From: Rhodocaloribacter litoris | Lineage (GTDB): Bacteria; Bacteroidota; Rhodothermia; Rhodothermales; ISCAR-4553 | Assembly (NCBI RefSeq): GCF_011682235.2 | Contig: NZ_CP076718.1 | Coordinates: 1,058,608-1,122,607 of the forward strand | Reading direction: 5' to 3' | Length of the DNA: 64,000 nt | Part shown: one piece after another, positions 1-64,000 of the stretch | Numbering within the stretch: the first letter of the stretch is position 1 | How the letters are laid out: each line of letters starts with the position of its first letter | Notes under the pieces: generated by a model | Seen by the model: only the letters and a program-made list of their open reading frames with translations | Database searches by the model: none | Told to the model about the DNA's origin: nothing | Program-made: the position numbers and the translations under genes

Positions 1-923
1 AAGAGCAACAACGCGACGCCGAGCAACCCCCAGAGCATGCCTACGCCGAGGTACACGTACGCGGTGCTTTCCGGATGCATCATCACGTGAACCCCACTGA
101 ATCCCAGGGCTGCCACGCTGAAGGCCAGGCAGAGCAGGGACGTGATACCGAATCCGAAAAACGGCAGCCGGAAAGCCGTCATGATCGTTTTCAGGGCAAT
201 GATATCGAACAAGACCTTGTAGACCCTGGAGAGCCCGTACTTCGAATGCCCGTACTTCCGGGGGTGGTGGCGCACCTTGAGCTGGGCAATGGCCGCCCCC
301 GAGAGGGCCAGCATCGTCGGCAAGAGCCGGTGCATCTCGGAATACAACCGGAACTTTTTGATCACTTCGGCCCGGTAGGCCCGGAGGGCGCAGCCGTTGT
401 CCCGGATGGGCGTACCCATCACTTTCCGGATCAACCAGTTGGCAATGCGCGAGGGGATCTTCCGGGAAATCAGGCGATCCTTGCGTTGCTCCCGCCAGCC
501 GGCCACCAGGTCATAGCCCTCGTAGACCTTTTCGACGAGCCGGCCGATGTCCTCGGGATCGTTCTGCAGATCACCGTCCATGGTCACGATGACGTCCCCG
601 CGTGCCTGCTCGAAGCCTGCATAGAGCGCAAGCGTCTGCCCGAAATTTTTGCTCAGCTTGATGAGGCGCAACCGCCGGTCCTGCCGGGCCAGTTGGAGCG
701 CCTGTTCGAAGGTGCCGTCCGTGCTGCCGTCGTCGACCAGCAACACCTCGAAGGTGTACCCCAGCGGCGCCACGGCCCGCACGATGGCCTCGCAGAGCGG
801 CCGGATCGACTCCCGTTCGTTGTAGACCGGGACGACGATGGACAGCGCCACCGCCTGTTCGGAATCGGGGGTTCCAAGGCCGCGTCTCGCCCCGGCCAGT
901 TGATCGGCAACGTCCGTGTTCAC
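1..923 (-). CDS. Polyprenol-phosphate glycosyltransferase (GT2, DPM1/GtrB-like), 3' truncated by window edge
   Basis: Transfers a sugar from a nucleotide donor to a polyprenyl phosphate at the inner face of the cytoplasmic membrane (family knowledge). The frame opens with GTG at 923 and stays open to base 1 (about 307 codons, stop outside). The GT-A fold is clear: SIVVPVYNE near residue 28, VDDGSTDGT, then the DGDLQNDPED metal/acceptor motif, and RDNGCALRAYR. The last visible part is hydrophobic (FGFGITSLLCLAFSVAALGF, then GVGMLWGLLGVALLL), as in members with two C-terminal membrane helices. The GTG overlaps the TGA of the upstream epimerase (GTGA), so the two are translationally coupled. The acceptor and sugar are unknown; the operon suggests surface-glycan assembly. 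Confidence 0.85.
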   Translation of the reverse strand, partial: MNTDVADQLAGARRGLGTPDSEQAVALSIVVPVYNERESIRPLCEAIVRAVAPLGYTFEVLLVDDGSTDGTFEQALQLARQDRRLRLIKLSKNFGQTLALYAGFEQARGDVIVTMDGDLQNDPEDIGRLVEKVYEGYDLVAGWREQRKDRLISRKIPSRIANWLIRKVMGTPIRDNGCALRAYRAEVIKKFRLYSEMHRLLPTMLALSGAAIAQLKVRHHPRKYGHSKYGLSRVYKVLFDIIALKTIMTAFRLPFFGFGITSLLCLAFSVAALGFSGVHVMMHPESTAYVYLGVGMLWGLLGVALLL

Positions 924-1960
924 AGGCTCCAGGAGATAGAGGCAATGCGTTTCCAGGGAGGAGCGCTCCGGGCCCGCTCCAGCCAGGCCAGGAAAGCACG
1001 CAGGCCCTCGCGAAACCCGGTGGTGGGTTGATACCCCAGCAGCGCCCGTGCACGCCCGATGTCCGCCCAGGTCTGGGGAACCTCGCCGGGTTGTGCCGGC
1101 AGGTGCACGCGCCGGGCCCGAACGCCCAGTTCCTCCTCGATCGCGTCCACCATCTCGAGCAGCCCGATGGCCCGGTTGCTGCCCAGGTTGATCACCTCGT
1201 AGTTCGTTCGGTCGTAGTGCATGGCCGCCCGGATACCGGCAACGATGTCGTCGATATAGGTGTAGTCCCGCCGCGTCCGGCCATCGCCGAAGAGCGGGAC
1301 GGGTTCGCCGGCGAGCATCAAACGGGCGAACTTGTGAATCGCCAGGTCGGGACGCTGACGCGGGCCGTAGACCGTGAAGAAGCGCAGGGCGATGAACCGG
1401 ATGCCGTAGAGATGGCTGTAGACGTGCCCGAGCAGCTCTCCGCTCACCTTCGTGCTCGCATACGGGCTAATGGGCCGCAGCACGTGGTCCTCTTCGCGCC
1501 AGGGTACGTTGGGATTGACCCCGTAGACGCTGCTGGACGAACCGAAGACGAACTGCCGCACCCCCCACTCATGCGCCAGTTCCAGCAGGTTCTGCGTCCC
1601 GTTGACGTTGACCTGCTGATACTCGACCGGCGCCTTGATGGAGGGACGCACGCCTGCCCGGGCCGCCAGGTGCACGATCACGTCGTACCCTCCCGCAAGC
1701 CGTTTCCGCAGCCCCTCCAGGTCGCGGATATCCGCCTCCACGAGCCGGTACCGCTCGTAGTCCCGGTGGGAGACAATGTTGGCGTGCTTGATAGCCGGGT
1801 CGTAAAACGGGTCGAAGTTGTCGACGACGGTGACGCTGGCACCCGCTGCAAGCAACTGCCCGACGAGGTGGCTTCCGATGAAGCCGGCACCGCCGGTCAC
1901 GAGGATGGCCTTCCCGGCGTGAACCTGCTCCAGATGCGGCTGATCGTTCAATGCATACAC
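920..1960 (-). CDS. NAD-dependent sugar epimerase, UDP-glucuronate 4-epimerase-like
   Basis: Extended short-chain dehydrogenase of 346 residues, usual length for nucleotide-sugar 4-epimerases. The Rossmann NAD motif GGAGFIG is at 23-29, the catalytic SSSSVYG segment at 141-147 and the YxxxK pair at Tyr167/Lys171 (YASTK). The stretch FFTVYGPRQRPDLAIHKF is typical of the UDP-glucuronate/UDP-galacturonate epimerase branch, so UDP-GlcA is the likely substrate, but the sugar cannot be proved from sequence. The gene lies 28 bp after rfbC and overlaps the following glycosyltransferase by four bases, so it belongs to the same glycan operon. Confidence 0.85.
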   Translation of the reverse strand: MYALNDQPHLEQVHAGKAILVTGGAGFIGSHLVGQLLAAGASVTVVDNFDPFYDPAIKHANIVSHRDYERYRLVEADIRDLEGLRKRLAGGYDVIVHLAARAGVRPSIKAPVEYQQVNVNGTQNLLELAHEWGVRQFVFGSSSSVYGVNPNVPWREEDHVLRPISPYASTKVSGELLGHVYSHLYGIRFIALRFFTVYGPRQRPDLAIHKFARLMLAGEPVPLFGDGRTRRDYTYIDDIVAGIRAAMHYDRTNYEVINLGSNRAIGLLEMVDAIEEELGVRARRVHLPAQPGEVPQTWADIGRARALLGYQPTTGFREGLRAFLAWLERARSAPPWKRIASISWSL

Positions 1961-1988
1961 ACGTTTTAGGTGATCTTTTCTGTGACCC

Positions 1989-2534
1989 TCAAAACAACCG
2001 CTCGGGGGGCACGTCCCGCAAGTACGGCGCGGTGGCGTCTTTGGGGGAGAGGATCGGGTCTTTCACCGGCCAGGCGATGGCCAGGTCGGGGTCGTCCCAG
2101 CGGAGGCCGCCGTCGCCGGGCGGATGGTAGACATCGGTGGTCTTGTAATGGACGAGGGCCGTCTCGCTGAGGACCACGAAGCCATGGGCGAAACCCTCGG
2201 GCACGTAGAGCTGCCGGCCGTTCGCGCCGGAGAGGATGGCGGCCGTCCACCGGCCGAACGTCGGGGAACTGCGCCGCAGATCCACCGCCACGTCGAACAC
2301 CTCACCCTGGAGAACGGTCACGAGCTTGCCCTGCGGGCGCGGGTTCTGAAAATGCAGGCCCCGGAGCACCCCTTTGTGCGAGAAAGAGACGTTATCCTGC
2401 ACGAACTGCTCCGGCAACCCGCATGCATGATACCGACGGGCCTGCCACGTCTCCAGAAAGTAGCCTCGTTCGTCCGGGTAGACGTCCGGCTCGATGAGGA
2501 GGACGCCGTCGAGTTCGGTCCGGTGTACCTTCAT
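1989..2534 (-). CDS. rfbC: dTDP-4-dehydrorhamnose 3,5-epimerase
   Basis: Cupin-fold epimerase of 181 residues, the normal family size, acting on dTDP-4-keto-6-deoxyglucose in the dTDP-L-rhamnose pathway. Visible signatures are [11 protein letters not shown], the active-site stretch [10 protein letters not shown] with the catalytic His, [11 protein letters not shown], and [10 protein letters not shown]. The ATG at 2534 overlaps the TGA of rfbA (ATGA), which decides the start. A longer open frame upstream is only the shadow of rfbA. The next step enzyme, rfbD (dTDP-4-dehydrorhamnose reductase), is not in the window. Confidence 0.95.
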
Positions 2535-3439
2535 GCGGTCGGGGAGGCGTCGAGGGGGTGCAGGCGGGGGTCGGCGAGGAGGCGGAGCAGGTAGCGGCCG
2601 TAGGCGCTGTTGGCCATCGCCTGCGCCTGCCGTTCGAGCGCCCCGGCGTCGATCCAGCCGAGCTTGAAGGCCACCTCCTCGGGGCAGGCGATCTTGAGTC
2701 CCTGCCGCGCTTCGATGGTCTGCACGAACAGGGCTGCCTGCTGCAGGGCATCGTGCGTGCCCGTGTCCAGCCAGGCCAGGCCCCGCCCCATCAGCTCGAC
2801 GTGCAGCCGGCCGCGCTCCAGGTAGATGCGGTTGACGTCGGTGATCTCCAGCTCCCCCCGTGCCGAGGGCTTCAGCGAGGCGGCGATGTCGAGCACGTCG
2901 TTGTCGTAGAAGTACAGGCCGGTGACGGCGTAGTTCGACTTCGGGCGTGCGGGCTTCTCCTCGATGCTCACGGCCCGGCCGGCCTCGTCGAAGGCGACGA
3001 CGCCGTACCGCTCGGGGTCGCGGACGTAGTAGCCGAATACCGTGGCGCCCTCGGTGCGTGCGGCCGCCCGGCGGAGCTGTTCGGGCAGGCCGTGCCCGTA
3101 GAAGATGTTGTCGCCCAGGATCAGGCAGGAGGGGTCGCGCCCGATGAAGTCCCGGCCGATGACGAAGGCCTGTGCCAGCCCCTCGGGGCGCGGCTGCTCG
3201 GCGTAGGCGAGGTGGAGCCCCCACTGGCTGCCGTCGCCCAGGAGCTCTCGGAAGCGCGGCAGGTCGTGCGGCGTGGAGATGACCAGGATGTCACGGATCC
3301 CCGCCAGCATGAGGGTCGTCAGCGGGTAGTAGATCATCGGCTTGTCATAGACCGGCAGGAGCTGCTTGCTGACGACGCGGGTGATCGGGTACAGCCGGGT
3401 GCCGGAGCCGCCGGCCAGGATGATGCCTTTGCGCTGCAT
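2531..3439 (-). CDS. rfbA: Glucose-1-phosphate thymidylyltransferase
   Basis: Makes dTDP-glucose from dTTP and glucose-1-phosphate, the first step of dTDP-deoxysugar synthesis. The 302-residue protein matches the family length. It opens with [18 protein letters not shown] (nucleotide-binding loop) and continues with [33 protein letters not shown] and [13 protein letters not shown]. The ATG at 3439 is chosen because it precedes the N-terminal signature directly. Further upstream codons run into the ABC transporter gene on the same strand. The gene is 38 bp after that transporter and overlaps rfbC. Confidence 0.95.
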
Positions 3440-3477
3440 GGTGCTGTCGTTGCGTGTGGAGATGCGCCCCGGGCGCG

Positions 3478-5274
3478 TCAGACCACCTCCGCCATCTGCT
3501 GGAACTCGGGGTGCGAGGCAGCGAGCTCGTCGAACGTGCCGGTGGCGTCGATGCGACCGTCCTTGAGGAAATAGAGGCGGTCGCAGCGCTGGACGGTGCT
3601 CAGCCGGTGTGCGATCATGAGGACGGTGCGGTCCCGCTTGAGGGATTCGATGGTCTCCATGACCCGGCGTTCGGTCTGGTTGTCGAGCGCGGCCGTGGCC
3701 TCGTCGAGGACGAGCACGTCGGGGTTGTGGTAGAGGGCACGGGCGAGGCCGACGCGCTGGCGCTGGCCTCCGGAGAGGCGCACGCCCCGCTCGCCGGTCA
3801 CCGTGTCGAGCCCCTCGGGCAGGCTCCGGACGAAGTCGGCCAGCTGGGCGGCTTCGAGTGCGGCCCACACCTTCGCGTCGTCGATCTCGCCGTCCGGGAT
3901 GCCGAAGGCCACGTTGCGGCGGAGCGTGTCGTCGAGCAGCACGATGACCTGCGGCACGTAGCCGACGTGGTCGAGCCAGCCGCGGAGGTTGTCGTGGATG
4001 TCCACCCCGTCGACGGTGACGCGCCCCTGCTGCGGCCGGAGCAGGCCGAGGATGACGTTGACCAGGGTCGACTTGCCCGAGCCGGTGCTGCCGACGAACG
4101 CCACCGACTCGCCTTTCCGGACCTCCAGCGTGACGCCGTGGAGCGCCGGACGGCCGGCATCAGGATAGGTGTAGGTGACGTCCTCGACGCGGATCACACG
4201 CTCGAAGGCTAGCGGCGGCGGGGGCGGCTGCTTCTTCTGGCGCTTCCACGACGGCCCCTCCAGCCGCTGCAGGTCCTCGACGATGTGCGGGATGGCGGCC
4301 CCGCTGAACTGGATCTGGCTGATGCTGCCCACCATCTGCCCGATGCTCTGGCGCAGCCGCACGATGGCGGCCCCGTAGAGCGCCAGCATCGGCACCAGCG
4401 AGGCCGCGTCCGTCCCGACCAGTACCAGCACCATGACGATCCCCAGCAACCCCACCACGGCCACCATCTCGAGCACGTTCGGCGAGGCCTGGCGAATCAC
4501 CTGGTGTAGCCGCATGACCCGGGCAAAGTTAGCCACGCTGCGGTGAAAAACCTGTTCGAAGTAACGCTCGCGTCCCAGCACACGCATGTCTACGAGGGCC
4601 GAGAGCCCCTGGGTGACAGCCTTGATGACCTCCTTTCGTTCGTGCTTGGCCTCGATGCCGTAATGCTGCAACCGGTGTTTGAAGATGCGCAGGAAACCCC
4701 AGCTCGCCCCGCCAACCAGTGCGATCCCCACCACCGCAATACCCGGGGTGGTCACCAGCAACAGCACCACGGTGAAAAGGGTCATCATGCCCGCCATCGT
4801 CAAGGTCAGGAGCGGGTTGATGACGCCGGTCATGATCTCCTTCGTCTCCGTGGTAATGTTGCGGAGCAACTCGGCCGTGTTGCGGTTCAGGTGAAATTCC
4901 CACGGCGCGCGCAGGTAGGCACGGAAGAGCCGGTCGGCCAGGCGCACCCGGTGAAACTCGGTAACTTGCACCTGCAGGTAGTAGACGCCGTAGAGATAGA
5001 GGTTCTTGAACAGAAAGACCACGATCAGCAGGCCGGCGCCCCAGAGCACCAGCTCACGACCAGTGGTGATGTCCAGCGCTTCCAGGATGGAGGCGGCCGC
5101 CGGGATCGCCATCACCTTCTCCGGGACGGCCAGCGTGGCCACGAAAGCGGGCACGGCCCCGATGCCCACCACGTCGAGGAAGGCCCCCAGGATCATCATC
5201 ACCAGCAGGCCCAGGTACTTGAGCTTGTCCTGCCGGCTGAAGAGCGGTCGTATGAGGTTCAGGCGTTCGAGCAT
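3478..5274 (-). CDS. ABC exporter half-transporter with fused ATPase (PglK/MsbA-like, probable lipid-linked glycan flippase)
   Basis: 598 residues: an N-terminal transmembrane domain of about six helices (roughly residues 20-320) and a nucleotide-binding domain from about 360. Walker A is GSTGSGKS at 395-402, the signature LSGGQ at 500-504, Walker B LVLDE at 521-525 and the H-loop His at 556, so the ATPase looks functional. A proline-rich linker with five prolines in a row joins the domains near 350. Placement inside an rfb operon, three bases after rfbB, suggests export of a lipid-linked sugar or oligosaccharide. A lipid or peptide substrate cannot be excluded. Confidence 0.85.
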
Positions 5275-5277
5275 AGG

Positions 5278-6357
5278 TCAGTCGTTCGTCACGCCGGCCA
5301 GGCCCAGGCGTCGCAGATCATACTTGCCGTCGGTCACCTCGCGGCACCAGTCCAGGTGATCCAGGTACCACTGCACGGTCTTTCGGAGGCCGGTCTCAAA
5401 GGTCTCCGCCGGTCGCCAGCCCAGCTCCCGCTCGATCTTCGCCGGGTCGATCGCGTAGCGAAAGTCGTGGCCGGGGCGATCCTGCACGAACGTGATGAGG
5501 TCTTCGTGCCGCGGCACCCCGGGGTCGGGCGCCAGCTCGTCGAGCAGCGCACAGATGGCCCGCACCACGTCGATGTTGCGTCGCTCGCTGCGGCCCCCCA
5601 CGTTGTAGGTCTCTCCCGGCGTGCCGTGCTCGAGCACCGTCAGCAGGGCATCCACATGGTCGTCCACGTAGAGCCAGTCCCGCACGTTCTCGCCGCGCCC
5701 GTAGACCGGGATGGGCTTGCGCTGGATGGCGTTCAGGATGACCACCGGGATGAGCTTCTCGGGATACTGGTACGGGCCGTAGTTGTTCGAGCAGTTCGTC
5801 ACGAGGACGGGCAGGCCGTAGGTGTGGTGCCAGGCCCGCGCCAGGTGGTCGGAGGACGCCTTGCTGGCCGAATAGGGCGAGCTGGGCCGGTAGGGCGTCT
5901 CCTCCGTGAAATAGCCCTCGGGGCCGAGCATGCCGTAGACCTCGTCCGTCGAGACGTGCAGGAAGCGGAACGCCGCCCGGCCGGCCGCATCGAGGCCTTC
6001 CCAGTAGTGACGCGCCGCTTCGAGGAGCGTGTACGTGCCGAGGATGTTCGTGTGGATGAACGCCGCCGGCCCGTCGATGGAGCGGTCCACGTGCGACTCG
6101 GCCGCCAGGTGCATCACGGCGCAGGGGCGGTAGGTGGCGAACAGCCGGGCGACGGCCTTCGCGTCCGCGATGTCCACCCGTTCGAAGTGATAGCGGGGGT
6201 CGTCCGCCACCGGGGCGACCGTGCTCAGGTTGCCCGCATACGTCAGCTTGTCGACGTTGACGACGGTGTAGCCCGTGCGGCGGATCAGCCGGCGCACCAG
6301 CGCCGAGCCGATGAACCCGGCCCCGCCGGTAACCAGAATGACTTGTTTCATCTTCAT
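5278..6357 (-). CDS. rfbB: dTDP-glucose 4,6-dehydratase
   Basis: Converts dTDP-glucose to dTDP-4-keto-6-deoxyglucose using tightly bound NAD. The 359-residue product starts [20 protein letters not shown] (NAD loop) and carries [19 protein letters not shown], the STDEVYG active-site motif with Asp-Glu, and the YSASKAS Tyr/Lys pair. All are diagnostic for RfbB. The ATG at 6357 is preferred to in-frame codons further upstream because the fold begins there and the upstream codons have no conserved features. It is the first gene of the operon rfbB-ABC-rfbA-rfbC-epimerase-glycosyltransferase. Confidence 0.95.
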
Positions 6358-6814
6358 GCTAAGAATGCAAAGCGGGCACGGCTCCGCCACGTCGGTTACA
6401 TCTCGAGATGAAAACCGACCGCTCCGTACGGTTCCGAAGAAAACAGGGCGGATTCCCGGCCTGTCCAAACCCGGATACGGACACAACTTACAATGCTAAC
6501 ACATCGACGAAACAGGCGGTCCCTTAACACATCGTCAAGAAATGACGGGCAGACCGCCGGCCCGATCGTATGGTTCCATCGATGCTACAGCATGCGGATG
6601 CCTTCTCCGACCTCACCGTGTACACGGCGCTGTTTCCCATTGAAACCCGAACGCGCCGTATACACGTCCGACAGACTGCCGAAGCGTGCCAGCGACGAGG
6701 AAGCCCTCCGGCTCAACTCCCCCGAGACACGCGTGCAGGGATACCCGGAGGAGATCTTTTCTCTCTTCGGCCGTCGAGATGACATGAGGGTACGGATTGT
6801 ATCTGAGCGCTCTG
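6358..6814. other. Gene-free interval between rfbB and the SLBB-protein gene
   Basis: About 457 bases. Short frames exist on both strands, but none has a recognisable domain, a convincing ribosome-binding site or a coding-like composition. The part next to 6357 should hold the promoter of the rfb operon. I could not identify -10/-35 elements with confidence. The end near 6800 is downstream of the SLBB-protein gene and shows only short imperfect inverted repeats. Confidence 0.5.
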
Positions 6815-7318
6815 TCAGAGATTGCGCAGCCGCTCGACCAGCAGGGCAACGGTTCCGATGCTGGTCAGGATGGTCAGCGCATCCCGCCACTGAAAGCCCT
6901 GCCGCACGCGAGACTCGACCATGACGATATCCCCCTCCTGCAAAACCGGATAGGCGCCGGGATGAGCCAGCATCTGCTCAATAGGTTCGTCATAGAGCAC
7001 TTCGCGCCGCCCGCCTCCCGTCTCCCGGAAAAGTTTGATCCGATACTTGACGGACTGCCCCGGCCCGCCGGGTGCCATGGAGAAGCCTGTCAGCGCGAGC
7101 AGGCGGCCCAGATCGGTGCCGTCGCTGACCTCATAGATGCCGGTGCTCGCCGACCCGACCACGAGCACCTGGATGGTTGCATCACCAGGCTGGGTGAAGA
7201 CATGGTATGACGTCCCCGTTGCGGTGATGCTGTTGTGGCGCCCGAACGCCTGCCCCTGCGCGGGCAGCGTCGCCAGGCCGGTCACCAGAAGCAGGGACAG
7301 TATACAGAGGATACGCAT
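6815..7318 (-). CDS. Secreted SLBB-like polysaccharide-export-associated protein
   Basis: 167 residues. It has an N-terminal signal peptide (MRILCILSLLLVTGLATLPAQGQA). The following domain resembles the soluble-ligand-binding beta-grasp (SLBB) domains of Wza-type exporters: VLVVGSASTGIYEVSDGTDLG, later PGAYPVLQEGDIVMVESR. A hydrophobic segment, ALTILTSIGTVALLV, lies near the C-terminus. The protein is much shorter than a full Wza outer-membrane channel and shows no PES motif. It is therefore more likely an accessory periplasmic component than the pore. It lies 87 bp downstream of the BY-kinase gene, which supports a role in exopolysaccharide export or chain-length control. Confidence 0.7.
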   Translation of the reverse strand: MRILCILSLLLVTGLATLPAQGQAFGRHNSITATGTSYHVFTQPGDATIQVLVVGSASTGIYEVSDGTDLGRLLALTGFSMAPGGPGQSVKYRIKLFRETGGGRREVLYDEPIEQMLAHPGAYPVLQEGDIVMVESRVRQGFQWRDALTILTSIGTVALLVERLRNL

Positions 7319-7405
7319 GGTAAAAGAAGCTCCTTAGGGCACAACACCGCAGGCCCGAAACGCAGTGGTTTGCCGGATAAAACGGACAGGGGCGTCTCCG
7401 GTTGT

Positions 7406-9748
7406 TCAGCCTTCCGTGAGGGCCTTCACGTCGCGATAGCCGTAGGTACCGTATTCGCTGGTATACTGTGCATAGCGATCGTAGTGGCGAAAACGGTACT
7501 TATAGCCGTAGGCCATGGACACGTTGAAGCCGTTGAGCACGGTTCCGATCGTCGGCGTCCCGACACTCTCGAGCGACTCCACGGCGAAGTCGAACTCGCC
7601 TTCCTTGGTGTGCCCGGCCCGCACGACGAGCAGCGCGAGGTCGCTCTGGGTAGCCAGCAGCGCCGCATCGGTGGCCACACGCACCGGCGGTGTATCTATG
7701 ATAATGACATCGAACTGTGCACGCAACGTCTCGAGCAGGTCGCGCATGCTCCGCGTGGCGAAGAGCTCCGACGAGCGGGAAACCACCTTGCCGGCCGGAA
7801 CGATCCAGAGGTTGTCGATCTTCGAGCGCACCAGGCGTTCGTCGAAGGCGGGGTCGCGCGCGAGGAAGTGCGCCAGGCCCGGCCCCATTTCAAGGCCGAA
7901 GAGCTGGTGAATGCGGGGGCGCCGCAGGTCGGCATCGATCAGCACGGTACGGCGCCCGGCCTCGGCCATGACCACGGCCAGGTTGGCGGCCGTGGTGGAC
8001 TTGCCCTCCTCCACGCTGGCACTCGTGACGACGATGGTCTCCACGACAACGTCCGGCCGGCTGAACTGGATGTTGGTCCGCAGGTGGCGGTACGACTCGA
8101 CCACCGGCGACATCGGGTTGAGCAGCGTCACCAGTCCGGTCGCGAGGCGTTGCCCGTCCCGCTCGATGAAGTCCTTGCCGCGGGCTTCCTCTTTGATCAT
8201 GGGCCGGAGATCCGGCACGGTCCCCAGCACCTTGTACCCCCGGTGACGAAGCTGCTCGGGCTTGAAGAAGCGGTTGTCGAGCTTGTCTCGGACGATGGCC
8301 AGCCCGAGCCCGGCGAGCAGGCCGAAGAAAAGCCCCAGCACGAGATAGCGCATGCGGTCCGGGCGCACGGGTTCCGCGGGCTGCTTCGCCACACGGAGGA
8401 CGCGGGCATAGCCCGGCTCCGACTCCTCGGTGACGCGGACGTCCTGCAGCCGGGATACGACCGCCGCGTACATCTGCTCGGCATACTGGCGCCGGCGTTC
8501 GAGTTCGGTCATCTCCCGCGCCTGCTGCGGGATCGTGCGCAGCTCACGCTGGTACTCCTGGAGGCGCCGGTCCATCACCCCGATCTTAGCCTCCAGCTCG
8601 CTGATGGCAATCTCGGCCTCGGCGACCTGCTGCCGGAGGTTGGTGACGTAGGACAGCCCGGCTTCCCCACCGGAAACCCCGCCGGTGGCGGTCACCTCGT
8701 CGAAATACTGCTGGGACAGTTCGTCCAGCTTGTTCCGCAACCGCCGGATGTCCTGGTTGAGGGGGGCCAGGCGCGGATCGTCCGGGCTCAGCCCCGGATT
8801 GCGGCGGAGATAATTCTCCAGGTCCAGTTCTTTCTCGGTGAGTTGCGCGCGCACCTGGCGGAGCTGTTCATCGAGGTTCGAGGCAATGCGCTGCACCAGC
8901 CGCGGGCTGATCTGGCTCAACTCCTCCTTGAGCACCTGGAGCGAGGCCCGGCGCGTCTGCAAGTCGATGCGGGCGGCGTCCCGCTGTGCCTCCAGTTCGG
9001 CGATCTTCTGGACGAGGTAGCTGCCGGCCTGGTCGAGCCCGACGGCGCCTTCCCGGCTGAGGTAGGCCTGCACGGAGGCCTCGGCCTCCTGCAGCTCCTG
9101 CAGGCGTTTCTGCTCCTGTTCCTCCAGCAGCTTACGCGCCGCCGTGATGTGGGCGCGGCTCGCCTCCTGCGTCAGGTGCACGTATTCCTCCGCGTAGAGG
9201 TTCGCCAGGAGCATGGCTTCCCGGGGCGAGGTGCTGACCCCGGTGATGCGGATGATGTTGTTGCCGTCCCGGCCCTCCGGCTCGAACCGGGGGTAGCCGC
9301 TCAGGGCAACCCCGGCCAGTTCGGGATTCGTCTCCTGCTCATGCTGAAGCCGCCGGTGGACCCGCCGGTGCAGGCTGTCCGACAGGTAAAGCAGCTGGAT
9401 CTCGCCCATCAACGTCCGATCGTTTCGGGCAAAGAGGTTGTCGTCGAAGCCGGCCGGCGAGGTGGTCGTTGCGGTGGTGGTACGCCGCCCCTGCAGGTCC
9501 AGGATCACGAAACTCGCGGCTTCATACTCCGGCTCCAGCGTGTACGTGTACGCGGCCACGGAACCGGCAACGACCAGAAACGCCAGGATGATGAGCCAGC
9601 GACGGCGGTAGAGCAGGTCCAGCAGGTTTTCAATCTGGGCCCGGCCGCTCGGGGCCGGCATGGCCTCGTAATAGGCCCCCTCGCCCCCGTCCAGGCCACC
9701 GGCATAGCCATCCGGTCCTCCACTACGCCTGCGATAAACTGAAGCCAT
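7406..9748 (-). CDS. Wzz-domain bacterial tyrosine kinase (polysaccharide co-polymerase, GumC/ExoP + CpsD fusion)
   Basis: 780 residues. Domains in order: Wzz N-terminal membrane helix at about 50-68 (RRWLIILAFLVVAGSVAAYT), a long periplasmic region with coiled coil (about 190-430), a second helix near 465-482 (YLVLGLFFGLLAGLGLAIV), then a cytoplasmic BY-kinase. Walker A (SASVEEGKST) is near 575, a Walker A'-type DADLRRPR follows, and VIIIDTPP is near 683. The tail is a tyrosine cluster (YGYKYRFRHYDRYAQYTSEY), the usual autophosphorylation region. Such proteins control polymer length and assembly of capsule or exopolysaccharide together with a Wza-like exporter. Transcribed with the SLBB-like gene. 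Confidence 0.93.
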   Translation of the reverse strand: MASVYRRRSGGPDGYAGGLDGGEGAYYEAMPAPSGRAQIENLLDLLYRRRWLIILAFLVVAGSVAAYTYTLEPEYEAASFVILDLQGRRTTTATTTSPAGFDDNLFARNDRTLMGEIQLLYLSDSLHRRVHRRLQHEQETNPELAGVALSGYPRFEPEGRDGNNIIRITGVSTSPREAMLLANLYAEEYVHLTQEASRAHITAARKLLEEQEQKRLQELQEAEASVQAYLSREGAVGLDQAGSYLVQKIAELEAQRDAARIDLQTRRASLQVLKEELSQISPRLVQRIASNLDEQLRQVRAQLTEKELDLENYLRRNPGLSPDDPRLAPLNQDIRRLRNKLDELSQQYFDEVTATGGVSGGEAGLSYVTNLRQQVAEAEIAISELEAKIGVMDRRLQEYQRELRTIPQQAREMTELERRRQYAEQMYAAVVSRLQDVRVTEESEPGYARVLRVAKQPAEPVRPDRMRYLVLGLFFGLLAGLGLAIVRDKLDNRFFKPEQLRHRGYKVLGTVPDLRPMIKEEARGKDFIERDGQRLATGLVTLLNPMSPVVESYRHLRTNIQFSRPDVVVETIVVTSASVEEGKSTTAANLAVVMAEAGRRTVLIDADLRRPRIHQLFGLEMGPGLAHFLARDPAFDERLVRSKIDNLWIVPAGKVVSRSSELFATRSMRDLLETLRAQFDVIIIDTPPVRVATDAALLATQSDLALLVVRAGHTKEGEFDFAVESLESVGTPTIGTVLNGFNVSMAYGYKYRFRHYDRYAQYTSEYGTYGYRDVKALTEG

Positions 9749-10234
9749 AAGCAGTCACTCAAGAAATGGGGAGATCAGACGACCTGAGACACCAGGGTGC
9801 CCGTCCGGCACCATCGCCCCGTGTTACGTAGCTACCGTTGAAAAGATCGAATCACAAAGCCTATGCCGAACACAACACCGCTGAAAGGTCGAAGCAGCAC
9901 GGGGCAGGCATAGCCCGGCCATGTTTTCACTTCATGAACCATCAATATACTGAAAGTATAGCGCTTTTGATGCCGATGTCCTAACAATTTTTCCGGAGTC
10001 CCCCGATCCGGCCGGTTCAGACGGGACCCTCAACCCAAACACGGATGATCCTGCAAGGCTTTTCGATCTCAGCTTGAGCCGGTCTCTTCAGGCTTTTATC
10101 AGTTTCTCGTCTCATCCTGGGACGTGTCCCCGCTTTCAACGCGGCCCGTGTGCCCTGGTCTCTTCTGGCATCCTCCTTGCAGATGTCGTCGCCCGAAGAG
10201 GCAACCGGCTCTCCGATCCCGGACCTATGCACCT
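9749..10234. other. Divergent regulatory interval between the BY-kinase and AraC-type genes
   Basis: About 486 bases without a supported gene. It must contain the divergent promoters for the exopolysaccharide operon (minus) and the AraC-type regulator (plus). The central part (about 9840-10000) is locally AT-richer than the surroundings, which fits promoters. It holds the palindrome described separately at 9946-9960. Confidence 0.5.
9946..9960. promoter_or_regulatory. Palindrome TATACTGAAAGTATA, candidate operator
   Basis: A perfect 6-bp inverted repeat (TATACT / AGTATA) around a 3-base centre. It lies in the AT-rich part of the divergent BY-kinase / araC interval. Its position, symmetry and rarity of AT-rich sequence in this genome suggest a protein-binding site. 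No regulator is assigned. Confidence 0.35.
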
Positions 10235-10735
10235 ATGATCTCACTGTACACCGAGCAACGGCACATCCAGGCAGTCCTGCACGAGACGCTCGCCGAGCTC
10301 CGGCGTGCCGGCCGGGAGGTAGACCTGCCGGTTCCCGTACGGAAAGCGCTGGCCTACATCCACGAGCACCTGTTTGAAGAGACCCTCGACGTGGCGGCAG
10401 TATGCCGGCACTGCGGGCTCAACAACCACAACATCTCGAGCCGCTTCAAACGCCATGTGGGCCTTGGCATGCGGCGCTACATCGAACGGGGACGCCTGGA
10501 GGCGGCTAAACGCCTGCTGCACCATCCGGAACTGAGCATTCTGCAGATCGCCTGGGCCGTGGGATACGCCTACCCGGAATCGTTTGCCCGGGCCTTCAAG
10601 CGCTATACCGGCTGCACCGCCACAACCTACCGGGCCAGACTGTTAAGAAGAAATGGCAAGACGACACGCGACGCAACCCTTCAGCAAACCGCTTACCCTG
10701 CCGGCAGGACGTACCCGCCCCCCGGGAAACTGTAA
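10235..10735 (+). CDS. AraC-family DNA-binding regulator lacking an effector domain
   Basis: 166 residues from the ATG at 10235 (MISLYTEQRHIQAVL). The first half is a short helical region with no cupin sensor domain. The C-terminal two-thirds is an AraC-type double helix-turn-helix: VRKALAYIHEHLFEETLDVAA, then HCGLNNHNISSRFKRHVG, RYIERGRLEAAKRLL, and IAWAVGYAYPESFARAFKRYTG. A longer start at 10124 adds low-complexity Arg/Pro-rich residues and is less likely. It is the first plus-strand gene before the RiPP-like locus and divergent from the exopolysaccharide kinase, so it could control either. Confidence 0.8.
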   Translation: MISLYTEQRHIQAVLHETLAELRRAGREVDLPVPVRKALAYIHEHLFEETLDVAAVCRHCGLNNHNISSRFKRHVGLGMRRYIERGRLEAAKRLLHHPELSILQIAWAVGYAYPESFARAFKRYTGCTATTYRARLLRRNGKTTRDATLQQTAYPAGRTYPPPGKL

Positions 10736-10918
10736 CTTTTTTTAACCGGCGCTCCCGCATTTGCCAACACCCGTTTTTTCACGCATATTGGGTTAAGGTT
10801 CGCCCAATGATTTTAAACCCGGAACCTGCGAACCGCCATCATCTCACCAGAAACCTATCTGTGCTGGTCGGGCATGATGATCGTTCCCATCCCTGCCCCT
10901 TAACACTGGAACCCGGCC

Positions 10919-12136
10919 ATGAACCCTTTGCTACGTAGCGGTGTTGCCGCACTGATCGCCCTGCTCTTATGCCCGGCAATCCCCTCCTTTGCCCAGACGA
11001 GCACGGTCATTACCACAAACAACAGCGCAGCCACCATCACCATCGAATTCCTCGGGAAGGTAGACAACGGTAACGGTACCTACACCTGGAGCTACCGCGT
11101 CACGGAAACCAGCGGCAAAGATCTGAGTCACTGGATCCTGGGCCTGTGCATGGACCTTTCCAAAGTCATCGCCTACACGCCCGGCGCCTCCGATGCCGGC
11201 ATAGGGGACGTTGAGAAAGGCCCTGACGGCGGCGGTACGTCCATCACCGGCATCAAATGGGAAGTCGAGGACGATTTCGACGACAACGGCACCGATGGCG
11301 GCGACAGTCGCATTTTCTCCTTCACGCTGAATATGGACTTCGCCATCGGACCGGTACCCGTCGGGGTCAAGTCGGGTGGTTCGGGTGGCCCGTCCCAGCA
11401 GGCTGGTACCGGCAGCATCAACGGACCGGTCTGCACGACGGGTGACCTCTGCGTCGGCGTCGACCCGGCCGACCTGCCTTCCTGGGACGGCAACATCACC
11501 GAACACCATGACGGCACGGGCTCCGCGACCCTCAAGGCTCCGCTCGGCCTGCAGCGCATCGAGCTGTTCAGCAACACCAACCTCGAACTCAGCGACGTGC
11601 AGGATACCGGAACGATGGCTTCCCTCGTCGGTCCCGGCATGTTCGAATGCAGCGTTCCCGGTACCGTAGGATGCCTCAAGTACACCTGGACGGGTGACGA
11701 AGAAGATGCGCCGACCGAGGTGAAACTCGTGCTGGTAGCCCCAGGACCCGGCCGCTCATTCTTCTTCGTCCACTTCAGCGACCTCTGCGATCACACGGTC
11801 CGGATCGACCCCGAGCTGTACCTGTACGCCGTCGGTACCGAAACGCTGGAGGCACCGGAAAGCTTTGCCCTGGAGCCGAACTACCCGAATCCGTTCCACG
11901 GCACTACCACGATCCGCTTCATGCTGCCCGAGGCTGCAACCGTGCGCCTGGCCGTCTATGACCTGCTGGGCCGTGAGGTGACCACGCTGTTCTCGGGTGA
12001 GCTGCCGGCCGGCTCCCACACGGTCTCCTGGGCGGGGCGTGACGCCCGCGGCGCCCTGCTGCCCAGCGGCGTCTACCTCTACCGCCTGGAGGCCGGCACC
12101 TTCGTCCAGACACGGCATATGACCCTGCTCAAATGA
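10919..12136 (+). CDS. Secreted protein with C-terminal type IX secretion sorting domain
   Basis: 405 residues with a signal peptide (LLRSGVAALIALLLCPAIPSFAQ). The middle part is a beta-rich region of unknown function (FLGKVDNGNGTYTWSYRVTE) with a Gly/Ser-rich loop and several cysteines. The last about 90 residues form a T9SS type A sorting domain: NYPNPFHGTTTIRF, then VRLAVYDLLGREV, GELPAGSHTVSW and GVYLYRLEAG. These domains direct export through the outer membrane, and usually surface attachment, in Bacteroidota and relatives. It precedes the small peptide gene by 79 bp. Whether it is functionally tied to the RiPP-like genes is unknown. Confidence 0.85.
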   Translation: MNPLLRSGVAALIALLLCPAIPSFAQTSTVITTNNSAATITIEFLGKVDNGNGTYTWSYRVTETSGKDLSHWILGLCMDLSKVIAYTPGASDAGIGDVEKGPDGGGTSITGIKWEVEDDFDDNGTDGGDSRIFSFTLNMDFAIGPVPVGVKSGGSGGPSQQAGTGSINGPVCTTGDLCVGVDPADLPSWDGNITEHHDGTGSATLKAPLGLQRIELFSNTNLELSDVQDTGTMASLVGPGMFECSVPGTVGCLKYTWTGDEEDAPTEVKLVLVAPGPGRSFFFVHFSDLCDHTVRIDPELYLYAVGTETLEAPESFALEPNYPNPFHGTTTIRFMLPEAATVRLAVYDLLGREVTTLFSGELPAGSHTVSWAGRDARGALLPSGVYLYRLEAGTFVQTRHMTLLK

Positions 12137-12152
12137 GACATGCAGCGGCGGT

Positions 12153-12175
12153 GGAATATCCTCGGACGGTATTCC
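12153..12175 (+). repeat. Short hairpin between the T9SS protein gene and the peptide gene
   Basis: Inverted repeat GGAATA / TATTCC, extended by CC/GG with one bulged base. It starts 17 bp after the stop of the T9SS protein gene. There is no U-tract, so it is more likely an mRNA processing or stability element than an efficient terminator. Confidence 0.35.
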
Positions 12176-12215
12176 TGCCCCCTGTAAACCCCTTTCATAA
12201 AAAGGAATAGAAGCC

Positions 12216-12362
12216 ATGAACCTGCATAGAGAAGAAAACAAGGACCTGCATCCCGCACAGAGTCCGACGGCTTCCCAGAAGCCGTACGAACCGCCGGCCA
12301 TCACCCAGTCCGGCACGCTGAAAATTCAGGCGGGCTCGATATGCCTCTGGACGAAATGCTAG
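12216..12362 (+). CDS. 48-residue RiPP precursor candidate with lasso-peptide-like leader
   Basis: Small gene with a strong Shine-Dalgarno-like AAAGGAA 9 bases before ATG. The N-terminal 23 residues are polar. They are followed by YEPPAITQSGTLKIQAG at 24-40, which matches the lasso leader pattern YxxPxL/I-x3-G that is read by the RRE protein (Tyr24, Pro27, Ile29, Gly33). The usual penultimate Thr is replaced by Ala39. The remaining core is SICLWTKC: eight residues, two Cys, one Ser, and no Asp or Glu, so a classical macrolactam cannot form. Downstream are a B2-type leader peptidase and an HPr-kinase-like gene, both known partners of lasso precursors. Call: real gene likely; product class inferred. 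Confidence 0.65.
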   Translation: MNLHREENKDLHPAQSPTASQKPYEPPAITQSGTLKIQAGSICLWTKC

Positions 12363-12445
12363 GCTCCGGATGCACACCGGAACGTCCGAACCGCACCGTA
12401 TCGCGCACACCCGATACGACATTCTGAACCCGTACGCAGTCCCCC

Positions 12446-12484
12446 GGGGCCGGCACGCTGGAAAGCGGCCGGCCCCGCTTTCTT
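12446..12484 (+). terminator. GC-rich hairpin after the peptide gene
   Basis: Nine-base perfect stem GGGGCCGGC (12446-12454) / GCCGGCCCC (12468-12476) with a 13-base loop, followed by GCTTTCTT. It lies about 85 bases after the precursor stop. It could terminate, or partially terminate, so that the short precursor mRNA is more abundant than the enzyme mRNA downstream. Confidence 0.6.
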
Positions 12485-12576
12485 GGCACCTCCCGTCCCT
12501 CACTTTCCTTTGCCTCAATCCATTGTGTAATGAAGAGGGCTTTGCTACCTTTCCCGACACAACTATTACGTAGTGA

Positions 12577-13767
12577 ATGGTCATGCTGCGATCCGTCGTA
12601 TTCCTTACCGGCTGGCTGATTCTTGCGCTGCCGGGCCGGGCCCAACCCCTGTCCATCGTCTCCACCGACCCGGCCGAGGGGCAGGCCGGCGTGCCGCTGG
12701 CCAAAGTCGTCGTCTTCAACCTGAGCAAACCGCTGCCCCAGTTCGGATCGGTCTTCGTCAAACGCTTCACCTGGTCCCCGATCGACTCGACACGCCTCAC
12801 CGTCTTCGGCCACGACCAGGACGAGGACGGCAAGCTCACGGTGGTCTTCTTCACCCTCCAACACACCCCCGGCACGGACTTCTCCTTCTTCGTCTACGGG
12901 GTAAAAGCCGCCGACGGGAGCACGATGGAACGCCCCTTCGCCCTCAACTATTCGACCGCAACCGAGATGGGCACGCGCCGGGTGAGCGGGACGGTCGCCA
13001 TCGCCGCCGGAACCGCCACGCGCACCTCGGCGAAGCGGGCCCGGCTGCAACAGGTCGTCTGGGAGGTGCTCGAAGCCCAGGCCGAGCAACTCGAACGAGC
13101 CGTCTGGGCCGGAGCCGCCCCCTACGTACCCGCCAAAACGGTTGCCCGCCCGAAAACGGGCATGACGGGCGAGCTTGACCTGGACAAGACGGTGGTGCTG
13201 CTGCTGGACCGCTACGTCGTCGACCGACGGTCGTGGCGCATCCACGCCGCCGCGGCCATCCAGGAAGACGCCACGTTCACCTTCAACCACGTGCGCGACG
13301 GCACCTACTGGCCGCTGGCCATCAACTGGGACGATGAGGAGGGCGAGGTCGTCGCCGCCTACGGCTTCTACGACGCCGACGGCGACCTCGAACCCGATCC
13401 GATCACGGTCAGCGGCGGCGACGTGACGGACCTCGGCGTCGTCCTCGAGGAAATCAGCGTCGGCACCGACCCGGACCCGGCCTCCCCCCGGCCGTTCACC
13501 CTCCACCCGAACTTCCCCAATCCGTTCAGCCCACCCACCGAAATCACCTTCGACGTGGGCCGGCCCGGTCCCGTCCGCCTGACGGTCTACGACCTGCTCG
13601 GGCGCACGGTGCGCACCCTGGTCGACGGTTTCCGGCCCGCCGGCCGTCACCGGGCCTCCTGGGACGGCCGCAACGAAGCAGGCGACGCGGTGGCCGGTGG
13701 CGTCTACCTCTACCACCTGGAGGCCGGCGGCCATACCGAAGGCCGGCTCATGACCCTCGTCCGCTGA
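12577..13767 (+). CDS. Secreted protein with Ig-like (Big_5-type) domain and T9SS sorting domain
   Basis: 396 residues. Signal peptide VVFLTGWLILALPGRAQ (ATG at 12577 or 12583). Residues about 25-130 resemble a bacterial Ig-like domain (STDPAEGQAGVPLAKVVVFN, then FVYGVKAADGSTM). The middle is a beta-rich region with an Asp-rich turn (YGFYDADGDLEPDP). The C-terminal about 85 residues are a T9SS type A signal (NFPNPFSPPTEITF, VRLTVYDLLGRTV, GVYLYHLEAGG). It sits between the candidate precursor and the B2-peptidase gene, 32 bp before the latter, so it is probably co-transcribed with the modification enzymes. That arrangement is unusual for a RiPP locus. Confidence 0.85.
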   Translation: MVMLRSVVFLTGWLILALPGRAQPLSIVSTDPAEGQAGVPLAKVVVFNLSKPLPQFGSVFVKRFTWSPIDSTRLTVFGHDQDEDGKLTVVFFTLQHTPGTDFSFFVYGVKAADGSTMERPFALNYSTATEMGTRRVSGTVAIAAGTATRTSAKRARLQQVVWEVLEAQAEQLERAVWAGAAPYVPAKTVARPKTGMTGELDLDKTVVLLLDRYVVDRRSWRIHAAAAIQEDATFTFNHVRDGTYWPLAINWDDEEGEVVAAYGFYDADGDLEPDPITVSGGDVTDLGVVLEEISVGTDPDPASPRPFTLHPNFPNPFSPPTEITFDVGRPGPVRLTVYDLLGRTVRTLVDGFRPAGRHRASWDGRNEAGDAVAGGVYLYHLEAGGHTEGRLMTLVR

Positions 13768-13799
13768 CCCGCCGAACCGGTGACGCAACCCGGCGTTCG

Positions 13800-14276
13800 A
13801 TGCTTTCCCCGACAGCCAGAAAACGAGAAGCACGGGTGTTTGGTCGCATACGGCAGTGGCACCGCCGGCTGGGCGGCTTCCGCCTGCGGGATCTGTGGTG
13901 GGGGCTACAGATCCTCGGGCTGGTGACGCTGGCCACCCTGGTCAAGAGCCGGGTGTCCATTCCCCGGCTCGTACGCCTCTTCGACGCACGTCCCCGCCCC
14001 ACGCCGGGCGGCGACTGGCAACGCCTGAACCTCATCACACGGGGCCTGCTCCGCCGCACCCTCCGCCGCGACTTCTGCCTGCCTCACGCGCTCGTCCTCT
14101 TCCACTTCGGCCGACGATGGGGCTACCCGACCCGCATCTTCATCGGTGCCCGCAAAAACGAGCACGGGCTCGACGGGCACGCCTGGGTTCGTATCGACGG
14201 CACGGCCGTCCCCGGCCTGACGCCACCCGAGAACGCTTTCACCACCTTCTACGCCTACCCCGAAACGCCCTCGTGA
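13800..14276 (+). CDS. Lasso-peptide B2-type leader peptidase (transglutaminase-like)
   Basis: 158 residues, close to stand-alone B2 proteins. After a basic, helical N-terminus (LRDLWWGLQILGLVTLATL) comes the signature RDFCLPHALVLFHFGRRWGYP, then FIGARKNEHGLDGHAWVRIDG. This gives a plausible Cys93-His127-Asp133 catalytic triad like that of McjB. In lasso pathways B2 cleaves the leader after an RRE protein (B1) has bound it. No B1 or asparagine-synthetase-like cyclase gene is present here. The stop overlaps the GTG start of the HPr-kinase-like gene (GTGA), showing coupling. Confidence 0.85.
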   Translation: MLSPTARKREARVFGRIRQWHRRLGGFRLRDLWWGLQILGLVTLATLVKSRVSIPRLVRLFDARPRPTPGGDWQRLNLITRGLLRRTLRRDFCLPHALVLFHFGRRWGYPTRIFIGARKNEHGLDGHAWVRIDGTAVPGLTPPENAFTTFYAYPETPS

Positions 14277-15295
14277 ACCGTCTCGCTGCCGAACGCTCCC
14301 GCACTTACAAACTCCATGGCCTCGCCCTGACGATCCACACCGACGAGGAAATCCTCCACACCGCCGTGGGTCGCCTGCTCGGTCTGCTGCGGGCCCATCC
14401 GGCGACCGGCGGGGCAGCCGGGGGGCTGACGCTGCGCTTTGCCCGCACCCTCGGCGCGGTCCCTCCGGATGCCGTCCTCGTGGATACGCATGAGCGCGGA
14501 GTGGAAGTACTCTCGGCCCGTACCGGCCGGAAAACAGCGGAGCCGCTCTACCTGCGCCTCGACGACTCTACGGTCGAACTGGCCCCGGCGCAGGGGACGG
14601 CCACGTTCCGGCTTGCCTCGGAGATCTATGACGAAGAGGGCGTCCCCCATCCCGGCCCCCTCTTCGACCTGCTGATCCTGAGCCTGCTGATCCTTTTCCA
14701 GCCCCGCGGCCTCTATTTACTGCATGCCGCCTGCCTTGTCCACGAAGAGGCCGGCGTGCTCCTCTCGGCCCACAGCCGCAGCGGCAAGTCGACGCTGGCC
14801 ACCGGCCTGGTCTGCGCCGGATGGCGCTTTCTCTCAGACGACATCCTGCTGCTGCACGAGCAACCCGCCGGCGTCGAAGCCCTCGGCCTGGGCACGCAGT
14901 TCCGCCTCCTTCCGGACACGCTCCGCCGTTTCCCCGGCCTCGCCGCCCGCCCGGATGCCGCCCCCTTCGTCGTCGAAAAACACCACCTCGACGTCGACGT
15001 GCTCTTTCCCGGTCGCTATACCCCCCGGTGCCTGCCCCGCGTGCTGGTCATCCCCGAGCTCGCCGACCGCCCGGACAGCGAGCTCCAGCCTCTGCCGGCC
15101 TCGAAGGCCCTGCTGCATCTGCTCGGTCAGACCACCCTCCTTTTGCGCGACCGCCACCTGGCCCGGCGACACCTCGCCACCCTCAAGCGCCTGGCCTCGC
15201 AGGTCCAACCCTACCGCCTCCAGGCCGGCCGCGACCTCTACGACGATCCCGCGAAGGTCGCCACGCTCCTGACCCCGCTCCTCAAACACCTCTGA
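14273..15295 (+). CDS. HPr-kinase-like P-loop protein of RiPP type
   Basis: 340 residues from GTG at 14273, overlapping the B2 stop by four bases. The C-terminal half is HprK-like: LHAACLVHEEAGVLLSAHSR with Walker A ending SGKST (170-174), then CAGWRFLSDDILLL with Ser-Asp-Asp at 188-190, and a conserved region around LPDTLRRFPGL. The N-terminal 140 residues are not recognisable beyond weak family resemblance. Homologues in lasso clusters (for example those of Bacillales) phosphorylate a C-terminal serine of the precursor. Here the only serine in the predicted core is Ser41, at its first position. True HPr regulation is unlikely: no PTS gene is nearby and the length and N-terminus differ from HprK/P. 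Confidence 0.75.
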   Translation: MNRLAAERSRTYKLHGLALTIHTDEEILHTAVGRLLGLLRAHPATGGAAGGLTLRFARTLGAVPPDAVLVDTHERGVEVLSARTGRKTAEPLYLRLDDSTVELAPAQGTATFRLASEIYDEEGVPHPGPLFDLLILSLLILFQPRGLYLLHAACLVHEEAGVLLSAHSRSGKSTLATGLVCAGWRFLSDDILLLHEQPAGVEALGLGTQFRLLPDTLRRFPGLAARPDAAPFVVEKHHLDVDVLFPGRYTPRCLPRVLVIPELADRPDSELQPLPASKALLHLLGQTTLLLRDRHLARRHLATLKRLASQVQPYRLQAGRDLYDDPAKVATLLTPLLKHL

Positions 15296-15405
15296 AGACG
15301 AACCGACACGGTTTCGGGTGCGTTGAGCGCCCATCAACACGCACAATCCTTTGACCCAACCCGGCGGCGGATAGCCTGCAATCCGAAACCTGGACCTCCG
15401 ATGCC

Positions 15406-15900
15406 ATGAAAACCCTTCTTTTCTTCCGCCACGGCAAATCCGACTGGGAAGCGGCCTACGACCACGATCACGAGCGCCCGCTGGCGAAACGCGGGCGGAA
15501 GGCTGCCCGGCGCATGGGACGCTTCCTTGCGGGCATCGGGCAGTACCCGGACGCCGTCATCACCTCATCGGCCGTACGGGCCCGGGCGACGCTGGAACTG
15601 GCAGCCGAGGCCGGAGCCTGGCCGGCCTGCCCGGTCCGGGTGACCCGGGCACTCTATGAAGCGGCGCCCGACGACCTGCTGCGCGAGGTGCGCCAGGAAA
15701 CCGATGACACCGGCCGGCTGATGCTCGTCGGGCACGAACCCGCCTGGTCGCAGACCATCAGCGCCTTCATCGGCGGCGGGACGCTCCGCTTTCCGACCGC
15801 CGCTCTGGCCCGCATCGACCTGAACGTCGCCCACTGGGCCGACGCGGCCTTCGGCCAGGGCACCCTGATCTGGCTGGTGATCCCGAAGGCCCTGCCCTGA
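15406..15900 (+). CDS. sixA: SixA-type phosphohistidine phosphatase
   Basis: 164-residue histidine phosphatase. The catalytic RHG motif is in LLFFRHGKSDWE at the N-terminus. The second half has LMLVGHEPAWS with the second catalytic His. SixA removes phosphate from histidine phosphotransfer proteins, although the stand-alone family is broader. It is followed by a CHAD-domain gene (start 125 bp downstream) and a ParA-like gene. The same two-gene association with CHAD proteins suggests a phosphate or polyphosphate link (inference). Confidence 0.85.
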   Translation: MKTLLFFRHGKSDWEAAYDHDHERPLAKRGRKAARRMGRFLAGIGQYPDAVITSSAVRARATLELAAEAGAWPACPVRVTRALYEAAPDDLLREVRQETDDTGRLMLVGHEPAWSQTISAFIGGGTLRFPTAALARIDLNVAHWADAAFGQGTLIWLVIPKALP

Positions 15901-16025
15901 CGTGCCGTCCCCTGGCCGGCCTCCGGATGCGGCCCCGGGCACCTTTCCGATTCCCTCGCGGGTACCGTACCTTCACCCGGCGCATACCGCCCTGGAACCC
16001 CCCGCCGTTCTTCGATTTTCCGAGC

Positions 16026-17627
16026 ATGCCGGATCGCCTGCGCACGTTCTTGCTGGCCGAACCTGCGGACGTCCCGGCGCGGACGCGCCAAGAAACCCTG
16101 GCCGAGGCCCTGCAGGTTGCCTTCCGCACCACCGCCGAAGGTCCCTTCCGGCTGGTGCGCCGCTACCTCGACACGTTCGACGGACGCGTCGAGGCGGCCG
16201 GGGGGGGTCTCTTCGTGGAAACGCCGGCACCTCCACACCGGGACGGGCCCGCCTTCATACTCCGGTGGGAAACGCACACGCCGCCGGCCCCGCAGCACAG
16301 CCTCCCGGTCGAGTCGGTTCCGGAGCGAGCCGGCGACCTGCCGCCGGGCCCGTTCCGCACGGCCCTGGCGACCGTCATCGCCCCCCGGATCCTCCTGCCG
16401 GTCTTCGAGGTGGCACGCACCGCCCGGCGCCTGGAGGTCCGCAACCCCGCCGGTAAGGTCGTGGCCCGGCTCTTGATTGCCGGCCCCGGCACCGTCCGGG
16501 CACCTGACACGGACCAGACGGCCACGCTGCCCGGGCTCGTGTGGCTGTTCCCGGTGAAAGGCTACCCGAAAGCAACACGCGCACTCCTTCGCTTTCTCCG
16601 GGAATGGAAGCACCTCACGGAAACGGAGGCCCACGAGTTCGAACTCGCCCGGGCCGCCCTGGGCCGCCCGCCCCGCCGTGCCGTCCAACCCGGCGCCGGT
16701 CTGGAACCCGGAGAACGCGCCGACCGGGCCGTGCGCCGCCTTCTGGGCCACCTCCTCGACACCCTGCGGGTCAACGAGCCGGGCCTCCGCGACGGACGCG
16801 ACCCCGAGTTCCTCCACGACTACCGCGTTGCCCTCCGCCGCACCCGCACGGTGCTCGGCCAGCTCAAACGCCTCTTTCCGCCGGAGGCGCTGGCGACCTT
16901 CCGCGCCGAATTCAAGTGGCTGGGCCAGATCACCGGCTCCGTGCGGGACCTCGACGTCTACCTCCTGCGCATGGACGCCTACCGCAGCCACCTGCCTGCA
17001 CCCATCCAGCCCGACCTGGACCCGCTCGCCGCCTTCCTCGAACGACGGCGACGTGAGGCCCATGCCACCCTGGTTGCCGCGCTGGACTCGCCCCGCTACA
17101 CCGCCCTCGTGCACGACTGGCGCACCTTCCTGGAAGCTCCCGTACCTGAACCGCCCCCGACCCCGGAGGCCGGCGCCCCGATCCGCGACGTCGCAGCCCG
17201 GCGGATCTGGCGTGCCTACCGGCGGGTGTTGAAAAAAGGCCGCGCCGTCACCCCGGCCTCCCCCCCGGAAACGCTCCACGCCCTGCGCATCGCCTGCAAG
17301 AAGCTCCGCTACCTGCTCGAAATCTTTCACCCCCTCTTCCCTTCCAAACCCGTCAAACGTCTCGTCAGGGACCTCAAGGCCCTGCAGGACGTGCTCGGAG
17401 AGCACCAGGACTTCGCCGTGCAGCAGGAAACACTCCAGACCTTCGCCCGGCAGATGGCCGCCGAAGGAACGGCCCCCGCCGAGACGCTCACGGCCATGGG
17501 ACGCCTCGAAGCCCACCTGGCCGACCGGCAGCGACAGGCCCGCGAGGCCTTCGCCGCGTGCTTCGACCGCTTCACCCGGCGCAAAAACCGCGACCGCTTC
17601 ACCCGGCTTTTCAGGCCGGCCTCCTGA
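16026..17627 (+). CDS. CHAD-domain protein
   Basis: 533 residues from ATG 16026. In-frame codons back to 15927 add Arg/Pro-rich sequence without conservation. The C-terminal half is a helical CHAD domain with its repeated conserved histidines and basic residues: LHDYRVALRRTRTVLGQLK, SVRDLDVYL, then LHALRIACKKLRYLLEIF, and LQDVLGEHQD. CHAD proteins bind polyphosphate and can localise to polyphosphate granules. The N-terminal about 220 residues keep only faint CYTH-like character (ALQVAFRTT, ARRLEVRNPAGKVVARL), so the catalytic CYTH motifs appear lost. It precedes a ParA-like gene by 22 bp. Confidence 0.85.
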   Translation: MPDRLRTFLLAEPADVPARTRQETLAEALQVAFRTTAEGPFRLVRRYLDTFDGRVEAAGGGLFVETPAPPHRDGPAFILRWETHTPPAPQHSLPVESVPERAGDLPPGPFRTALATVIAPRILLPVFEVARTARRLEVRNPAGKVVARLLIAGPGTVRAPDTDQTATLPGLVWLFPVKGYPKATRALLRFLREWKHLTETEAHEFELARAALGRPPRRAVQPGAGLEPGERADRAVRRLLGHLLDTLRVNEPGLRDGRDPEFLHDYRVALRRTRTVLGQLKRLFPPEALATFRAEFKWLGQITGSVRDLDVYLLRMDAYRSHLPAPIQPDLDPLAAFLERRRREAHATLVAALDSPRYTALVHDWRTFLEAPVPEPPPTPEAGAPIRDVAARRIWRAYRRVLKKGRAVTPASPPETLHALRIACKKLRYLLEIFHPLFPSKPVKRLVRDLKALQDVLGEHQDFAVQQETLQTFARQMAAEGTAPAETLTAMGRLEAHLADRQRQAREAFAACFDRFTRRKNRDRFTRLFRPAS

Positions 17628-17649
17628 CGCCCACCCAGCCGCTTCCACC

Positions 17650-18411
17650 ATGCAGCTCCTCGCCGTGTACAACCTCAAGGGCGGCGTCGGCAAGACCGCC
17701 ACCGCCGTCAACCTGGCCTACCTCTCCGCCCGCGACGGATACCGCACGCTGCTCTGGGACCTCGACCCCCAGGGCGCCGCCAGCTTCTACTTCCGCATCA
17801 AACCCCGGATCGACGGCAAGCTGCGACACCTCATCAGAGGCAAAATCACCCCCGAAGCCCTCGTCAAAGGCACCGACTTCGAACGGCTGGACCTGCTGCC
17901 GGCCGACTTTTCCTACCGCCACATGGACCTGGTCCTGAACGAGACCGGAAAACCGGAGCGCCGGCTCGGCCGGCTCCTGCGTCCCCTCGCACCGCAGTAC
18001 GACCACCTCGTCCTCGACTGCCCGCCCGGCATCTCGCTCGTCTCCGAGAGCATCTTCGGCATTGCCGGCCTGCTGCTCGTGCCGTTGCTGCCCACCCCGC
18101 TCTCCCTGCGCACGTTCACCCAGCTCCGCCAGTACCTGAAGCACCAGCCCTTCCCCGACCTCAGCGTGCTTGCTTTCTTCACCATGGTGGACCGGCGCAA
18201 GCGGCTGCACCGGGAGGTCTGCACGGCGTTCCTGGACCGCGACGACTTCCTCAAAACGACCATCCCGTATGCAAGCGTCGTCGAACGCATGGGGGTCGAG
18301 CAGGCCCCGCTGCCCCACTATGCCCCCCGTACGGAGGCCGCGCAGGCCTATGAAGCCCTCTGGGCCGAACTCCGCGGGCGCCTCTGGAAACCGGCCGGCC
18401 CTACGACCTGA
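17650..18411 (+). CDS. ParA/Soj-family ATPase
   Basis: 253 residues with the deviant Walker A KGGVGKTATAVNLAYL at the N-terminus, Walker A'-like WDLDPQGAAS and Walker B LVLDCPPG. This is a complete ParA-type ATPase. No ParB gene or parS site is visible, so it is probably not the chromosomal partition pair. Stand-alone ParA relatives often space protein complexes or granules on the nucleoid. Lying directly after the CHAD gene, this one may position polyphosphate-bound CHAD complexes (inference). Its 3' end overlaps the convergent aag gene by 11 bases. Confidence 0.85.
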   Translation: MQLLAVYNLKGGVGKTATAVNLAYLSARDGYRTLLWDLDPQGAASFYFRIKPRIDGKLRHLIRGKITPEALVKGTDFERLDLLPADFSYRHMDLVLNETGKPERRLGRLLRPLAPQYDHLVLDCPPGISLVSESIFGIAGLLLVPLLPTPLSLRTFTQLRQYLKHQPFPDLSVLAFFTMVDRRKRLHREVCTAFLDRDDFLKTTIPYASVVERMGVEQAPLPHYAPRTEAAQAYEALWAELRGRLWKPAGPTT

Positions 18412-19033
18412 CACGGTTCCCATGCCGCACCGGTGTGACGCACGGGTGGCCGGGGATGACGAAACGATACGGCAGGTCCCTTCCGAAACGCACCCCGACG
18501 CGCGGCGTCGCCACGACGGCGGGCGGCGGCGCACCTTGCGCCAGGTAGAGCGGCGGCCGGGTGAGGTCGGCTCCGTGATGCCGCCGGTCGAGGTCGAAAG
18601 CCTGGCAAAGCCGCCCCGGCCCGGCCGCCAGGCCGGCCTCATGCCGGGCCGCCGGGCGACGCGCCCACATGACATGCACCCCCTCCTCCGGCGCGACGGC
18701 GCGGATCAGTACACCTCCCGCCACGCCCTCGGGCTCGGTGACGACGTTGAGCAGCCAGTACACATGTACCCGGTAGAGGTAGGCCGTGCCCGGGCGGCCG
18801 AAAAAGTCCAGGGCACGCCCCTCCGGGCGGACCCGCTCCGCCACGGGATCGAAGACGCCCCAGCTCCGCCATGCAGGATCGTCCGCCGGGTACGCCTCCG
18901 TCTCCACGATGGTGCCAGCCCGCCGCACGCCGTCCGCATGCTCGTAGACGAGCCGGCAACCGACGAGCGCCCGCGCCACCTCTACCGTGGAACGTGCAAA
19001 AAAGTCACGGTCGAGCGGGGATGGACGATGCAT
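18401..19033 (-). CDS. DNA-3-methyladenine glycosylase (AAG/MPG family)
   Basis: 210 residues, usual size. Excises alkylated purines in base-excision repair. Family signatures: ARALVGCRLVYEH, TIVETEAYPADDPAW (catalytic Glu region), RPGTAYLYRVHVYWLLNVV, and GVLIRAVAPEEG. Of note is the substitution of the family's usual SH (as in DPASHA) by WRSWG after DPA. The fold signature is otherwise complete. Single gene, convergent with parA. Confidence 0.88.
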   Translation of the reverse strand: MHRPSPLDRDFFARSTVEVARALVGCRLVYEHADGVRRAGTIVETEAYPADDPAWRSWGVFDPVAERVRPEGRALDFFGRPGTAYLYRVHVYWLLNVVTEPEGVAGGVLIRAVAPEEGVHVMWARRPAARHEAGLAAGPGRLCQAFDLDRRHHGADLTRPPLYLAQGAPPPAVVATPRVGVRFGRDLPYRFVIPGHPCVTPVRHGNRVRS

Positions 19034-19209
19034 CGGAAACTGGAGAAATTGCAGATCGGCTATAGCGATGGTCGCCGGCTTTGACTGTATGAAAGAGCTG
19101 GATTCTTCCCGAGGGCCCGTAACCCATCAGGCTGCTGCCCCGTAAGGCCCTGCGACGGTCTTACGCCGGCAGATGCTCTCTTCTTCCCCGTCACCCAGCC
19201 CCCTGCGTC

Positions 19210-20313
19210 ATGAAAGCAAAGCTGATCTACCTGCTCCTTGCCGCGCTCGCCGTGCTTGGCGGCCTGAATGTTTTCCAGAGCCTGCAGGACCGGCTGCGGC
19301 CCCACGAGGAGTACATCGCCGTCGAGCACGTCGACTTCGATAAGCGGCAGACCGTCCACAGGGAAAAAGTCGTCGCCTCGTTTCCGGTCGATGACGACGC
19401 GGGCGGCGAGGTGGTTATCGACAAACGTTTCAAGGTGAAGCCCGGCGAGCGCCTCCTCGTCGAAGTGCCCCATACGGACGTGGTCATCGAGACGGGCACC
19501 GGCGACGAAGCCCATATCCGCCTGACGCTCGACGGATCCGACATGAAACGGGCACGCGAGGTTTTCGAGGAGATGGACTTCCGCATAGAACAGACGGGCG
19601 ACGCGGTCCGCGTTACGGCCACGTCGCCGCGAGGGGGCTGGTCCCGGGACGACGTGGGCGGGGCCGAGTTCGATCTGCTCATCCGCATTCCCACCCGCTT
19701 CAACGTCGAGATCGCGACGAGCCACGGCGATCTCGTCCTCGCAGACCTCGAAGGAGAGGCCCGTGTCCGGACGTCCCACGGCGACCTAGAGGCCGGTCGC
19801 CTGCAGGGCAACCTTCTCCACCTCCAGACCTCGCACGGGGACCTGTCCGCACACCGGCTCTCCGGCGAGGTGGTCCACCTGCAAACGTCGCACGGTGACC
19901 TTGCCGCGCGGGAGGTCGTCGCCACCCGGTTCGAGGCGTACACCTCGCACGGGGACATCGCGCTGGGCGACGTCGAAACCGCCGGCCTCAAAGCCCGCAC
20001 CTCGCACGCCGACTTGCGTATCGGCCGGCTGGAAGGCCGGGCCGACCTGGCCAACGCCCACGGAGACATCGAGGTCTTCATGGTCAAACCGGCGGAGGCG
20101 ACCCTTCAGACGAGCCACGGCGACATCCACCTGAGTTTCCCGGAATCCTTTGCGGCCGACATCGACCTGCGCGGCGAGCGGGTTCACCTCGGCGGCGCCG
20201 GTCCCTTTTCCGGCGACCTCGAAAAAGACCGGGCCCGGGGTCGCCTGGGCCGCGGCGGCCCGCCGATCACGGCACGCACCTCGCACGGCCGCGTCACCCT
20301 GGCGCATCACTGA
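19210..20313 (+). CDS. DUF4097-like membrane-anchored beta-helix repeat protein with TSHGDL repeats
   Basis: 367 residues: an N-terminal hydrophobic anchor (LIYLLLAALAVLGGLNVF), a region of about 130 residues, then about nine repeats of 18-20 residues built on [TN][SA]H[GA][DR][LIV]. Examples are ATSHGDLVLADL, QTSHGDLSAHRL, YTSHGDIALGDV, RTSHADLRIGRL and NAHGDIEVF; the last degenerates to RTSHGRVTL. Such repeats form a right-handed beta-helix, as in the DUF4097/DUF4098 adhesin-like families. The function is unknown. The regular Ser-His-Gly-Asp ladder could present a row of histidines and aspartates on one face. Confidence 0.75.
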   Translation: MKAKLIYLLLAALAVLGGLNVFQSLQDRLRPHEEYIAVEHVDFDKRQTVHREKVVASFPVDDDAGGEVVIDKRFKVKPGERLLVEVPHTDVVIETGTGDEAHIRLTLDGSDMKRAREVFEEMDFRIEQTGDAVRVTATSPRGGWSRDDVGGAEFDLLIRIPTRFNVEIATSHGDLVLADLEGEARVRTSHGDLEAGRLQGNLLHLQTSHGDLSAHRLSGEVVHLQTSHGDLAAREVVATRFEAYTSHGDIALGDVETAGLKARTSHADLRIGRLEGRADLANAHGDIEVFMVKPAEATLQTSHGDIHLSFPESFAADIDLRGERVHLGGAGPFSGDLEKDRARGRLGRGGPPITARTSHGRVTLAHH

Positions 20314-20334
20314 ACGGCGGCGCTCCGGGCTCCC

Positions 20335-22434
20335 TCAGGCATCTCCCTTGCGGGTCGTTTCGAGGTGGGCGAGCAGCTCCGCCGGTTCCGTCGCCGGCCG
20401 GTGGCAGGCAAAGTTCCGGCAGACGTAGGCCGCGGCCCGGCCGTCCACCGGGTGCTGGGCGGCGGTGAAGGGGGCCAGGCGGGTGATCGCCGCATCGCCC
20501 GGCGGGCGCAGCAGGACCACCTTGTTGGGCAGGTACGTCCGGCGAAGCACGTCGAGCAAGGTGCGGGTGTCCTCGGCCCCGGGGTCGCCGGCGACGACCA
20601 CCTCGTAGGTGGGACCGGCGGCAAAGTCGAGTGCGAGGAGAAAGCCGGTGAAGGCCGAAGGCATCCGCTTCACGAAGGAGCCGGCCCACTCGCCGAGCGC
20701 CGCGGCCTTGCGCTCGAGGGCGGCATCCCCGGTGAGCCGGGCCAGCCGCAACAGGTTCAACATGGCGACGGCGTTCGCCGAAGGCAGGGCGCCGTCGTAG
20801 ACGGGTTTCTGACGCGCCGGCAGGGCCTCGCCGTCCTCCGGCGTGAGGAAGAAGCCGCCAGCGGCCTCGTCCCAGAAGTGTTCGAGCAGGGTGCGGTTCA
20901 GGGCCAGCGCCGCTTCGAGGAACGTGGTGTCGAACGTCGTTTCGTACAGTTCGATCAGGCCCCAGACGAGGGCGGCATAGTCGTCGGCCAGGGCGGGGAT
21001 GCCGGCCTGGCCCCGCCGCCAGCGGTGCAGGAGGCGTCCTTCCGGTGTGCGCATCGTCGAGAGGAGGAAGCCGGCGGCCCGCCGGGCGGCTTCGGCGTAG
21101 GCCGGTGCGTCCAGGACGCGGGCCGCCACGGACAGCGCGGCGATCATCAGCCCGTTCCAGTCGGTAAGCACCTTGTCGTCCTTCTCCGGATGCACGCGCC
21201 GCGCCCGGTGCGCAAAGAGCCGTTGCCGTAGCTGCTCCCACCGTGCGCACAGCGTCTCCACGGGTATCCCCTGCGCCGCCGCCGTCTCCTCCAGCGGCCG
21301 CCCCAGGTGCAGGATGTTCTCCCCGGTCCGTTTTCCGGTCGCCTCCTCTGCAAAGTTGCCTTTTTCCTCCACCTGGAAGAGCTCGATCACGAACGCGGCG
21401 TCCTCGGGTCCCAGGACCTCGCGCAGCTCGCCGGCGGTCCAGAGGTAGAACTTGCCCTCGCGCTCTTCACTGTCCGCGTCCTCGGCGGAATAGAAGCCGC
21501 CTTCGGGCGCCGTCATGTCGCGCAGGACGTACGTGAGCACCTCGCGCACCGTCCCGGCGAAGCCTGCCTCTCCGGTCGCCTGGTAGGCTTCCGCATAGGC
21601 CATGACGAGCAGTGCCTGGTCGTAGAGCATCTTTTCGAAATGCGGGAGCACCCAGCGGGCGTCGGTCGCATAGCGGTGAAAACCGAAGCCGACGTGGTCG
21701 AAGAGGCCGCCGAGGCGCATCTGCCGCAGCGTGTGCGTGGCCATGTGCAAGGCCTCCGGCTCACCCGTGCGCTTCCAGTAGCGGAGGAGGAAGAGCAGGA
21801 TGTGGGGCGAGGGAAACTTCGGGGCCCGGCCGAAGCCGCCATGCCGTGCGTCGAACTGCCGGGTGAGCTGGTGAAAGGCGATCCGGAGCCAGTCTCCGTC
21901 CATCTCGACGTTTTCCTCCAGCGGGCGGGTGGTCTGCCGGAGCGCGGCGGTGATCTCTTCGGCCGAGGCCTCGACCTCGTCGCGACGCTCACGCCAGAGC
22001 CGGGCGATCCGGGGCAGGAGGTCCAGCATCCCGATCCGCCCGAAACGGCTCTCCTTCGGCAGGTAGGTGGCCACGAAGAACGGTTTCTTCTCCGGCGTCA
22101 TCACTACGTTGAGCGGCCATCCGCACGCATTGCCGATCATCTGGCACACCGTCATGTAGAGATGGTCGATATCCGGCCGCTCTTCCCGGTCCACCTTGAT
22201 CGAGACGAAATGCTCGTTCAGCAACGCGGCGACGTCCTCGTCCTCGAACGACTCGTGCTCCATCACGTGGCACCAGTGGCACGTGGCATAGCCGATGGAC
22301 AGGAAGATGGGCTTGTCTTCCGACCGGGCTTTCTCGAAAGCCTCCTCGCCCCACGGAAACCAGTCCACCGGGTTGAACCGGTGCTGGAGCAGGTAGGGAC
22401 TCTGTTCGCGGGCAAGACGGTTGGGGCGCGGCAT
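20335..22434 (-). CDS. YyaL-type thioredoxin-domain protein (DUF255 / SPATA20 family)
   Basis: 699 residues, full length for the family. The N-terminal thioredoxin-like domain is conserved: [23 protein letters not shown], and [17 protein letters not shown] with a CxxC. The remainder is an (alpha/alpha)6 glycosidase-like barrel ([54 protein letters not shown]). ATG at 22434 precedes the signature by 10 residues. The biochemical activity of this family is not established. It is divergent from the SPOR lipoprotein gene. Confidence 0.9.
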
Positions 22435-22629
22435 AATCGGAATGGGAGAACGGGTGTCGCAGGGTCCACCGGCACCGGTCGAACGAGACGCGGCCCGGAA
22501 GGTGGTTATAAGCACCGCTCCCGGCTTTGTGCCCCGTTCCCGGCCCGGCGGGTTCCGGGCAGGCCGGAGAGAACATGGGCGGGCCGGCGGGCGTACCGGA
22601 GACACCTCCGCCGCCCAGACCATACCTTC

Positions 22630-23472
22630 ATGACGGCACGTCCTTCCCTGCTCGCCATCGGCCTGAGCCTGATGTTGCTGGCCGGCTGCCGGGCCACCCG
22701 CCCGGACACGGCACCGGCGCCCCCGGAAGAGACCACCCTTTCGAAGATCCCGGCCGGCGCGCACGGCACGGTGCCGGCGAAGGACGCCCCGCGTTCCCGC
22801 TTTGGCAGCGGCCTGCAGGGCCTGGCCCTCGGCGCCCTGGCCGGCACCCTCACGAGCTTCGGCGTCCTGCTCTTCGGCGACTCGCACGAGAAGGCCCGGC
22901 TCGGCGTCAGCACCCTGATCCCGGCCGGCGGTGCGATCGGCTTCGTTGCCGGCCTGGTCCTGGGCGGCAGGCGTACGGAGACGGACGGACCGGCCCCACC
23001 CCTTCCGGTGATCCCGGATACGCTGCACGTCCAGGCTCCGCTCCCTCCGGCCGCCGACACCGTCGCGGTGGATCCCCGGCCCCTGCCCACCCTGCCCATC
23101 GGCCCGCCGGCTTCCGACACGGTGCACGCCGCCCTGCCCGACACTGCCGCCGCGCCGGCCGCCGTCACGGCAGACACGGTTCGCACCCCGGCGCCCGAGC
23201 CCCGCACCCGGGAAGACCTCCCCCCGCGGCGCGGCTGGACCATCGTGGTGGCCTCCCTCCGGGACCGGGACACCGCCGTGCAGGTGGCCGGCCGCTACCG
23301 CACGCTGCTGCAACCGCACGGCCTGGAAGCGGGCGTCCTGGAAAGCCAGGTGAACGGTGTCGTTCACTTCCGCGTCATTGTCGGCCCCTTCACCTCGCTG
23401 CAGGCCGCCACGTCGGCCCGGCGCCGGCTGGCAAACGTCCTGCCTCCGAGTGCCTGGCTGCTCCGGCATTGA
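22630..23472 (+). CDS. Lipoprotein with SPOR domain
   Basis: 280 residues. The signal peptide ends in a lipobox (LMLLAGC), predicting a lipid-anchored periplasmic protein. A hydrophobic Gly-rich segment follows ([21 protein letters not shown] and [17 protein letters not shown]), resembling glycine-zipper membrane regions. Then comes a Pro/Ala/Thr-rich linker of about 80 residues and a C-terminal SPOR domain ([20 protein letters not shown], then FRVIVGPF). SPOR domains bind denuded peptidoglycan at division sites. Monocistronic by spacing. Confidence 0.8.
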
Positions 23473-23495
23473 TCCCCTCCCGAAGAAGCCAGCCC

Positions 23496-24770
23496 TCAGA
23501 CGAAGTAGAGGGGGCGCAGGCTGAAACAGAGGAAGAAGATGAGGATGCAGAGATAGCCGAGCCACCGGCGACCCGGCGTCAGCGGCTCCGGCTGGAGCAC
23601 GGGCGGGTGCTCGACGCGTACCAGAAAGACGAGCAGCAACGAGAAGACCAGCCATCCGCTGTAGCCGAAGCGCTGCATCGCCGGTCCCACCCACTGGCTG
23701 GCCGCCACCAGCAGCATGATGCCGAAGAGCACCGGCGCGATGATGCGGTGGTCGCCCTCGAACACCCGGTTCAGGTAGAGAAAGAGGATGGCCGAAAGGA
23801 GGAGCCAGGCCAGGACCGGCCCGCCCCATTCGTGGATGGCGGCCAGCAGCACGTCGTCGGTATCCATGAAGCCGATGGCGCCGGAGACGAGCAGCAGCAT
23901 GAAGAAGCCGTGAGCCAGGCGCCGGTGCCACACCGGCCCCACCAGGGCATAGAGAATGTGCCCGCCGTCGAGCTGGCCGACCGGCAACAGGTTGAGCGCC
24001 GTGAAGAACAGCCCCAGCCATCCGGCGAAAAGCACCGGGTAGTGATACAACTCGTACATCGGCGGGACTTCGGGAAAGAGCCGGGCCAGTAACCAGAACA
24101 GCGGCGTCTGCCCGACGACCAGGCGCAGCCCCTCGGTGCCCGGATCCGCCGGCAACATCTCCTCCGGGAAGGTGCCGTGCTGCCGGACGTAGTCCTTCAG
24201 GACCTCGTGCCCCCCCAGGTCGAAAACGTATGCGGGGGGGGGCAGGGTGGCCAGGGCATAAAAGAGCACCCCCAGGGCCACGACGAAGCCCGCCAGCGGC
24301 CCCGCCGCCCCGATGTCGAAGAGCTTGCGCGTGCTCGGGATCGGCTCGCGGATGCGGATCACCGCCCCGAACGTGCCGATCCCGATGAACGGCGCGGGGA
24401 TGTAGTACGGAAGCGAGGTATCGACACCGTGTCGCCGCGCGGCCACGTAATGACCGAACTCGTGCACGGTCAGGAAGAGCAGCAGCGCCACGGCAAAGCG
24501 CAACCCGTCGAGCAGGAAGGCACCGAGCCCGGCCTGTTCGTATACCAGGACCCGCCCGGCCCACGTACCGCCGGCCTGCACCGTGGCCGCCAGCGTCAGC
24601 AGGAAGAGCAGCAGGTGCAGCCAGTAGCGGTCCCGGTGCTTTCGCTTCGGTGCCTCCCGGCGGCCGGCGAAGCGGCCGTCCTGCACATACGAAAACTCGG
24701 TCCGGGTTGTGGGTTCCACGTACGCTTTTCCTCTCGTTGAAACGCCGGGTCGTGCCGCCGGGCCGGCCAT
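23496..24770 (-). CDS. Site-2 protease family (M50) membrane metalloprotease
   Basis: 424 residues with multiple membrane helices. The zinc-binding motif HEFGH is in [20 protein letters not shown]. The second motif is [14 protein letters not shown], giving the third ligand Asp. Both are diagnostic of S2P/M50 enzymes. There is no PDZ domain; the family relatives in Bacteroidota and plants (EGY-like) share the long hydrophobic C-terminus. The exact start is uncertain: ATG at 24770, or a later GTG around residue 18. The substrate is unknown. Confidence 0.85.
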
Positions 24771-24837
24771 CCTGCCGCGTTCCCCGGCCGCGTGCCCGGC
24801 TCTCTACGCTTCCTGCAGGCGAAGGTTCACCGCGGCG

Positions 24838-25950
24838 TCAGAGCGCGGGAATCAGTTCGTCGAGCAGTTCCTCGTTGGAGGCCGTCTTCTGGATGTGCCG
24901 CATGAGGGCCTGCATGGCCTCGATCGGATGCCGGGTGTTCAGCGCACGGAAGAGCCGGTGGTGCTGGTGCACCTTGTCCCCCAGCAGCAGCTCCTCGTTC
25001 CGCGTGCCGCTCTTGCGCAGGTTGATGGCCGGAAAGATCCGCTTGTTGGCCATCTCGCGGTCGAGCACGATCTCGGCGTTGCCGGTGCCCTTGAACTCCT
25101 CAAAGATGACCTCGTCCATGCGGCTGCCCGTCTCGATGAGCGCCGTGGCGATGATCGTCAGCGAGCCGCCGCCCTCGATGTTGCGGGCCGCCCCGAAGAT
25201 GCGGCGGGGAATCTGCATGGCGCGGGCGTCGAGACCGCCGGAAAGGGTGCGCCCGCTGCCCTCGACGTACAGGTTGAACGTCCGCCCCAGCCGCGTGAGC
25301 GAGTCGAGCAACAGGACCACGTCCCGCCGGAGCTCGACCAGGCGCTTGGCATATTCGAGGGCCAGCGTCGAAACGCGCACGTGGTTGTCCTCTTCCCGGT
25401 CGTTCGACGAGGCAAAGATGGTGGCCGGGGTGGAGCGTTTGAAGTCGGTCACTTCCTCCGGCCGCTCGTCCACCAGCAGCGCCACGAGCTCCACCTCGGG
25501 ATGGTTCTGCGCGATGGCCGCCGCCATCTGCTTGAGGATGTACGTCTTGCCCGTGCGCGGCGGCGCCACGATCAGCGCCCGCTGCCCCTTTCCGAGCGGC
25601 GCCGCCAGGTCGATGACACGCATCGTCACATCGCCCGGCCCCGTGACCAGGTTGAGCTTCTCGTTCGGATAGATGATCGAGCCGGACTCGAAGTCACGGG
25701 TGCGCGCCCACGTCTCGGGCGGCACGCCCATCACCTTGTGCACACGGTGCACCTGCAGGTCTCCCTTCCGACCGGGGCGCAGGGTGCCTTCCAGCAACAC
25801 GCCGTCGCGGAGCTTGTGCTTGCGAATCAGCGGCGGCGGCATGAAGGCATCGTTCGGTCCCTTGGGCAGATCGTGGCGAAATTCGCGGATGAACCCGAAC
25901 TTCTTGTCCCCGATCATCTCGAGCATGCCCGTGAACGGTTTCTCAGCCAT
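24838..25950 (-). CDS. rho: Transcription termination factor Rho (short form)
   Basis: 370 residues from ATG 25950 (MAEKPFTGMLEMI). It has the cold-shock-like primary RNA-binding domain (GFIREFRHDLPKGPNDAFMP), then the hexameric ATPase: RALIVAPPRTGKT (Walker A), VALLVDERPEEVTDF, DVVLLLDSLTRLGR (Walker B), and the Q-loop and R-loop region LDREMANKRIFPAINLRKSGTR. The N-terminal helical Rho_N domain found in E. coli Rho is absent. In-frame codons upstream (to 26499) encode no recognisable extension and overlap the promoter region, so I do not include them. Single gene. Confidence 0.93.
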   Translation of the reverse strand: MAEKPFTGMLEMIGDKKFGFIREFRHDLPKGPNDAFMPPPLIRKHKLRDGVLLEGTLRPGRKGDLQVHRVHKVMGVPPETWARTRDFESGSIIYPNEKLNLVTGPGDVTMRVIDLAAPLGKGQRALIVAPPRTGKTYILKQMAAAIAQNHPEVELVALLVDERPEEVTDFKRSTPATIFASSNDREEDNHVRVSTLALEYAKRLVELRRDVVLLLDSLTRLGRTFNLYVEGSGRTLSGGLDARAMQIPRRIFGAARNIEGGGSLTIIATALIETGSRMDEVIFEEFKGTGNAEIVLDREMANKRIFPAINLRKSGTRNEELLLGDKVHQHHRLFRALNTRHPIEAMQALMRHIQKTASNEELLDELIPAL

Positions 25951-26491
25951 AAACGTGTTTGGATGTGTGAATAACACGTGCCGATCCGGTGCACCTCCTG
26001 CCAGAACACAGCGGCACCCCCGGAAGACACAACCCGGAAAGAAAATCGAGATCCGAACCGGATCCTGCGAAGCAAACCATGCCGTCGACCGGCTACCTGC
26101 TCTGTGGCGCGGCGAAGCCTGCCGCGTCCCCGGATGCCCCTCCGATCCCGTCGTCCTGCGGGAACATATCACGGCCCTCCCTCTCGCCACACGACGAGCA
26201 CACCTCCTCGGAAATAACGCAAAACGGACCCGGCACGGCTTCTCAAGCAAAGACAGGGGCGACGTCGTCCGTTCGTCACATGCGGGCCCTGGGAACCCTC
26301 CGGAAAAAGCCCCGTGACGAACGCTCGAAAACCGGCCAGGATAGAGGCGCCGACGCTGTGTCGTGTGGAACGACGGCGCCCCTGGATGGTTTCCGACCCG
26401 GTCTCCGGGAGACCGCGCCGGCTCAAACGACCGGACCCGGCGCCCGGTGCCACGACGCCCCCCGGCCTCCTCCACCGCGTTGCATGCCCCT
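25951..26491. other. Gene-free interval upstream of rho and of an alpha/beta hydrolase gene
   Basis: About 540 bases, divergently flanked. It holds the rho leader and promoter region, and a perfect palindrome GATCCGAACCGGATC at 26050-26064. No supported small gene or RNA was recognised. Long leaders are common for autoregulated rho genes, so this may act in rho feedback control (inference). Confidence 0.45.
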
Positions 26492-27286
26492 ATGTCCACG
26501 ACGCCTGCCTTCGGTTACGAACAGCTGTACCTGGAACGCAGTGGCCCCGAGGAAGGCCCGCCGGTGCTGCTCCTGCACGGATGGGGCAGCCGGGCCGCCC
26601 TGATGCGGCCCGTGGCCGAGGCCCTGTCCGATCGCTACCGGATCTACAACCCGGACCTGCCCGGACACGGGCACTCGCCGCCGCCGCCCGAGCCCTGGGG
26701 CGTGCCCGAACACGCCGCCCTCGTGCAGGCCCTGATCACCGGCGAGATGAACCCGCCCGTGACGATCGTCGGCCACTCGAACGGCGGGCGGATCGCCCTC
26801 TACCTGGCCAGCGACCCGGACACGGCCCCGCTCGTCCGGCGGCTCGTGCTCGTCAGCCCCTCCGGCATCACCCCCCGCCGAACCTGGCGCTACCATGCAC
26901 GCCGTGCCCTGGCCCGCACCCTCAAGGCCCCCTTCGAACTCCTCCCGGCCCCGCTCTCGGACCACGGCCTGGACTGGCTCCGGCACTCGCTCGTCTGGAA
27001 AGCCCTGGGCTCGTCGGACTACCGCGCCCTCGACGGGGTCATGCGCGGCACCTTCGTCAAAACCGTCAACTGCCACCTCGACGACCGGGTGCACCGCATC
27101 ACCGTCCCGACGCTGATCTTCTGGGGCGACCGGGACACGGCCGTCTCGCGCGAACAGATGACCCTGCTCGAAACCCGGATCCCGGACGCCGGCCTCGTCG
27201 TCCTCGAAGGCGCCGGCCACTACGGCTACCTCGACGACCCGGACACCTTCATCGCCGCCACCCGGTATTTCCTCGAACACACCTGA
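26492..27286 (+). CDS. Alpha/beta-fold hydrolase
   Basis: 264 residues, cytoplasmic (no signal peptide). Features: oxyanion-region LLLHGWGS near 27-33, DLPGHGHS near 55-62, nucleophile elbow GHSNGG with Ser96, the late acid in FWGDRDTAV and the catalytic His in GAGHYGYLD. The substrate is unknown. It is 33 bp upstream of a MurF-like ligase gene and probably co-transcribed with it, which suggests an envelope-related role but proves nothing. Confidence 0.85.
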   Translation: MSTTPAFGYEQLYLERSGPEEGPPVLLLHGWGSRAALMRPVAEALSDRYRIYNPDLPGHGHSPPPPEPWGVPEHAALVQALITGEMNPPVTIVGHSNGGRIALYLASDPDTAPLVRRLVLVSPSGITPRRTWRYHARRALARTLKAPFELLPAPLSDHGLDWLRHSLVWKALGSSDYRALDGVMRGTFVKTVNCHLDDRVHRITVPTLIFWGDRDTAVSREQMTLLETRIPDAGLVVLEGAGHYGYLDDPDTFIAATRYFLEHT

Positions 27287-27319
27287 CGTACGCCGTCGTC
27301 TTCCGCACGCGATCCCTCG

Positions 27320-28951
27320 ATGATCCTGATCTACGTTCTCGCCGTCGTCGCCACGCTGTTCGCCGCCTGGAGGGCGGGGCGGCGGCTGCGGTTCTTCCTC
27401 CATCTGTTTCAACTCGAAGGCTACAAGCCGGCGGGCTACCTGAAGTGGCTCCGGGAACGGCTCCGGGACGCCGTCTTCCGCCGCTCCCACGCGGCCGGCC
27501 TCGGCCTGCTCGCCCTGGCCGGTGCCGGGTACCACCTGCTCCGGGCGCCGTTCTGGACGACGGTGCTCGTGCTCCCGGCCTGGGCCGTCGCCTTCGCCTC
27601 ATCCCGGCGATACCGGCGGGCACGGGAGAAAAAGCCGCTGGCCTACACGAACCGGATGAAACGGCTCCTGGGTGTGGCCGCCCTGCTGGCGGCGGTGCCG
27701 GTCCTGACGGGACTGCTCCTCGCACTTCGGAGCGGCGGGCTCGACGGCTTCCTCCCCTATCTGGCCGGTCTCTTCGTGGCCGATCTGGGCGGGCCGCTCT
27801 GGGTCCTTCTGGCCGCATGGCTCCTCGGCCCGGTCGAACGGTCCATCCAGGAGGGCTTCAAGCGCCGGGCGCGTCGCCGCCTTGCCCGCCGCCCCGACCT
27901 GACGATCATCGGGGTGACGGGCTCCTATGGCAAGACGAGCGTCAAGTTCATCATCGCCGAGCTGCTCGGCTGGCGCTACCAGGTGCTGGCCTCTCCCGGC
28001 TCATACAACACCCCGATGGGCCTCTGCCTGGTCGTCAACGAACGGCTACGCCCGGAACACCAGGTGCTCGTGCTCGAATACGGCATCCGCCATCCGGGCG
28101 ACATCCGAGAGCTGTGCGAGATCGCCCGGCCGGACCTGGCCGTGGTCACCACCGTGGGGGTGGCCCACCTCGAAACGATGGGGTCCATCGAAAACATTGC
28201 CCGGGAGAAGGGCAGCCTGCTCGAACACATGAAACCCGGCGGCCCGGTCGTGCTCAACGCGGACGACCCGCGCGTGGCCGCCATGGCCGCGCGGGCCAGC
28301 GGGCCGGTCTGGCGCGTCTCGGTCGAGGGGCATCCGGAGGCCGACATCATCGCCCGCGACCTCCGCTACGGGCCGGAAGGCACCACCTTCGTCGTCCGAG
28401 ACGAGACCGGGCGCGAAGCCACCTTCCACACCAGGCTGCTCGGCAAGCACAACGTGCTCAACATCCTGCTGGGGGTGGCCGTCGGGCGGGCCATGGGACT
28501 GCGCCTGCGCCAGATGGCCCACGCCGCGGCCCGCCTGCGCCCCGTCGAACACCGGCTCCAGCTCCGGCAAGAAGGCCCCGTCACCGTCATCGACGACGCT
28601 TTCAACAGCAACCCGGTCGGGGCCCGCAACGCCGTCGAGATCCTGGGGCAGTTCAACACGGGCCGCCGCATCATCGTCACCCCCGGCATGGTGGAACTGG
28701 GCGAACGACAGTGGGAGGAAAACCACCGCCTCGGCACCCACATCGCCCGCCACGTGGACCTGGCGATCCTCGTCGGCGAGAAACAGACCGCCCCCATCCG
28801 GGAAGGCCTGCGGGAAGCCGGCTTCCCGGACGAGCAGATCCGCGTCTTTCCCGGCTTGTTCGCCGCCCGGGACTTCCTGAAGACCTACCTCCGCCCGGGC
28901 GACGTGGTGCTCTACGAGAACGACCTGCCCGACCAGTACGACGAAGCCTGA
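27320..28951 (+). CDS. Membrane-anchored Mur ligase (MurF-like)
   Basis: 543 residues. The first about 175 residues contain four or five predicted membrane helices (MILIYVLAVVATLFAAW, TTVLVLPAWAVAFA, LGVAALLAAVPVLTGLLLAL, WVLLAAWLL). The rest is a Mur ligase: ATP loop IIGVTGSYGKTS near 196-207, central domain with TTVGVAHLETMGS, and VIDDAFNSNPVGA and ITPGMVELGE-type C-terminal motifs of MurF. MurF adds D-Ala-D-Ala to the UDP-MurNAc tripeptide in the cytoplasm. The membrane anchor is absent from classical MurF, so this could be a second, specialised ligase. Which reaction it performs is not certain. Confidence 0.8.
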   Translation: MILIYVLAVVATLFAAWRAGRRLRFFLHLFQLEGYKPAGYLKWLRERLRDAVFRRSHAAGLGLLALAGAGYHLLRAPFWTTVLVLPAWAVAFASSRRYRRAREKKPLAYTNRMKRLLGVAALLAAVPVLTGLLLALRSGGLDGFLPYLAGLFVADLGGPLWVLLAAWLLGPVERSIQEGFKRRARRRLARRPDLTIIGVTGSYGKTSVKFIIAELLGWRYQVLASPGSYNTPMGLCLVVNERLRPEHQVLVLEYGIRHPGDIRELCEIARPDLAVVTTVGVAHLETMGSIENIAREKGSLLEHMKPGGPVVLNADDPRVAAMAARASGPVWRVSVEGHPEADIIARDLRYGPEGTTFVVRDETGREATFHTRLLGKHNVLNILLGVAVGRAMGLRLRQMAHAAARLRPVEHRLQLRQEGPVTVIDDAFNSNPVGARNAVEILGQFNTGRRIIVTPGMVELGERQWEENHRLGTHIARHVDLAILVGEKQTAPIREGLREAGFPDEQIRVFPGLFAARDFLKTYLRPGDVVLYENDLPDQYDEA

Positions 28952-28986
28952 CGGCGGCTTGCGTTTGAGCGACGGCCCGGCGTAAC

Positions 28987-29631
28987 ATGACGCCCCGCCC
29001 ACGCTCGGACGAACCTGCCCACCCCACGATGCCGCCGACGACCGCGACGGAACGGGACCTCTGGAACCGGGGCTACCGGCTGGTCGCCGGCGTCGACGAA
29101 GCCGGGCGCGGCTGCCTGGCCGGGCCTGTGGTCGCCGCCGCCGTCATCCTCCCTCCCGAGGCCGCCATCCCCGGCCTCGACGACAGCAAAAAGCTCTCGC
29201 CGGCCCGGCGCGAGGCGTTGCTCTCCACGATCCAGGCCGAAGCCGTCGCCCTCGGTGTGGGCCTGTGCTCCCCCGCCGAAATCGACCGGATGAACATCCT
29301 GTGGGCGGCCCTGGAGGCCATGCGCCGGGCCGTGGCGGCGCTCACCCCGTCCCCGGACTACCTGCTGATCGACGGCAACCGCTGCTTCCCGCACTGCACC
29401 TACCCGTTCACGACGCTCGTCCGGGGAGACGCCCGCAGCCGCAGCATCGCCGCCGCCTCCATCGTCGCCAAAACCACCCGCGACCGCATCATGCACGACC
29501 TCGACCACCACTTTCCCCAGTACGGCTGGCGCCGGAATGCCGGCTACCCCACACGCGACCACTACGAAGCCCTGGCCGCCCACGGCCCGACCCCGCTTCA
29601 CCGCCGCTCCTTCCGGCTCTCGCGCGACTGA
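28987..29631 (+). CDS. rnhB: Ribonuclease HII
   Basis: 214 residues from ATG 28987, or 200 from the in-frame ATG at 29029; the conserved fold starts only at LWNRGYRLVAGVDEAGRGCL. Type 2 RNase H removes RNA from RNA-DNA hybrids. Catalytic carboxylates: Asp-Glu in GVDEAGRG, Asp in LLIDGNRCF, and Asp in HDLDHHFPQYGW; the late motif YPTRDHYEAL is also typical. Starts 35 bp after the MurF-like gene. Confidence 0.93.
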   Translation: MTPRPRSDEPAHPTMPPTTATERDLWNRGYRLVAGVDEAGRGCLAGPVVAAAVILPPEAAIPGLDDSKKLSPARREALLSTIQAEAVALGVGLCSPAEIDRMNILWAALEAMRRAVAALTPSPDYLLIDGNRCFPHCTYPFTTLVRGDARSRSIAAASIVAKTTRDRIMHDLDHHFPQYGWRRNAGYPTRDHYEALAAHGPTPLHRRSFRLSRD

Positions 29632-29752
29632 AAGCCGGAGGTGGCCTTCGCCCCCGCCGGTCACCACGAAGGCTCGACGGCCACAGAACACGCCGGAATT
29701 TTCAAATCCCGAAATTCGTACACAGCCCGCCGATACCGATCCGGGACAGACC

Positions 29753-30781
29753 ATGCGAACCCCCGCCCGCCTGCTGCTCGCCACCGGCCTCCTGGCGGCC
29801 GCCGCATGCAGCCCCCAGACCGAACCGCCGCCAGAAACGCCCCGCACCACCGGCCGGGTCGAACGCCTCGACGCCCGCCTCGACGAACTGGTGCCGCCCG
29901 GTGCCGTCTTTGAGATACTGGCCGAAGGATTCGAGTGGGCCGAAGGACCCGTCTGGCGAAAAACGGAAGGCTACCTGCTCTTCACCGACATTCCGAAGAA
30001 CACCATCTACCAGTGGTCCGGGAACCGGGGCCTGCAGGTCTTTCTGCGTCCCTCGGGTTACACCGGCTCCGACCCGCCCGGCGACGAACTCGGCGCCAAC
30101 GGGCTGGCCTTCGCCCCCGACGGCCACCTCGTGCTGTGCGACCACGGCAACCGGGTCGTCGCCCGGCTGGACGAGACCAACTACACCCGCGTGACCCTGG
30201 CCGGCGGCTACGAAGGCCGGCGCTTCAACAGCCCGAACGACCTCGTCTTCCATTCCGGCGGCGACCTGTACTTCACCGACCCCCCGTTCGGCCTGCGACA
30301 CCAGGACGCAGACCCCGCCAAAGAGCTGCCCTTCAACGGCGTCTATCGCCTCCGCCCGGACGGCACGCTCTCGCTGCTCATCGAGGACCTGACCCGGCCG
30401 AACGGCATCGCCCTCTCGCCGGACGAACGCACCCTCTACGTCTCCAACGCCGACCCCGAACGCCCCGTGTGGATGGCCTACAACCTGCGCCCGGACGGCA
30501 CGCCGGAACAGGGCCGGGTGTTTTTCGACGGCACCGCGCTCGTACGCGCCGGGAAACCCGGCCTGCCCGACGGCATGGCCCTCGACCGCGCGGGGAACCT
30601 CTTCGCCACCGGCCCCGGCGGGGTGCTCGTCTTTTCACCCGACGGAACCCACCTGGGCACCCTCGAAACCGGCCGGCCAACCGCCAACGTCGCCTTCGGC
30701 GAGGACGGCTCTACCCTCTTCGCCACCGCCGACGACACCCTGCTGCGCATGCGCCTGACAACCCGGGGACTCGGCTTCTGA
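29753..30781 (+). CDS. SMP-30/gluconolactonase-like lipoprotein
   Basis: 342 residues. The signal peptide has a lipobox (LLATGLLAAAACS), so it is likely a lipid-anchored periplasmic protein. A six-bladed beta-propeller of the SMP-30/LRE family follows: FEWAEGPVWRKTEGYLLFTD, NGLAFAPDGHLVLCDHGNR, FNSPNDLVFHSGGDLYFTDP, LTRPNGIALSPDERTLYVSN, and PDGMALDRAGNLFATG. Metal-binding residues (Glu, Asn, Asp) seem intact. Relatives hydrolyse lactones. The substrate is unknown. Confidence 0.88.
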   Translation: MRTPARLLLATGLLAAAACSPQTEPPPETPRTTGRVERLDARLDELVPPGAVFEILAEGFEWAEGPVWRKTEGYLLFTDIPKNTIYQWSGNRGLQVFLRPSGYTGSDPPGDELGANGLAFAPDGHLVLCDHGNRVVARLDETNYTRVTLAGGYEGRRFNSPNDLVFHSGGDLYFTDPPFGLRHQDADPAKELPFNGVYRLRPDGTLSLLIEDLTRPNGIALSPDERTLYVSNADPERPVWMAYNLRPDGTPEQGRVFFDGTALVRAGKPGLPDGMALDRAGNLFATGPGGVLVFSPDGTHLGTLETGRPTANVAFGEDGSTLFATADDTLLRMRLTTRGLGF

Positions 30782-30796
30782 CCGGCACCGGACCCC

Positions 30797-30836
30797 GGGG
30801 AATTTCCCCACAGCAAATTGGGGAATTCCCCCCTTT
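30797..30836 (+). terminator. Hairpin terminator after the SMP-30 gene
   Basis: Stem GGGGAATT (30797-30804) / AATTCCCC (30824-30831) with an inner stem CCCC (30806-30809) / GGGG (30820-30823), followed by CCTTTC. Starts 16 bp after the stop codon. Confidence 0.65.
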
Positions 30837-30939
30837 CAACCGCCCCGAACGCCTCGGTATCATGCAATTGTTCCCTGCGCGTATGGGGCAGGGGTTTCGA
30901 ACAAGGGTGATTGACTTGGCCCACTCCCGCGTCACCCGG

Positions 30940-30967
30940 AAAAGGCGGTTCTTCGGAGCCGCCTTTT
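30940..30967 (+). terminator. Strong symmetric hairpin with flanking A and T runs
   Basis: AAAAGGCGG (30940-30948) / CCGCCTTTT (30959-30967) with a TTCTTCGGAG loop. The A-run and T-run make it usable on both strands. No gene ends nearby, apart from the SMP-30 gene 158 bp upstream, so the preceding about 100 bases could encode a small RNA. I see no secondary-structure family there. Confidence 0.6.
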
Positions 30968-31127
30968 CTCGTTTTCCTCCTGCCGCCCCGCCAAAGGATG
31001 CCGTGCGACGCCGCGCCACCTGTCCCGCAGGCAACGGGGCGGCCTCCATACCCGACCACGGCCTGCAGGAAAACGCCTCCTCTCCCGCCTCTCCCCACCA
31101 CACCTCAGACCTTTACGATTTAAGGGT

Positions 31128-31342
31128 GAGATAAAGAGCGATGAAAGCCCACGGCTTCAGGGCTATCTCATGGGGCCGTCCGGCCGCAAGGGCCGTGTAA
31201 CACGGCCAACGCGGCCCTACACGGCCAACATAGCCCATGTGGGATGAAATCGCCAGCAGAGTGTGACACACTAGGACGCGGAACGCGTCCAATGTCGTTG
31301 GCTTGTGTTAACTTTATACACATAGCGGCGTGTACGCGCCGC
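31128..31342 (+). repeat. Array of perfect palindromes in the left part of the IS element
   Basis: Within 215 bases upstream of tnpB I find: the imperfect hairpin 31128-31169; GGCCGTG-TAA-CACGGCC (31191-31207); GTGTG-A-CACAC (31261-31271); GGACGCG-GAA-CGCGTCC (31274-31290); and GCGGCG-TGTACG-CGCCGC (31325-31342). One hairpin is expected for a left end; the others are unexplained. They may fold the tnpB 5' leader. Confidence 0.6.
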
Positions 31343-31368
31343 ATAGGTTTGTAGATACTCGCTAAACG

Positions 31369-32535
31369 ATGCGCAGAACGTTCAAATACCGCCTCTATCG
31401 ATCCAGGAAGAACAGGTACCTGATCGAGCAGATCCATGTGGCTGCGTCCATCTGGAACCACTCGGTTGCGCTCACGCGCAGGTACTACCGCCTCTACGGG
31501 AAATACCCCGGCGCGAACCGGCTGATGAAGCACATCGCTAAACTTCGCCGTCGCAATCCGTACTGGCAGAAGCTCGGTTCACAGGCCGTGCAGGACGTAA
31601 TCCAGCGACTCGACAGGGCCTACCAGCGCCTCTTCTCTGATCGCGCCGCGTCTGGACGCGGTCGCAAAGCCGGGCGGCCCGGTTTCAAGAGCCGACACCG
31701 GTACTCCTCGTTCACCTTGAAACAGGCTGGGTGGAAGTACCTCGGAGGTAACCGGCTCCGCGTAGGCCGCCACAATTTCAAGTTTGTCCTCTCTCGTCCG
31801 CTTGAGGGAGAGATCAAGACGCTGACCATCAAGCGTGACCGCTGCGGGGATCTGTGGGTTTGCTTCTCCGTCGTCGTTGCCGATGTCGCCCCTTCGGCAG
31901 TAGGCTGTAATGGCCACGCCGTTGGACTCGATTTCGGACTGAAGACGTTCCTGACGACCTCGGATGGAGACAGGTACGAAGCCCCACAGCCTCTCAAGCA
32001 GAGCCTTAAGGAGATGGCAAAGCGTCAGCGTAGTCTCTCCCGTAAGCTCCGAGGCTCGAACAACCGCCGCAAGGCCCGTATCCGTGTGGCCAGGCTGCAT
32101 CGCCGCATCGCAGATCAGCGGCGGGACTGGCATTTCAAGTTGGCCCACAAGATCTGCGACGGCGCCGACGTGATCTGCCTTGAAGATTTGAACCTGAAAG
32201 GGATGCAGGCCATGTGGGGCAGGAAGGTTGATGATCTCGGCTATGGGCAGTTCGTGTCGATTCTTCGGCATGTCGCACAGAAGCGCGGCAAGACCGTGGT
32301 GCAGGTGGATCGCTTCTTCGCCAGTAGCAAGACCTGCTCGGACTGCGGAGCCTTGAATCAGACGCTCAGCCTCTCGGATCGGGAATGGGTATGTGCTTCG
32401 TGCGGCAGTCTGCATGATCGCGATGTAAACGCGGCCATAAACATCTACAGGGAAGGGGCATCTTCCCTTGGGGTAGGCGACGTAAGACCGTCTACCACCC
32501 CACCGAGGTGGGGTGGGACGGCTGTCGCTGCCTGA
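31369..32535 (+). CDS. tnpB: RNA-guided endonuclease TnpB
   Basis: 388 residues, intact. N-terminal helix-rich and wedge region (RTFKYRLYRSRKN, GRPGFKSRHRYSSF), then a RuvC nuclease. RuvC-I Asp is in VGLDFGLKTFL, RuvC-II Glu in VICLEDLNLKGM, and RuvC-III Asp in LHDRDVNAAINIY. A zinc finger of four cysteines (CSDCG, CASCG) lies before RuvC-III. All three catalytic acids are present, so it should cut DNA next to the target-adjacent motif, guided by an RNA from the right end. The C-terminal 30 residues (after NIYREG) overlap the probable guide-RNA scaffold. Confidence 0.93.
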   Translation: MRRTFKYRLYRSRKNRYLIEQIHVAASIWNHSVALTRRYYRLYGKYPGANRLMKHIAKLRRRNPYWQKLGSQAVQDVIQRLDRAYQRLFSDRAASGRGRKAGRPGFKSRHRYSSFTLKQAGWKYLGGNRLRVGRHNFKFVLSRPLEGEIKTLTIKRDRCGDLWVCFSVVVADVAPSAVGCNGHAVGLDFGLKTFLTTSDGDRYEAPQPLKQSLKEMAKRQRSLSRKLRGSNNRRKARIRVARLHRRIADQRRDWHFKLAHKICDGADVICLEDLNLKGMQAMWGRKVDDLGYGQFVSILRHVAQKRGKTVVQVDRFFASSKTCSDCGALNQTLSLSDREWVCASCGSLHDRDVNAAINIYREGASSLGVGDVRPSTTPPRWGGTAVAA

Positions 32536-32592
32536 TCCCAGGATCCCACGTGCTTCAGCCGTGGGAGTATGTCAAGACATTTTTTCAACCTT
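32440..32592 (+). ncRNA. Probable omega RNA (reRNA) of TnpB
   Basis: By family rule, the guide RNA scaffold overlaps the 3' end of tnpB and runs to the right end of the element. Here the region contains the imperfect inverted repeats ACCGTCT...GGGACGGCTGT and ACCCCACCGAGGTGGGGT, and the terminal hairpin 32545-32565. The guide would be the flank starting at about 32577 (ACATTTTTTCAACCTTGG). The 5' end given is only an estimate. Confidence 0.45.
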
Positions 32593-32735
32593 GGGACTTA
32601 AAAAATATCTTCCCCGGACGATACTATGCCGTGCCTCGTATACCTTGCGCCCGGCGAACGTTCAGGGCATGATATGGTATCCTCACGCCGGGCCCTTTCT
32701 TCCAACCCGTTCTCTCTACAAAAGCCAGCAGCCCT

Positions 32736-33125
32736 ATGCCCTCTTACAAGCCCTCCATCCTTCTCGTCGAAGACAGCGAGCACACCCGTCTTCTCGTCGA
32801 ATACTGGCTCAAAGACGCATTTGAACTGCAGGTGGCCACAAACCCGAAAGCGGCGCTCGCCGTCGCCGACCGTCCCTACGACGTCCTGCTGATCGACATC
32901 AACCTGGGATCTCCAAACAACGGCATCGACCTGCTGGCGACCCTGCGGAAGCGTCCCGATTTCGCCCACACGCCGGCCATCGCGTTCACAGCCTACGTTA
33001 TGCCCGAAGACCGGGAGCGCCTGCTCAAGGAAGGGTTCGATTATTACCTCGGCAAACCGTTCAGCCAGCGCGAGCTCCTGGAAGTGCTGGGCACCGCGCT
33101 GGCGCGCCCGTGCACCACCTGCTGA
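32736..33125 (+). CDS. Single-domain response regulator (CheY-like receiver)
   Basis: 129 residues, receiver domain only. Acidic pocket in SILLVEDSEHTR (Glu-Asp), phospho-acceptor Asp in VLLIDINLGSP, Thr in AIAFTAYVMPEDRE, and Lys in YYLGKPFSQREL. All conserved phospho-switch residues are present. There is no output domain. It is followed (181 bp) by a histidine kinase gene, the probable partner, and preceded (about 160 bp) by the IS element, which may have altered its promoter. Confidence 0.9.
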   Translation: MPSYKPSILLVEDSEHTRLLVEYWLKDAFELQVATNPKAALAVADRPYDVLLIDINLGSPNNGIDLLATLRKRPDFAHTPAIAFTAYVMPEDRERLLKEGFDYYLGKPFSQRELLEVLGTALARPCTTC

Positions 33126-33306
33126 GGATTCTCTCCCGGCAAATTCTACCCGCTTCATGAAATCTTTGCCCGGAAGAACCGGTTAACGTCCCGGGAACAC
33201 CGTGTCCTTTCCCGCACGCACACGCTGGTACGTGTTTTGACCGGGGCCGCCCGCGCAAGCTCACCCCCCTTGCCGGACCGGCACCACCCGTCGAAACCCC
33301 ACGTGT

Positions 33307-34782
33307 TTGCCGATGCTGATTTTTACGAACGCCCCTGCGGCTTCCTCTCCTACCCGCAACCCCTCTTTTCTGCACGCCCTTCGTCGCCTTGCGGACCGGC
33401 TGTTGCCTTCGGACTGGAGCCGAACCGAACGCCGGCAGGGCCGGCTCCTGCTGTTCAGCCTGTTGCTTTTGCTGGCGCCGGCCCTGTTTTCTCTGGGCCG
33501 GGCGATCGGAGCGGCGGGAACGTTCGACCTCACGGCCGGGGTTCTGGCCATGCAGGTGGGAATCCTGCTGTTGCTGGGCTGTGGCCTGTGGATCGGGGTT
33601 CGCCCCCGCCCCATAGGGAACCTGCTCGTCCTCTCGCTGGCCCTTTTCGCCGCCGCCTCGGTGGGGCCGGCCCGCAGCCCGGAGATCCCGCTGACCTACG
33701 GGCTCTTCACCCTTCCGCTGGCCGGGCTGCTGCTGGCCGGCCCGGTGACGGCGCTCGCTGCCGCCGGCCTGATCGGTCTGGCCTACCTCCCGTTCCCCCC
33801 CGTTCCGGTAGACCTCCGGACCGAGCACCTCACCGGCTTCCTGACCCTTTCGAGCCTGTTCCTGTGGACGGGCCTGGGCCTCGGCGGCTGGGGCTACGCC
33901 CTGCGACTGCAACACCGGCTGCGGCGGAGCCACACGTTGCTGCGACGGGCCCGGCAGGCTTCCTCCACCCGGCACGCCGCGTCCCCGGCCGCAGACGGTG
34001 CCGGAGAGCAACCCCCCGGACCAGACCAGGCCGCCGCCCTCGATGCGCTCCGGCGCCGGCACGAAGAGCTGGAACACCTGAAAAACACCCTGCTTTCGAA
34101 CCTGAGCCATGAGGTCCGCACCCCGCTGACCGGCATCCTCGGCTACGTCGCCATCCTCGAAGACCTGCTCGACGAGCCGGAACGCTCCCTGACCCAGCCC
34201 ATTCGCTTCAACGCCGAGCAACTGCTCGAAACCCTCAACGGCATGCTCGCCCTCGCCCACCTGGAGAAAGAGATGATGCACTTCCGGCCCCGACCCCTCG
34301 TGGCCGCCGAACAGGTGGAACATACGGTGCGCTCCTTCTATCGCCAGGCCCGCTCCAAAGGCCTGCGCTTCAACGTGCTGATCCACGACGCCGAGGCCTG
34401 CTCCCTGCTGGACCCCGACGGCTTCGACATGATCCTCTTCCACCTGCTCTCCAATGCCGTCAAGTTCACCGAAAAAGGCGGGATCCTGCTCGAAGTGCGG
34501 GCCGACGAAGACCGCGTGCACATCAGCGTGCACGACACCGGCATCGGTATCGAGCCGGACTTTCTGCCCCACCTGTTCGATCCCTTTCGCCAGGCTTCGA
34601 CCGGTGAAACCCGTCGCTTCCGGGGCAACGGCATCGGCCTGACGATCGTCAAGAAGCTGGTGGACCGCTTCAACGGAGAACTTACCGTGGCCAGTATCCC
34701 CGGCCAGGGCAGCGTCTTCACCGTGCGCTTCCCCCGGGTTCCCGCTCCCGGGAAAACGGCGCCGGTGCGTCTCGCCGCGTGA
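33307..34782 (+). CDS. Membrane sensor histidine kinase
   Basis: 491 residues. About six membrane helices between residues 45 and 200 (LLLFSLLLLLAPALFSL through LFLWTGLGLGGWGYAL) with almost no periplasmic loop, so it senses within the membrane or cytoplasm. A coiled linker leads to the H-box LLSNLSHEVRTPLTGIL (phospho-acceptor His), the N-box LLSNAVKFTEKGGI, G1 HDTGIGIEPDFLP, F-box FDPFRQAS and G2 GNGIGLTIVKKLVD. A complete kinase. Signal unknown. Pairs with the upstream receiver protein. Confidence 0.92.
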   Translation: MPMLIFTNAPAASSPTRNPSFLHALRRLADRLLPSDWSRTERRQGRLLLFSLLLLLAPALFSLGRAIGAAGTFDLTAGVLAMQVGILLLLGCGLWIGVRPRPIGNLLVLSLALFAAASVGPARSPEIPLTYGLFTLPLAGLLLAGPVTALAAAGLIGLAYLPFPPVPVDLRTEHLTGFLTLSSLFLWTGLGLGGWGYALRLQHRLRRSHTLLRRARQASSTRHAASPAADGAGEQPPGPDQAAALDALRRRHEELEHLKNTLLSNLSHEVRTPLTGILGYVAILEDLLDEPERSLTQPIRFNAEQLLETLNGMLALAHLEKEMMHFRPRPLVAAEQVEHTVRSFYRQARSKGLRFNVLIHDAEACSLLDPDGFDMILFHLLSNAVKFTEKGGILLEVRADEDRVHISVHDTGIGIEPDFLPHLFDPFRQASTGETRRFRGNGIGLTIVKKLVDRFNGELTVASIPGQGSVFTVRFPRVPAPGKTAPVRLAA

Positions 34783-34949
34783 AGCGATCCGAGGCCGGAG
34801 CCCGGCCGATCCGACCGCTTTCCGCAAAATGGAAGCGATTCCGGCAAAAAGAAAGCGGTTCCGGTACAAAAAGCCCCCTTGCCTCCGGGAACCCGCACGG
34901 CTATCTTCACGTCCGAGTGCCAAGTTTTTCCGCATCAGGCCCTTTCAAG

Positions 34950-35093
34950 ATGCCTCTTCCCCTCCACATGGATCGGCGCTTCGGCCCTGCCGGGTGTTGC
35001 AGCACCTGCGGGTGTTGTTGTATGCCCTGCGGTCCCGAACGCCGCCTGCGATCCGTGTGGTTGATGCGCTCCGCCTCTAGTCCCGGTTGTTGA
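34950..35093 (+). CDS. Cysteine-rich leader peptide of the sulfite reductase operon
   Basis: 47 residues from ATG 34950 (or 41 from ATG 34968). The middle is CCSTCGCCCMPC: seven Cys codons within twelve, plus one at the very end (PGC-stop). Outside this run nothing is conserved-looking. A Cys-codon run directly before a strong terminator hairpin and a cysteine-biosynthesis operon is the textbook layout of ribosome-mediated attenuation. A longer frame from GTG 34779 overlaps the histidine-kinase stop and is less likely to be the translated form. Confidence 0.65.
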   Translation: MPLPLHMDRRFGPAGCCSTCGCCCMPCGPERRLRSVWLMRSASSPGC

Positions 35094-35150
35094 AGACCGG
35101 CTCCATGTGCGCCGAAAGCCCACTCCCATCGCAGGGGGTGGGCTTTTTTC
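35083..35150 (+). promoter_or_regulatory. Attenuator: hairpin overlapping the leader stop plus intrinsic terminator
   Basis: A small hairpin CCGGT (35083-35087) / ACCGG (35096-35100) overlaps the leader-peptide stop. It is followed by a 13-bp stem, 35115-35127 with 35134-35146 (AAAGCCCAC... / ...GTGGGCTTT, one T-G pair, loop ATCGCA), and a T-run to 35149. This is the best intrinsic terminator in the window and ends 46 bases before the sulfite reductase ATG at 35196. An alternative antiterminator pairing could not be settled by eye. Confidence 0.75.
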
Positions 35151-35195
35151 ATGATGGTGCGCCTCCTGCTCCCGCACAACCCTTTTCAGAGAACG

Positions 35196-37529
35196 ATGCA
35201 CGAACCGACCTGGAAAGACCACCTGCACGACCGGATGCCCCCGGACCTGGCCCACGAGATCGACCTCTTCGAAGGCCAGATGGCCCTCATGCGCCAGGGC
35301 AAGCTGGACGAGAAGGTCTTTGCCGAGACGCGCCTGCGCCGGGGCGTCTACGGGCAGCGCTACGACAACGGCCAGCGCCACGACGGCCTCCGCACCCAGA
35401 CGCTCGACTTTCCCCAGGACCTCGTCAAGGGACCGAACACGCTGTGGGATGCGCCGGGCATGCAGCGCATCAAGATCCCCTTCGGCGGCCTGACGCCCGA
35501 GCAGATGGAGGTGCTGGCCCAGGTGGCCGACGCCTACGCCGACGGCATCCTGCACGTGACCACACGCCAGGACTTCCAGCTGCACTACGTCCACATCGAA
35601 GACACGCCGGACCTGATGCGACGCCTGGCCGCCGTGGGCATCACGACGCACGAGGCCTGCGGCAACGTCGTGCGCAACGTGACGGCCTGCCCCCTCGCCG
35701 GCGTCTGCCACACCGAGGCCTTCGACGTGACCCCCTACGCCCATGCCATGGCCCGCTTCCTGCTGGGCCACCCGGACGCACAGGACTTCGGGCGCAAGTT
35801 CAAGGTGGCCTTCTCCGGCTGCGCCCACACCGCCTGCGGCCTCGTCATGATGCACGACCTCGGCCTGCTGGCCCGGACCCGCCCCGACCCGGACGGCGGC
35901 CCGCCCCGGCGCGGCTTCGCCGTCTACGTCGGTGGCGGCCTCGGGGCCGTCCCCGAGCAGGCCAAGCTCCTGAGCGACTTCGTGCCCGAGGAGGAAATCC
36001 TGCCCCTGGCCCAGGCCATCGCCCGCGTCTTTGCCCGCCACGGCGAAAAGAAGAACCGCAACCGGGCCCGCATCAAGTTCCTCGTGGCCCAGCTCGGCAT
36101 CGAGGCCTTCCGCCGGCTGGTCGAGGAGGAACGGCAGGTGCTGCCGCCCGACGACCGCTGGACGGCCTACCTCGAGGCCGTGCCCGGCGCCACCGAGGAA
36201 CCCCACCGCCCCCCGCTGCTCCTCGACGGCGACGACCGGCCCGACGGCTTCGACGCCTGGTATGCCACGAACGTCTACCACCAGCGCCAGCCCGGCTACT
36301 GCGTCGCCACGATCCACCTGCCGCTGGGCGACCTGACGGCCCGCCAGATGATCGCCCTGGCCGACCTGGCCCGGCGCTATGCCGGCGGCCACGTCCGCAC
36401 CACCGTCGAGCAGAACATCGTCTTCCGCTGGGTGGCCGAGGCGGACCTGCCCGCCCTCTACCGCGACCTGAAGGCCCTTGGCCTGGGCGAACCGGGCGCC
36501 GGCACCATCGTCGACATCACGGCCTGCCCCGGCACCGACACGTGCAAGCTGGGCATCGCCTCCTCGCGCGGCCTCGCCGGCGAACTCATCACCCGCCTGA
36601 CCGCCCGCCGCGCCACGTTGCCCGAACCCGTCCGCAACCTGCGCATCAAGGTCAGCGGCTGCTTCAACTCGTGCGGCCAGCACCACGTGGCGGACATCGG
36701 CTTCTTCGGCAACAGCCGCAAGTCCGGCAACTACCGGGTGCCCTACTTCCAGGTGGTCCTCGGCGGGCAGTGGCAGCACAACGCGGGGCAGTACGGCATG
36801 GCCATCGGCTCGGTGCCGGCCCGGCTCATCCCGGACGTGGTCGACACCCTCACGACCCGCTACGTCGAGGACCATACCCCCGGCGAATCCTTCCAGGACT
36901 GGGTGAAACGGCTGGGCAAGGCCGGGGCCCGCGAGCTCATCCGCCCCTTCATGATCACCCCGGTCTACGAAGAACAGCCGGCGTTCTTCTCCGACTGGGG
37001 CGATCCCCGCGTCTTCACCCTGGGCGACCTGGGGGTGGGCGAATGTGCCGGCGAGGTCGTCTCCCTCTTCGCGATGGAGATCAGCAAGGCCGAATCGGAG
37101 CTGTTCGAGGCCCAGGAAGCCCTCGACCGGGGCGACTTCGCCCGCGCCGATGCACGCGCCTACCAGGCGATGCTCATGGCCGCCCGCGCCCTCGTCCGCA
37201 CCGAATACCTGGATGTGGGCGAGGACCCGGACCGCATCGTCGAAGCATTCCGGGCCCGCTTCTACGACACCGAGCGCTTCTTCGACCCCTTCGCGCGCGG
37301 CAAGTTTGCCCGCTACCTCTTCAGCCGGCACGAGCACCCGCCCGCCCGGGTGGACGAAGACGCGGCCCGCCGGATCGTGGACGAGGCCCAGCTCTTCATC
37401 GAGGCCACCCACGCCTGCGAGATGCGCATGAGCGAAGAGGCCGCCCGGAAGGCGGAAGAAGCCCGCCGGCAGGCCGCCCGGAACGAGCCCCGGCGAGAGG
37501 TCCTGCTCCCGCCCGGCTTCGCCTCCTGA
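35196..37529 (+). CDS. Assimilatory sulfite (or nitrite) reductase, siroheme/4Fe-4S type, with HEPN-like C-terminal extension
   Basis: 777 residues from ATG 35196 (MHEPTWKDHL); an in-frame ATG at 35151 lies inside the terminator region and is less likely. It has the duplicated ferredoxin-like half-domains of the family (DGILHVTTRQDFQLHYVH; GGHVRTTVEQNIVFRWV). The siroheme/cluster cysteines are in TACPGTDTCKLG (about 445, 451) and SGCFNSCGQHH (about 488, 492). The family ends near residue 600. Here about 150 more residues follow (MEISKAESELFEAQEALDRG ... AYQAMLMAARALV), resembling a HEPN helical domain. Gene context (CobA, precorrin-2 dehydrogenase, APS/PAPS reductase) favours sulfite over nitrite. 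Confidence 0.9.
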   Translation: MHEPTWKDHLHDRMPPDLAHEIDLFEGQMALMRQGKLDEKVFAETRLRRGVYGQRYDNGQRHDGLRTQTLDFPQDLVKGPNTLWDAPGMQRIKIPFGGLTPEQMEVLAQVADAYADGILHVTTRQDFQLHYVHIEDTPDLMRRLAAVGITTHEACGNVVRNVTACPLAGVCHTEAFDVTPYAHAMARFLLGHPDAQDFGRKFKVAFSGCAHTACGLVMMHDLGLLARTRPDPDGGPPRRGFAVYVGGGLGAVPEQAKLLSDFVPEEEILPLAQAIARVFARHGEKKNRNRARIKFLVAQLGIEAFRRLVEEERQVLPPDDRWTAYLEAVPGATEEPHRPPLLLDGDDRPDGFDAWYATNVYHQRQPGYCVATIHLPLGDLTARQMIALADLARRYAGGHVRTTVEQNIVFRWVAEADLPALYRDLKALGLGEPGAGTIVDITACPGTDTCKLGIASSRGLAGELITRLTARRATLPEPVRNLRIKVSGCFNSCGQHHVADIGFFGNSRKSGNYRVPYFQVVLGGQWQHNAGQYGMAIGSVPARLIPDVVDTLTTRYVEDHTPGESFQDWVKRLGKAGARELIRPFMITPVYEEQPAFFSDWGDPRVFTLGDLGVGECAGEVVSLFAMEISKAESELFEAQEALDRGDFARADARAYQAMLMAARALVRTEYLDVGEDPDRIVEAFRARFYDTERFFDPFARGKFARYLFSRHEHPPARVDEDAARRIVDEAQLFIEATHACEMRMSEEAARKAEEARRQAARNEPRREVLLPPGFAS

Positions 37530-37557
37530 ATCCTGCTCACCCGTCCGACGAACCGCC

Positions 37558-38163
37558 ATGCTCCCCCATCGCCTCCGCGTCAAATACTTTCTCGAAGACC
37601 CGTCCGCCCCGCCGTTCGACGCGATCGTGCCGGTCTTTCACCGGTGGATCCAGCAGCGCCGCGTCGAGGAGTTGCTGATCGACGTGGCCAACTACCGGCA
37701 CGTCCACGAAGGCCCTGGCATCGTGCTCATCGGCCACGAGGCCGACTATGCCCTCGACCACGGGGGACGACCCGGCCTGGCCTATACGCGCAAGCGCGAC
37801 CTGACGGCCGGCGCCGGTGACGACCTGGCCGCCGCGCTCCACCTCGCCCTGGGACAGGCCCTGAACGCCTGTCACCTCCTGGCGACGGAGCCCGAGCTGG
37901 CCGGCCGGGTCGCCTTTCGCACGGATGAGGTGGAGATCACCTTCTTCGACCTGCTCCGCCACCCCAACACGGCGGCGACGGCCGGGCGGCTCGCCCCGGT
38001 GATCCGGGCCGTGGCGGCGGAACGCTACGGCCGCGAGCCGGCCCGCCTCGAGCGGGTCCACGACGACCCCCGCTTCCACCTGACGCTGCGCCTGGCCTTC
38101 CCCGACGCGCCCCCGCTGGCGGCGTTGCGCGATCGTCTCCCGCTGTCCTCAGAAACCCCATGA
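37558..38163 (+). CDS. Conserved-looking protein of unknown function in the sulfur operon
   Basis: 201 residues, no signal peptide or membrane helix. Not recognised. Notable segments: FDAIVPVFHRWIQQRRVEEL, LIDVANYRHVHEGPGIVLIG, HEADYALDHGGRPGLAYTRK and EITFFDLLRHPNT. It starts 28 bp after sulfite reductase and overlaps cobA (ATGA), so it is locked inside the sulfite-reduction/siroheme operon. A role as an assembly or electron-transfer helper of sulfite reductase is possible but only a guess from position. Confidence 0.7.
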   Translation: MLPHRLRVKYFLEDPSAPPFDAIVPVFHRWIQQRRVEELLIDVANYRHVHEGPGIVLIGHEADYALDHGGRPGLAYTRKRDLTAGAGDDLAAALHLALGQALNACHLLATEPELAGRVAFRTDEVEITFFDLLRHPNTAATAGRLAPVIRAVAAERYGREPARLERVHDDPRFHLTLRLAFPDAPPLAALRDRLPLSSETP

Positions 38164-38975
38164 ACACGCTTACCCTCGCACAACCCGGAACCGTCTACCT
38201 GGTCGGCGCCGGACCGGGAGACCCGTCGCTCATCACCGTGCGCGGCCTCTCGCTGCTGCGCCAGGCCGGGGTGGTCGTCTATGACCGGCTGGTGCACCCG
38301 GCCCTGCCGGCGGAGGCTCCCGCCGGGGCCGAACGGATCTACGTGGGCAAGGCCCCGGGCCGGCACAGCTGCCCGCAGGCGACGATCAACGCGCTGCTCA
38401 TCGCCCAGGCCCGGGCCGGCAAGGTGGTCGTCCGGCTCAAGGGCGGCGACCCGTTCGTCTTTGGCCGGGGCGGTGAGGAGGCGCTGGCGCTGGCCGAGGC
38501 CGGCGTGCCGTTCGAAGTGGTGCCCGGCGTCACGAGTGCGGTCAGCGTGCCGGCCTATGCAGGCATCCCCGTCACCCACCGCGGCCTGAGCAGCGCCTTC
38601 ACGGTCGTCACCGGTCACACCTGCGATGCCGCCGAACCGGACTGGGCCGCCCTCGCCCGGGCGGGTACGCTCGTCATCCTGATGGGCCTGCGACGCCTGC
38701 CCGAGATCGCCCGGCACCTTCAGGACGGCGGGCTCCCCCCGGCCACCCCCGTGGCCGTCATCCACAGCGGCACCACCGCCGGGCAGGCGGTCGTCACCGG
38801 CACGCTGGCCGACATCGGCGAGCGGACCCGCCACCTGGCCTCACCGGCCACGATCGTCGTCGGCGAGGTCGCCCGGCTGCACGCCGCCCTGGCCTGGTTC
38901 ACGCCGCCGGCCGATCCTCCGGAAACCGCCGTGCCCGCACGTCCCGCGCGCCCGGCGCTTGCCGTCCCTGCCTGA
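38160..38975 (+). CDS. cobA: Uroporphyrinogen-III C-methyltransferase
   Basis: 271 residues. Makes precorrin-2 with two SAM-dependent methylations, the branch point to siroheme. Motifs: VYLVGAGPGDPSLITVRGL, VVVYDRLV, VRLKGGDPFVFGRGGEE, VVPGVTSAVSVPAYAGIPVTHRG, and TLVILMGLRRL. The C-terminal about 25 residues are Pro/Ala-rich and not conserved. Provides siroheme for the adjacent sulfite reductase together with the precorrin-2 dehydrogenase two genes downstream. Confidence 0.95.
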   Translation: MNTLTLAQPGTVYLVGAGPGDPSLITVRGLSLLRQAGVVVYDRLVHPALPAEAPAGAERIYVGKAPGRHSCPQATINALLIAQARAGKVVVRLKGGDPFVFGRGGEEALALAEAGVPFEVVPGVTSAVSVPAYAGIPVTHRGLSSAFTVVTGHTCDAAEPDWAALARAGTLVILMGLRRLPEIARHLQDGGLPPATPVAVIHSGTTAGQAVVTGTLADIGERTRHLASPATIVVGEVARLHAALAWFTPPADPPETAVPARPARPALAVPA

Positions 38976-38995
38976 ACCGGAAGCCCCGCTGGCCT

Positions 38996-39721
38996 ATGAA
39001 CGATCCCAAGCAGCCTCCCTTCCCACCGGAAACCCTCCGCGCCCTCTCCGACGACTTCGCCCGGCGCTCCCCCCGGGAACTGCTGCGCTGGGGTTTCGAC
39101 ACCTTCGGCGACGACATGGTCCTGGGCACCGGCTTCGGTCCCTCCGGCATCGTCCTGACCCACCTCGTCGCCACCCTCAAGCCCGACGCCACCATCTTTT
39201 ACCTGGACACCGACCTGCTCTTCCCCGAAACCTACGCCCTCCGGGACCGGCTCGAGGAACGCCTCGGCGTGACCTTCACCCGGGTGACGACGGAGCTCTC
39301 CCTGGACGAGCAGGCCCGCCGGCACGGCCCCGAACTCTGGCGTCGCGACCCGGACCGCTGCTGCTTCCTGCGCAAGGTGCTCCCGCTGCGGCGCTTTCTG
39401 GAAGGCCGCCGCGCCTGGGTCACCGGCCTGCGCCGCGACCAGTCGACGGCGCGTGCGGGGGTGCCCCTGCTCGCCTGGGAACCGGCTTACGGCGTCGTCA
39501 AGCTCAACCCGCTGGCGCACTGGACCAGCGAGGACGTGTGGAGCTACCTCCAGCTGCACGACCTGCCCTACAACCCCCTGCACGACCGGGGCTACCCGAG
39601 CCTGGGCTGCCTCCCCTGCACCGCGCCCGTCCCCGAAGGCGCCGACGAACGCGCCGGTCGCTGGGCCGGCTTCGACAAGACCGAGTGCGGCATCCACGTC
39701 CCCTCCCACCAGGCGGCCTGA
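38996..39721 (+). CDS. cysH: Adenylyl-/phosphoadenylyl-sulfate reductase, 4Fe-4S type
   Basis: 241 residues. Reduces APS (or PAPS) to sulfite using thioredoxin. The P-loop-like GTGFGPSGIVL is at 44-54 and FYLDTDLLFPETY at 68-80. The iron-sulfur cysteines are Cys122-Cys123 (RCCFLRKV) and Cys205/Cys208 (LGCLPCTAP). Their presence points to the APS-using type. GLRRDQSTAR and the catalytic C-terminal ECGIH (Cys231) are intact. No ATP sulfurylase or APS kinase gene is in the window. Confidence 0.93.
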   Translation: MNDPKQPPFPPETLRALSDDFARRSPRELLRWGFDTFGDDMVLGTGFGPSGIVLTHLVATLKPDATIFYLDTDLLFPETYALRDRLEERLGVTFTRVTTELSLDEQARRHGPELWRRDPDRCCFLRKVLPLRRFLEGRRAWVTGLRRDQSTARAGVPLLAWEPAYGVVKLNPLAHWTSEDVWSYLQLHDLPYNPLHDRGYPSLGCLPCTAPVPEGADERAGRWAGFDKTECGIHVPSHQAA

Positions 39722-39747
39722 GGCCGCGAACGAGAACCCGGGATCCG

Positions 39748-40413
39748 ATGAACGTCTATCCGATCTTTCTGAACGACCTGGCCGGCCGGCGGTGCGTGGT
39801 CTTCGGCGGCAACCATGAGGCCGAGCGCAAGGTGCGGGAGCTGCTCGACCTCGGCGCGGACGTCGTCCTGATCGCGCCGGCGCCGGAGGCGAGGCTGCGG
39901 GCGCTGGCCGAGGACGGCCGCCTGACCTGGCACGCACGGGCGTACGTGCCAGGCGACCTGCAGGGCGCTTTCCTCGCCATCGTCGCCGAGCGCAACCCGG
40001 AGGCGACCGCCCCCATCTACCGGGAGGCACAGGCCGAGAAGGTGCTCATCAACGCCATGGACGACGTGCCGCACTGTACGTTCGTGGCCGGCTCGGTCGT
40101 CCGGCAGGGAGCCCTGACGATCGCCATCTCGACAGCCGGCGCCGCCCCCGCCCTCTCGGTGCGCCTGCGCGAGCGCTTCGAGCAGGCCTTCGGGCCCGAG
40201 TACGCCGCCTTCCTCGACCTGATGCGGGCCCTCCGCGCACCGATGGCCACACGCTACCCGGACTTCGAGGAGCGCCGCCGCCGCTGGTACGCCCTGGTCG
40301 ACGGGGACGTGCTCGCGCTGCTCCGCGCCGGCCGCCGCGAAGAAGCCCTCGACCGGATCGAGGCGCTGACCGGCCTCCGCGTGCCGGAGCGCGAAACCGC
40401 CCCCGAACGATAG
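39748..40413 (+). CDS. Precorrin-2 dehydrogenase / sirohydrochlorin ferrochelatase (CysG N-terminal type)
   Basis: 221 residues. Completes siroheme synthesis: NAD-dependent oxidation of precorrin-2, and possibly iron insertion as in Met8p. The N-terminal Rossmann fold begins YPIFLNDLAGRRCVVFGGNH; the glycine loop is less canonical than GGGxVA (GGNHEAE). Then come VLINAMDDVPHCTFVAGSVVRQ and the family motif LTIAISTAGAAPALSVRLRE. Last gene of the sulfur operon, 26 bp after cysH. A separate ferrochelatase cannot be excluded. Confidence 0.9.
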   Translation: MNVYPIFLNDLAGRRCVVFGGNHEAERKVRELLDLGADVVLIAPAPEARLRALAEDGRLTWHARAYVPGDLQGAFLAIVAERNPEATAPIYREAQAEKVLINAMDDVPHCTFVAGSVVRQGALTIAISTAGAAPALSVRLRERFEQAFGPEYAAFLDLMRALRAPMATRYPDFEERRRRWYALVDGDVLALLRAGRREEALDRIEALTGLRVPERETAPER

Positions 40414-40748
40414 TTCCCCGCCAAATCTTCGCACACTTTCCGGCAGGTGGAGCAACAAAAGGCGCCCCACCGGGTAGGAAGGGGCCAGACCACCCGTTCC
40501 CGGTTCCCTTCCGTTCCGGTGGCGGATCCCGAAAAAACCGCTTACCGGGCCTGCCGGGGCCCACGGACCGCGCGCCGGTTCACCGCCCCGTAGCTCTTCT
40601 CCTCATCGAGATTGCCCCGGATGGGTGTGCCCTGCCACCGGCAACGGCCTCCCCCGCATGCAGCTCCGCGTCAGCACTTCCTACCTACCGGGAAGCACCG
40701 GCATCCGGCCGTGAGGCTCCCCTTTCTTTCCTTCTTTCCTGTTTCAAC
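40414..40748. other. Gene-free interval upstream of the DEAD-box helicase
   Basis: About 335 bases between the sulfur operon and the helicase gene, both on the plus strand. Only weak hairpins are visible (for example GCCCC / GGGGC near 40459-40486). A long 5' leader would fit a cold-shock-type helicase, but I see no defined element. Confidence 0.4.
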
Positions 40749-41978
40749 ATGCATACGTTCAAAGCCCTCGGGCTCACCGGCGACGTTCTCAACGGCGTCA
40801 TCTCCGCCGGGTACACCACCCCCACCCCCATCCAGACCGAGGCCATCCCGGTCGCCTGTGCCGGCCGGGACCTCATCGGCTGCGCCCAGACGGGCACGGG
40901 CAAAACGGCCGCCTTTGTCCTTCCCCTGCTCGACCGGCTGGCCGGGCCCACGGCGTCCCGCCGGGGCCGTCGCCCCTGCGCCCTCGTCCTCACGCCGACG
41001 CGTGAGCTGGCCCTGCAGGTCGAGGCCGCCATCCGCACCTACGGGCAACACACCCGGCTCCGCAGCCTGGTCGTCTACGGCGGCGCCGGCCTGCGACCCC
41101 AGATCGAACGCCTGCGGCAGGGCACGGACATCGTCGTCGCCACGCCGGGCCGCCTGCTCGACCTCATGAACCGGGGGCACGCCGACCTGTCGCAGGTAGC
41201 CTGCCTCGTCCTTGACGAAGCCGACCGCATGCTCGACATGGGCTTCATCCACGACATCCGCAAGATCGTCGCCGGAACGCCTGCTACGCGCCAGACGATG
41301 CTGTTTTCGGCGACCATGTCCCGCGACGTGCAGCACCTTGCCCGCAGCATCATGAAGGACGACACCGCCACGGTGAAGGTCGGCGAACAGCGCAACCCGG
41401 CCGAAACGGTCACCCAGCATGCCTGCCTGGTGCCGAACCCACGGAAGATGGACCTGCTCGTCCATGTGCTGGAGAACGAACCCGTGCAGAACGTGCTCGT
41501 CTTCTCCCGCACCAAGCGCCGGGCGGACCGCATCACCCGCCAGCTCGTCCGGCGGGGCTTCTCGGCCACGGCACTCCACGCGAACAAGTCGCAGAACCAG
41601 CGACAACGCGCCCTCGACGGGTTCAGACAGGGGCGATTCCAGATCCTGGTGGCCACCGACGTCGCCGCCCGGGGCCTCGACGTCGACACGATCTCGCACG
41701 TGATCAACTACGACACCCCCAGCCAGGTCGAGGACTACATCCACCGCATCGGCCGCACGGGCCGGGCCGAGGCCACCGGCGACGCCCTCACCTTCGTATC
41801 CGGCGACGAACGGGGCTATCTCCGAAGCATCGAGCGGCACACGTCGCAGCGCCTGCCCCGCAAGGTGTACGACGGCTTCACACCGGAGACGGACCGGGAG
41901 GATGAGCCGACCGAACCACGCCGGACGGGCTACCATGCCCCGCGGAGCCGGAGACGGAGAAACCGGCGCCGACGATGA
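40749..41978 (+). CDS. DEAD-box ATP-dependent RNA helicase (RhlE-like)
   Basis: 409 residues. Q motif region [26 protein letters not shown], motif I AQTGTGKT (46-53), Ia PTRELALQ, Ib TPGRLLDLM, motif II LDEAD, motif III SATMS, then the second RecA domain with [24 protein letters not shown] and HRIGRTGRA. The tail is short and Arg-rich ([10 protein letters not shown]), a likely RNA-binding extension. Probable roles are ribosome assembly or RNA turnover at low temperature. Monocistronic. Confidence 0.95.
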
Positions 41979-42045
41979 AACGACCCGCCGTTCCGGCACC
42001 ACGAACCGCGGAGCACCCCGGGATCCCGTCGCAGGAAGCGAGGAA

Positions 42046-42924
42046 TCACCCTGTCCGTTCGCGCAGGGCCGACTCCAGCGTCGTCGCCGCGTCCGTCTTC
42101 TCGTCGCGGTACTTGACGATGACGGGCGTGTAGAGGGCCAGGCCGTAGGTGGCGGCGAACGTGCCGGCGGCGGGCCGGCTACCGGGGACGACCACCGCGC
42201 CGGCCGGCACTTCGAGCACGCCATGCCTCGCCGTGTGGATGCGCTCGCGCACCAGGTCGTAGATCCGCGTCGAGCGCGTCAGCGTCACGCCCGGAGCCAG
42301 CACCGCCCGCTCCCGGACCAGACAGCCCTCGTACAGGCCACACCCGCCGCCGATGAACACGTCGTCCTCGACGATCACCGGCAGGGCGCCGACGGGCTCG
42401 AGCACCCCGCCGATCTGGACGGCCGCCGACAGGTGCACGCGCCGGCCGATCTGGGCACAGCTTCCCACCAGCGCGTGCGAGTCGATCATCGTCCCCGCAT
42501 CCACGTACGCCCCGACGTTGACGTACATCGGCGGCATGCACACGACGCCGGGCGCCACGTAGGCCCCGGTACGGATGGCCGACCCGCCGGGCACCACCCG
42601 CACCCCGTCCTCGGGCCGCAGCGACTTCGGCGGGTACGTATGCTTGTCGAAGAACGCAAAGGGGCCGGTCGAAAAGTCCTCCAGCCGTCCGAGCCGAAAG
42701 CCGAGCAGGATGGCTTCCTTGACCCAGGCGTGCACGTGCCAGCGGCCGTCTTCGTCGCGGGTGGCGGCGCGGATCGTGCCGTCGTTCAGCCCGGCCAGCA
42801 CCTCGGAAAAGACCGCCTCCGCCTCGGTCGCCTCGAAAGCGTCACGCAGGCGCGCCACCCGCACGGGCAGCGTCTCCGTCGTCGTGTCCGTCGTCATATC
42901 CGGTTCATGGTTCAGGTTGATCAC
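42046..42924 (-). CDS. dapD: Tetrahydrodipicolinate N-succinyltransferase
   Basis: 292 residues (or 283 from the Met at position 10). Succinylates tetrahydrodipicolinate in the lysine/diaminopimelate pathway. Left-handed beta-helix hexapeptide repeats from about 120: [79 protein letters not shown]. The active-site region around [21 protein letters not shown] is conserved. Transcribed with dapA and dapB, 102 bp downstream of dapA. Confidence 0.95.
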
Positions 42925-43026
42925 ACGTTCGCCTCACGATACGTCATCCGCCTCTTTTTTCTCCAGGACGGCATAACGGGAAAAGGCCCCGATCTTCCCG
43001 CGTGCAAGGCGCCCTCTCCAGACCGC

Positions 43027-43923
43027 TCATGCGACGGCGTGGACGAACGGCGCGAACGCCTCGAGCACGCGGCGGCGGGTCGGCTCGGCGGCGGGGAGGA
43101 GCGGCAGGCGGAGTTCAGGTGCGATCAGCCCCATCTCGGCGAGGACGGCCTTGATGGGAATCGGGTTCGTCTCGAAGAAGCAGGCCCGCATGGCCGGCAG
43201 CAGCGCGAAGTGCCGCCGCCGTGCCGCCGCCAGATCGCCGGCGAGGGCGGCCCGGACGAGCTCCCCGAAGGGCCCCGGCAGGGCGTTGGCGATCACCGAG
43301 ACGACCCCGTCGGCGCCGAGGGCGGCCAGCGGCAGCGCCATCTCGTCGTCCCCGGCGTAGACGGCCAGCGAGGCCGGGCGATGTGCCAGGATGTCGGTGA
43401 TCTGCGCCAGGTTGCCCGAAGCTTCCTTGATCCCCCGCACGAGCGGGACCTCCTCGGCCAGCCGGAGGACCGTCTCCGCCGTCATGTTGAACGACGTGCG
43501 CCCGGGGACATTGTAGAGGATGATCGGCAGATCGGCCGCCCCGGCCACGGCCGCCACGTGCGCCCGGAAGCCGTCCTGCGTGGGCTTGTTGTAATAGGGC
43601 CCGACGAGGAGCTGCCCGTCCGCGCCGGCGGCGGCCGCCTGCCGGGCAAAGGCGATGCTCCGCCGCGTGTCGTTGTCGCCCGTGCCGACGATGACCGGCA
43701 CGCGCCCGCCGGCCTGCTCGACGGCGAGATCCACCAGGCGCGCGCGCTCGGTGTCCGTGACCGTGGGGTTCTCGCCGGTGGTGCCGAGCACGACCAGCGC
43801 CTCGACGCCGTGGTCGATCTGGTAGTCGATCAGCCGGCGGAAGGCCGCCTCATCGACGGCGCCGTCCGCGGTGAACGGCGTCACGAGCGCCGTGGCCGTT
43901 CCGGTGAAAAGGGGTGTACTCAT
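43027..43923 (-). CDS. dapA: 4-hydroxy-tetrahydrodipicolinate synthase
   Basis: 298 residues, normal length. Condenses pyruvate with aspartate semialdehyde. TIM barrel with TALVTPF, GTTGENPTV, VIVGTGDNDT, the Tyr of ILYNVPGRT and the Schiff-base Lys of RGIKEASGN. ATG at 43923 overlaps the dapB stop (ATGA), fixing the start. Confidence 0.96.
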   Translation of the reverse strand: MSTPLFTGTATALVTPFTADGAVDEAAFRRLIDYQIDHGVEALVVLGTTGENPTVTDTERARLVDLAVEQAGGRVPVIVGTGDNDTRRSIAFARQAAAAGADGQLLVGPYYNKPTQDGFRAHVAAVAGAADLPIILYNVPGRTSFNMTAETVLRLAEEVPLVRGIKEASGNLAQITDILAHRPASLAVYAGDDEMALPLAALGADGVVSVIANALPGPFGELVRAALAGDLAAARRRHFALLPAMRACFFETNPIPIKAVLAEMGLIAPELRLPLLPAAEPTRRRVLEAFAPFVHAVA

Positions 43924-44702
43924 GGCGAAACCGCGTTGTGGATCGTCTGTGGATCGTCGATAGGATGCGCCAGCCAGTCGGCCAGCAGGTCGTCCAGGGT
44001 GAAGAGGCCGCGCCGGGAGCGGAGCCAGGCGGCGGCGGTGAGCGCCCCCTCGGCGAAGCCCTGGCGGCTCTTGGCCTCGTGCGTGAACGTGAGCCGGTCG
44101 TGCTCCCCGTCGATGGTGACGGTGTGCACGCCGAAGATGCGCCCGACCCGCGCCGCCGTCACCTGCAGGGCCGCCGGGTCGAGGGGGCCTTCGGGAAGAC
44201 CGGTCGCCAGGTGGGTTTTGCGCGAGAGGCCGTCGAGCAGCACCTGCGCGAGCGTGCGCGCCGTGCCGCTGGGATGGTCGGCCTTGCGGACGTGGTGCAC
44301 CTCGTGCACCTGCACATCGTAGCCGGGCAGGCGTTCGAGCAGGGGCACGAGGCCGCGCAGGGCCTGCACCAGCAGCGCCACCCCCATCGAAAAGTTGGCT
44401 GCGTAGAGGACAGCACCGTCGTGCGCGGCTACGGTGGCCCGCACCGTCTCCAGCGCGTCGTGCCAGCCGGTGGTGCCGATGACCAGCGGCACACCCTGCC
44501 GGCAGCACCACGTCACGTGGCCGGGCACGGCCTCCGCCCGCGAGAAGTCGATCGCCACGTCGGCGCGGGCGAGCGCCTCCGCAGCGGCGGCATCGAGCGG
44601 ATGCCGGCGGTTGAAGCGGGCCACCACCTCGTCGCCGCGCGCCCGCGCCAGCGCTTCGACCGCCGCGCCCATCTGTCCCGTCCCGATCAAGGCCAGTCGC
44701 AT
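43920..44702 (-). CDS. dapB: 4-hydroxy-tetrahydrodipicolinate reductase
   Basis: 260 residues from ATG 44702. NAD(P)H loop LALIGTGQMG at 3-12, VAIDFSRAEA, VIGTTGW, ANFSMGVALL, and the substrate motif EVHHVRKADHPSGTA with the catalytic His and Lys. First gene of the dapB-dapA-dapD operon. Upstream in-frame codons to 44795 fall in the AT-rich promoter and are rejected. Confidence 0.95.
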   Translation of the reverse strand: MRLALIGTGQMGAAVEALARARGDEVVARFNRRHPLDAAAAEALARADVAIDFSRAEAVPGHVTWCCRQGVPLVIGTTGWHDALETVRATVAAHDGAVLYAANFSMGVALLVQALRGLVPLLERLPGYDVQVHEVHHVRKADHPSGTARTLAQVLLDGLSRKTHLATGLPEGPLDPAALQVTAARVGRIFGVHTVTIDGEHDRLTFTHEAKSRQGFAEGALTAAAWLRSRRGLFTLDDLLADWLAHPIDDPQTIHNAVSP

Positions 44703-44784
44703 CGTCTCCTCCCGTTGCACACGCGAGTTTGAATCCGGAATAAAAGGCACGCCCCGGCCCGAACGAAGTTTCTCGCCAGAATTA

Positions 44785-44815
44785 TCGAAACGCAACGATA
44801 TTCGTTATATTTACA
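44785..44815. promoter_or_regulatory. AT-rich divergent promoter with palindrome AACGATATTCGTT
   Basis: Perfect inverted repeat AACGA (44794-44798) / TCGTT (44802-44806), followed by TATATTTAC. It lies midway between the divergent dapB and ACT-domain genes (about 180 bp apart). Good candidate for a shared operator or -10 region. Confidence 0.45.
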
Positions 44816-44884
44816 ACACAACTTCTTTGCCGGAAAGCCTCAGTCCATCGTGCTTCAGGCACAACACGAAACGACCGCCCGCCC

Positions 44885-45562
44885 ATGCGCACCATCTCCG
44901 AAGCCGTCGAGACCGTGATCGAGGGCAACGCCTTCCTGCGCTTCGGCCTGTATCACCGGTTGCTCAACCTGAGCCAGGTGGCCCGCTTTCTCCAGCCGCT
45001 GGTGGAGGCACGGTGCCGGAAACCCGTGCGCCCGTCGGCCATTCTGATGAGCCTCTCCCGCCTCCAGAAACGGCTGCATGCCCGTCCACCCGCCGCGGCC
45101 CCTCCCACCTTCTACATCGACCGCATCAACGTCCACGCGGGGCTTTGCTCGATCACCTTCGCCAAGGAGGCCGAGACGCATCAGGCGATGAACCGGCTCT
45201 TCAACCGCATCCAGGCAGAGGAAGGATACATCACCTACACGGAGGGCAATACCGAGATCACCGCCATCATCGAGGAACGGCACCTGCCGCTGGCGCGGGC
45301 GACCGTGCCCGCCGCGCCGCGCCAGGTCGCCCGCCGCATTGCCGGGCTGGGGATCCAGTTCGCGGCCGCCTACACCGAAGCACCCGGCCTGCTCTACGGG
45401 ATCCTCCAGCAACTGGCCCTCCTCAACATCAACGTCGTCGAGGTCGCCTCCACCATGACGGAGTTCAACGTCTACCTCGACGAGGCCGACCTGATGACCG
45501 CCTTCGACGCGCTGCTCAACCGTTTCTCACGCGACCGCGCCGGCCGGGACCCGATCCCGTAG
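44885..45562 (+). CDS. ACT-domain protein divergent from the lysine operon
   Basis: 225 residues, no membrane segment. N-terminal helical region (residues 1-70: TISEAVETVIEGNAFLRFGL, then LLNLSQVARFLQPLVE), a middle region with FYIDRINVHAGLCSITFAKE and GYITYTEGNTEITAIIEERH, and a C-terminal ACT-like domain (APGLLYGILQQLALLNINVV, then STMTEFNVYLDEADL) of the aspartokinase type. No kinase domain. The fold and its divergence from dapBAD suggest an amino-acid-sensing regulator, perhaps of lysine synthesis; DNA binding is not evident. Confidence 0.7.
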   Translation: MRTISEAVETVIEGNAFLRFGLYHRLLNLSQVARFLQPLVEARCRKPVRPSAILMSLSRLQKRLHARPPAAAPPTFYIDRINVHAGLCSITFAKEAETHQAMNRLFNRIQAEEGYITYTEGNTEITAIIEERHLPLARATVPAAPRQVARRIAGLGIQFAAAYTEAPGLLYGILQQLALLNINVVEVASTMTEFNVYLDEADLMTAFDALLNRFSRDRAGRDPIP

Positions 45563-45582
45563 GGCGTGGTCCCCACACCGCC

Positions 45583-46041
45583 TCAACCTTCCTCCGGCCA
45601 GGCGTCGAAGCGCTCGCCGTTGACCGTGCACGACGCCGTGATCCGGGCCGTCTTTTCGAGCGTCTTCGAGACGGAGCAGTACTTGCCCAGGCTGAGGGCC
45701 ACGGCCCGCCGCACCCGGGCGGGGTCCAGGTCGCCGGTGAGGATGTAGTGGAGATGAATGTGCTGGTAGAGGGAGGGGCTCACGCCGGTGGGCTTGGCGC
45801 CCTCCACCTCGATCTCGAACGTGTCGATGCGCTGCCGCCCCTTCTGCAGGATCGAGACGACGTCGATGCCGCTGCACCCGCCGATGGCCATCACAAGCAG
45901 TTCCATCGGCCCGGCGCCCTTTCCCCGGCCGTCTTCGCGGGCCGTGGCGTCGTCGATGTCCACGGCGTGGCCCTGTGCGTTCGTGGCGCGGAAATGGAAG
46001 GCCTCGTCGAGGCGTTCGAGGCGGACCCGGACGTGTTTCAT
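45583..46041 (-). CDS. OsmC/Ohr-family protein
   Basis: 152 residues from ATG 46041. OsmC-fold proteins are thiol-dependent peroxidases. Both redox cysteines are present: GPMELLVMAIGGCSGIDVV and LGKYCSVSKTLE. The sequence groups with the YhfA-like OsmC branch (KPTGVSP, HLHYILTGDLD) rather than Ohr. Convergent with the ACT-domain gene, 20 bp apart. Confidence 0.88.
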   Translation of the reverse strand: MKHVRVRLERLDEAFHFRATNAQGHAVDIDDATAREDGRGKGAGPMELLVMAIGGCSGIDVVSILQKGRQRIDTFEIEVEGAKPTGVSPSLYQHIHLHYILTGDLDPARVRRAVALSLGKYCSVSKTLEKTARITASCTVNGERFDAWPEEG

Positions 46042-46229
46042 GACAACGGCGATGGTGGTTGGCAAAAGCACGGGCGGCGCAAGATACGTGATCTCGCCAG
46101 CCCTCGCCAGGGGCGGGTTCCGGATGCGTGGGCCGTAACGTATGCAGTCCACCCAGCCCGCACGACGAAATCCGGTCGCCGAACCCCGGGCCCCGCCCGA
46201 CGTTTACGCCCGGCCAGACCTGCCCGATC

Positions 46230-46811
46230 ATGCTGACGCCCGACGAACTGAACGGCCTGCTCGACTTCCTGCGACAGGCGGAACGGCTGAAGAACACGAC
46301 CCGGACGGCCTACACGTCCGAGGGACGACGCGAGAGCGTAGCCGAGCACACCTGGCGGCTCTGCCTGATGGCGCTCGTCCTGGCCCCTTACGCGCCCGAC
46401 GTGGACTTCGCCCGGCTCATCAAGATCTGCCTCGTCCACGACCTCGGCGAGGCCCTCTCCGGCGACATACCCGCTCCCCTGCAGACCGGCGACAAGACCG
46501 ACCGGGAACGCCGCGACCTCCTGACGCTACTCGCCCCGCTCCCATCTCCCCTGCGCGGCGAGATCCTGGCGCTGTGGGAAGAATACGAGCAGGCCGCCAC
46601 GCCCGAGGCCCGGCTGGCCAAGGCGCTCGACAAGCTCGAAACGATCCTCCAGCACAACCAGGGGCGCAACCCCGACGACTTCGACTATCGCTTCAATCTC
46701 GAATACGGGCGCCGGTACACGTCCGGCGATCCACTCGTTGAAGCCATCCGCCGCGTGCTCGACGAGGAGACGAAGCGCCGCGCCCGAAAAGCCGGGCAAG
46801 AACGGGACTGA
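46230..46811 (+). CDS. HD-domain phosphohydrolase (YfbR/HDDC2-like)
   Basis: 193 residues from ATG 46230. HD metal ligands: His in RRESVAEHTWRLCL, His-Asp in ICLVHDLGEALSGDI, and a late Asp near ALDKLETILQ. This matches 5'-deoxynucleotidase-type HD proteins, which clean up dNMPs. The start is chosen at the first Met before the fold; upstream codons overlap the divergent osmC promoter region. Confidence 0.88.
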   Translation: MLTPDELNGLLDFLRQAERLKNTTRTAYTSEGRRESVAEHTWRLCLMALVLAPYAPDVDFARLIKICLVHDLGEALSGDIPAPLQTGDKTDRERRDLLTLLAPLPSPLRGEILALWEEYEQAATPEARLAKALDKLETILQHNQGRNPDDFDYRFNLEYGRRYTSGDPLVEAIRRVLDEETKRRARKAGQERD

Positions 46812-46833
46812 CACCGGCCCCGCTTCTTTGCTC

Positions 46834-48900
46834 TCATCCCCGCCGGGCCACGAGGGTCAGGATGTCGTACGTGGCCACGAGTTCGCCGTCCTGGTTGGTC
46901 ACGTCCACGTGCCACTCCACCACCCCGCTCGGCCGCTCGCCCTCGCGCGGCTCCTTCGACGTCTTTTTCTTCACCGTCAGCTTCGCCTGGATGGTGTCGC
47001 CGGGCCGGACGGGTTTGGTGAAGCGCAGGTTCTCCAGCCCGTAGTTGGCCAGCACCGGCCCCTGCCGGGGGTCGACGAACAGGCCGGCGGCCGCCGAGAG
47101 GACGAAGTAGCCGTGGGCCACGCGCCCCTCGAAGATCTCGCTCTCGCGGGCCGCCAGGTCGTCCATGTGGGCGTAGAAGTAGTCCCCGCTGACGCCGGCG
47201 AAGTTGACGATGTCGGCTTCGGTGACGGTGCGCCGGGCGGTGGTGAGCGTCTCACCGACGGTAAGCTCGTCGAAGTACTTGCGGAAGGGATGGACGTCGG
47301 CTTCGGGGCGGGCGGCGCCGGGCATCCACTCGCCGCCGACGACCGTCAGCGTGGTGGGCGAGCCCTGGATGGCGGTGCGCTGCATGTAGTGGTGCAGCCC
47401 GCGGATGCCGCCCATCTCCTCGCCGCCGCCGGCGCGGCCGGGGCCGCCGTGCACCAGGTGCGGCAGCGGCGAGCCGTGGCCCGTGTTCTCCTTCGCGCAG
47501 TCGCGGTTGAGCAGCAGGAGCCGCCCGTGGTAGGCCGCCGTGCCCAGCACCACGTCGCGGGCCACCCGGTCGTCGGCCGTCACCAGCGAGCCCACCAGGC
47601 TGCCCTTGCCCCGCTTCGCCAGGGCGATGGCCTCGTCGAGGTCGCCGTAGGGCATGATGGTGTTGACGGGCCCAAACGCCTCCACGTCGTGCGGCGCCGT
47701 GTGCTCGAACGGGCGCGGGCAGTAGAGCAGCGTCGGGGGGAAGAAGGCGCCCTTCGCGGGGTCGGCGTCGACGACCTCGAAGCCATTGTTCAGGCCGCCG
47801 TAGACCACCTCGCCGGCGGCGGCCAGCTCGGCCAGGCGCTCCCGCACCTCCGCCACCTGCCCCCGGCTCACCAGCGGCCCCATGCGCACGGCCTCGTTGG
47901 CCGGGTTGCCCACCGTCACCCCGCCGAGCCGCTTCGAAAGGGCCTCGACGACGGCCTCCACGCGGTCCGCCGGCACGAACGTCCGGCGGATGGCCGTGCA
48001 CCGCTGCCCCGTCTTGATGGTCATCTCCCCGGCCACCTCCTTGATGAAGATATCGAACTCGGGCATGTCCGGCGTCACGTCGGGGCCGAGCATGGAGAAG
48101 TTGAGCGAGTCCGCCTCCATGTTGAAACGCACCGACTCGCGCAGGATCGTGGGGTGCGCCTTGAGGCGCCGGCCCGTCTCGGCCGAGCCGGTGAAGGTGA
48201 CCACGTCCTGCCCGGTCAGGTGGTCGAACAGGTCGCCGACGCCGCCGCAGATGAGCTGCAACGCCCCCTCCGGCAGGATCTCCGACTCGATCATCGCCCG
48301 CACCATCCGCTCGGTGACGTAGGCCGTCACCGTGGCGGACTTGATGATGGCGGGCATCCCGGCCAGGAACGTCGGGGCCAGCTTCTCGAGCATCCCCCAG
48401 CAGGGGAAGTTGAACGCGTTGATGTGCACGGCCACCCCTTCGAGCGGTACCAGGAGGTGGTGGCCGATGAACGTCCCGCCCCGCGAGAGGATCTCCGGCT
48501 TGCCGTCGAGCAGGAACGGCTCGTCAGGCAGCTCGCGGCGGCCCTTGCTCGAATAGACGAAGAACGTGCCGATGCCGCCTTCCACGTCGATCCACGCATC
48601 TTTCTTCGTGGCACCGGTGGCCCAGGAGGCTTCGTAGAATTCGTCCTTCCGCGCCATCAGGTACTGGGCCATCGCCTTGAGCATCCGGGCGCGCTCGTGG
48701 AAGGTCATCTTCCGCAGCTTCGGCCCGCCGACGGTGCGGGCGTAGTCGAGCATCCCTTTGAAGTCGAGCCCCGCGCTCGACACCTCGGCCACCGGCTCCC
48801 CGGTGACGGCGTGATAGACCGTGCGGGCCTCGCCTTCGCCCGCGTGCCAGCGCCCCTGCGCATAGCTCTGCACTTTCCCGAGATAGACTGTCGTTTCCAT
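46834..48900 (-). CDS. paaZ: Bifunctional PaaZ: aldehyde dehydrogenase + oxepin-CoA hydrolase (MaoC)
   Basis: 688 residues, the typical fused length. Residues 1 to about 520 are an NAD(P)-dependent aldehyde dehydrogenase ([35 protein letters not shown], catalytic Cys in [15 protein letters not shown]). From about 540 a MaoC/R-hydratase domain follows ([31 protein letters not shown] with the Asp/His dyad). PaaZ opens oxepin-CoA and oxidises the resulting semialdehyde in phenylacetate breakdown. It is the last gene of the paa set on the minus strand. Confidence 0.95.
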
Positions 48901-48966
48901 GGCTGCCGGTATCGTTCAGGGTGAATACGGGGAGGGCCGCAAAAGGCCCACGAAGCGCGGGACGAA

Positions 48967-49581
48967 TCAGGCCTTCGTCTTCTCGGCCATCGTCTCCCGA
49001 AACGTTTTGTACGTCGTTTCCATTTTGGGCCGGTCGGGCGGCACCTCGCGGAGGGGTTCGCAGGGCCGGAGCGAGCGGCGGAGCTGCGCCGGGAGCTGCT
49101 GGTAGAGCCGCGTCCCTTCCGTCTTCCACGCCAGCCGCTCGTCGCTCACGTCCGCCACGATCTTCGCCGGGTTGCCGACGACGATCTTGCGGTCGGGGAT
49201 GTGCATGTCCGCCGGGACAAAGCACAGCGCCCCGACGATGCACCCGGCGCCGACGACCACGTTGTCCATCACGACGGCGTTCATCCCCACGAGCGTGTTT
49301 CGCCCGATGCGCGCCCCGTGGATGACGGCGCCGTGGCCGATGTGGGCGGCCTCTTCGAGGCGCACCGTCACCCCGGGAAACATATGGATGGTGCAGTTCT
49401 CCTGCACGTTACACCCGTCCTCGATGACGATCTCGCCCCAGTCCCCCCGGATGGCCGCGCCGGGCCCCACATACACGTCCCGCCCGATGATAACGTTGCC
49501 CACCACTGTGGCGTTCGGGTGGATGAAGGCGCTCTCGTGGATGACCGGGCGAAAGCCCTCGAACTCGAAGATGTTCGGCAT
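48967..49581 (-). CDS. paaY: PaaY-like gamma-carbonic-anhydrase-fold protein
   Basis: 204 residues from ATG 49581 (MPNIFEFEGFRPVIHE). Left-handed beta-helix repeats (VVGNVIIGRDVYVGPGAAIR, NVQENCTIHMF, HIGHGAVIHGARIG) with the three zinc-ligand histidines of the gamma-CA fold. The length, with a C-terminal helical extension of about 40 residues (LAWKTEGTRLYQQLP), matches PaaY, a thioesterase that rescues dead-end CoA esters in the phenylacetate pathway. 66 bp upstream of paaZ. Confidence 0.85.
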   Translation of the reverse strand: MPNIFEFEGFRPVIHESAFIHPNATVVGNVIIGRDVYVGPGAAIRGDWGEIVIEDGCNVQENCTIHMFPGVTVRLEEAAHIGHGAVIHGARIGRNTLVGMNAVVMDNVVVGAGCIVGALCFVPADMHIPDRKIVVGNPAKIVADVSDERLAWKTEGTRLYQQLPAQLRRSLRPCEPLREVPPDRPKMETTYKTFRETMAEKTKA

Positions 49582-49590
49582 GGGATAATA

Positions 49591-49661
49591 GGCGTAGTGC
49601 GTGGTTCGTAGTGCGTGGTGCGTGGTGCGTAGTGCGTAGTGCGTGGTGCGTGGTGCGGGAC
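49591..49661. repeat. GTGCGTA/GTGCGTG tandem repeat, copy 1
   Basis: About eight degenerate units of GTGCGTAGT / GTGCGTGGT in tandem between paaY and the four-helix-bundle gene. Related arrays occur at 50221-50265 and 51550-51650. Confidence 0.8.
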
Positions 49662-49670
49662 AGACCCGTT

Positions 49671-50198
49671 TTACATAGAAACAACGGGAACAGAGCGAAG
49701 AAGGGCTTCCATGGGGGGAGGCCATCCTTCAGAAGTTTGTTCTAAACTGGAATCTTGCCCATAAATGACTTCTGGCTCGAATGCTTTTCCAGCACGCTCA
49801 GAAGGAATCATGCGAAGCAACATACGTATGACTTGCTCCAGACATTTCATCCTGTGAGTAATCACCTCATCGCCCAGAACATGGCGGGCCTGATAATACC
49901 AACTTCGGCACTCTCTGGCTGAACCGAGTGCATATTCATAATAACGAGCGCGGTCACGCCCGCTCGCACGCGAATACCCCTCGGCAATATTGGCCCCGAT
50001 CGATCCCAGCGCACCATACAGTTGCTCAGCAACCCTGTACATTCGCCTATCCTGCATCAAGGCAGACACATCCCCCCAGCCCACGTCAACCAAAAATAGT
50101 GCGATGCGATACACCTTCATGCGCCATAGTGGATCGTGCAGAAGCGTCTCCGGCACCGAGGCCACCCATGCTCCATACGCTTGCGATGTCTCATCCAT
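49671..50198 (-). CDS. Four-helix-bundle (S23 / IVS-type) protein
   Basis: 175 residues from ATG 50198 (MDETSQAYGAW). Almost wholly helical, with the family hallmark GALGSIGANIAEGYSRASGRD and YEYALGSARECRSWYYQARHV. S23-type proteins are found in rRNA intervening sequences and as free-standing genes. A relative (Avd) belongs to diversity-generating retroelements, but no reverse transcriptase is here. The gene interrupts the paa set, has visibly lower GC than its neighbours, and is flanked on both sides by GTGCGTA-type repeats, so it looks inserted. Confidence 0.85.
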   Translation of the reverse strand: MDETSQAYGAWVASVPETLLHDPLWRMKVYRIALFLVDVGWGDVSALMQDRRMYRVAEQLYGALGSIGANIAEGYSRASGRDRARYYEYALGSARECRSWYYQARHVLGDEVITHRMKCLEQVIRMLLRMIPSERAGKAFEPEVIYGQDSSLEQTSEGWPPPMEALLRSVPVVSM

Positions 50199-50220
50199 GG
50201 TACCAGCTCCCAAAGTCAAA

Positions 50221-50308
50221 TACGGATCTACGCACTACGAAATACGCACTACGCACCGCCCGCCCCCAATTTTCCAATATTCAATATGCAATCTTCCAAT
50301 CCTCCCCC
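50221..50308. repeat. ACGCACTAC repeat, copy 2, and AT-rich ATTCAATA repeat
   Basis: Units TACGCACTACGAAATACGCACTACGCACC (complement of the GTGCGTA array) at about 50226-50258, then an AT-rich stretch with TTCCAATATTCAATATGCAATCTTCCAATCC. Both are of dispersed-repeat character and border the four-helix-bundle gene on its promoter side. Confidence 0.7.
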
Positions 50309-51514
<1,206 letters not shown>

Positions 51515-51549
51515 GCGTTGGAAAAAAAGGGGATACGTGGATTTCGTAG

Positions 51550-51650
51550 GGCGTGGTGCGTGGTGCGTGGTGCGTAGTGCGTAGTGCGTGGTGCGTAAAG
51601 ATCGAATTCTACGTACTACGAAATACGAACTACGCACTACACCCCGGAAG
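51550..51650. repeat. GTGCGTA/TACGCAC repeat, copy 3 (inverted arrangement)
   Basis: Between paaI and paaJ. The left half repeats GTGCGTGGTGCGTAGTGCGT-type units, and the right half carries the complement (TACGTACTACGAAATACGAACTACGCAC). Together they can form a long hairpin, unlike copy 1. Confidence 0.8.
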
Positions 51651-51667
51651 CGCTACCGGAGAACGGC

Positions 51668-52108
51668 TCAGTCGTGCGACTGTTTCGTGCGGTAGACCGT
51701 CCCCCGGAAGACGGCCACCTTGGTGCCGTCGGCGCGGGTGACGGTTACGTCGTAGGCCGCCACCCGGTTCGCGGCGCTGATCTCCTCGGCCACGGCGGTG
51801 AGCACGTCCCCGGCGTGGACGGGGGCCGGGTAGAAGATGGAGTTCTCCAGCGCCAGGGCCACCCGCCCGCGGGTGTTCGAGGCGAAGGCCAGGGCGCTGT
51901 CGGCCAGGGCATACGTGACGCCCCCATGGGCCACGGCAAAGCCGTTGAGCATCTCCTCGCGGACGGTCATGCGGAGCCTGGCTCGCCCCGGCGCCACGGC
52001 CAGCACCTCGATGCCCAGCCACCGGCTGAACGCGTCGCGCGCCATCATCTGCGCCACGATGCGCTCGGCCCGGGCCTGCGCGTCGTCGTCCCGGGGTTCG
52101 TCATCCAT
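51668..52108 (-). CDS. paaI: Hotdog thioesterase PaaI
   Basis: 146 residues, hotdog fold. FSRWLGIEVLAVAPGRARLR, NGFAVAHGGVTYALADSALA (substrate Asn/His/Gly and catalytic Asp), and ANRVAAYDVTVTRADG match the hydroxyphenylacetyl-CoA thioesterase family. It removes ring-hydroxylated CoA esters that would block the phenylacetate pathway. The gene lies between the 83-bp repeat region and the third GTGCGTA repeat. Confidence 0.93.
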   Translation of the reverse strand: MDDEPRDDDAQARAERIVAQMMARDAFSRWLGIEVLAVAPGRARLRMTVREEMLNGFAVAHGGVTYALADSALAFASNTRGRVALALENSIFYPAPVHAGDVLTAVAEEISAANRVAAYDVTVTRADGTKVAVFRGTVYRTKQSHD

Positions 52109-52182
52109 ACCGCGCCTTAATTTGGTAAAAAGATCATGGTGGGGGGCAGACCGGGCAGACCCGGCCCCCTCCGTTCACCTTC

Positions 52183-52436
52183 GCAACCGGTAGCATGCCC
52201 GGGCTGAAGCCCGCGGCCACATGCATCAACCCTGTAGCCGTACCCTTTACGGGTGCGCCCCCGCAACCGGCAGTAGCATGCCCGGGCTGAAGCCCGCGGC
52301 TACATGCATCAACCCTGTAGCCGCACCCTTTACGGGTGCGCCCCCGCAACCGGCAGTAACATGCCCGGGCTGAAGCCCGCGGCTACATGCATCAACCCTG
52401 TAGCCGCACCCTTTACGGGTGCGCCTCTGCAACCGG
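52183..52436. repeat. Three tandem 80-83 bp REP-like units plus a partial fourth
   Basis: Units begin with GCAACCGG at 52183, 52263, 52346 and 52429 (period 80, 83, 83). Each holds two hairpins: GCCCGGGCTGAAGCCCGCGGC and CGCACCC-TTTA-CGGGTGCG (the first unit has GTACCC). Units 2 and 3 are nearly identical. No spacers, so not CRISPR. It fills the interval between paaH and paaI. Confidence 0.85.
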
Positions 52437-52464
52437 CCGTGCGTCCGGCTGGATCCGCCCCGCG

Positions 52465-53658
52465 TCACGTACCCTCGTCGAAGAAACGCTCGCCGCGCCG
52501 GAGCATCCGGCGGAGGAGCGGGCTCGGGCGATAGCGTTCCTCGTCGTATTCTTCCCGCAGCGCCTCCAGCCAGCCGAGCACCGTCTTCAGGCCGAGCTCA
52601 TCGGCCCAGTGGAGCAGCCCCTTCGGGTAGTTGACCCCCTTCGTCATGGCCAGGTCGATGTCGGCCGGGGCGGCCACGCGCCAGAAGACGGCGTCCACGG
52701 CCTCGTTGATGAGCATCGCCAGGATGCGCTGGAAGATGGTCTTGCCGAGCGCGGGGCTGGTGACGGGCTCGGGGTTCGTGGCGCCCTCGCGGTAGTCGTA
52801 GTAACCCCGCTTCGTCTTGCGCCCGAGGCGGCCGGCCTCCACCATACGCTTCTGGGTGAAAGAGGGACGGTAGCGGGGTTCGTAGAAGAAGGCCGTCCAC
52901 ACCGTCTCGGTGACCTTGTAGTTGACGTCGTTGCCGATGAGGTCCATCAGCTCGAAGGGCCCCATGCGGAAGCCGCCGATCTCGCGCATGGCCCAGTCGA
53001 TGGTGGGCACGTCGGCGAGGCCCTCCTCCAGGATGCGGAGGGCCTCGCCGTAGAAGGGCCGGGCCACCCGGTTGACGATGAACCCCGGCGTGTCGCGAGC
53101 CAGCACGGTGGTCTTGCCCCAGGCGTCGACCAGGGCGCGCGCCCGCGCCAGGGCTTCTTCCGACGTGGCCACGCCGGGGACGACCTCGACCAGCGGCATC
53201 AGGGGTGCCGGGTTGAAGAAGTGGAGGCCCAGCACCCGCTCGGGCCGGTCGCACGCCGCCGCGATGGCCGTCACCGAGAGCGACGAGGTGTTCGTCGCCA
53301 GCAGGGCGTCCTCGGCCACCAGCCGGTCGAGCCGGGAGAAGACGTCCTGCTTGACGGCCAGGTCCTCGACGATGGCTTCGATGACGAGGCCGCAGGCCGC
53401 CAGCGGCTCGGGCTCGTCCGAGAGGAACGTGATGCGCCCGAGGATGGCGGCCTCCTCGCCGGGAGCCATCCGTCCCTTCTCCACCTGCCGCGCCAGAATC
53501 TTTTCCAGATGGGCGCGGGCCTCGTGAAGCACCTTCGTGTTCGTGTCGTAGAGCAGCACCGGGTGCCCGTAGGTGGCGGCGACCTGCGCGATGCCGCGCC
53601 CCATCGTCCCGGCACCGAGCACCCCGACGGTCGTTTCGGCGGTGAGGGGTTCTGCCAT
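52465..53658 (-). CDS. paaH: 3-hydroxyacyl-CoA dehydrogenase (PaaH-type)
   Basis: 397 residues. Oxidises 3-hydroxyadipyl-CoA with NAD. N-terminal dinucleotide loop VGVLGAGTMGRGIAQVAATYG, then IEAIVEDLAVKQ, TNTSSLSVTAIA, GLHFFNPAPLMPLVEVV, and TPGFIVNRVARPFYGEALRI. A C-terminal half-domain (IFQRILAMLINEAVDAVFWR, KGVNYPKGLLHWADELG) makes it longer than the roughly 280-residue form, as is common in PaaH/PaaC. 54 bp after paaG. Confidence 0.93.
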   Translation of the reverse strand: MAEPLTAETTVGVLGAGTMGRGIAQVAATYGHPVLLYDTNTKVLHEARAHLEKILARQVEKGRMAPGEEAAILGRITFLSDEPEPLAACGLVIEAIVEDLAVKQDVFSRLDRLVAEDALLATNTSSLSVTAIAAACDRPERVLGLHFFNPAPLMPLVEVVPGVATSEEALARARALVDAWGKTTVLARDTPGFIVNRVARPFYGEALRILEEGLADVPTIDWAMREIGGFRMGPFELMDLIGNDVNYKVTETVWTAFFYEPRYRPSFTQKRMVEAGRLGRKTKRGYYDYREGATNPEPVTSPALGKTIFQRILAMLINEAVDAVFWRVAAPADIDLAMTKGVNYPKGLLHWADELGLKTVLGWLEALREEYDEERYRPSPLLRRMLRRGERFFDEGT

Positions 53659-53712
53659 GAAGGCTTCCTCGTCTTGCGTGATTCTTGATGCGCGGGCGCG
53701 TCCGGCACCTGC

Positions 53713-54504
53713 CTATTCCCCCCGGAACACCGGCTTGCGCTTCTCCAGGAAGGCGGCCACCCCCTCGTGATAGTCGTGCGTCTGCCCGGCTTCGCGCTGG
53801 AGCCGCTCTTCGACGTCGAGGTGGGTGTCGAGGTCGTTGGCGAAGGCCTGGTTGAGGCCCCGCTTGATGAGGCCGAGACCGCGGGTGGGCATCGTGGCCA
53901 GGTGCCGCGCCAGTTCCGTCGCCTCGGCCAGGAGGGCTTCGGGCGCACAGACTTTGTAGATCAGCCCCATGGCCTGCGCCTCGGATGCGGGCACCTTGTC
54001 GGCCAGCATCATCATGGCCGTGGCACGCGCCAGCCCGACCAGCCGGGGCAGGAAGAAGGTGCCGCCGCTGTCGGGAATCAACCCGATCCGGGCAAAGGAC
54101 TGAATGAACGCGGCGGTCTCGGCCGCCAGCACGAAATCGCACGCCAGCGCGAGGTTGGCCCCGGCGCCGGCGGCCACCCCGTTGACGGCCGCCACGAACG
54201 GTTTCTCGGTGTGCCGGATGAGCCGCACGAGGGGATTGTATTGCGTTCGAACGATCTCGCCCAGATCCGCCGGCGGCTCCCCTTCTTTCGGCAGCACGGC
54301 CTGCAGGTCCTGCCCCGCACAGAAGGCCCGGCCGGCCCCCGTCAGGAGAACGGCCCGCACCGTCGGGTCGGCTGCGGCCTGTTGCAGCGCGTCGATGGTC
54401 TCCTCCGCCATCGGGCGGTGAAAGCTGTTGAGCACGTCGGGGCGGTTCAGCGTCAGCATCGCCACCCCGGCGTCGACCTCGTATCGGATGAACCGGTATG
54501 CCAT
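53713..54504 (-). CDS. paaG: Enoyl-CoA hydratase/isomerase, PaaG-type
   Basis: 263 residues, crotonase fold. VAMLTLNRPDVLNSFHRPM, the oxyanion region GAGRAFCAGQDLQAV, FVAAVNGVAAGAGANLALAC and ARIGLIPDSGGTFFLPRLVG with the acidic residue (Asp in PDSG). PaaG isomerises the ring 1,2-epoxide of phenylacetyl-CoA to oxepin-CoA. The FCAGQDL variant and the gene context support PaaG over a general hydratase. First gene of the visible paa set. Confidence 0.9.
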   Translation of the reverse strand: MAYRFIRYEVDAGVAMLTLNRPDVLNSFHRPMAEETIDALQQAAADPTVRAVLLTGAGRAFCAGQDLQAVLPKEGEPPADLGEIVRTQYNPLVRLIRHTEKPFVAAVNGVAAGAGANLALACDFVLAAETAAFIQSFARIGLIPDSGGTFFLPRLVGLARATAMMMLADKVPASEAQAMGLIYKVCAPEALLAEATELARHLATMPTRGLGLIKRGLNQAFANDLDTHLDVEERLQREAGQTHDYHEGVAAFLEKRKPVFRGE

Positions 54505-54629
54505 GCGTCTCCGATGGTCCGTAGATGAAGGTGTGTGGCGGGAAGGTACTCAGGAAAGGCGAAAAAGGAAAAGCCGCCCCGCCGGCTGGTCTGCCGCCCG
54601 GCCTCCGTGCCCTCACGAAAGCCCCACGG

Positions 54630-55613
54630 CTACGAGCGCCCCCGTTCCTGCGCGGCCCCGCGCACCCGGTCGAGCAGGCGATCCGTCGTCTCGAGGCGTT
54701 CGAGCCAGGGTGTGAGGGCTTCCCTCAACCCGGGCAGATCGCCCGCCACCAGGTCGCGCAGGCCGGCCCTGGTGACGGCCACGCGCTCCTTCAGGGCCGC
54801 CACCAGGTGCACGAGCCGGTCGTACTCGGCGGCAGCCCGCACCAGGTTCACCAGCATCTGTTGCCGGTTGCCGAAACCACACGGGACGCCGATCCTCCGC
54901 CCCAGCGCCCCGATGTCGTCCCGGCCGAGGAAGAAACCGGCCCAGACCGGCGTGGCCAGATAGCCGGCAATCTCCTTCAGGCCCGTCTCCGGCAGGTCGA
55001 GCAGAGCCGGCGGCGCCGGCAGGGTGAAGGGCGTCGCCTCCTCGGGCGGTGCGGGTCCCAGGGCACGGCGATGGGCCCATACGACGTCTTGCGTCAGATC
55101 GAGAAGACGTCGAAAGAAGGGCGACGCCTGCCCCCGGGCCGCCTCCAGAAAGAGGGGAAGCCAGCCGAGCAGGTGGTGATCCAGGAAGCGGCGTTGCATC
55201 CACCGGATGCGCCGGACTTCCGCGGCGATGCCGTCCTGCAGGGCCTCGGCCTCCGCGTGCATCATGTGGGCGAGCCACGCCAGTTCGTGCCCCAGGTGGT
55301 CAAGACTCTCCCCGGTCAGCGGAAGCGGGCATCCCGAACGCAGAAAGACCTGCCGGACCTCATCGGCCACCGGCCCGTTGAGCCGCCCGTCCGGATCGAG
55401 AAAAACGCCGGCGTAGGGAAAGACGTTGAAACCGAAGAGGTGCTGGTGGTCGGCAGCCATCCCGTCCCAGTCGATGGCGCCGGGAAGTGCCTGGACCAGC
55501 ATCGGTACCTCGCGGAGAGCGGGTAGAAGCGGGTCTTTCAGCCCTTCCAGGTAAAGGCGACTGAGGAGCCGGCACGTACGGCCCCGACGAAGCAGAACGT
55601 CGTGATCGGACAT
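54630..55613 (-). CDS. TorD/DmsD-like molecular chaperone, C-terminally extended
   Basis: 327 residues, all-helical; TorD-type chaperones are usually about 200. The hallmark is HLFGFNVFPYAGVFLDPDGR near residues 57-76, followed by LDHLGHELAWLAHMM. The extra C-terminal part (about 210-327: GYLATPVWAGFFLGRDDIGA, then CGFGNRQQMLVNLVR) is not recognised. TorD chaperones insert molybdenum cofactor into Tat-exported molybdoenzymes. None is adjacent, so its client is unknown. 125 bp upstream of paaG on the same strand. Confidence 0.8.
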   Translation of the reverse strand: MSDHDVLLRRGRTCRLLSRLYLEGLKDPLLPALREVPMLVQALPGAIDWDGMAADHQHLFGFNVFPYAGVFLDPDGRLNGPVADEVRQVFLRSGCPLPLTGESLDHLGHELAWLAHMMHAEAEALQDGIAAEVRRIRWMQRRFLDHHLLGWLPLFLEAARGQASPFFRRLLDLTQDVVWAHRRALGPAPPEEATPFTLPAPPALLDLPETGLKEIAGYLATPVWAGFFLGRDDIGALGRRIGVPCGFGNRQQMLVNLVRAAAEYDRLVHLVAALKERVAVTRAGLRDLVAGDLPGLREALTPWLERLETTDRLLDRVRGAAQERGRS

Positions 55614-55747
55614 GGAGAGCAGACTGAACGCAGTCAGGGCTGCGCCCGCTCGTAAGGATGGCTCGAGGACCAGACAGCCCCATACTAAAAAAAGCGGTGC
55701 AAAAGTGCGAATGCGCGACCCGGTGAGACAGAACCGCGATCGTCATT

Positions 55748-56674
55748 CTAATCCGCCGGCCACAGAAAACGCCGCACCTGTGCCACGAACGCTTCGGGCT
55801 GCTCCAGCACCAGCAGGTGCCCGGCCCCGGGGAGGAGCACGCCTTCGGCGTTTGGCAGCCGGTCGAGCGCCCGCTGGAGCACATCCGCCGGGGTTTCCGA
55901 AGGCCGGAAGAACCGGTTGGGGATGAGCTGATCGTCCTCGCCGAACACGACCAGCGCGGGGTGCGGCACGCGCGGCAGGTACTCGAACACCGGCTCGTCC
56001 AGCATGCCGGCCACAGCCCGGGCGTTGGCCCCGGCATAGGCCCGGAAATCCGGGCGTTGCTGCATCTGCTCGCGTTGCGTCAGGAGCCAGCCATACCGCT
56101 CCGGGTCCCACCGGGCAAAATTGCGCTGCACGTTCTGTGCATAGAGCGCCGGCGGCATGGCGGCAATGGCATCGGCCGTGAACAGCGCTTTGAGCTGCGC
56201 GGCGGCCTCGGGCGTGAAGGTCTCGATGCCCGCCGGCGCGGCCACCACGAGGCGGCGGATGCGGTCCGGGTGCCGCAGCGCCATCATCAGCGCGACCTGC
56301 CCGCCCATCGACAGGCCCACGACGTCGACCTGCGCCAGCCCCAGCGTGTCCAGCCAGGCGGCCAGCACGTCGGCGTAAAACGACGGCGTGGCCGGCACGT
56401 CGTGCTTGTCCGAAAGCCCGAAGCCCGGCAGGTCCGGCGCCAGCACGCGCACCTCCGGGCTGAGCCGCGGCAGCACCTCCCGCCAGATCGACAGGTTGGT
56501 GCCGAGCCCGTGCACGAGCACCACCGGAGGCCCGAAGGTCCCGCTATCGTGGTAGACCATCTGGTAGCCTTGCACCTCAATCGTATCGAGTGAGGCCGGA
56601 TAGCCCACAAGCGGCTGGGCCACCGCCCCGGTAATCGTGAGCAGCATCATCAACAGGAATCCGATGAGTTTCAT
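55748..56674 (-). CDS. Exported alpha/beta hydrolase
   Basis: 308 residues with a signal peptide (FLLMMLLTITGAVAQ). Oxyanion-side VVLVHGLGTNLSIW, DLPGFGLSDK, nucleophile elbow GLSMGG with Ser122, acid in FGEDDQLIPN, His in PGAGHLLVLEQP. Likely a periplasmic esterase or lactonase. ATG at 56674 overlaps the acyl-CoA ligase stop (ATGA). Last gene of the TonB-receptor operon. Confidence 0.88.
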   Translation of the reverse strand: MKLIGFLLMMLLTITGAVAQPLVGYPASLDTIEVQGYQMVYHDSGTFGPPVVLVHGLGTNLSIWREVLPRLSPEVRVLAPDLPGFGLSDKHDVPATPSFYADVLAAWLDTLGLAQVDVVGLSMGGQVALMMALRHPDRIRRLVVAAPAGIETFTPEAAAQLKALFTADAIAAMPPALYAQNVQRNFARWDPERYGWLLTQREQMQQRPDFRAYAGANARAVAGMLDEPVFEYLPRVPHPALVVFGEDDQLIPNRFFRPSETPADVLQRALDRLPNAEGVLLPGAGHLLVLEQPEAFVAQVRRFLWPAD

Positions 56675-58185
56675 GATGGGAGCGCGCTCAGCGCCTGTTC
56701 TCGCAGCGATTGCTTGTCGCACTTGCCGGTGGGGCCGACCGGCAGGGCCTCCAGGAAAAACACGTGGCGGGGCACCTTGTAGCCGGCCAGATGCGCCCGG
56801 ACGTAGGCCCGCACGGCATCGGGCGTGAGCGTCCGCCCGGGCTTCAGGACCAGAAAAGCGGCCCCGGCCTCGCCCCACTTCGGGTCGGGGACCCCCACTA
56901 CGGCGACATCGGCCACGTCCGGATGTGCCCGGAGCACGGCCTCGATCTCGGCCGGATAGACGTTCTCCCCGCCGCTGATGTACATGTCTTTTTTGCGACC
57001 CACCACGTAGAAATACCCTTCGGCATCCCGCCGCACCAGGTCGCCCGTGTGGAACCAGCCGTCCGCGTCGATGGCCTCGGCCGTCGCCTCGGGGCGTCGC
57101 CAGTAGCCGGGCGTCACCACCGGCCCGCGCATCAGTAGCTCGCCCACCTCGCCGGTCTCCACGTCGTGCCCCTCTTCGTCCACGATCCGTGTCTCGATAT
57201 AGAAGTTGGGGAAGCCGATGGAGCCGATCTTTCGGAGGGCGTCGGACTCGGGCAGCGAGAAGCAGTTGACGCCCACCTCCGTCATCCCGAACCCCTGGCG
57301 GATCGGGACGCCCTTCGCGTGCCAGCGCCGGATGAGGGGCTCGGGCATGGCCTCGCCCCCCACGATGGCATAGCGGACCGTCTCGAACGATGTATCCTCG
57401 AACCGGGGATGGTCGGCCAGCATCCGGAGCATGGTGGGCACGCCCCACAGGATCGTGATGCCGGCCTCGTCACAGAGCCGGAGGATCCGCTCCGGGTCGA
57501 AACCGTCGAGCAGGTACGTATGACCGCCTTTGAACAGGAAGGGCGTCAGCAGCACGTTCCAGCCGCCCGTATGGTAGAACGGCGCTGCGTTGAAGGAGAC
57601 GTCCCGACCCGTCAGGTCCAGCCGGTGGATGGTGTTGAAGGCGTTCCAGGCGATCATGCCGTGCGTGATGAGCGCACCTTTCGGGCGGCCCGTCGTGCCG
57701 GAGGTGTAGAGGATCATGAGCGGATCGTCCAGGCCGATCGACGGCCGCGCTCCGAGGCGGGCCCCGGAAGCGGCCCACGTGCGGAGCGTCTCCAGCGGAA
57801 GCAAGGTCTCGGTGCCCAGCTTCCGGGCCGTGCCGGCGTACGCGGCGTCGTAGACCAGCAGCGCCGGTGCGCTGTCCGCTACCTGATAGGCCAGTTCGGG
57901 CACGGCCAGCCGGTAATTCAGCGGCACCAGGATCCAGCCCGCCTTCTGGCAGGCCACGAACAGCAGTACGTGCTCGGGCCGGTTTTCCGCCAGGATCGCG
58001 ACGCGATCGCCTTTCCGCAGGCCGAAGCGGTCCGCGAGGGCGGCGGCCAGGGCTTCGCCTTCCTCGTGCAGCCGGGCAAAGGTCCAGGTGGTGCCGTCCG
58101 GCACCCAGGTGAGGGCCGGGCGGTCCGGCCCGTACAGCGCGTTGCGCTCCAGCCAGTCGGTGCGGATGAAGGGGGGCCTCGTCAT
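56671..58185 (-). CDS. Acyl-CoA ligase (AMP-binding family)
   Basis: 504 residues, normal length. P-loop LYTSGTTGRPKGAL, A5-type QGFGMTEVGVN, GWFHTGDLVRRD, and the C-terminal Lys of GPTGKCDKQSL. It resembles medium/long-chain or aromatic carboxylate ligases (FadD13/FCS-like), not the PaaK phenylacetate ligase. Activates a carboxylic acid to its CoA ester. ATG overlaps the symporter stop (ATGA). Confidence 0.92.
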   Translation of the reverse strand: MTRPPFIRTDWLERNALYGPDRPALTWVPDGTTWTFARLHEEGEALAAALADRFGLRKGDRVAILAENRPEHVLLFVACQKAGWILVPLNYRLAVPELAYQVADSAPALLVYDAAYAGTARKLGTETLLPLETLRTWAASGARLGARPSIGLDDPLMILYTSGTTGRPKGALITHGMIAWNAFNTIHRLDLTGRDVSFNAAPFYHTGGWNVLLTPFLFKGGHTYLLDGFDPERILRLCDEAGITILWGVPTMLRMLADHPRFEDTSFETVRYAIVGGEAMPEPLIRRWHAKGVPIRQGFGMTEVGVNCFSLPESDALRKIGSIGFPNFYIETRIVDEEGHDVETGEVGELLMRGPVVTPGYWRRPEATAEAIDADGWFHTGDLVRRDAEGYFYVVGRKKDMYISGGENVYPAEIEAVLRAHPDVADVAVVGVPDPKWGEAGAAFLVLKPGRTLTPDAVRAYVRAHLAGYKVPRHVFFLEALPVGPTGKCDKQSLREQALSALPS

Positions 58186-59657
58186 GTCGCCGGTTGCGCT
58201 GCTTTTTTCTGCGTCCACCGGCCCAGCAGGGCGACGGCCGTGCTGCCCAGCACGGCCCAGGTGGCAGGGACGGCCGGGTTGTTCCAGTAGGGGCCGAGCT
58301 GTCCGTAGTAGATGCCGAAGTGGATGACCAGCGCAGACAGCGCCGCCGCCACCACCACCCGCGGCCGGAGCGCGACGCCCAGCACCCCCATCAACACCGG
58401 CGCGAACGTGGCGGCAAACAGCGCATAGACGCCATTCTGCGCCAGAATCGCCACCGAGAGGGCCGGTGTGAGCTGGTCGTAGCCGAGCACGAACAGCACG
58501 GGGGCCAGCACCACCAGCGTGAGCTTGCCCAGCCGGAGTGCCCGCCGCTCGGCCACCTCGGGCGCGATGCCCCGGAGCAGGGCCCAGGACCGGTACAGGT
58601 CGTTGGCGACGATGGCCGCCAGCGCCACCATCAGCCCCTCCAGCGTCGAGTAGCCGGCCGCCAGCAGCCCGATGGTGATCAGGCCGCGCACGACGGGTCC
58701 GAAGCGCTCGACCAGGTAGGTCGGGATGACCGCATCGGCCACCAGCCCGGCGTCCGGCATCAGCAGCCGGGCGTACAACCCGGTCAGCAGCACCGAGAAA
58801 AAGACGAACGCCACGCCGAAGCCGACCAGCAGGTAGCGCCCCACGTCGGCCTCCGAGCGCAGGTAGAGCGCCTTCGAGAGCAGGTGCGGCTGGGTGATGA
58901 CGGCCACGCCGACCACGAAGTTGGCCACGAACACTTCGAACAAACTGCGAAACAGGAGGCTCTCGGGGTTGACCGGACGCGCCAGGTTCGGGTCGATGGC
59001 GGCCAGCCGCGCCAGCAGGCCGGACAGGCCGCCTTCCCAGTAGGCCAGCCCCGACCCGATCAGCAGCACGGCCACGACCAGCATGATCAGCGCCTGCGCC
59101 GTGTTCGTCAGCGTGTGCGCGCCCGCGCCGCCCAGCAGCAGGTACACCAGCGGGATGGCGATGGTCAGCACCAGCGCCACGACCAGCCCGATGCCCAGCA
59201 CGCTGGCGAGCACCCGGGCCAGCCCCACCACGATCAGGATCATGAACGTGACGAGCAGCAGGCTCAGCAGCGCGTAGAGGACACCGAGGCGCCGGTCGCC
59301 GAAACGGGTTGCGATCCATTGCGGTAGCGTCAGGGCGGCATGACGGTCGCCCAGTTGACGGAAGCGGCGGCTCAGCACGATCAGGCCCACCAGGATGCCC
59401 AGCGGTGTGGCGAGGCCGTAGCCCAGGTAACCCGCCCAGCCGTAGAGGTAGACCAGCCCCGGGTTGATCACGAAGGTGGCCGCGCTGGTCAGGTTGGCCG
59501 CCAGCGAGAGCCCCACCATCACCGGGCTGACGGTGCGGCTTCCGACGGAGAAGCCTGCCAGCCCCCGCGCCCCGCGCATCCCCAGCAGGGCCGCGCCCCC
59601 CACCAGCAGCAGGTAGGCCAGAAAAAATCCCCAGCCGATGGTATGGTCCGTCAGCAT
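58182..59657 (-). CDS. Sodium:solute symporter (SSS family)
   Basis: 491 residues with about 13 membrane helices. Family features: GFFLAYLLLVGGAALLGMRG, SVGSRTVSPVMVGLSLAANL, SAATFVINPGLVYLYGWAGY, and the long GxxP/GxxxG-rich helices later. The SSS branch with short-chain carboxylate or acetate/proline-type substrates is likely given the adjacent acyl-CoA ligase, but the solute is not identified. Ten bases after the KAS III-like gene. Confidence 0.92.
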   Translation of the reverse strand: MLTDHTIGWGFFLAYLLLVGGAALLGMRGARGLAGFSVGSRTVSPVMVGLSLAANLTSAATFVINPGLVYLYGWAGYLGYGLATPLGILVGLIVLSRRFRQLGDRHAALTLPQWIATRFGDRRLGVLYALLSLLLVTFMILIVVGLARVLASVLGIGLVVALVLTIAIPLVYLLLGGAGAHTLTNTAQALIMLVVAVLLIGSGLAYWEGGLSGLLARLAAIDPNLARPVNPESLLFRSLFEVFVANFVVGVAVITQPHLLSKALYLRSEADVGRYLLVGFGVAFVFFSVLLTGLYARLLMPDAGLVADAVIPTYLVERFGPVVRGLITIGLLAAGYSTLEGLMVALAAIVANDLYRSWALLRGIAPEVAERRALRLGKLTLVVLAPVLFVLGYDQLTPALSVAILAQNGVYALFAATFAPVLMGVLGVALRPRVVVAAALSALVIHFGIYYGQLGPYWNNPAVPATWAVLGSTAVALLGRWTQKKAAQPAT

Positions 59658-59667
59658 GGCTTGCCCC

Positions 59668-60642
59668 TCAGGTGTCGTAGGCCCAGCGGAGCGCCATGGC
59701 CGCCAGCGCTGCGCCGCCGCCCGAAGCGATCAGGTACACCAGGTCGCCGCGTCGCAGGCGGTGCGCGCGGGCCGCGTCGGCCAGCACCATCGGGATGCAG
59801 GCGCTGCCCGTGTACCCGAAGCGATCCATCACGTAATGGGTGCGCGTCTCCGGCAGACCCAGCGTCTCCAGCGTCTCCCGGATGCTGAGTACGTTGATCT
59901 GGGTGAAGAACAGGTGGTCGACCGCTTCCGGCTGCACGCCCAATTCGTCCGAGAGCCGGCGCACCAGACGCGTCCAGTGGTCTACGTTGTACGTTTTGGG
60001 AAATTTCTGGCGGAAGGACAGCACCTGGTGGCCGTTCGGGGCGCAGGCGCCGCCGGCGTAGATGCCCATGTGGCCGTGGTACTGTCCCTCCGCCTCCAGC
60101 CGGGACAGCAGGATGCCGGGCTCGTCGCCGGTGGCGGGGGCCAGCACCACGGCTCCGGCACCGTCGGCAAACAGCGTGGCGATGTTGCGCTGCGAGAAGT
60201 CGAGGAACCGGCTCATCAGGTAGCCGCCGGCCACCAGCACCGGCCCGACCCCGTCCTCGACAAACCGACGCCCGATGTCGAGCGCCGTCACGAAGCCGGC
60301 GCAGGCGGCGTTGACGTCGAACGTGCCGGCGCGTCGCGCCTCGAGCTTGTGCTGCACCACCGTGGCCGTGGCCGGCGACAGATAGTCCGGCGTGTCGGTT
60401 GCTACGATGATCAGCGCCAGGTCCTCCGGCGTCATACCGGCCTCCGCCAGCGCCGCCCGGGCCGCTTCTACCACCAGGTCCGACGTCGTCTGCCTGTCGC
60501 CGGCATATCGCCGCTCCCGGATGTTTCGCTGGGTGCGGAGGAAGCTATCGACGTCTTCGCCGTAGTAGTCGTTGAAGTAGGCGTTCGTCACCACCCGCGG
60601 CGGTGCGTACATCCCGGTTCCAATGATCTGTGCTCGTGCCAT
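59668..60642 (-). CDS. 3-oxoacyl-ACP synthase III (FabH)-like protein with altered active site
   Basis: 324 residues, full KAS III fold. The nucleophile is kept: NAACAGFV with Cys114. The other two catalytic residues of FabH are replaced. The HQAN motif reads FFTQIN (His to Thr), and the GNTSAAS motif reads FGYTGSACIP (Asn to Tyr). Without them decarboxylative condensation is unlikely; acyl transfer or a non-decarboxylating condensation fits better. No ACP or other fatty-acid synthase gene is adjacent. It lies between an SDR reductase (4 bp) and a symporter (10 bp), clearly operonic. Confidence 0.85.
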   Translation of the reverse strand: MARAQIIGTGMYAPPRVVTNAYFNDYYGEDVDSFLRTQRNIRERRYAGDRQTTSDLVVEAARAALAEAGMTPEDLALIIVATDTPDYLSPATATVVQHKLEARRAGTFDVNAACAGFVTALDIGRRFVEDGVGPVLVAGGYLMSRFLDFSQRNIATLFADGAGAVVLAPATGDEPGILLSRLEAEGQYHGHMGIYAGGACAPNGHQVLSFRQKFPKTYNVDHWTRLVRRLSDELGVQPEAVDHLFFTQINVLSIRETLETLGLPETRTHYVMDRFGYTGSACIPMVLADAARAHRLRRGDLVYLIASGGGAALAAMALRWAYDT

Positions 60643-60646
60643 TCCG

Positions 60647-61390
60647 CTACAGCGTTAGCCCTCCATCCACGTTGAGCACCGCGCCCGTGATGAACGAGGC
60701 CTCGTCCGATGCCAGAAACAGGTAAGCGCGGGCCACCTCGTCGGGACGCCCCAGGCGCCCGAGCGGCGTGCGCGCCCGCACGGCATCGAGCACCTTCTCC
60801 GGCACCTGTTGCGTCATGTCGGTCTCGATGAACCCGGGCGCCACCGCATTGACCCGGATGCCGCGTCGCCCCAGCTCCCGTGCCCAGGTTTTCGTCATCC
60901 CGATCACGCCGGCTTTCGTGGCCACGTAGTTCGTCTGCCCGAAGTTGCCGGCATGGGCCACCACGGACGAAGCGTTCAGGATGCACCCGCGCTCCTGCGC
61001 CTCCATGTAGGGCAGCACGGCCTTTGTGCACAGGAAGACGCCGGTCAGGTTGACCTCGACGACGGCCCGGAATTGCTCCGGCGTCATCTTGCGGAGCGTG
61101 GCGTCCTGCGTGATGCCCGCGTTGTTGACCAGGATGTCGATGCGGCCAAAGCGGTCGGCCGTCTCGCGGGCCATACGCTCGGTATCCTCGGGCCGGGTCA
61201 CGTCCACCGGGAGCGCCAGCGCGCGGGCGCCCTCGGCCTGCAAGGTGCCAGCGAGGGCTTCTGCCGCCTCGCGGTCCCGGTCGGCCACCACCACGGCCGC
61301 CCCCTCGCGGGCGAACAGCGTCGCCGTGGCCCGGCCGATGCCGCGGGCGCCGCCCGTCACGATGGCCATCTTATCTGCCAGTTTCCCCAT
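60647..61390 (-). CDS. Short-chain dehydrogenase/reductase (FabG-like)
   Basis: 247 residues. Cofactor loop VTGGARGIGRATA, NNAGITQD, catalytic Ser in LNASSVVAHAGN, and the Tyr/Lys of NYVATKAGVIG; the tail PGFIETDM is family-typical. Reduces a 3-oxoacyl thioester or oxidises a 3-hydroxyacyl one with NAD(P). Within the operon it may act on the CoA ester made by the downstream ligase. Two bases after the TonB receptor gene. Confidence 0.9.
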   Translation of the reverse strand: MGKLADKMAIVTGGARGIGRATATLFAREGAAVVVADRDREAAEALAGTLQAEGARALALPVDVTRPEDTERMARETADRFGRIDILVNNAGITQDATLRKMTPEQFRAVVEVNLTGVFLCTKAVLPYMEAQERGCILNASSVVAHAGNFGQTNYVATKAGVIGMTKTWARELGRRGIRVNAVAPGFIETDMTQQVPEKVLDAVRARTPLGRLGRPDEVARAYLFLASDEASFITGAVLNVDGGLTL

Positions 61391-61392
61391 GA

Positions 61393-63822
61393 TTAGAACC
61401 GCAATCCCGGAAGGTGATAGGTGAGGCCGAACCAGACGAAACGGCCGCGTACGGGCGCGCCCAGCGCGTCGTATCCCGCCTCGTCGAGCAGGTTCGAGAT
61501 GCTGAGCGTCAGGTCCAGGCCGGTGCGAGGAACCTTGTAGCCCAGCGTCAGGTCCAGCACCGTGCGGGCCGGCACCTCGCCGTCGGGCAGCAGGGTCTCG
61601 CTGTTCCAGTAGCCCGACACGAAGCGGTAGGCGCTCTGGTAGCGGGCGCTCAGGCTGACGAAGTAGCCCTGCAGGCCCACGTTGCGGACGGTCACGTTGC
61701 CCTTGAGCTTGGTCTCGGGCACATTGAGCGGCAGCTCGGTCTGCCCGGCCGCCTCGGTGAAGCTGCGGAGCGAGATGAGCGAGACGCTGCCCGAGAGGGT
61801 GACGTAGGGCGAGGGATACAGCGTCAGCCCGGCATCCAGCCCGGCCACCTGCGCCCGGCCAAAGTTCAGGTAGGTCAGCAGGCCGTTGAAGGCGGCGTCG
61901 GAGGCGGGGGCAACCACCGGCGTGGTGCCGTCGGCCTCGTAGGCGATCTGGGTGAAGCCGTCGGCCACCAGCGTCAGCGGGCTTATGAAGTTACGATACC
62001 AGGAGTAATAGCCCACCACATCCACGAACGCCCGGCTGCCGAAGGCGCCTTTGTAGCCCAGCTCCAGCGCGTCGACCTGCTCCGGCTCCAGCCCATCGAC
62101 CCGGCTCACCACCTGCCCGGCCGGGTCCTTGATCACATAGCCGTCCCGGTTGCCGAAGGCGTTGACGTAGTAGCCGGGGGCCAGGTCGAAGCGGCGGATG
62201 GGAATGAACAGATAGTTCTCCAGGATGGTGGGACTTTTGAAGGCGCGGTTGTAGCCGACGCGGACGTTGTGGCCGGGGAGGGCCGTGTAGACCAGCGCCG
62301 CCTTGGGGCTGAACTGGGTGCTGTAGTTCGAGTGGCCGTCCAGGCGGGCGGCCGTCACCAGGCGGAGGCGGTCCGGCACCAGGCGCAGGTCGAGCTGTGC
62401 GTAGCCGCCCACCTCGGTCGCGCTCAGGTCTTCGCCGCCCGCGTCGGCCAGGAACGTCCCGTCGGAGTCGGGCCGGTAACGCCGCATCTGCAGACCGGTG
62501 ACGACGCGCCCCTGCAGGAAGGGCAGGTCGTGCCGGTACTGGACCTCGCCGTCGAGCAGCGCCCCGCGATCGACGAACATACTGGCCCGGCGGAGAGCAT
62601 CCAGGTCCACCTGCTCCAGGGGCACGCCGGCCGCCACCTGCGCAGCCGCCGCCTGCACCACGGCGTTGAGCTGGTACGTCTTGCCGGCATCGTTCTTCGT
62701 GTGGGTGAACTGGGCGTACCAGTGGGGGTGACTCACCTGCACGGTCTGGTAGAGCACCTCCCAGCCGCGGATGTGGTTACGCCCGTTGTTGGTCAGGCCG
62801 AAGTTGTCGTTGGTCGAATAGCCGGCCCCGCCCTGGGCCTGCCACGCGCCGAGCCGGTAGTACAGGAACCCTTCCAGCTTGGCCGAGCGGATGTGGTAAC
62901 CGTCGAGGTCCCGCAGCACGTCGCCCTCGTAGATCGACGTGCCGTAGTCGTGCAGCCCTTCCTCGCGGCTCGGCTCGAAGTCGTCGGCCTCCAGGTATTG
63001 CCCGGTGACCTTCCAGCCGAAGGCGCCGGCCGTGCCGGCCGCCCGGCCCGTCACGTCGATCAGCGAGCGCTCGCCGGTGCGGGCCGCCAGCGAGACGCCC
63101 GCCTCGTCCCAGGGGTCCTTGGTGATGACGTTCACCACGCCGGTGTGGGCGTTGGGGCCGTAGAGCGCCGAGGCCGGCCCGACGACCACCTCGATGGCCT
63201 TCACGTCCAGCGGAGCCGTCGGCAGGAAGTTACCCTGCGGCAGGCCCGTACCGGGCAGTTGGGCCATGCGGCCGTCGGTCATCGCCAGCATGCGCGTGTT
63301 GAACTGGCTGTTGAAGCCGCGGGCCGAGATCCCCTGCGCATTGATACCGGCGTCCACGAAGTCGATGCCTTTGAGGCCGGCCAGGGCCGAGAGGAAGGTG
63401 CCGCCGCCGGTGCGGGTCAGGTCGGCCGCCGTGATCGTCTCGATGGTGACCGGCGCATCGAGCAGCTTTTCCGACTGGCGCGTGCCGGTGACCACCACCT
63501 CGTCGGCTTCGAGGAGGACGGGGGACAGCGCCAGCGTCAGCCGGACCGGGGCCGTGCCCACGTCCACGGTTTCTGCCAGTGTCTGGAACCCCACGAACGA
63601 AACCTGGAGCACGTAGCGCCCGGGCGCCACCGGACCCAGGCGGAACGTGCCGTCCGGGCCGGTCGTGGTGCCCTGCTGCGTTGCCGGCAGGACGACGTTG
63701 GCGCCGGGCAACGGCGCGCCGCTGCCCGCTTCCTGCACCTGCCCCTCGATCCAGACCTGCTGTGCCAGGGCGAGCGGGCCTGCCAGCCAGGCCAGGCAGC
63801 ATAGCCAGAGCAGTCGTTTCAT
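61393..63822 (-). CDS. TonB-dependent outer-membrane receptor
   Basis: 809 residues from ATG 63822. Signal peptide LLWLCCLAWLAGPLALAQ, then a carboxypeptidase-regulatory-like domain (about 23-100: IEGQVQEAGSGAPLPGANVV, TGPDGTFRLGPVAPGRY), plug (VVVTGTRQSEKLLDAPVTIE, VEVVVGPASALYGPNAHTG) and a 22-strand barrel ending in aromatic RFVWFGLTYHLPGLRF. Imports a ligand using TonB energy; no SusD partner, so the ligand is probably not a polysaccharide. It heads the operon that contains FabG, KAS III-like, SSS and acyl-CoA ligase genes. Confidence 0.93.
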   Translation of the reverse strand: MKRLLWLCCLAWLAGPLALAQQVWIEGQVQEAGSGAPLPGANVVLPATQQGTTTGPDGTFRLGPVAPGRYVLQVSFVGFQTLAETVDVGTAPVRLTLALSPVLLEADEVVVTGTRQSEKLLDAPVTIETITAADLTRTGGGTFLSALAGLKGIDFVDAGINAQGISARGFNSQFNTRMLAMTDGRMAQLPGTGLPQGNFLPTAPLDVKAIEVVVGPASALYGPNAHTGVVNVITKDPWDEAGVSLAARTGERSLIDVTGRAAGTAGAFGWKVTGQYLEADDFEPSREEGLHDYGTSIYEGDVLRDLDGYHIRSAKLEGFLYYRLGAWQAQGGAGYSTNDNFGLTNNGRNHIRGWEVLYQTVQVSHPHWYAQFTHTKNDAGKTYQLNAVVQAAAAQVAAGVPLEQVDLDALRRASMFVDRGALLDGEVQYRHDLPFLQGRVVTGLQMRRYRPDSDGTFLADAGGEDLSATEVGGYAQLDLRLVPDRLRLVTAARLDGHSNYSTQFSPKAALVYTALPGHNVRVGYNRAFKSPTILENYLFIPIRRFDLAPGYYVNAFGNRDGYVIKDPAGQVVSRVDGLEPEQVDALELGYKGAFGSRAFVDVVGYYSWYRNFISPLTLVADGFTQIAYEADGTTPVVAPASDAAFNGLLTYLNFGRAQVAGLDAGLTLYPSPYVTLSGSVSLISLRSFTEAAGQTELPLNVPETKLKGNVTVRNVGLQGYFVSLSARYQSAYRFVSGYWNSETLLPDGEVPARTVLDLTLGYKVPRTGLDLTLSISNLLDEAGYDALGAPVRGRFVWFGLTYHLPGLRF

Positions 63823-63917
63823 GGCCACCTCCGTGTTTTTGTGATCTCGCCGTAAGAGGATGTCGTATAGCCTCAACGTTTGAAATTTTTCAAACGTGAT
63901 GGTCAAAAAAAAGCGGT

Positions 63918-64000
63918 TCAGGGGGTCCGCGCCGCCTCCTCCAGGCTCGCCTGGACCTGCTCCCACTCCTGCGTGAAGCTCTCGTAGAACTGTTCCATGA
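63918..64000 (-). CDS. C-terminal end of an unidentified protein, truncated by window edge
   Basis: Open frame running into the window edge and ending at TGA (63918-63920). The visible end is about 26 residues from a Met at 63998: EQFYESFTQEWEQVQASLEE then AARTP. It is acidic and helical. Whether the Met is internal or the true start is not visible. It lies about 95 bp upstream of the TonB receptor start on the same strand. Confidence 0.45.
   Translation of the reverse strand, partial: MEQFYESFTQEWEQVQASLEEAARTP

Follow-up and report, generated by a model that had tools for sequence, protein, structure and literature searches.

A lasso-type leader gene with a B2 peptidase and an HPr-kinase-like kinase beside T9SS-type surface protein genes in Rhodocaloribacter litoris: a possible cyclase-independent offshoot of lasso peptide biosynthesis

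We analyzed a 64,000-nucleotide stretch of the Rhodocaloribacter litoris genome (hereafter the window), which features a small RiPP-type precursor gene set between two genes for T9SS-type surface proteins (T9a and T9b), followed by genes for a leader peptidase and a kinase. The features of the locus, in coordinates of the window, are:

10919..12136, + strand: T9a, a T9SS-type surface protein of 405 aa with a signal peptide-like start and a C-terminal sorting domain (CTD), directly upstream of the precursor gene
11504..11854, + strand: shared pre-CTD domain of ~110 aa, residues 196-312 of T9a, delineated by alignment and profile, with a conserved Cys and Asp-Pro
12202..12206, + strand: ribosome-binding site AAGGA, read from the sequence, 9 nt 5' of the precursor ATG
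12216..12362, + strand: RiPP-type precursor, 48 aa, with leader motif YEPPAI at 12285-12302 and predicted core (G)SICLWTKC at 12333/12336-12359
12446..12476, + strand: GC-rich stem-loop followed by CTTTCTT, recognized by its fold, a probable terminator of T9a and the precursor
12577..13767, + strand: T9b, a second T9SS-tailed surface protein with a Big_5-like N-terminal part and a CTD
13800..14276, + strand: B2 leader peptidase, transglutaminase-like (PF13471, NF033537), with Cys and His kept
14273..15295, + strand: HPr-kinase-like kinase, 340 aa, GTG start (TIGR04352), with P-loop and DD motif

An AraC-type gene lies at 10235-10735.

The precursor ORF (12216-12362) translates to MNLHREENKDLHPAQSPTASQKPYEPPAITQSGTLKIQAGSICLWTKC. 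The boundary of its core is a predicted cleavage site, uncertain by one residue. The B2 ORF matches Transglut_core3 (PF13471, 5.9e-13) and lasso_biosyn_B2 (NF033537, 1.1e-12), both over the cut-off; a PDB search with it returned no significant match. Of three catalytic residues, the Cys and His could be assigned. The GTG start of the kinase overlaps the B2 stop by 4 nt, and its ORF shows partial matches to the HprK-related TIGR04352 (6.8e-13) and TIGR04355 (4.5e-11), under the equivalog cut-offs, while retaining the P-loop and DD motif in an alignment to solved HPr kinases. Neither an Asn-synthetase-like cyclase (C) nor a B1 gene is present at the locus. Thus, our analysis bears out the sequence-only reading in its description of a 48-residue gene with a ribosome-binding site and a lasso-type leader, of B2 and HPr-kinase-like genes overlapping by four bases, and of a locus lacking cyclase and B1. 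That reading missed the strongest conserved neighbor of the precursor, which is the T9SS surface protein gene directly upstream rather than the B2 and kinase genes.

The leader motif YEPPAI is of the YxxPxL type, which family members display as [YF]xxPx[LIV]; the precursor alone fits the motif among 354 small ORFs of the window, a count made with a motif picked post hoc. Scored with a profile from which its family had been omitted, it ranked first in the window plus three other genome stretches, yet only at E=0.045; the sister-genus ortholog reached 2.4e-5. Hence, judged by profile alone, the window precursor is a divergent member of the family. A phylum-wide query of 198 genomes with the single 48-aa sequence recovered, besides itself, weak matches only (E 0.01-0.1), and those inspected were not precursors. 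The E value of 0.045 might raise the suspicion of a chance ORF; however, the sister-genus ortholog shares 57% identity across leader and core along with the same two neighbors, and in a related set from Rhodothermus mostly synonymous changes preserve the leader alongside a variable core (G-x-F-x-F-S), making this explanation extremely improbable.

By means of a leader profile (the first motif scans were mostly noise), we gathered ~30 relatives of the precursor spread over at least 11 genera of Rhodothermales, and a further one from an acidobacterial (Bryobacteraceae) MAG, with one to three copies per genome. The small gene is therefore conserved, contrary to the possibility, raised in the sequence-only reading, that it lacks counterparts in relatives. 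In several relatives it is accompanied by a cassette coding for B1, B2, kinase and nucleotidyltransferase: in L091, L092, L097, L098 and L061 the kinase lies beside the precursor with some or all of the other three, and in L050 and L093 the cassette comprises kinase and B1. No Asn-synthetase-type cyclase was found in these cassette loci, save in separate neighboring lasso clusters (L050, L093). The precursor occurs in 19/20 genomes with a cassette kinase against 1/94 without it (Fisher 2e-19), a statistic that ignores phylogeny; counted by genus, the figures are 10/11 against 1/38 (1.4e-8). The window enzymes follow the same affinity: B2 is closer to cassette B2s (2e-24) than to lasso-cluster B2s (3e-4), as is the kinase to cassette kinases (5e-51) than to lasso-cluster kinases (2e-11). 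Both belong, on sequence comparison, to the cassette clade, separate from the lasso-cluster enzymes. In Rhodothermus and Roseithermus the enzymes are encoded far from the precursor; in the window they are separated from it by the T9b gene and the stem-loop, so that precursor and enzymes probably do not form one operon. The stem-loop, which the consensus terminator scan missed and folding revealed, has a counterpart at the equivalent position in four other loci.

Elsewhere in the genome, a complete lasso cluster with its own precursor, B1, B2, C, kinase and ABC transporter is situated ~75 kb upstream and holds the lasso-type C nearest to the window locus. Thus, no single conserved cluster unites the window precursor with a cyclase. 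Genes in this GC-rich DNA were called with a fixed training set, which fails in AT-richer relatives. The genome has only two PqqD-type B1 genes, both outside the locus and both nearer to lasso-cluster B1s than to the cassette type; neither a cassette-type B1 nor a cassette-type nucleotidyltransferase was found in it. A further locus at 619 kb (L016) codes for a B1, a precursor-like protein, a kinase-like protein and a 353-aa protein, but no B2. We considered whether it might complete the window locus in trans and rejected this, its B1 and kinase being nearer to lasso-cluster relatives; likewise, the 353-aa protein does not match the cassette nucleotidyltransferases.

These observations bear on whether this is an ordinary split lasso locus, with the cluster ~75 kb upstream processing the precursor in trans, cyclase included, to a lasso peptide. 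Besides that complete cluster, it could call on the presence of a lasso-type cyclase somewhere in 19/22 related genomes, and on the lack of B1 in the window, which means that some trans-acting partner is needed. Against it, the core (G)SICLWTKC is devoid of Asp and Glu, at positions 7-9 and elsewhere, and therefore cannot form the lasso macrolactam ring; 28/32 predicted cores of the family lack these residues at positions 7-9, and 11 of the 32 are hexapeptides. Moreover, three kinase-positive genomes (drafts) have no lasso-type cyclase at 1e-20, and the B2 and kinase of the locus fall in a different clade from the lasso-cluster enzymes. We therefore consider this explanation very unlikely.

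The closest parallels are the phosphorylated lasso peptides, namely paeninodin and the product of the Bradymonas bsf cluster, which comprises B1, B2, C, D, the kinase K and the nucleotidyltransferase N (PMC8498205, PMC10368454). The likeness extends to the YxxPxL leader, B2 and HPr-kinase homolog, and, in relatives of the window locus, to B1, nucleotidyltransferase, Thr(-2) in the leader and a Ser at the C-terminus. Unlike these systems, the present loci are without cyclase, ABC transporter and ring acceptor, their cores go down to 6 residues, their genes are dispersed and their partner is a T9SS surface protein. Lasso kinases phosphorylate the linear precursor, at the C-terminal Ser (PMC8498205) or at an internal Ser with B1 as an accelerator (PMC10368454). 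In pseudomycoidin, a kinase and a nucleotidyltransferase act together, with a hexose being added to the phosphorylated C-terminal Ser (PMC8498205). This tailoring pair is the pair found in the relatives' cassettes; however, pseudomycoidin is a threaded lasso, whereas the present peptides are predicted to be linear, and the window genome has no detected cassette nucleotidyltransferase. A C-terminal Ser is seen in 21/32 predicted cores (expectation about 6%). The window lineage departs from this pattern: the precursor ends in Cys and that of the sister genus in Lys, and hence the usual kinase site is missing; position -2 is Ala or Gln in these two, as against Thr in most other members. The proposal of the sequence-only reading that the locus makes a kinase- and protease-processed product of a new class thus gains from the cyclase-less B1-B2-kinase-nucleotidyltransferase set of several relatives, and is weakened for the window peptide itself by the loss of the C-terminal Ser and Thr(-2).

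We marginally favor a cyclase-independent offshoot of lasso biosynthesis that makes linear, probably phosphorylated short peptides acting with a surface protein. The 48-aa precursor would be produced together with T9a, and its YEPPAI leader bound by a B1/RRE protein encoded elsewhere. The HprK-like kinase would then phosphorylate the core, still linear, at a Ser or Thr: for most relatives this would be the C-terminal Ser, and for the window peptide an internal Ser or Thr. After leader removal by B2, a linear product would remain, about 8-9 residues long for the window locus and 6-17 for most of the relatives. In relatives, the cassette nucleotidyltransferase may, by analogy with pseudomycoidin, add a sugar to the phosphate. 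No lasso ring would form, since the core has no acceptor residue.

The partner in this scheme emerges from the genomic context. The tail of T9a matches FlgD_ig (PF13860, 2.2e-14) and, under its cut-off, Por_Secre_tail (2.9e-5); the T9b sorting domain matches PF13860 at 1.7e-8. Both thus bear tails of the kind typical of T9SS cargo (Por_Secre_tail/FlgD_ig-like), and the 44 CTD places in the genome (E<=0.001) make it likely that the T9SS machinery is present. In about 25/29 loci with sequence available, the gene immediately preceding the precursor encodes a CTD protein, compared to a background of about 1-2% of genes; among loci left out of profile building, the figure is 16/17. These adjacency statistics ignore phylogeny. 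Precursor genes are followed immediately by T9b relatives in the sister genus, at two Roseithermus loci and in two Salinibacter species. T9a differs from other T9SS cargo in its extra pre-CTD domain, which is common to many precursor-linked surface proteins and was found here only in such proteins: a profile without its own family matches T9a at 2e-8, whereas 0/37 other CTD genes of two genomes have the domain, and none of these has a neighboring precursor. No Pfam match was found in this region in the proteins scanned. Precursors of the L172/L173 and L097-like types lie behind CTD genes whose pre-CTD region differs; across loci, the core type tracks the surface protein type. A single-sequence AlphaFold model of T9a, with a mean pLDDT of 37.5, was too poor to use.

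This exclusive genetic association suggests that the peptide works with the pre-CTD domain, perhaps as its ligand, its peptide prosthetic group or a captured signal. One rival reading makes it a prosthetic peptide or maturation tag, covalently attached to the domain or co-folded with it, either ahead of T9SS export or following it. The exclusiveness of the domain, its conserved Cys and Asp-Pro, and the operon that T9a and the precursor probably share are in line with this; but leader removal by B2 would be cytoplasmic, whereas T9a crosses the inner membrane unfolded, and no conserved ligase-like enzyme accompanies the genes, leaving it quite unlikely. Another rival is a linear pheromone: the short variable core would leave the cell to act as a signal or a marker of kin, and the surface protein would be its receptor or capture protein. 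A conserved leader with core positions variable between species, the tracking of core type with surface protein type and the one to three copies per genome would suit such a role. However, the loci lack an exporter, no conserved adjacent response regulator was seen, and the surface protein has no membrane-spanning part and so cannot signal alone; we rate a pheromone as unlikely.

Alternatively, the 48-aa product might be an unprocessed small protein working with T9a, with B2 and the kinase serving other precursors, e.g., that at 619 kb. The T9b gene and stem-loop intervening between precursor and enzymes, the loss of Thr(-2) and the C-terminal Ser in the window lineage, and the second precursor-like gene, with B1 and without B2, at 619 kb could be so accounted for. 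Such a separation of roles sits poorly with the near-perfect co-occurrence of the precursor and the cassette-clade kinase, which lie together in the R. litoris genome, in two Salinibacter and in the five loci L091, L092, L097, L098 and L061, and with profile searches recovering a single significant precursor of the family in the genome; hence, it appears decidedly unlikely. Returning to the linear phosphopeptides, it is possible, though we would not give it an even chance, that they constitute a new RiPP class, cut from lasso-type leaders in the absence of a cyclase. Each would be devoted to one T9SS-exported surface protein via a new pre-CTD domain, acting as that protein's ligand, prosthetic group or mark of identity.

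The B1, B2, kinase and nucleotidyltransferase of lasso clusters are understood as helpers in making a ring. Here, lasso-type machinery is conserved with peptides unable to form one, and its coupling to exported surface proteins connects RiPPs with type IX secretion; none of the papers searched names both T9SS and lasso peptides. If correct, our reading would reveal a role of the leader-processing module without the cyclase, offer a testable peptide-protein pair, and account for orphan lasso-like leaders overlooked by cluster-based genome mining. Among the NCBIfam models NF033521, NF033528 and NF033534, none matches the window precursor, and a few of its relatives match them weakly, with a best E of 0.00033.

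The locus proved to hold the parts that a sequence-only reading had assigned to it: a 48-residue gene with a lasso-type leader, and genes for a B2 leader peptidase and an HPr-kinase-like protein joined by a 4-nt overlap. The small gene is flanked on both sides by genes (T9a and T9b) for surface proteins with a T9SS-type C-terminal sorting domain (CTD):

10919-12136, + strand, T9a, T9SS-type CTD protein, the 5' neighbour, ending 80 nt before the precursor
12216-12362, + strand, precursor, 48-residue ORF, leader YEPPAI, preceded by a good ribosome-binding site
12577-13767, + strand, T9b, T9SS-type CTD protein on the other flank of the precursor
13800-14276, + strand, B2, assignment convincing
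14273-15295, + strand, HPr-kinase-like gene, assignment convincing

Folding placed a strong stem-loop between the precursor and T9b; thus, T9a and the precursor probably form one transcript and B2 and the kinase another. An AraC-type regulator (window 10235-10735) adjoins T9a, and 5' of the locus lies an exopolysaccharide-type gene set (window 920-9661) of sugar nucleotide enzymes, a polysaccharide export protein and a chain-length/tyrosine kinase.

The PqqD-type protein B1 and the Asn-synthetase-like cyclase are absent here, as had been claimed, and both are encoded elsewhere in the genome (4.50 Mb, single contig), in which a search showed PF13471 (B2) and PqqD-type B1 genes in two copies each, together with several that are Asn-synthetase-like. 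The cluster L015 (C1:978000-997500, 3732-17860), about 75 kb upstream, is of lasso type and complete, comprising B1, B2, cyclase, a precursor of 51 aa (MNTSIKKGYEAPALTIYGSVATITGNQSAGGCDHPCGVNNIDNTFYSVGVK), kinase and ABC transporter; downstream of it come glycosyltransferase-like genes and two more of the Asn-synthetase-like type. At 619 kb, an incomplete lasso-like locus (L016, C1:612000-627000, 7369-9980) combines B1 with a precursor-like gene for 55 aa (PYHRPRFTVHGDIAALTRAS...WGWKWKHGGGGHGVS); it also contains an HprK-like gene and one encoding a protein of 353 aa, but neither B2 nor cyclase.

The nearest enzymes to the window kinase and B2 are those of cassettes in related genomes, to none of which a cyclase belongs:

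Nucleotidyltransferase-B2-kinase-B1, Rhodothermus (L043, L044, L045, L089, L090)
Kinase-B1, two Salinibacter species (L050, S. altiplanensis; L093), each with a separate lasso cluster near the cassette
Kinase-B1-nucleotidyltransferase (L091, L092)
Kinase-B1-B2-nucleotidyltransferase (L097, L098)
Kinase-radical SAM-B1-B2, Bryobacteraceae MAG (L061, 76-2974)

In pairwise comparison, the window kinase matched cassette kinases at 5e-51 to 5e-42 versus 2e-11 for one lasso-cluster kinase, and the window B2 matched cassette B2s at 2e-24 and 9e-19 versus 3e-4 for a lasso-cluster B2. The Bryobacteraceae MAG shares the kinase clade and leader type of the window family; its kinase and B1 genes are separated by one for a radical SAM protein, which hints at a possible further modification in Acidobacteriota.

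Lack of conservation in relatives had been named as an argument against the small gene being a precursor; instead, a family was found across the order. The leader, [YF]xxPx[LIV]-x5-[LIV]-x3-T-x, recurs in small genes located beside or near cassettes and at separate sites of those genomes. A profile built from 13 members matched 20 of the 114 genomes of the order (E<1e-3). The searches covered one genome per species of this order, several of the relatives being drafts, and a single scan of a genome collection. Counted without regard to phylogeny except at genus level, 19 of 20 genomes with a cassette kinase carry a match; 1 of 94 without it does so, apparently with another precursor type. The window precursor is a divergent member, scoring E=0.045 with a profile lacking its own family, by which it still ranks first among own-genome stretches; the sister-genus precursor scores 2.4e-5 by such a profile and reads FVPPMLKTHGTLSIQAG-SINLWDKK versus YEPPAITQSGTLKIQAG-SICLWTKC in the window. 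In Rhodothermus, the core varies (GSFNFS in two genomes, GGFRFS, GVFSFS, GVFVFS, GSFDFS) and the leader is conserved through mostly synonymous changes. The sequences show that the small gene is conserved, coding and leader-bearing, and that its co-occurrence with a dedicated kinase clade is conserved.

The family is further tied to surface proteins. Among the 29 precursor loci for which upstream sequence exists, about 25 have a CTD gene as the next gene upstream, in the same orientation and 55-381 nt from the leader motif; so do 16 of 17 loci outside profile building, compared with a background frequency of about 1-2% of genes (phylogeny enters these values only at genus level, and in two loci the sequence stops short of the upstream gene). 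The N-terminal modules of these proteins differ (subtilase, beta-helix, FG-GAP, NHL, Ig), and most, including T9a (2e-8 with a profile excluding its own family), share a domain of ~110 aa directly N-terminal to the CTD, in which a Cys and Asp-Pro are conserved and to which no Pfam family matched in the proteins scanned. Among 37 other CTD genes (17 from the own genome, 20 from Roseithermus), none has this domain and none adjoins a precursor. Where the core is of another type (L097, L098, L184, L188; L172, L173), the CTD gene that precedes it has a different pre-CTD region. Genes related to T9b come immediately after the precursor in the sister genus (65% identical), Roseithermus (two loci) and Salinibacter. 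Within the genomes sampled, these patterns show an exclusive genetic link between precursor and surface-protein domain, and the peptide may act jointly with the surface protein. In the literature searched, we found no paper naming T9SS together with lasso peptides.

In lasso peptides, the ring links residue 1 to an Asp or Glu at positions 7-9. That of BsfA, for instance, joins Gly1 to Asp8 (PMC10368454). With core boundaries set by the Thr(-2) rule, which leaves the window core uncertain by one residue, 28 of 32 predicted cores lack Asp/Glu at positions 7-9, and 11 are hexapeptides; apart from the exceptions named below, the sequences show no ring acceptor. A cyclase acting from elsewhere had been offered as an alternative, and the own genome does encode one, as do 19 of 22 related genomes somewhere, but the window core has no Asp/Glu, and since most cores lack it at 7-9 the product is not expected to be a lasso. 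We keep lasso-like leader processing, by which the leader would be removed, distinct from identity as a lasso peptide, which fails on ring acceptor, cyclase and Thr(-2). The exceptions (L172, L173, L189 and one in G245) may be genuine lasso cores; L172 and L173 (G228) lie behind T9SS-tailed genes and have longer cores (GPGMTGTQDAVIF..., GPGLGTEDAVIF...) with Asp/Glu at 7-9, so that the pairing with surface proteins could also be common to true lasso peptides.

The kinase would phosphorylate the peptide. Lasso kinases take the still linear precursor as substrate and modify a C-terminal Ser (PMC8498205), and BsfK targets an internal Ser3, with B1 speeding the reaction (PMC10368454). A C-terminal Ser ends 21 of the 32 family cores; the window lineage is an exception, its cores ending in Cys, Lys or Trp, and there an internal Ser/Thr may be the target.

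Further precursors were encountered. One different type (L052, 9065-9316, and a match in L148), found in two genomes that belong to another family, has the conserved core AEYGGLD...LFAMASP and lies near B2, kinase and nucleotidyltransferase, with no cyclase match within the L052 stretch. A full Rhodothermus cluster (L053, 11586-11945) contains two tandem lasso-type precursors with nearly identical cores CWYGKQGG[QR]YDADLGPGTLSDCR.

Follow-up and report, generated by a model that had tools for sequence, protein, structure and literature searches.

Attenuation by leader peptides is not confined to a single amino acid, since the classical attenuator thrL carries two codon types, for Thr and Ile, matching two end products of a shared pathway. 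For cysteine and methionine, four described systems come closest to the locus reported here, and they are summarized below. In Rhodobacterales, the uORFC-8-2 motif upstream of cysS combines tandem Cys codons (14-15) in a short uORF with a downstream intrinsic terminator, and is predicted to attenuate transcription in response to charged tRNA(Cys) (PMC8632094). Cys leader peptides have been described for actinobacterial cys operons, including those of Mycobacterium and Propionibacterium acnes and cbs of Bifidobacterium longum (PMC1262725), and cysteine-responsive attenuation has been reported for mycobacterial polycysteine uORFs (Canestrari 2020). The metL leader of Streptomyces lividans, located before metNIQ, has alternating Met and Cys residues (..ARCMCRRMCAF) (PMC8079986).

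The locus analyzed here lies in a 64-kb stretch (hereafter the window) of a complete 4.50-Mb genome (G000), and very probably contains a ribosome-mediated transcription attenuator of an assimilatory sulfate/sulfite-reduction operon, judging from its sequence features and those of its relatives. It shares with uORFC-8-2 a short Cys-codon uORF followed by an intrinsic terminator, but the latter is alphaproteobacterial, precedes the cysteinyl-tRNA synthetase gene and has two Cys codons, whereas here a sulfur-assimilation operon follows, the Cys runs are longer and mixed with Met, and the lineages are others (PMC8632094). With a NIR_SIR gene downstream and relatives among Rhodothermia, Chloroflexota and Acidobacteria MAGs, the present leader falls outside uORFC-8-2; sequence likeness between the two was judged solely by the lack of an Rfam gathering-level match. 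The actinobacterial leaders are likewise short ORFs with Cys codon runs before cysteine or sulfur operons, but their runs are near the stop codon and no conserved terminator accompanies them, whereas here there are an intrinsic terminator and a candidate antiterminator (PMC1262725). Our leader also differs from the mycobacterial polycysteine type: 20 codons separate the end of its Cys run from the stop, with a further Cys at codon 47, and a terminator follows it. The metL leader resembles it in Met/Cys alternation, but precedes genes for methionine import and has no clear terminator, and its authors noted the methionines and threonines rather than the cysteines (PMC8079986).

The initial annotation of this DNA had pointed to Cys-rich leader peptides at sulfur genes in some actinobacteria and was aware of none described in the present lineage. 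The first point is borne out by the literature and extends to cysS of Rhodobacterales (PMC1262725; PMC8632094). On the second, our literature search, in which subscription papers were thinly covered, turned up neither a Cys nor a Cys-Met leader reported from Rhodothermia, and no Cys leader with a terminator described ahead of sulfite reductase or cysH. As far as this search shows, novelty lies in the lineage, in the target operon and its classical terminators, in the tandem units and in the interleaving of Met codons.

The leader ORF, the terminator and the operon

The operon encodes functions in sulfate/sulfite reduction together with siroheme synthesis (Table 1). A sulfite reductase gene had originally been placed after the terminator. 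Pfam indeed identifies a NIR_SIR gene there, with a start at 35196 that is backed by orthologues beginning at the same position, but the word sulfite derives from the operon context: because no NCBIfam equivalog reaches its cut-off for this protein (the best is the NirA family), the name rests on the presence of cobA, cysH and the gene for the cysG N-terminal domain protein. The product, at 777 aa, exceeds usual sulfite/nitrite reductases in length, and its extra C-terminal part is matched in most orthologues. The 201-aa ORF, found beside the reductase in most related loci by tblastn, is possibly a partner subunit. Elsewhere in the window (31369-32535), a 388-aa ORF with a C-terminal CxxC pattern has, by eye, the look of a TnpB-type transposon protein.

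Table 1. Features of the leader region and the downstream operon (positions within the window).
Feature	Position	Strand	Basis
Candidate promoter TTGCCT-N17-TATCTT (weak)	34879..34907	+	By eye
Leader peptide ORF, 47 codons	34950..35093	+	ORF listing; analogous leaders in relatives
Regulatory codon run CCSTCGCCCMPC (codons 16-27: 7 Cys, 1 Met)	34995..35030	+	Sequence; Cys/Met run kept in relatives
Candidate antiterminator 5' strand, within leader ORF between Cys run and stop	35046..35070	+	Duplex prediction (p=0.18 alone)
Small hairpin CCGGTT/GACCGG, stop codon in loop	35083..35100	+	Folding
Candidate antiterminator 3' strand (terminator 5' arm and loop)	35108..35133	+	Duplex prediction
Intrinsic terminator: 14-bp stem, loop ATCGCA, U-run 35144-35149	35114..35149	+	Folding, scan
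NIR_SIR-family siroheme reductase, probable assimilatory sulfite reductase, operon gene 1	35196..37529	+	Pfam; NCBIfam below cut-offs; PDB sequence search
Operon ORF, 201 aa, without Pfam or NCBIfam match	37558..38163	+	Adjoins reductase in most related loci
cobA, uroporphyrinogen-III C-methyltransferase (siroheme synthesis)	38160..38975	+	NCBIfam
cysH, phosphoadenylyl-sulfate reductase	38996..39721	+	Pfam, NCBIfam
cysG N-terminal domain protein (siroheme synthase)	39748..40413	+	NCBIfam

The leader ORF extends from an ATG at 34950 to a TGA at 35091-35093 and encodes the 47-aa peptide MPLPLHMDRRFGPAGCCSTCGCCCMPCGPERRLRSVWLMRSASSPGC. Its Cys codons are 16, 17, 20, 22, 23, 24 and 27, confirming the seven within twelve of the original description, and also 47; Met occupies codons 7, 25 and 39. 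An alternative in-frame start is the ATG at 34968, and no Shine-Dalgarno sequence is evident for the ORF. At the stricter threshold of a consensus scan, no promoter was found upstream of the leader.

The terminator hairpin (arms 35114-35127 and 35134-35147) has a GC-rich 10-bp core, and terminal G-U and A-U pairs extend the stem into the T-run. A terminator stem with a T-run after the leader stop thus stood up to re-examination, but the spacing of 22 bases first given for it did not: the hairpin starts 20 nt past the stop codon. The reductase start lies 46 nt beyond the T-run. RNA 34900-35200 folds more than expected by chance (z=-4.0), and no Rfam 15 riboswitch, T-box or leader family matches at gathering score anywhere in the window. 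The arrangement resembles that of a ribosome-mediated attenuator of the trp/his type: a short ORF, rich in codons for the product of the pathway, lies ahead of the sulfate/sulfite-reduction operon, and an intrinsic terminator separates its stop codon from the first structural gene.

Leader-terminator units in the order, the class and other phyla

Using a threshold of at least three Cys in eight codons, we detected leaders upstream of the siroheme reductase gene in 16 of the 22 genomes that carry it in the window's own order, that of Rhodothermus-like bacteria, and in three of four genomes of family f20. The scan was negative for all 16 in family f16 and for 13 loci from other Bacteroidota; eight further matches from outside the class, for which no locus was given, lay outside the scan. 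Six order genomes were under the threshold, namely G030 (nothing), G024, G034 and G055 (CMCM), G051 (CRCM) and G106 (weak), and inspection by eye recognized a Cys(-Met) leader in 21 of the 22. At the genus level, leaders recur in nine of the ten order genera with the reductase. Among the close reductase orthologues (67-75% identity; G007, G009, G021 and G030), the first three have, ahead of the gene, a short ORF whose Cys run reads CCCVDNTCCM, CCMC and CCCCM, respectively, and then a hairpin with a U-run; the leader is absent from G030, whose reductase is 70-71% identical.

A shorter type of reductase found in the order and class also has leaders upstream (genera g15, g4 and g14, genomes G006 and G008, and family f20). 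Their motifs include CMCMCMCM in G014 (genus g15), CPCGACGCMCM in G006, CCMCLCDGMCMCCC in G008, RCCCMG-stop in g4, MEICLCSSCRMATC in g14 and MCCM in f20. The full layout of Cys leader and terminator precedes the shorter reductase in G006, G008 and genus g15, and the layout is found before the reductase in all four reductase-bearing f20 genomes. Terminators are clear in these and in the window, G007, G009 and G021; the Cys-Met ORFs of g4 and g14 have no obvious terminator. As in an attenuator, the regulatory codons are conserved between genera and the remainder of the peptide is variable. The initial annotation had staked its reading in part on conservation of the Cys codons and hairpin in relatives; both recur at orthologous or analogous positions, and the attempted refutation failed.

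Units of this kind extend beyond the lineage, which, together with the Met codons discussed below, goes further than the original description. In Chloroflexota, leader-terminator units precede the reductase in two loci (L051 and L055) and cysH, at the head of the operon, in four (L050, L053, L054 and L087), each of which has two in tandem; a unit before cysH is also present in an Acidobacteria MAG (L080). The tandem units are located at L050:2122-2461, L053:2076-2392, L054:2099-2406 and L087:1979-2303. An antiterminator helix is common to the second units, and the T-run of those in L053, L054 and L087 is less perfect. Most Caldilineaceae loci, where no cysH was found nearby, have no leader. 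In SAR324 MAGs (L060, L062), as well as in L047 and L048, there are ORFs that end in poly-Cys but have no strong terminator; these are closer to the actinobacterial and mycobacterial type. In the SAR324 loci (L062:5480-6003, with two in tandem, and L060:5680-6003), the Cys runs directly precede the stop codon, resembling the mycobacterial polycysteine type. The MAG of L051, whose reductase gene is preceded by a Cys leader, has a further poly-Cys ORF (CCTSCCCPCTCCTCC-stop) ahead of cysH, at L051:12280-12379. At L032:4233 we discarded a poly-Cys ORF that, in our judgement, looks like a Leu-rich membrane segment read out of frame.

This distribution bears on whether the ORF might instead encode a small protein, rich in Cys and functional in metal or redox binding, that the terminator merely separates from the operon. 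The Cys content is high and the spacing in some leaders is CxxC-like, as such a protein would have; however, the peptides differ between genera in both length and sequence, Cys and Met excepted, several Chloroflexota have the leader duplicated in tandem with a terminator for each copy, and the distance from ORF to terminator is regular. We consider a small-protein function highly unlikely.

Chance is a further consideration, given that Cys-rich frames are common in GC-rich DNA and that the histidine kinase gene ending at 34782 needs a terminator somewhere, which the hairpin could supply. At least three Cys in eight codons were present in 146 of 1295 control stretches of 600 nt (11.3%), and the window has 11 stop-to-stop frames with at least four Cys in eight codons. 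Among these 11, however, a strong terminator within 110 nt follows the leader ORF only (-25.9 kcal/mol), and one other frame has a weak hairpin (-10.7). The hairpin is, moreover, about 330 nt past the histidine kinase gene, and the recurrence in the order, with the same function downstream in other phyla, argues against coincidence. Upstream of orthologous reductases, at least four Cys in eight codons were found in 8 of 62 distinct loci vs 52 of 6887 control stretches from the same loci, a contrast that is conservative because the controls include some operon-head leaders found later. The 62 loci represent 64 rows (9 of them positive) after two duplicates from the same genomes were merged (L032/L003 and L079/L004), and L081, L084 and L085 were left out of the upstream counts because the contig starts inside the gene. 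Coincidence is the least probable of the explanations that we weighed. We also ran the pattern TGYTGYTGYATG in five genomes and inspected the Cys clusters in 20 of its 75 matches (those with loci given). No second leader was recognized among its four matches in the window's own genome, and in G021 a control pattern was as frequent as TGYTGYTGYATG.

Candidate antiterminator and proposed mechanism

For 24 leader-terminator units, we predicted pairing between the 5' half of the terminator, extended upstream by 10 nt, and the sequence from the Cys run to the terminator, with 1000 dinucleotide shuffles of the latter as reference; such shuffles are not phylogenetic controls. The predicted duplex was individually significant (p<0.05) in 12 of the 24 units. 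Combined by Fisher's method, p was about 6e-8 over 15 representatives, 6e-7 over 13 when a related pair was dropped, and 0.0011 over the eight from Rhodothermia. The window duplex alone gave p=0.18 (0.31 with a narrower terminator definition) and that of G006 gave 0.46, so that antiterminator pairing is supported collectively across units and weakly by the window alone. The 5' strands lie mostly in the last leader codons (-48 to +7 relative to the end of the stop codon; the exception, L055, reaches +28). A ribosome positioned at the stop would cover them there, but this placement is in part imposed by the choice of search stretch. In G009, GCGUGUUACCUG pairs with CAGGUAAUGCGC (12 bp). Four-sequence alignments gave an antiterminator of 14 bp with all 56 cells paired for the tandem second units and one of 13 bp with 48 of 50 cells paired for f20, each with one double compensatory change; by shuffling, the double-change counts in these two alignments are not significant, the sequences being too few.

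Folding with a ribosome placed in the Cys run, a check proposed in the initial annotation, gave a mixed outcome for the window itself: the predicted equilibrium probability of the terminator falls to 0.41 for a stall at C24 and 0.46 at M25, the only stalls at which it is lost, from 0.98 with the ribosome at the stop, but the window's own duplex does not significantly exceed shuffles. By the same equilibrium test, 9 of the 24 units, the window included, were positive (some Cys or Met stall below 0.6, stop at least 0.9). In the other 15, the terminator probability stays at roughly 0.6 or higher wherever the ribosome stalls on Cys or Met, and the switch there, if real, must therefore be kinetic.

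Control by Cys codons might also proceed without an antiterminator, a stalled or absent ribosome altering how Rho gains access or how translation of the next gene is initiated, while the hairpin acts as an upstream boundary or pause. The same mode has been proposed or shown for mycobacterial polycysteine uORFs, and the actinobacterial precedents are mostly without terminators (PMC1262725). The g4 and g14 leaders, and the SAR324 and L047/L048 units with Cys runs at the very end of the ORF, could be accommodated as well. Against this, strong terminators stand at comparable distances past the stop in the window and in many relatives, and pairing of the 5' arm collectively exceeds that of shuffled sequences; we regard this mode as unlikely for the present locus. 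The amino-acid attenuation first proposed for it is supported by the recurrence of leader and terminator in relatives and by the collective significance of antiterminator pairing.

From the ORF, the Cys run, the terminator, the operon content, the recurrence and the collective antiterminator excess, we infer translation, stalling and readthrough as follows. Transcription would start upstream of 34950 and a ribosome would translate the leader. When charged Cys-tRNA(Cys) is available, the ribosome would get to the stop codon and cover the codons just before it, the hairpin would form, and RNA polymerase would halt in the U-run. With charged Cys-tRNA in short supply, the ribosome would stall within CCSTCGCCCMPC, leaving leader codons at about 35046-35070 free to pair with the 5' arm and loop of the terminator; with this antiterminator formed, transcription would continue into the reductase gene, cobA, cysH and the cysG N-terminal domain gene. 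With less certainty, the Met codon beside the Cys run, found in relatives too, may let the leader respond to methionine starvation as well.

Methionine codons and biological significance

Met is frequent in the leaders, accounting for 32 of 316 residues after the start (10.1%) in ten Rhodothermia leaders vs 1.5% in six proteins of the window (2390 residues), with the proviso that the ten were picked by us, one per genus, and that Met was counted in selecting or ranking some candidates, which could favour it. All ten representatives nevertheless reach at least three Cys in eight codons by Cys alone. Independently of the choice of start, Met makes up 21 of the 87 non-Cys residues within two codons of a Cys in Rhodothermia, and 2 of 53 in seven leaders from other phyla. 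Met codons are placed before, between and after the Cys codons.

Sulfide feeds cysteine and methionine synthesis alike, which makes dual Cys/Met sensing a natural reading, and the interleaved Met codons of the Rhodothermia leaders suggest such sensing; the AUG triplets may alternatively have a role in RNA pairing or as alternative starts. The parallel with thrL would lie in two codon types for two end products, here the sulfur amino acids. In a wider picture, which we hold to be quite possible, the Rhodothermia leader would be a dual sensor (CCCM, MCCM, CMCMCMCM) through which either shortage opens the operon, and the Cys-leader principle would have arisen or spread in several phyla, sometimes with two attenuators in series.

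Most likely, the leader and terminator form a switch that opens the operon only under cysteine, and perhaps methionine, shortage. If so, sulfate assimilation would be under the control of Cys(-Met) leader translation, either in place of a CysB-like regulator or a SAM riboswitch or in addition to one, and transcription attenuation by cysteine with intrinsic terminators would be placed in Rhodothermia, Chloroflexota and Acidobacteriota. The system would also offer a simple model for a single leader that reads two sulfur amino acids, and the short leader sequences would be possible markers of assimilatory, as opposed to nitrite-reducing, function among poorly annotated siroheme reductases.
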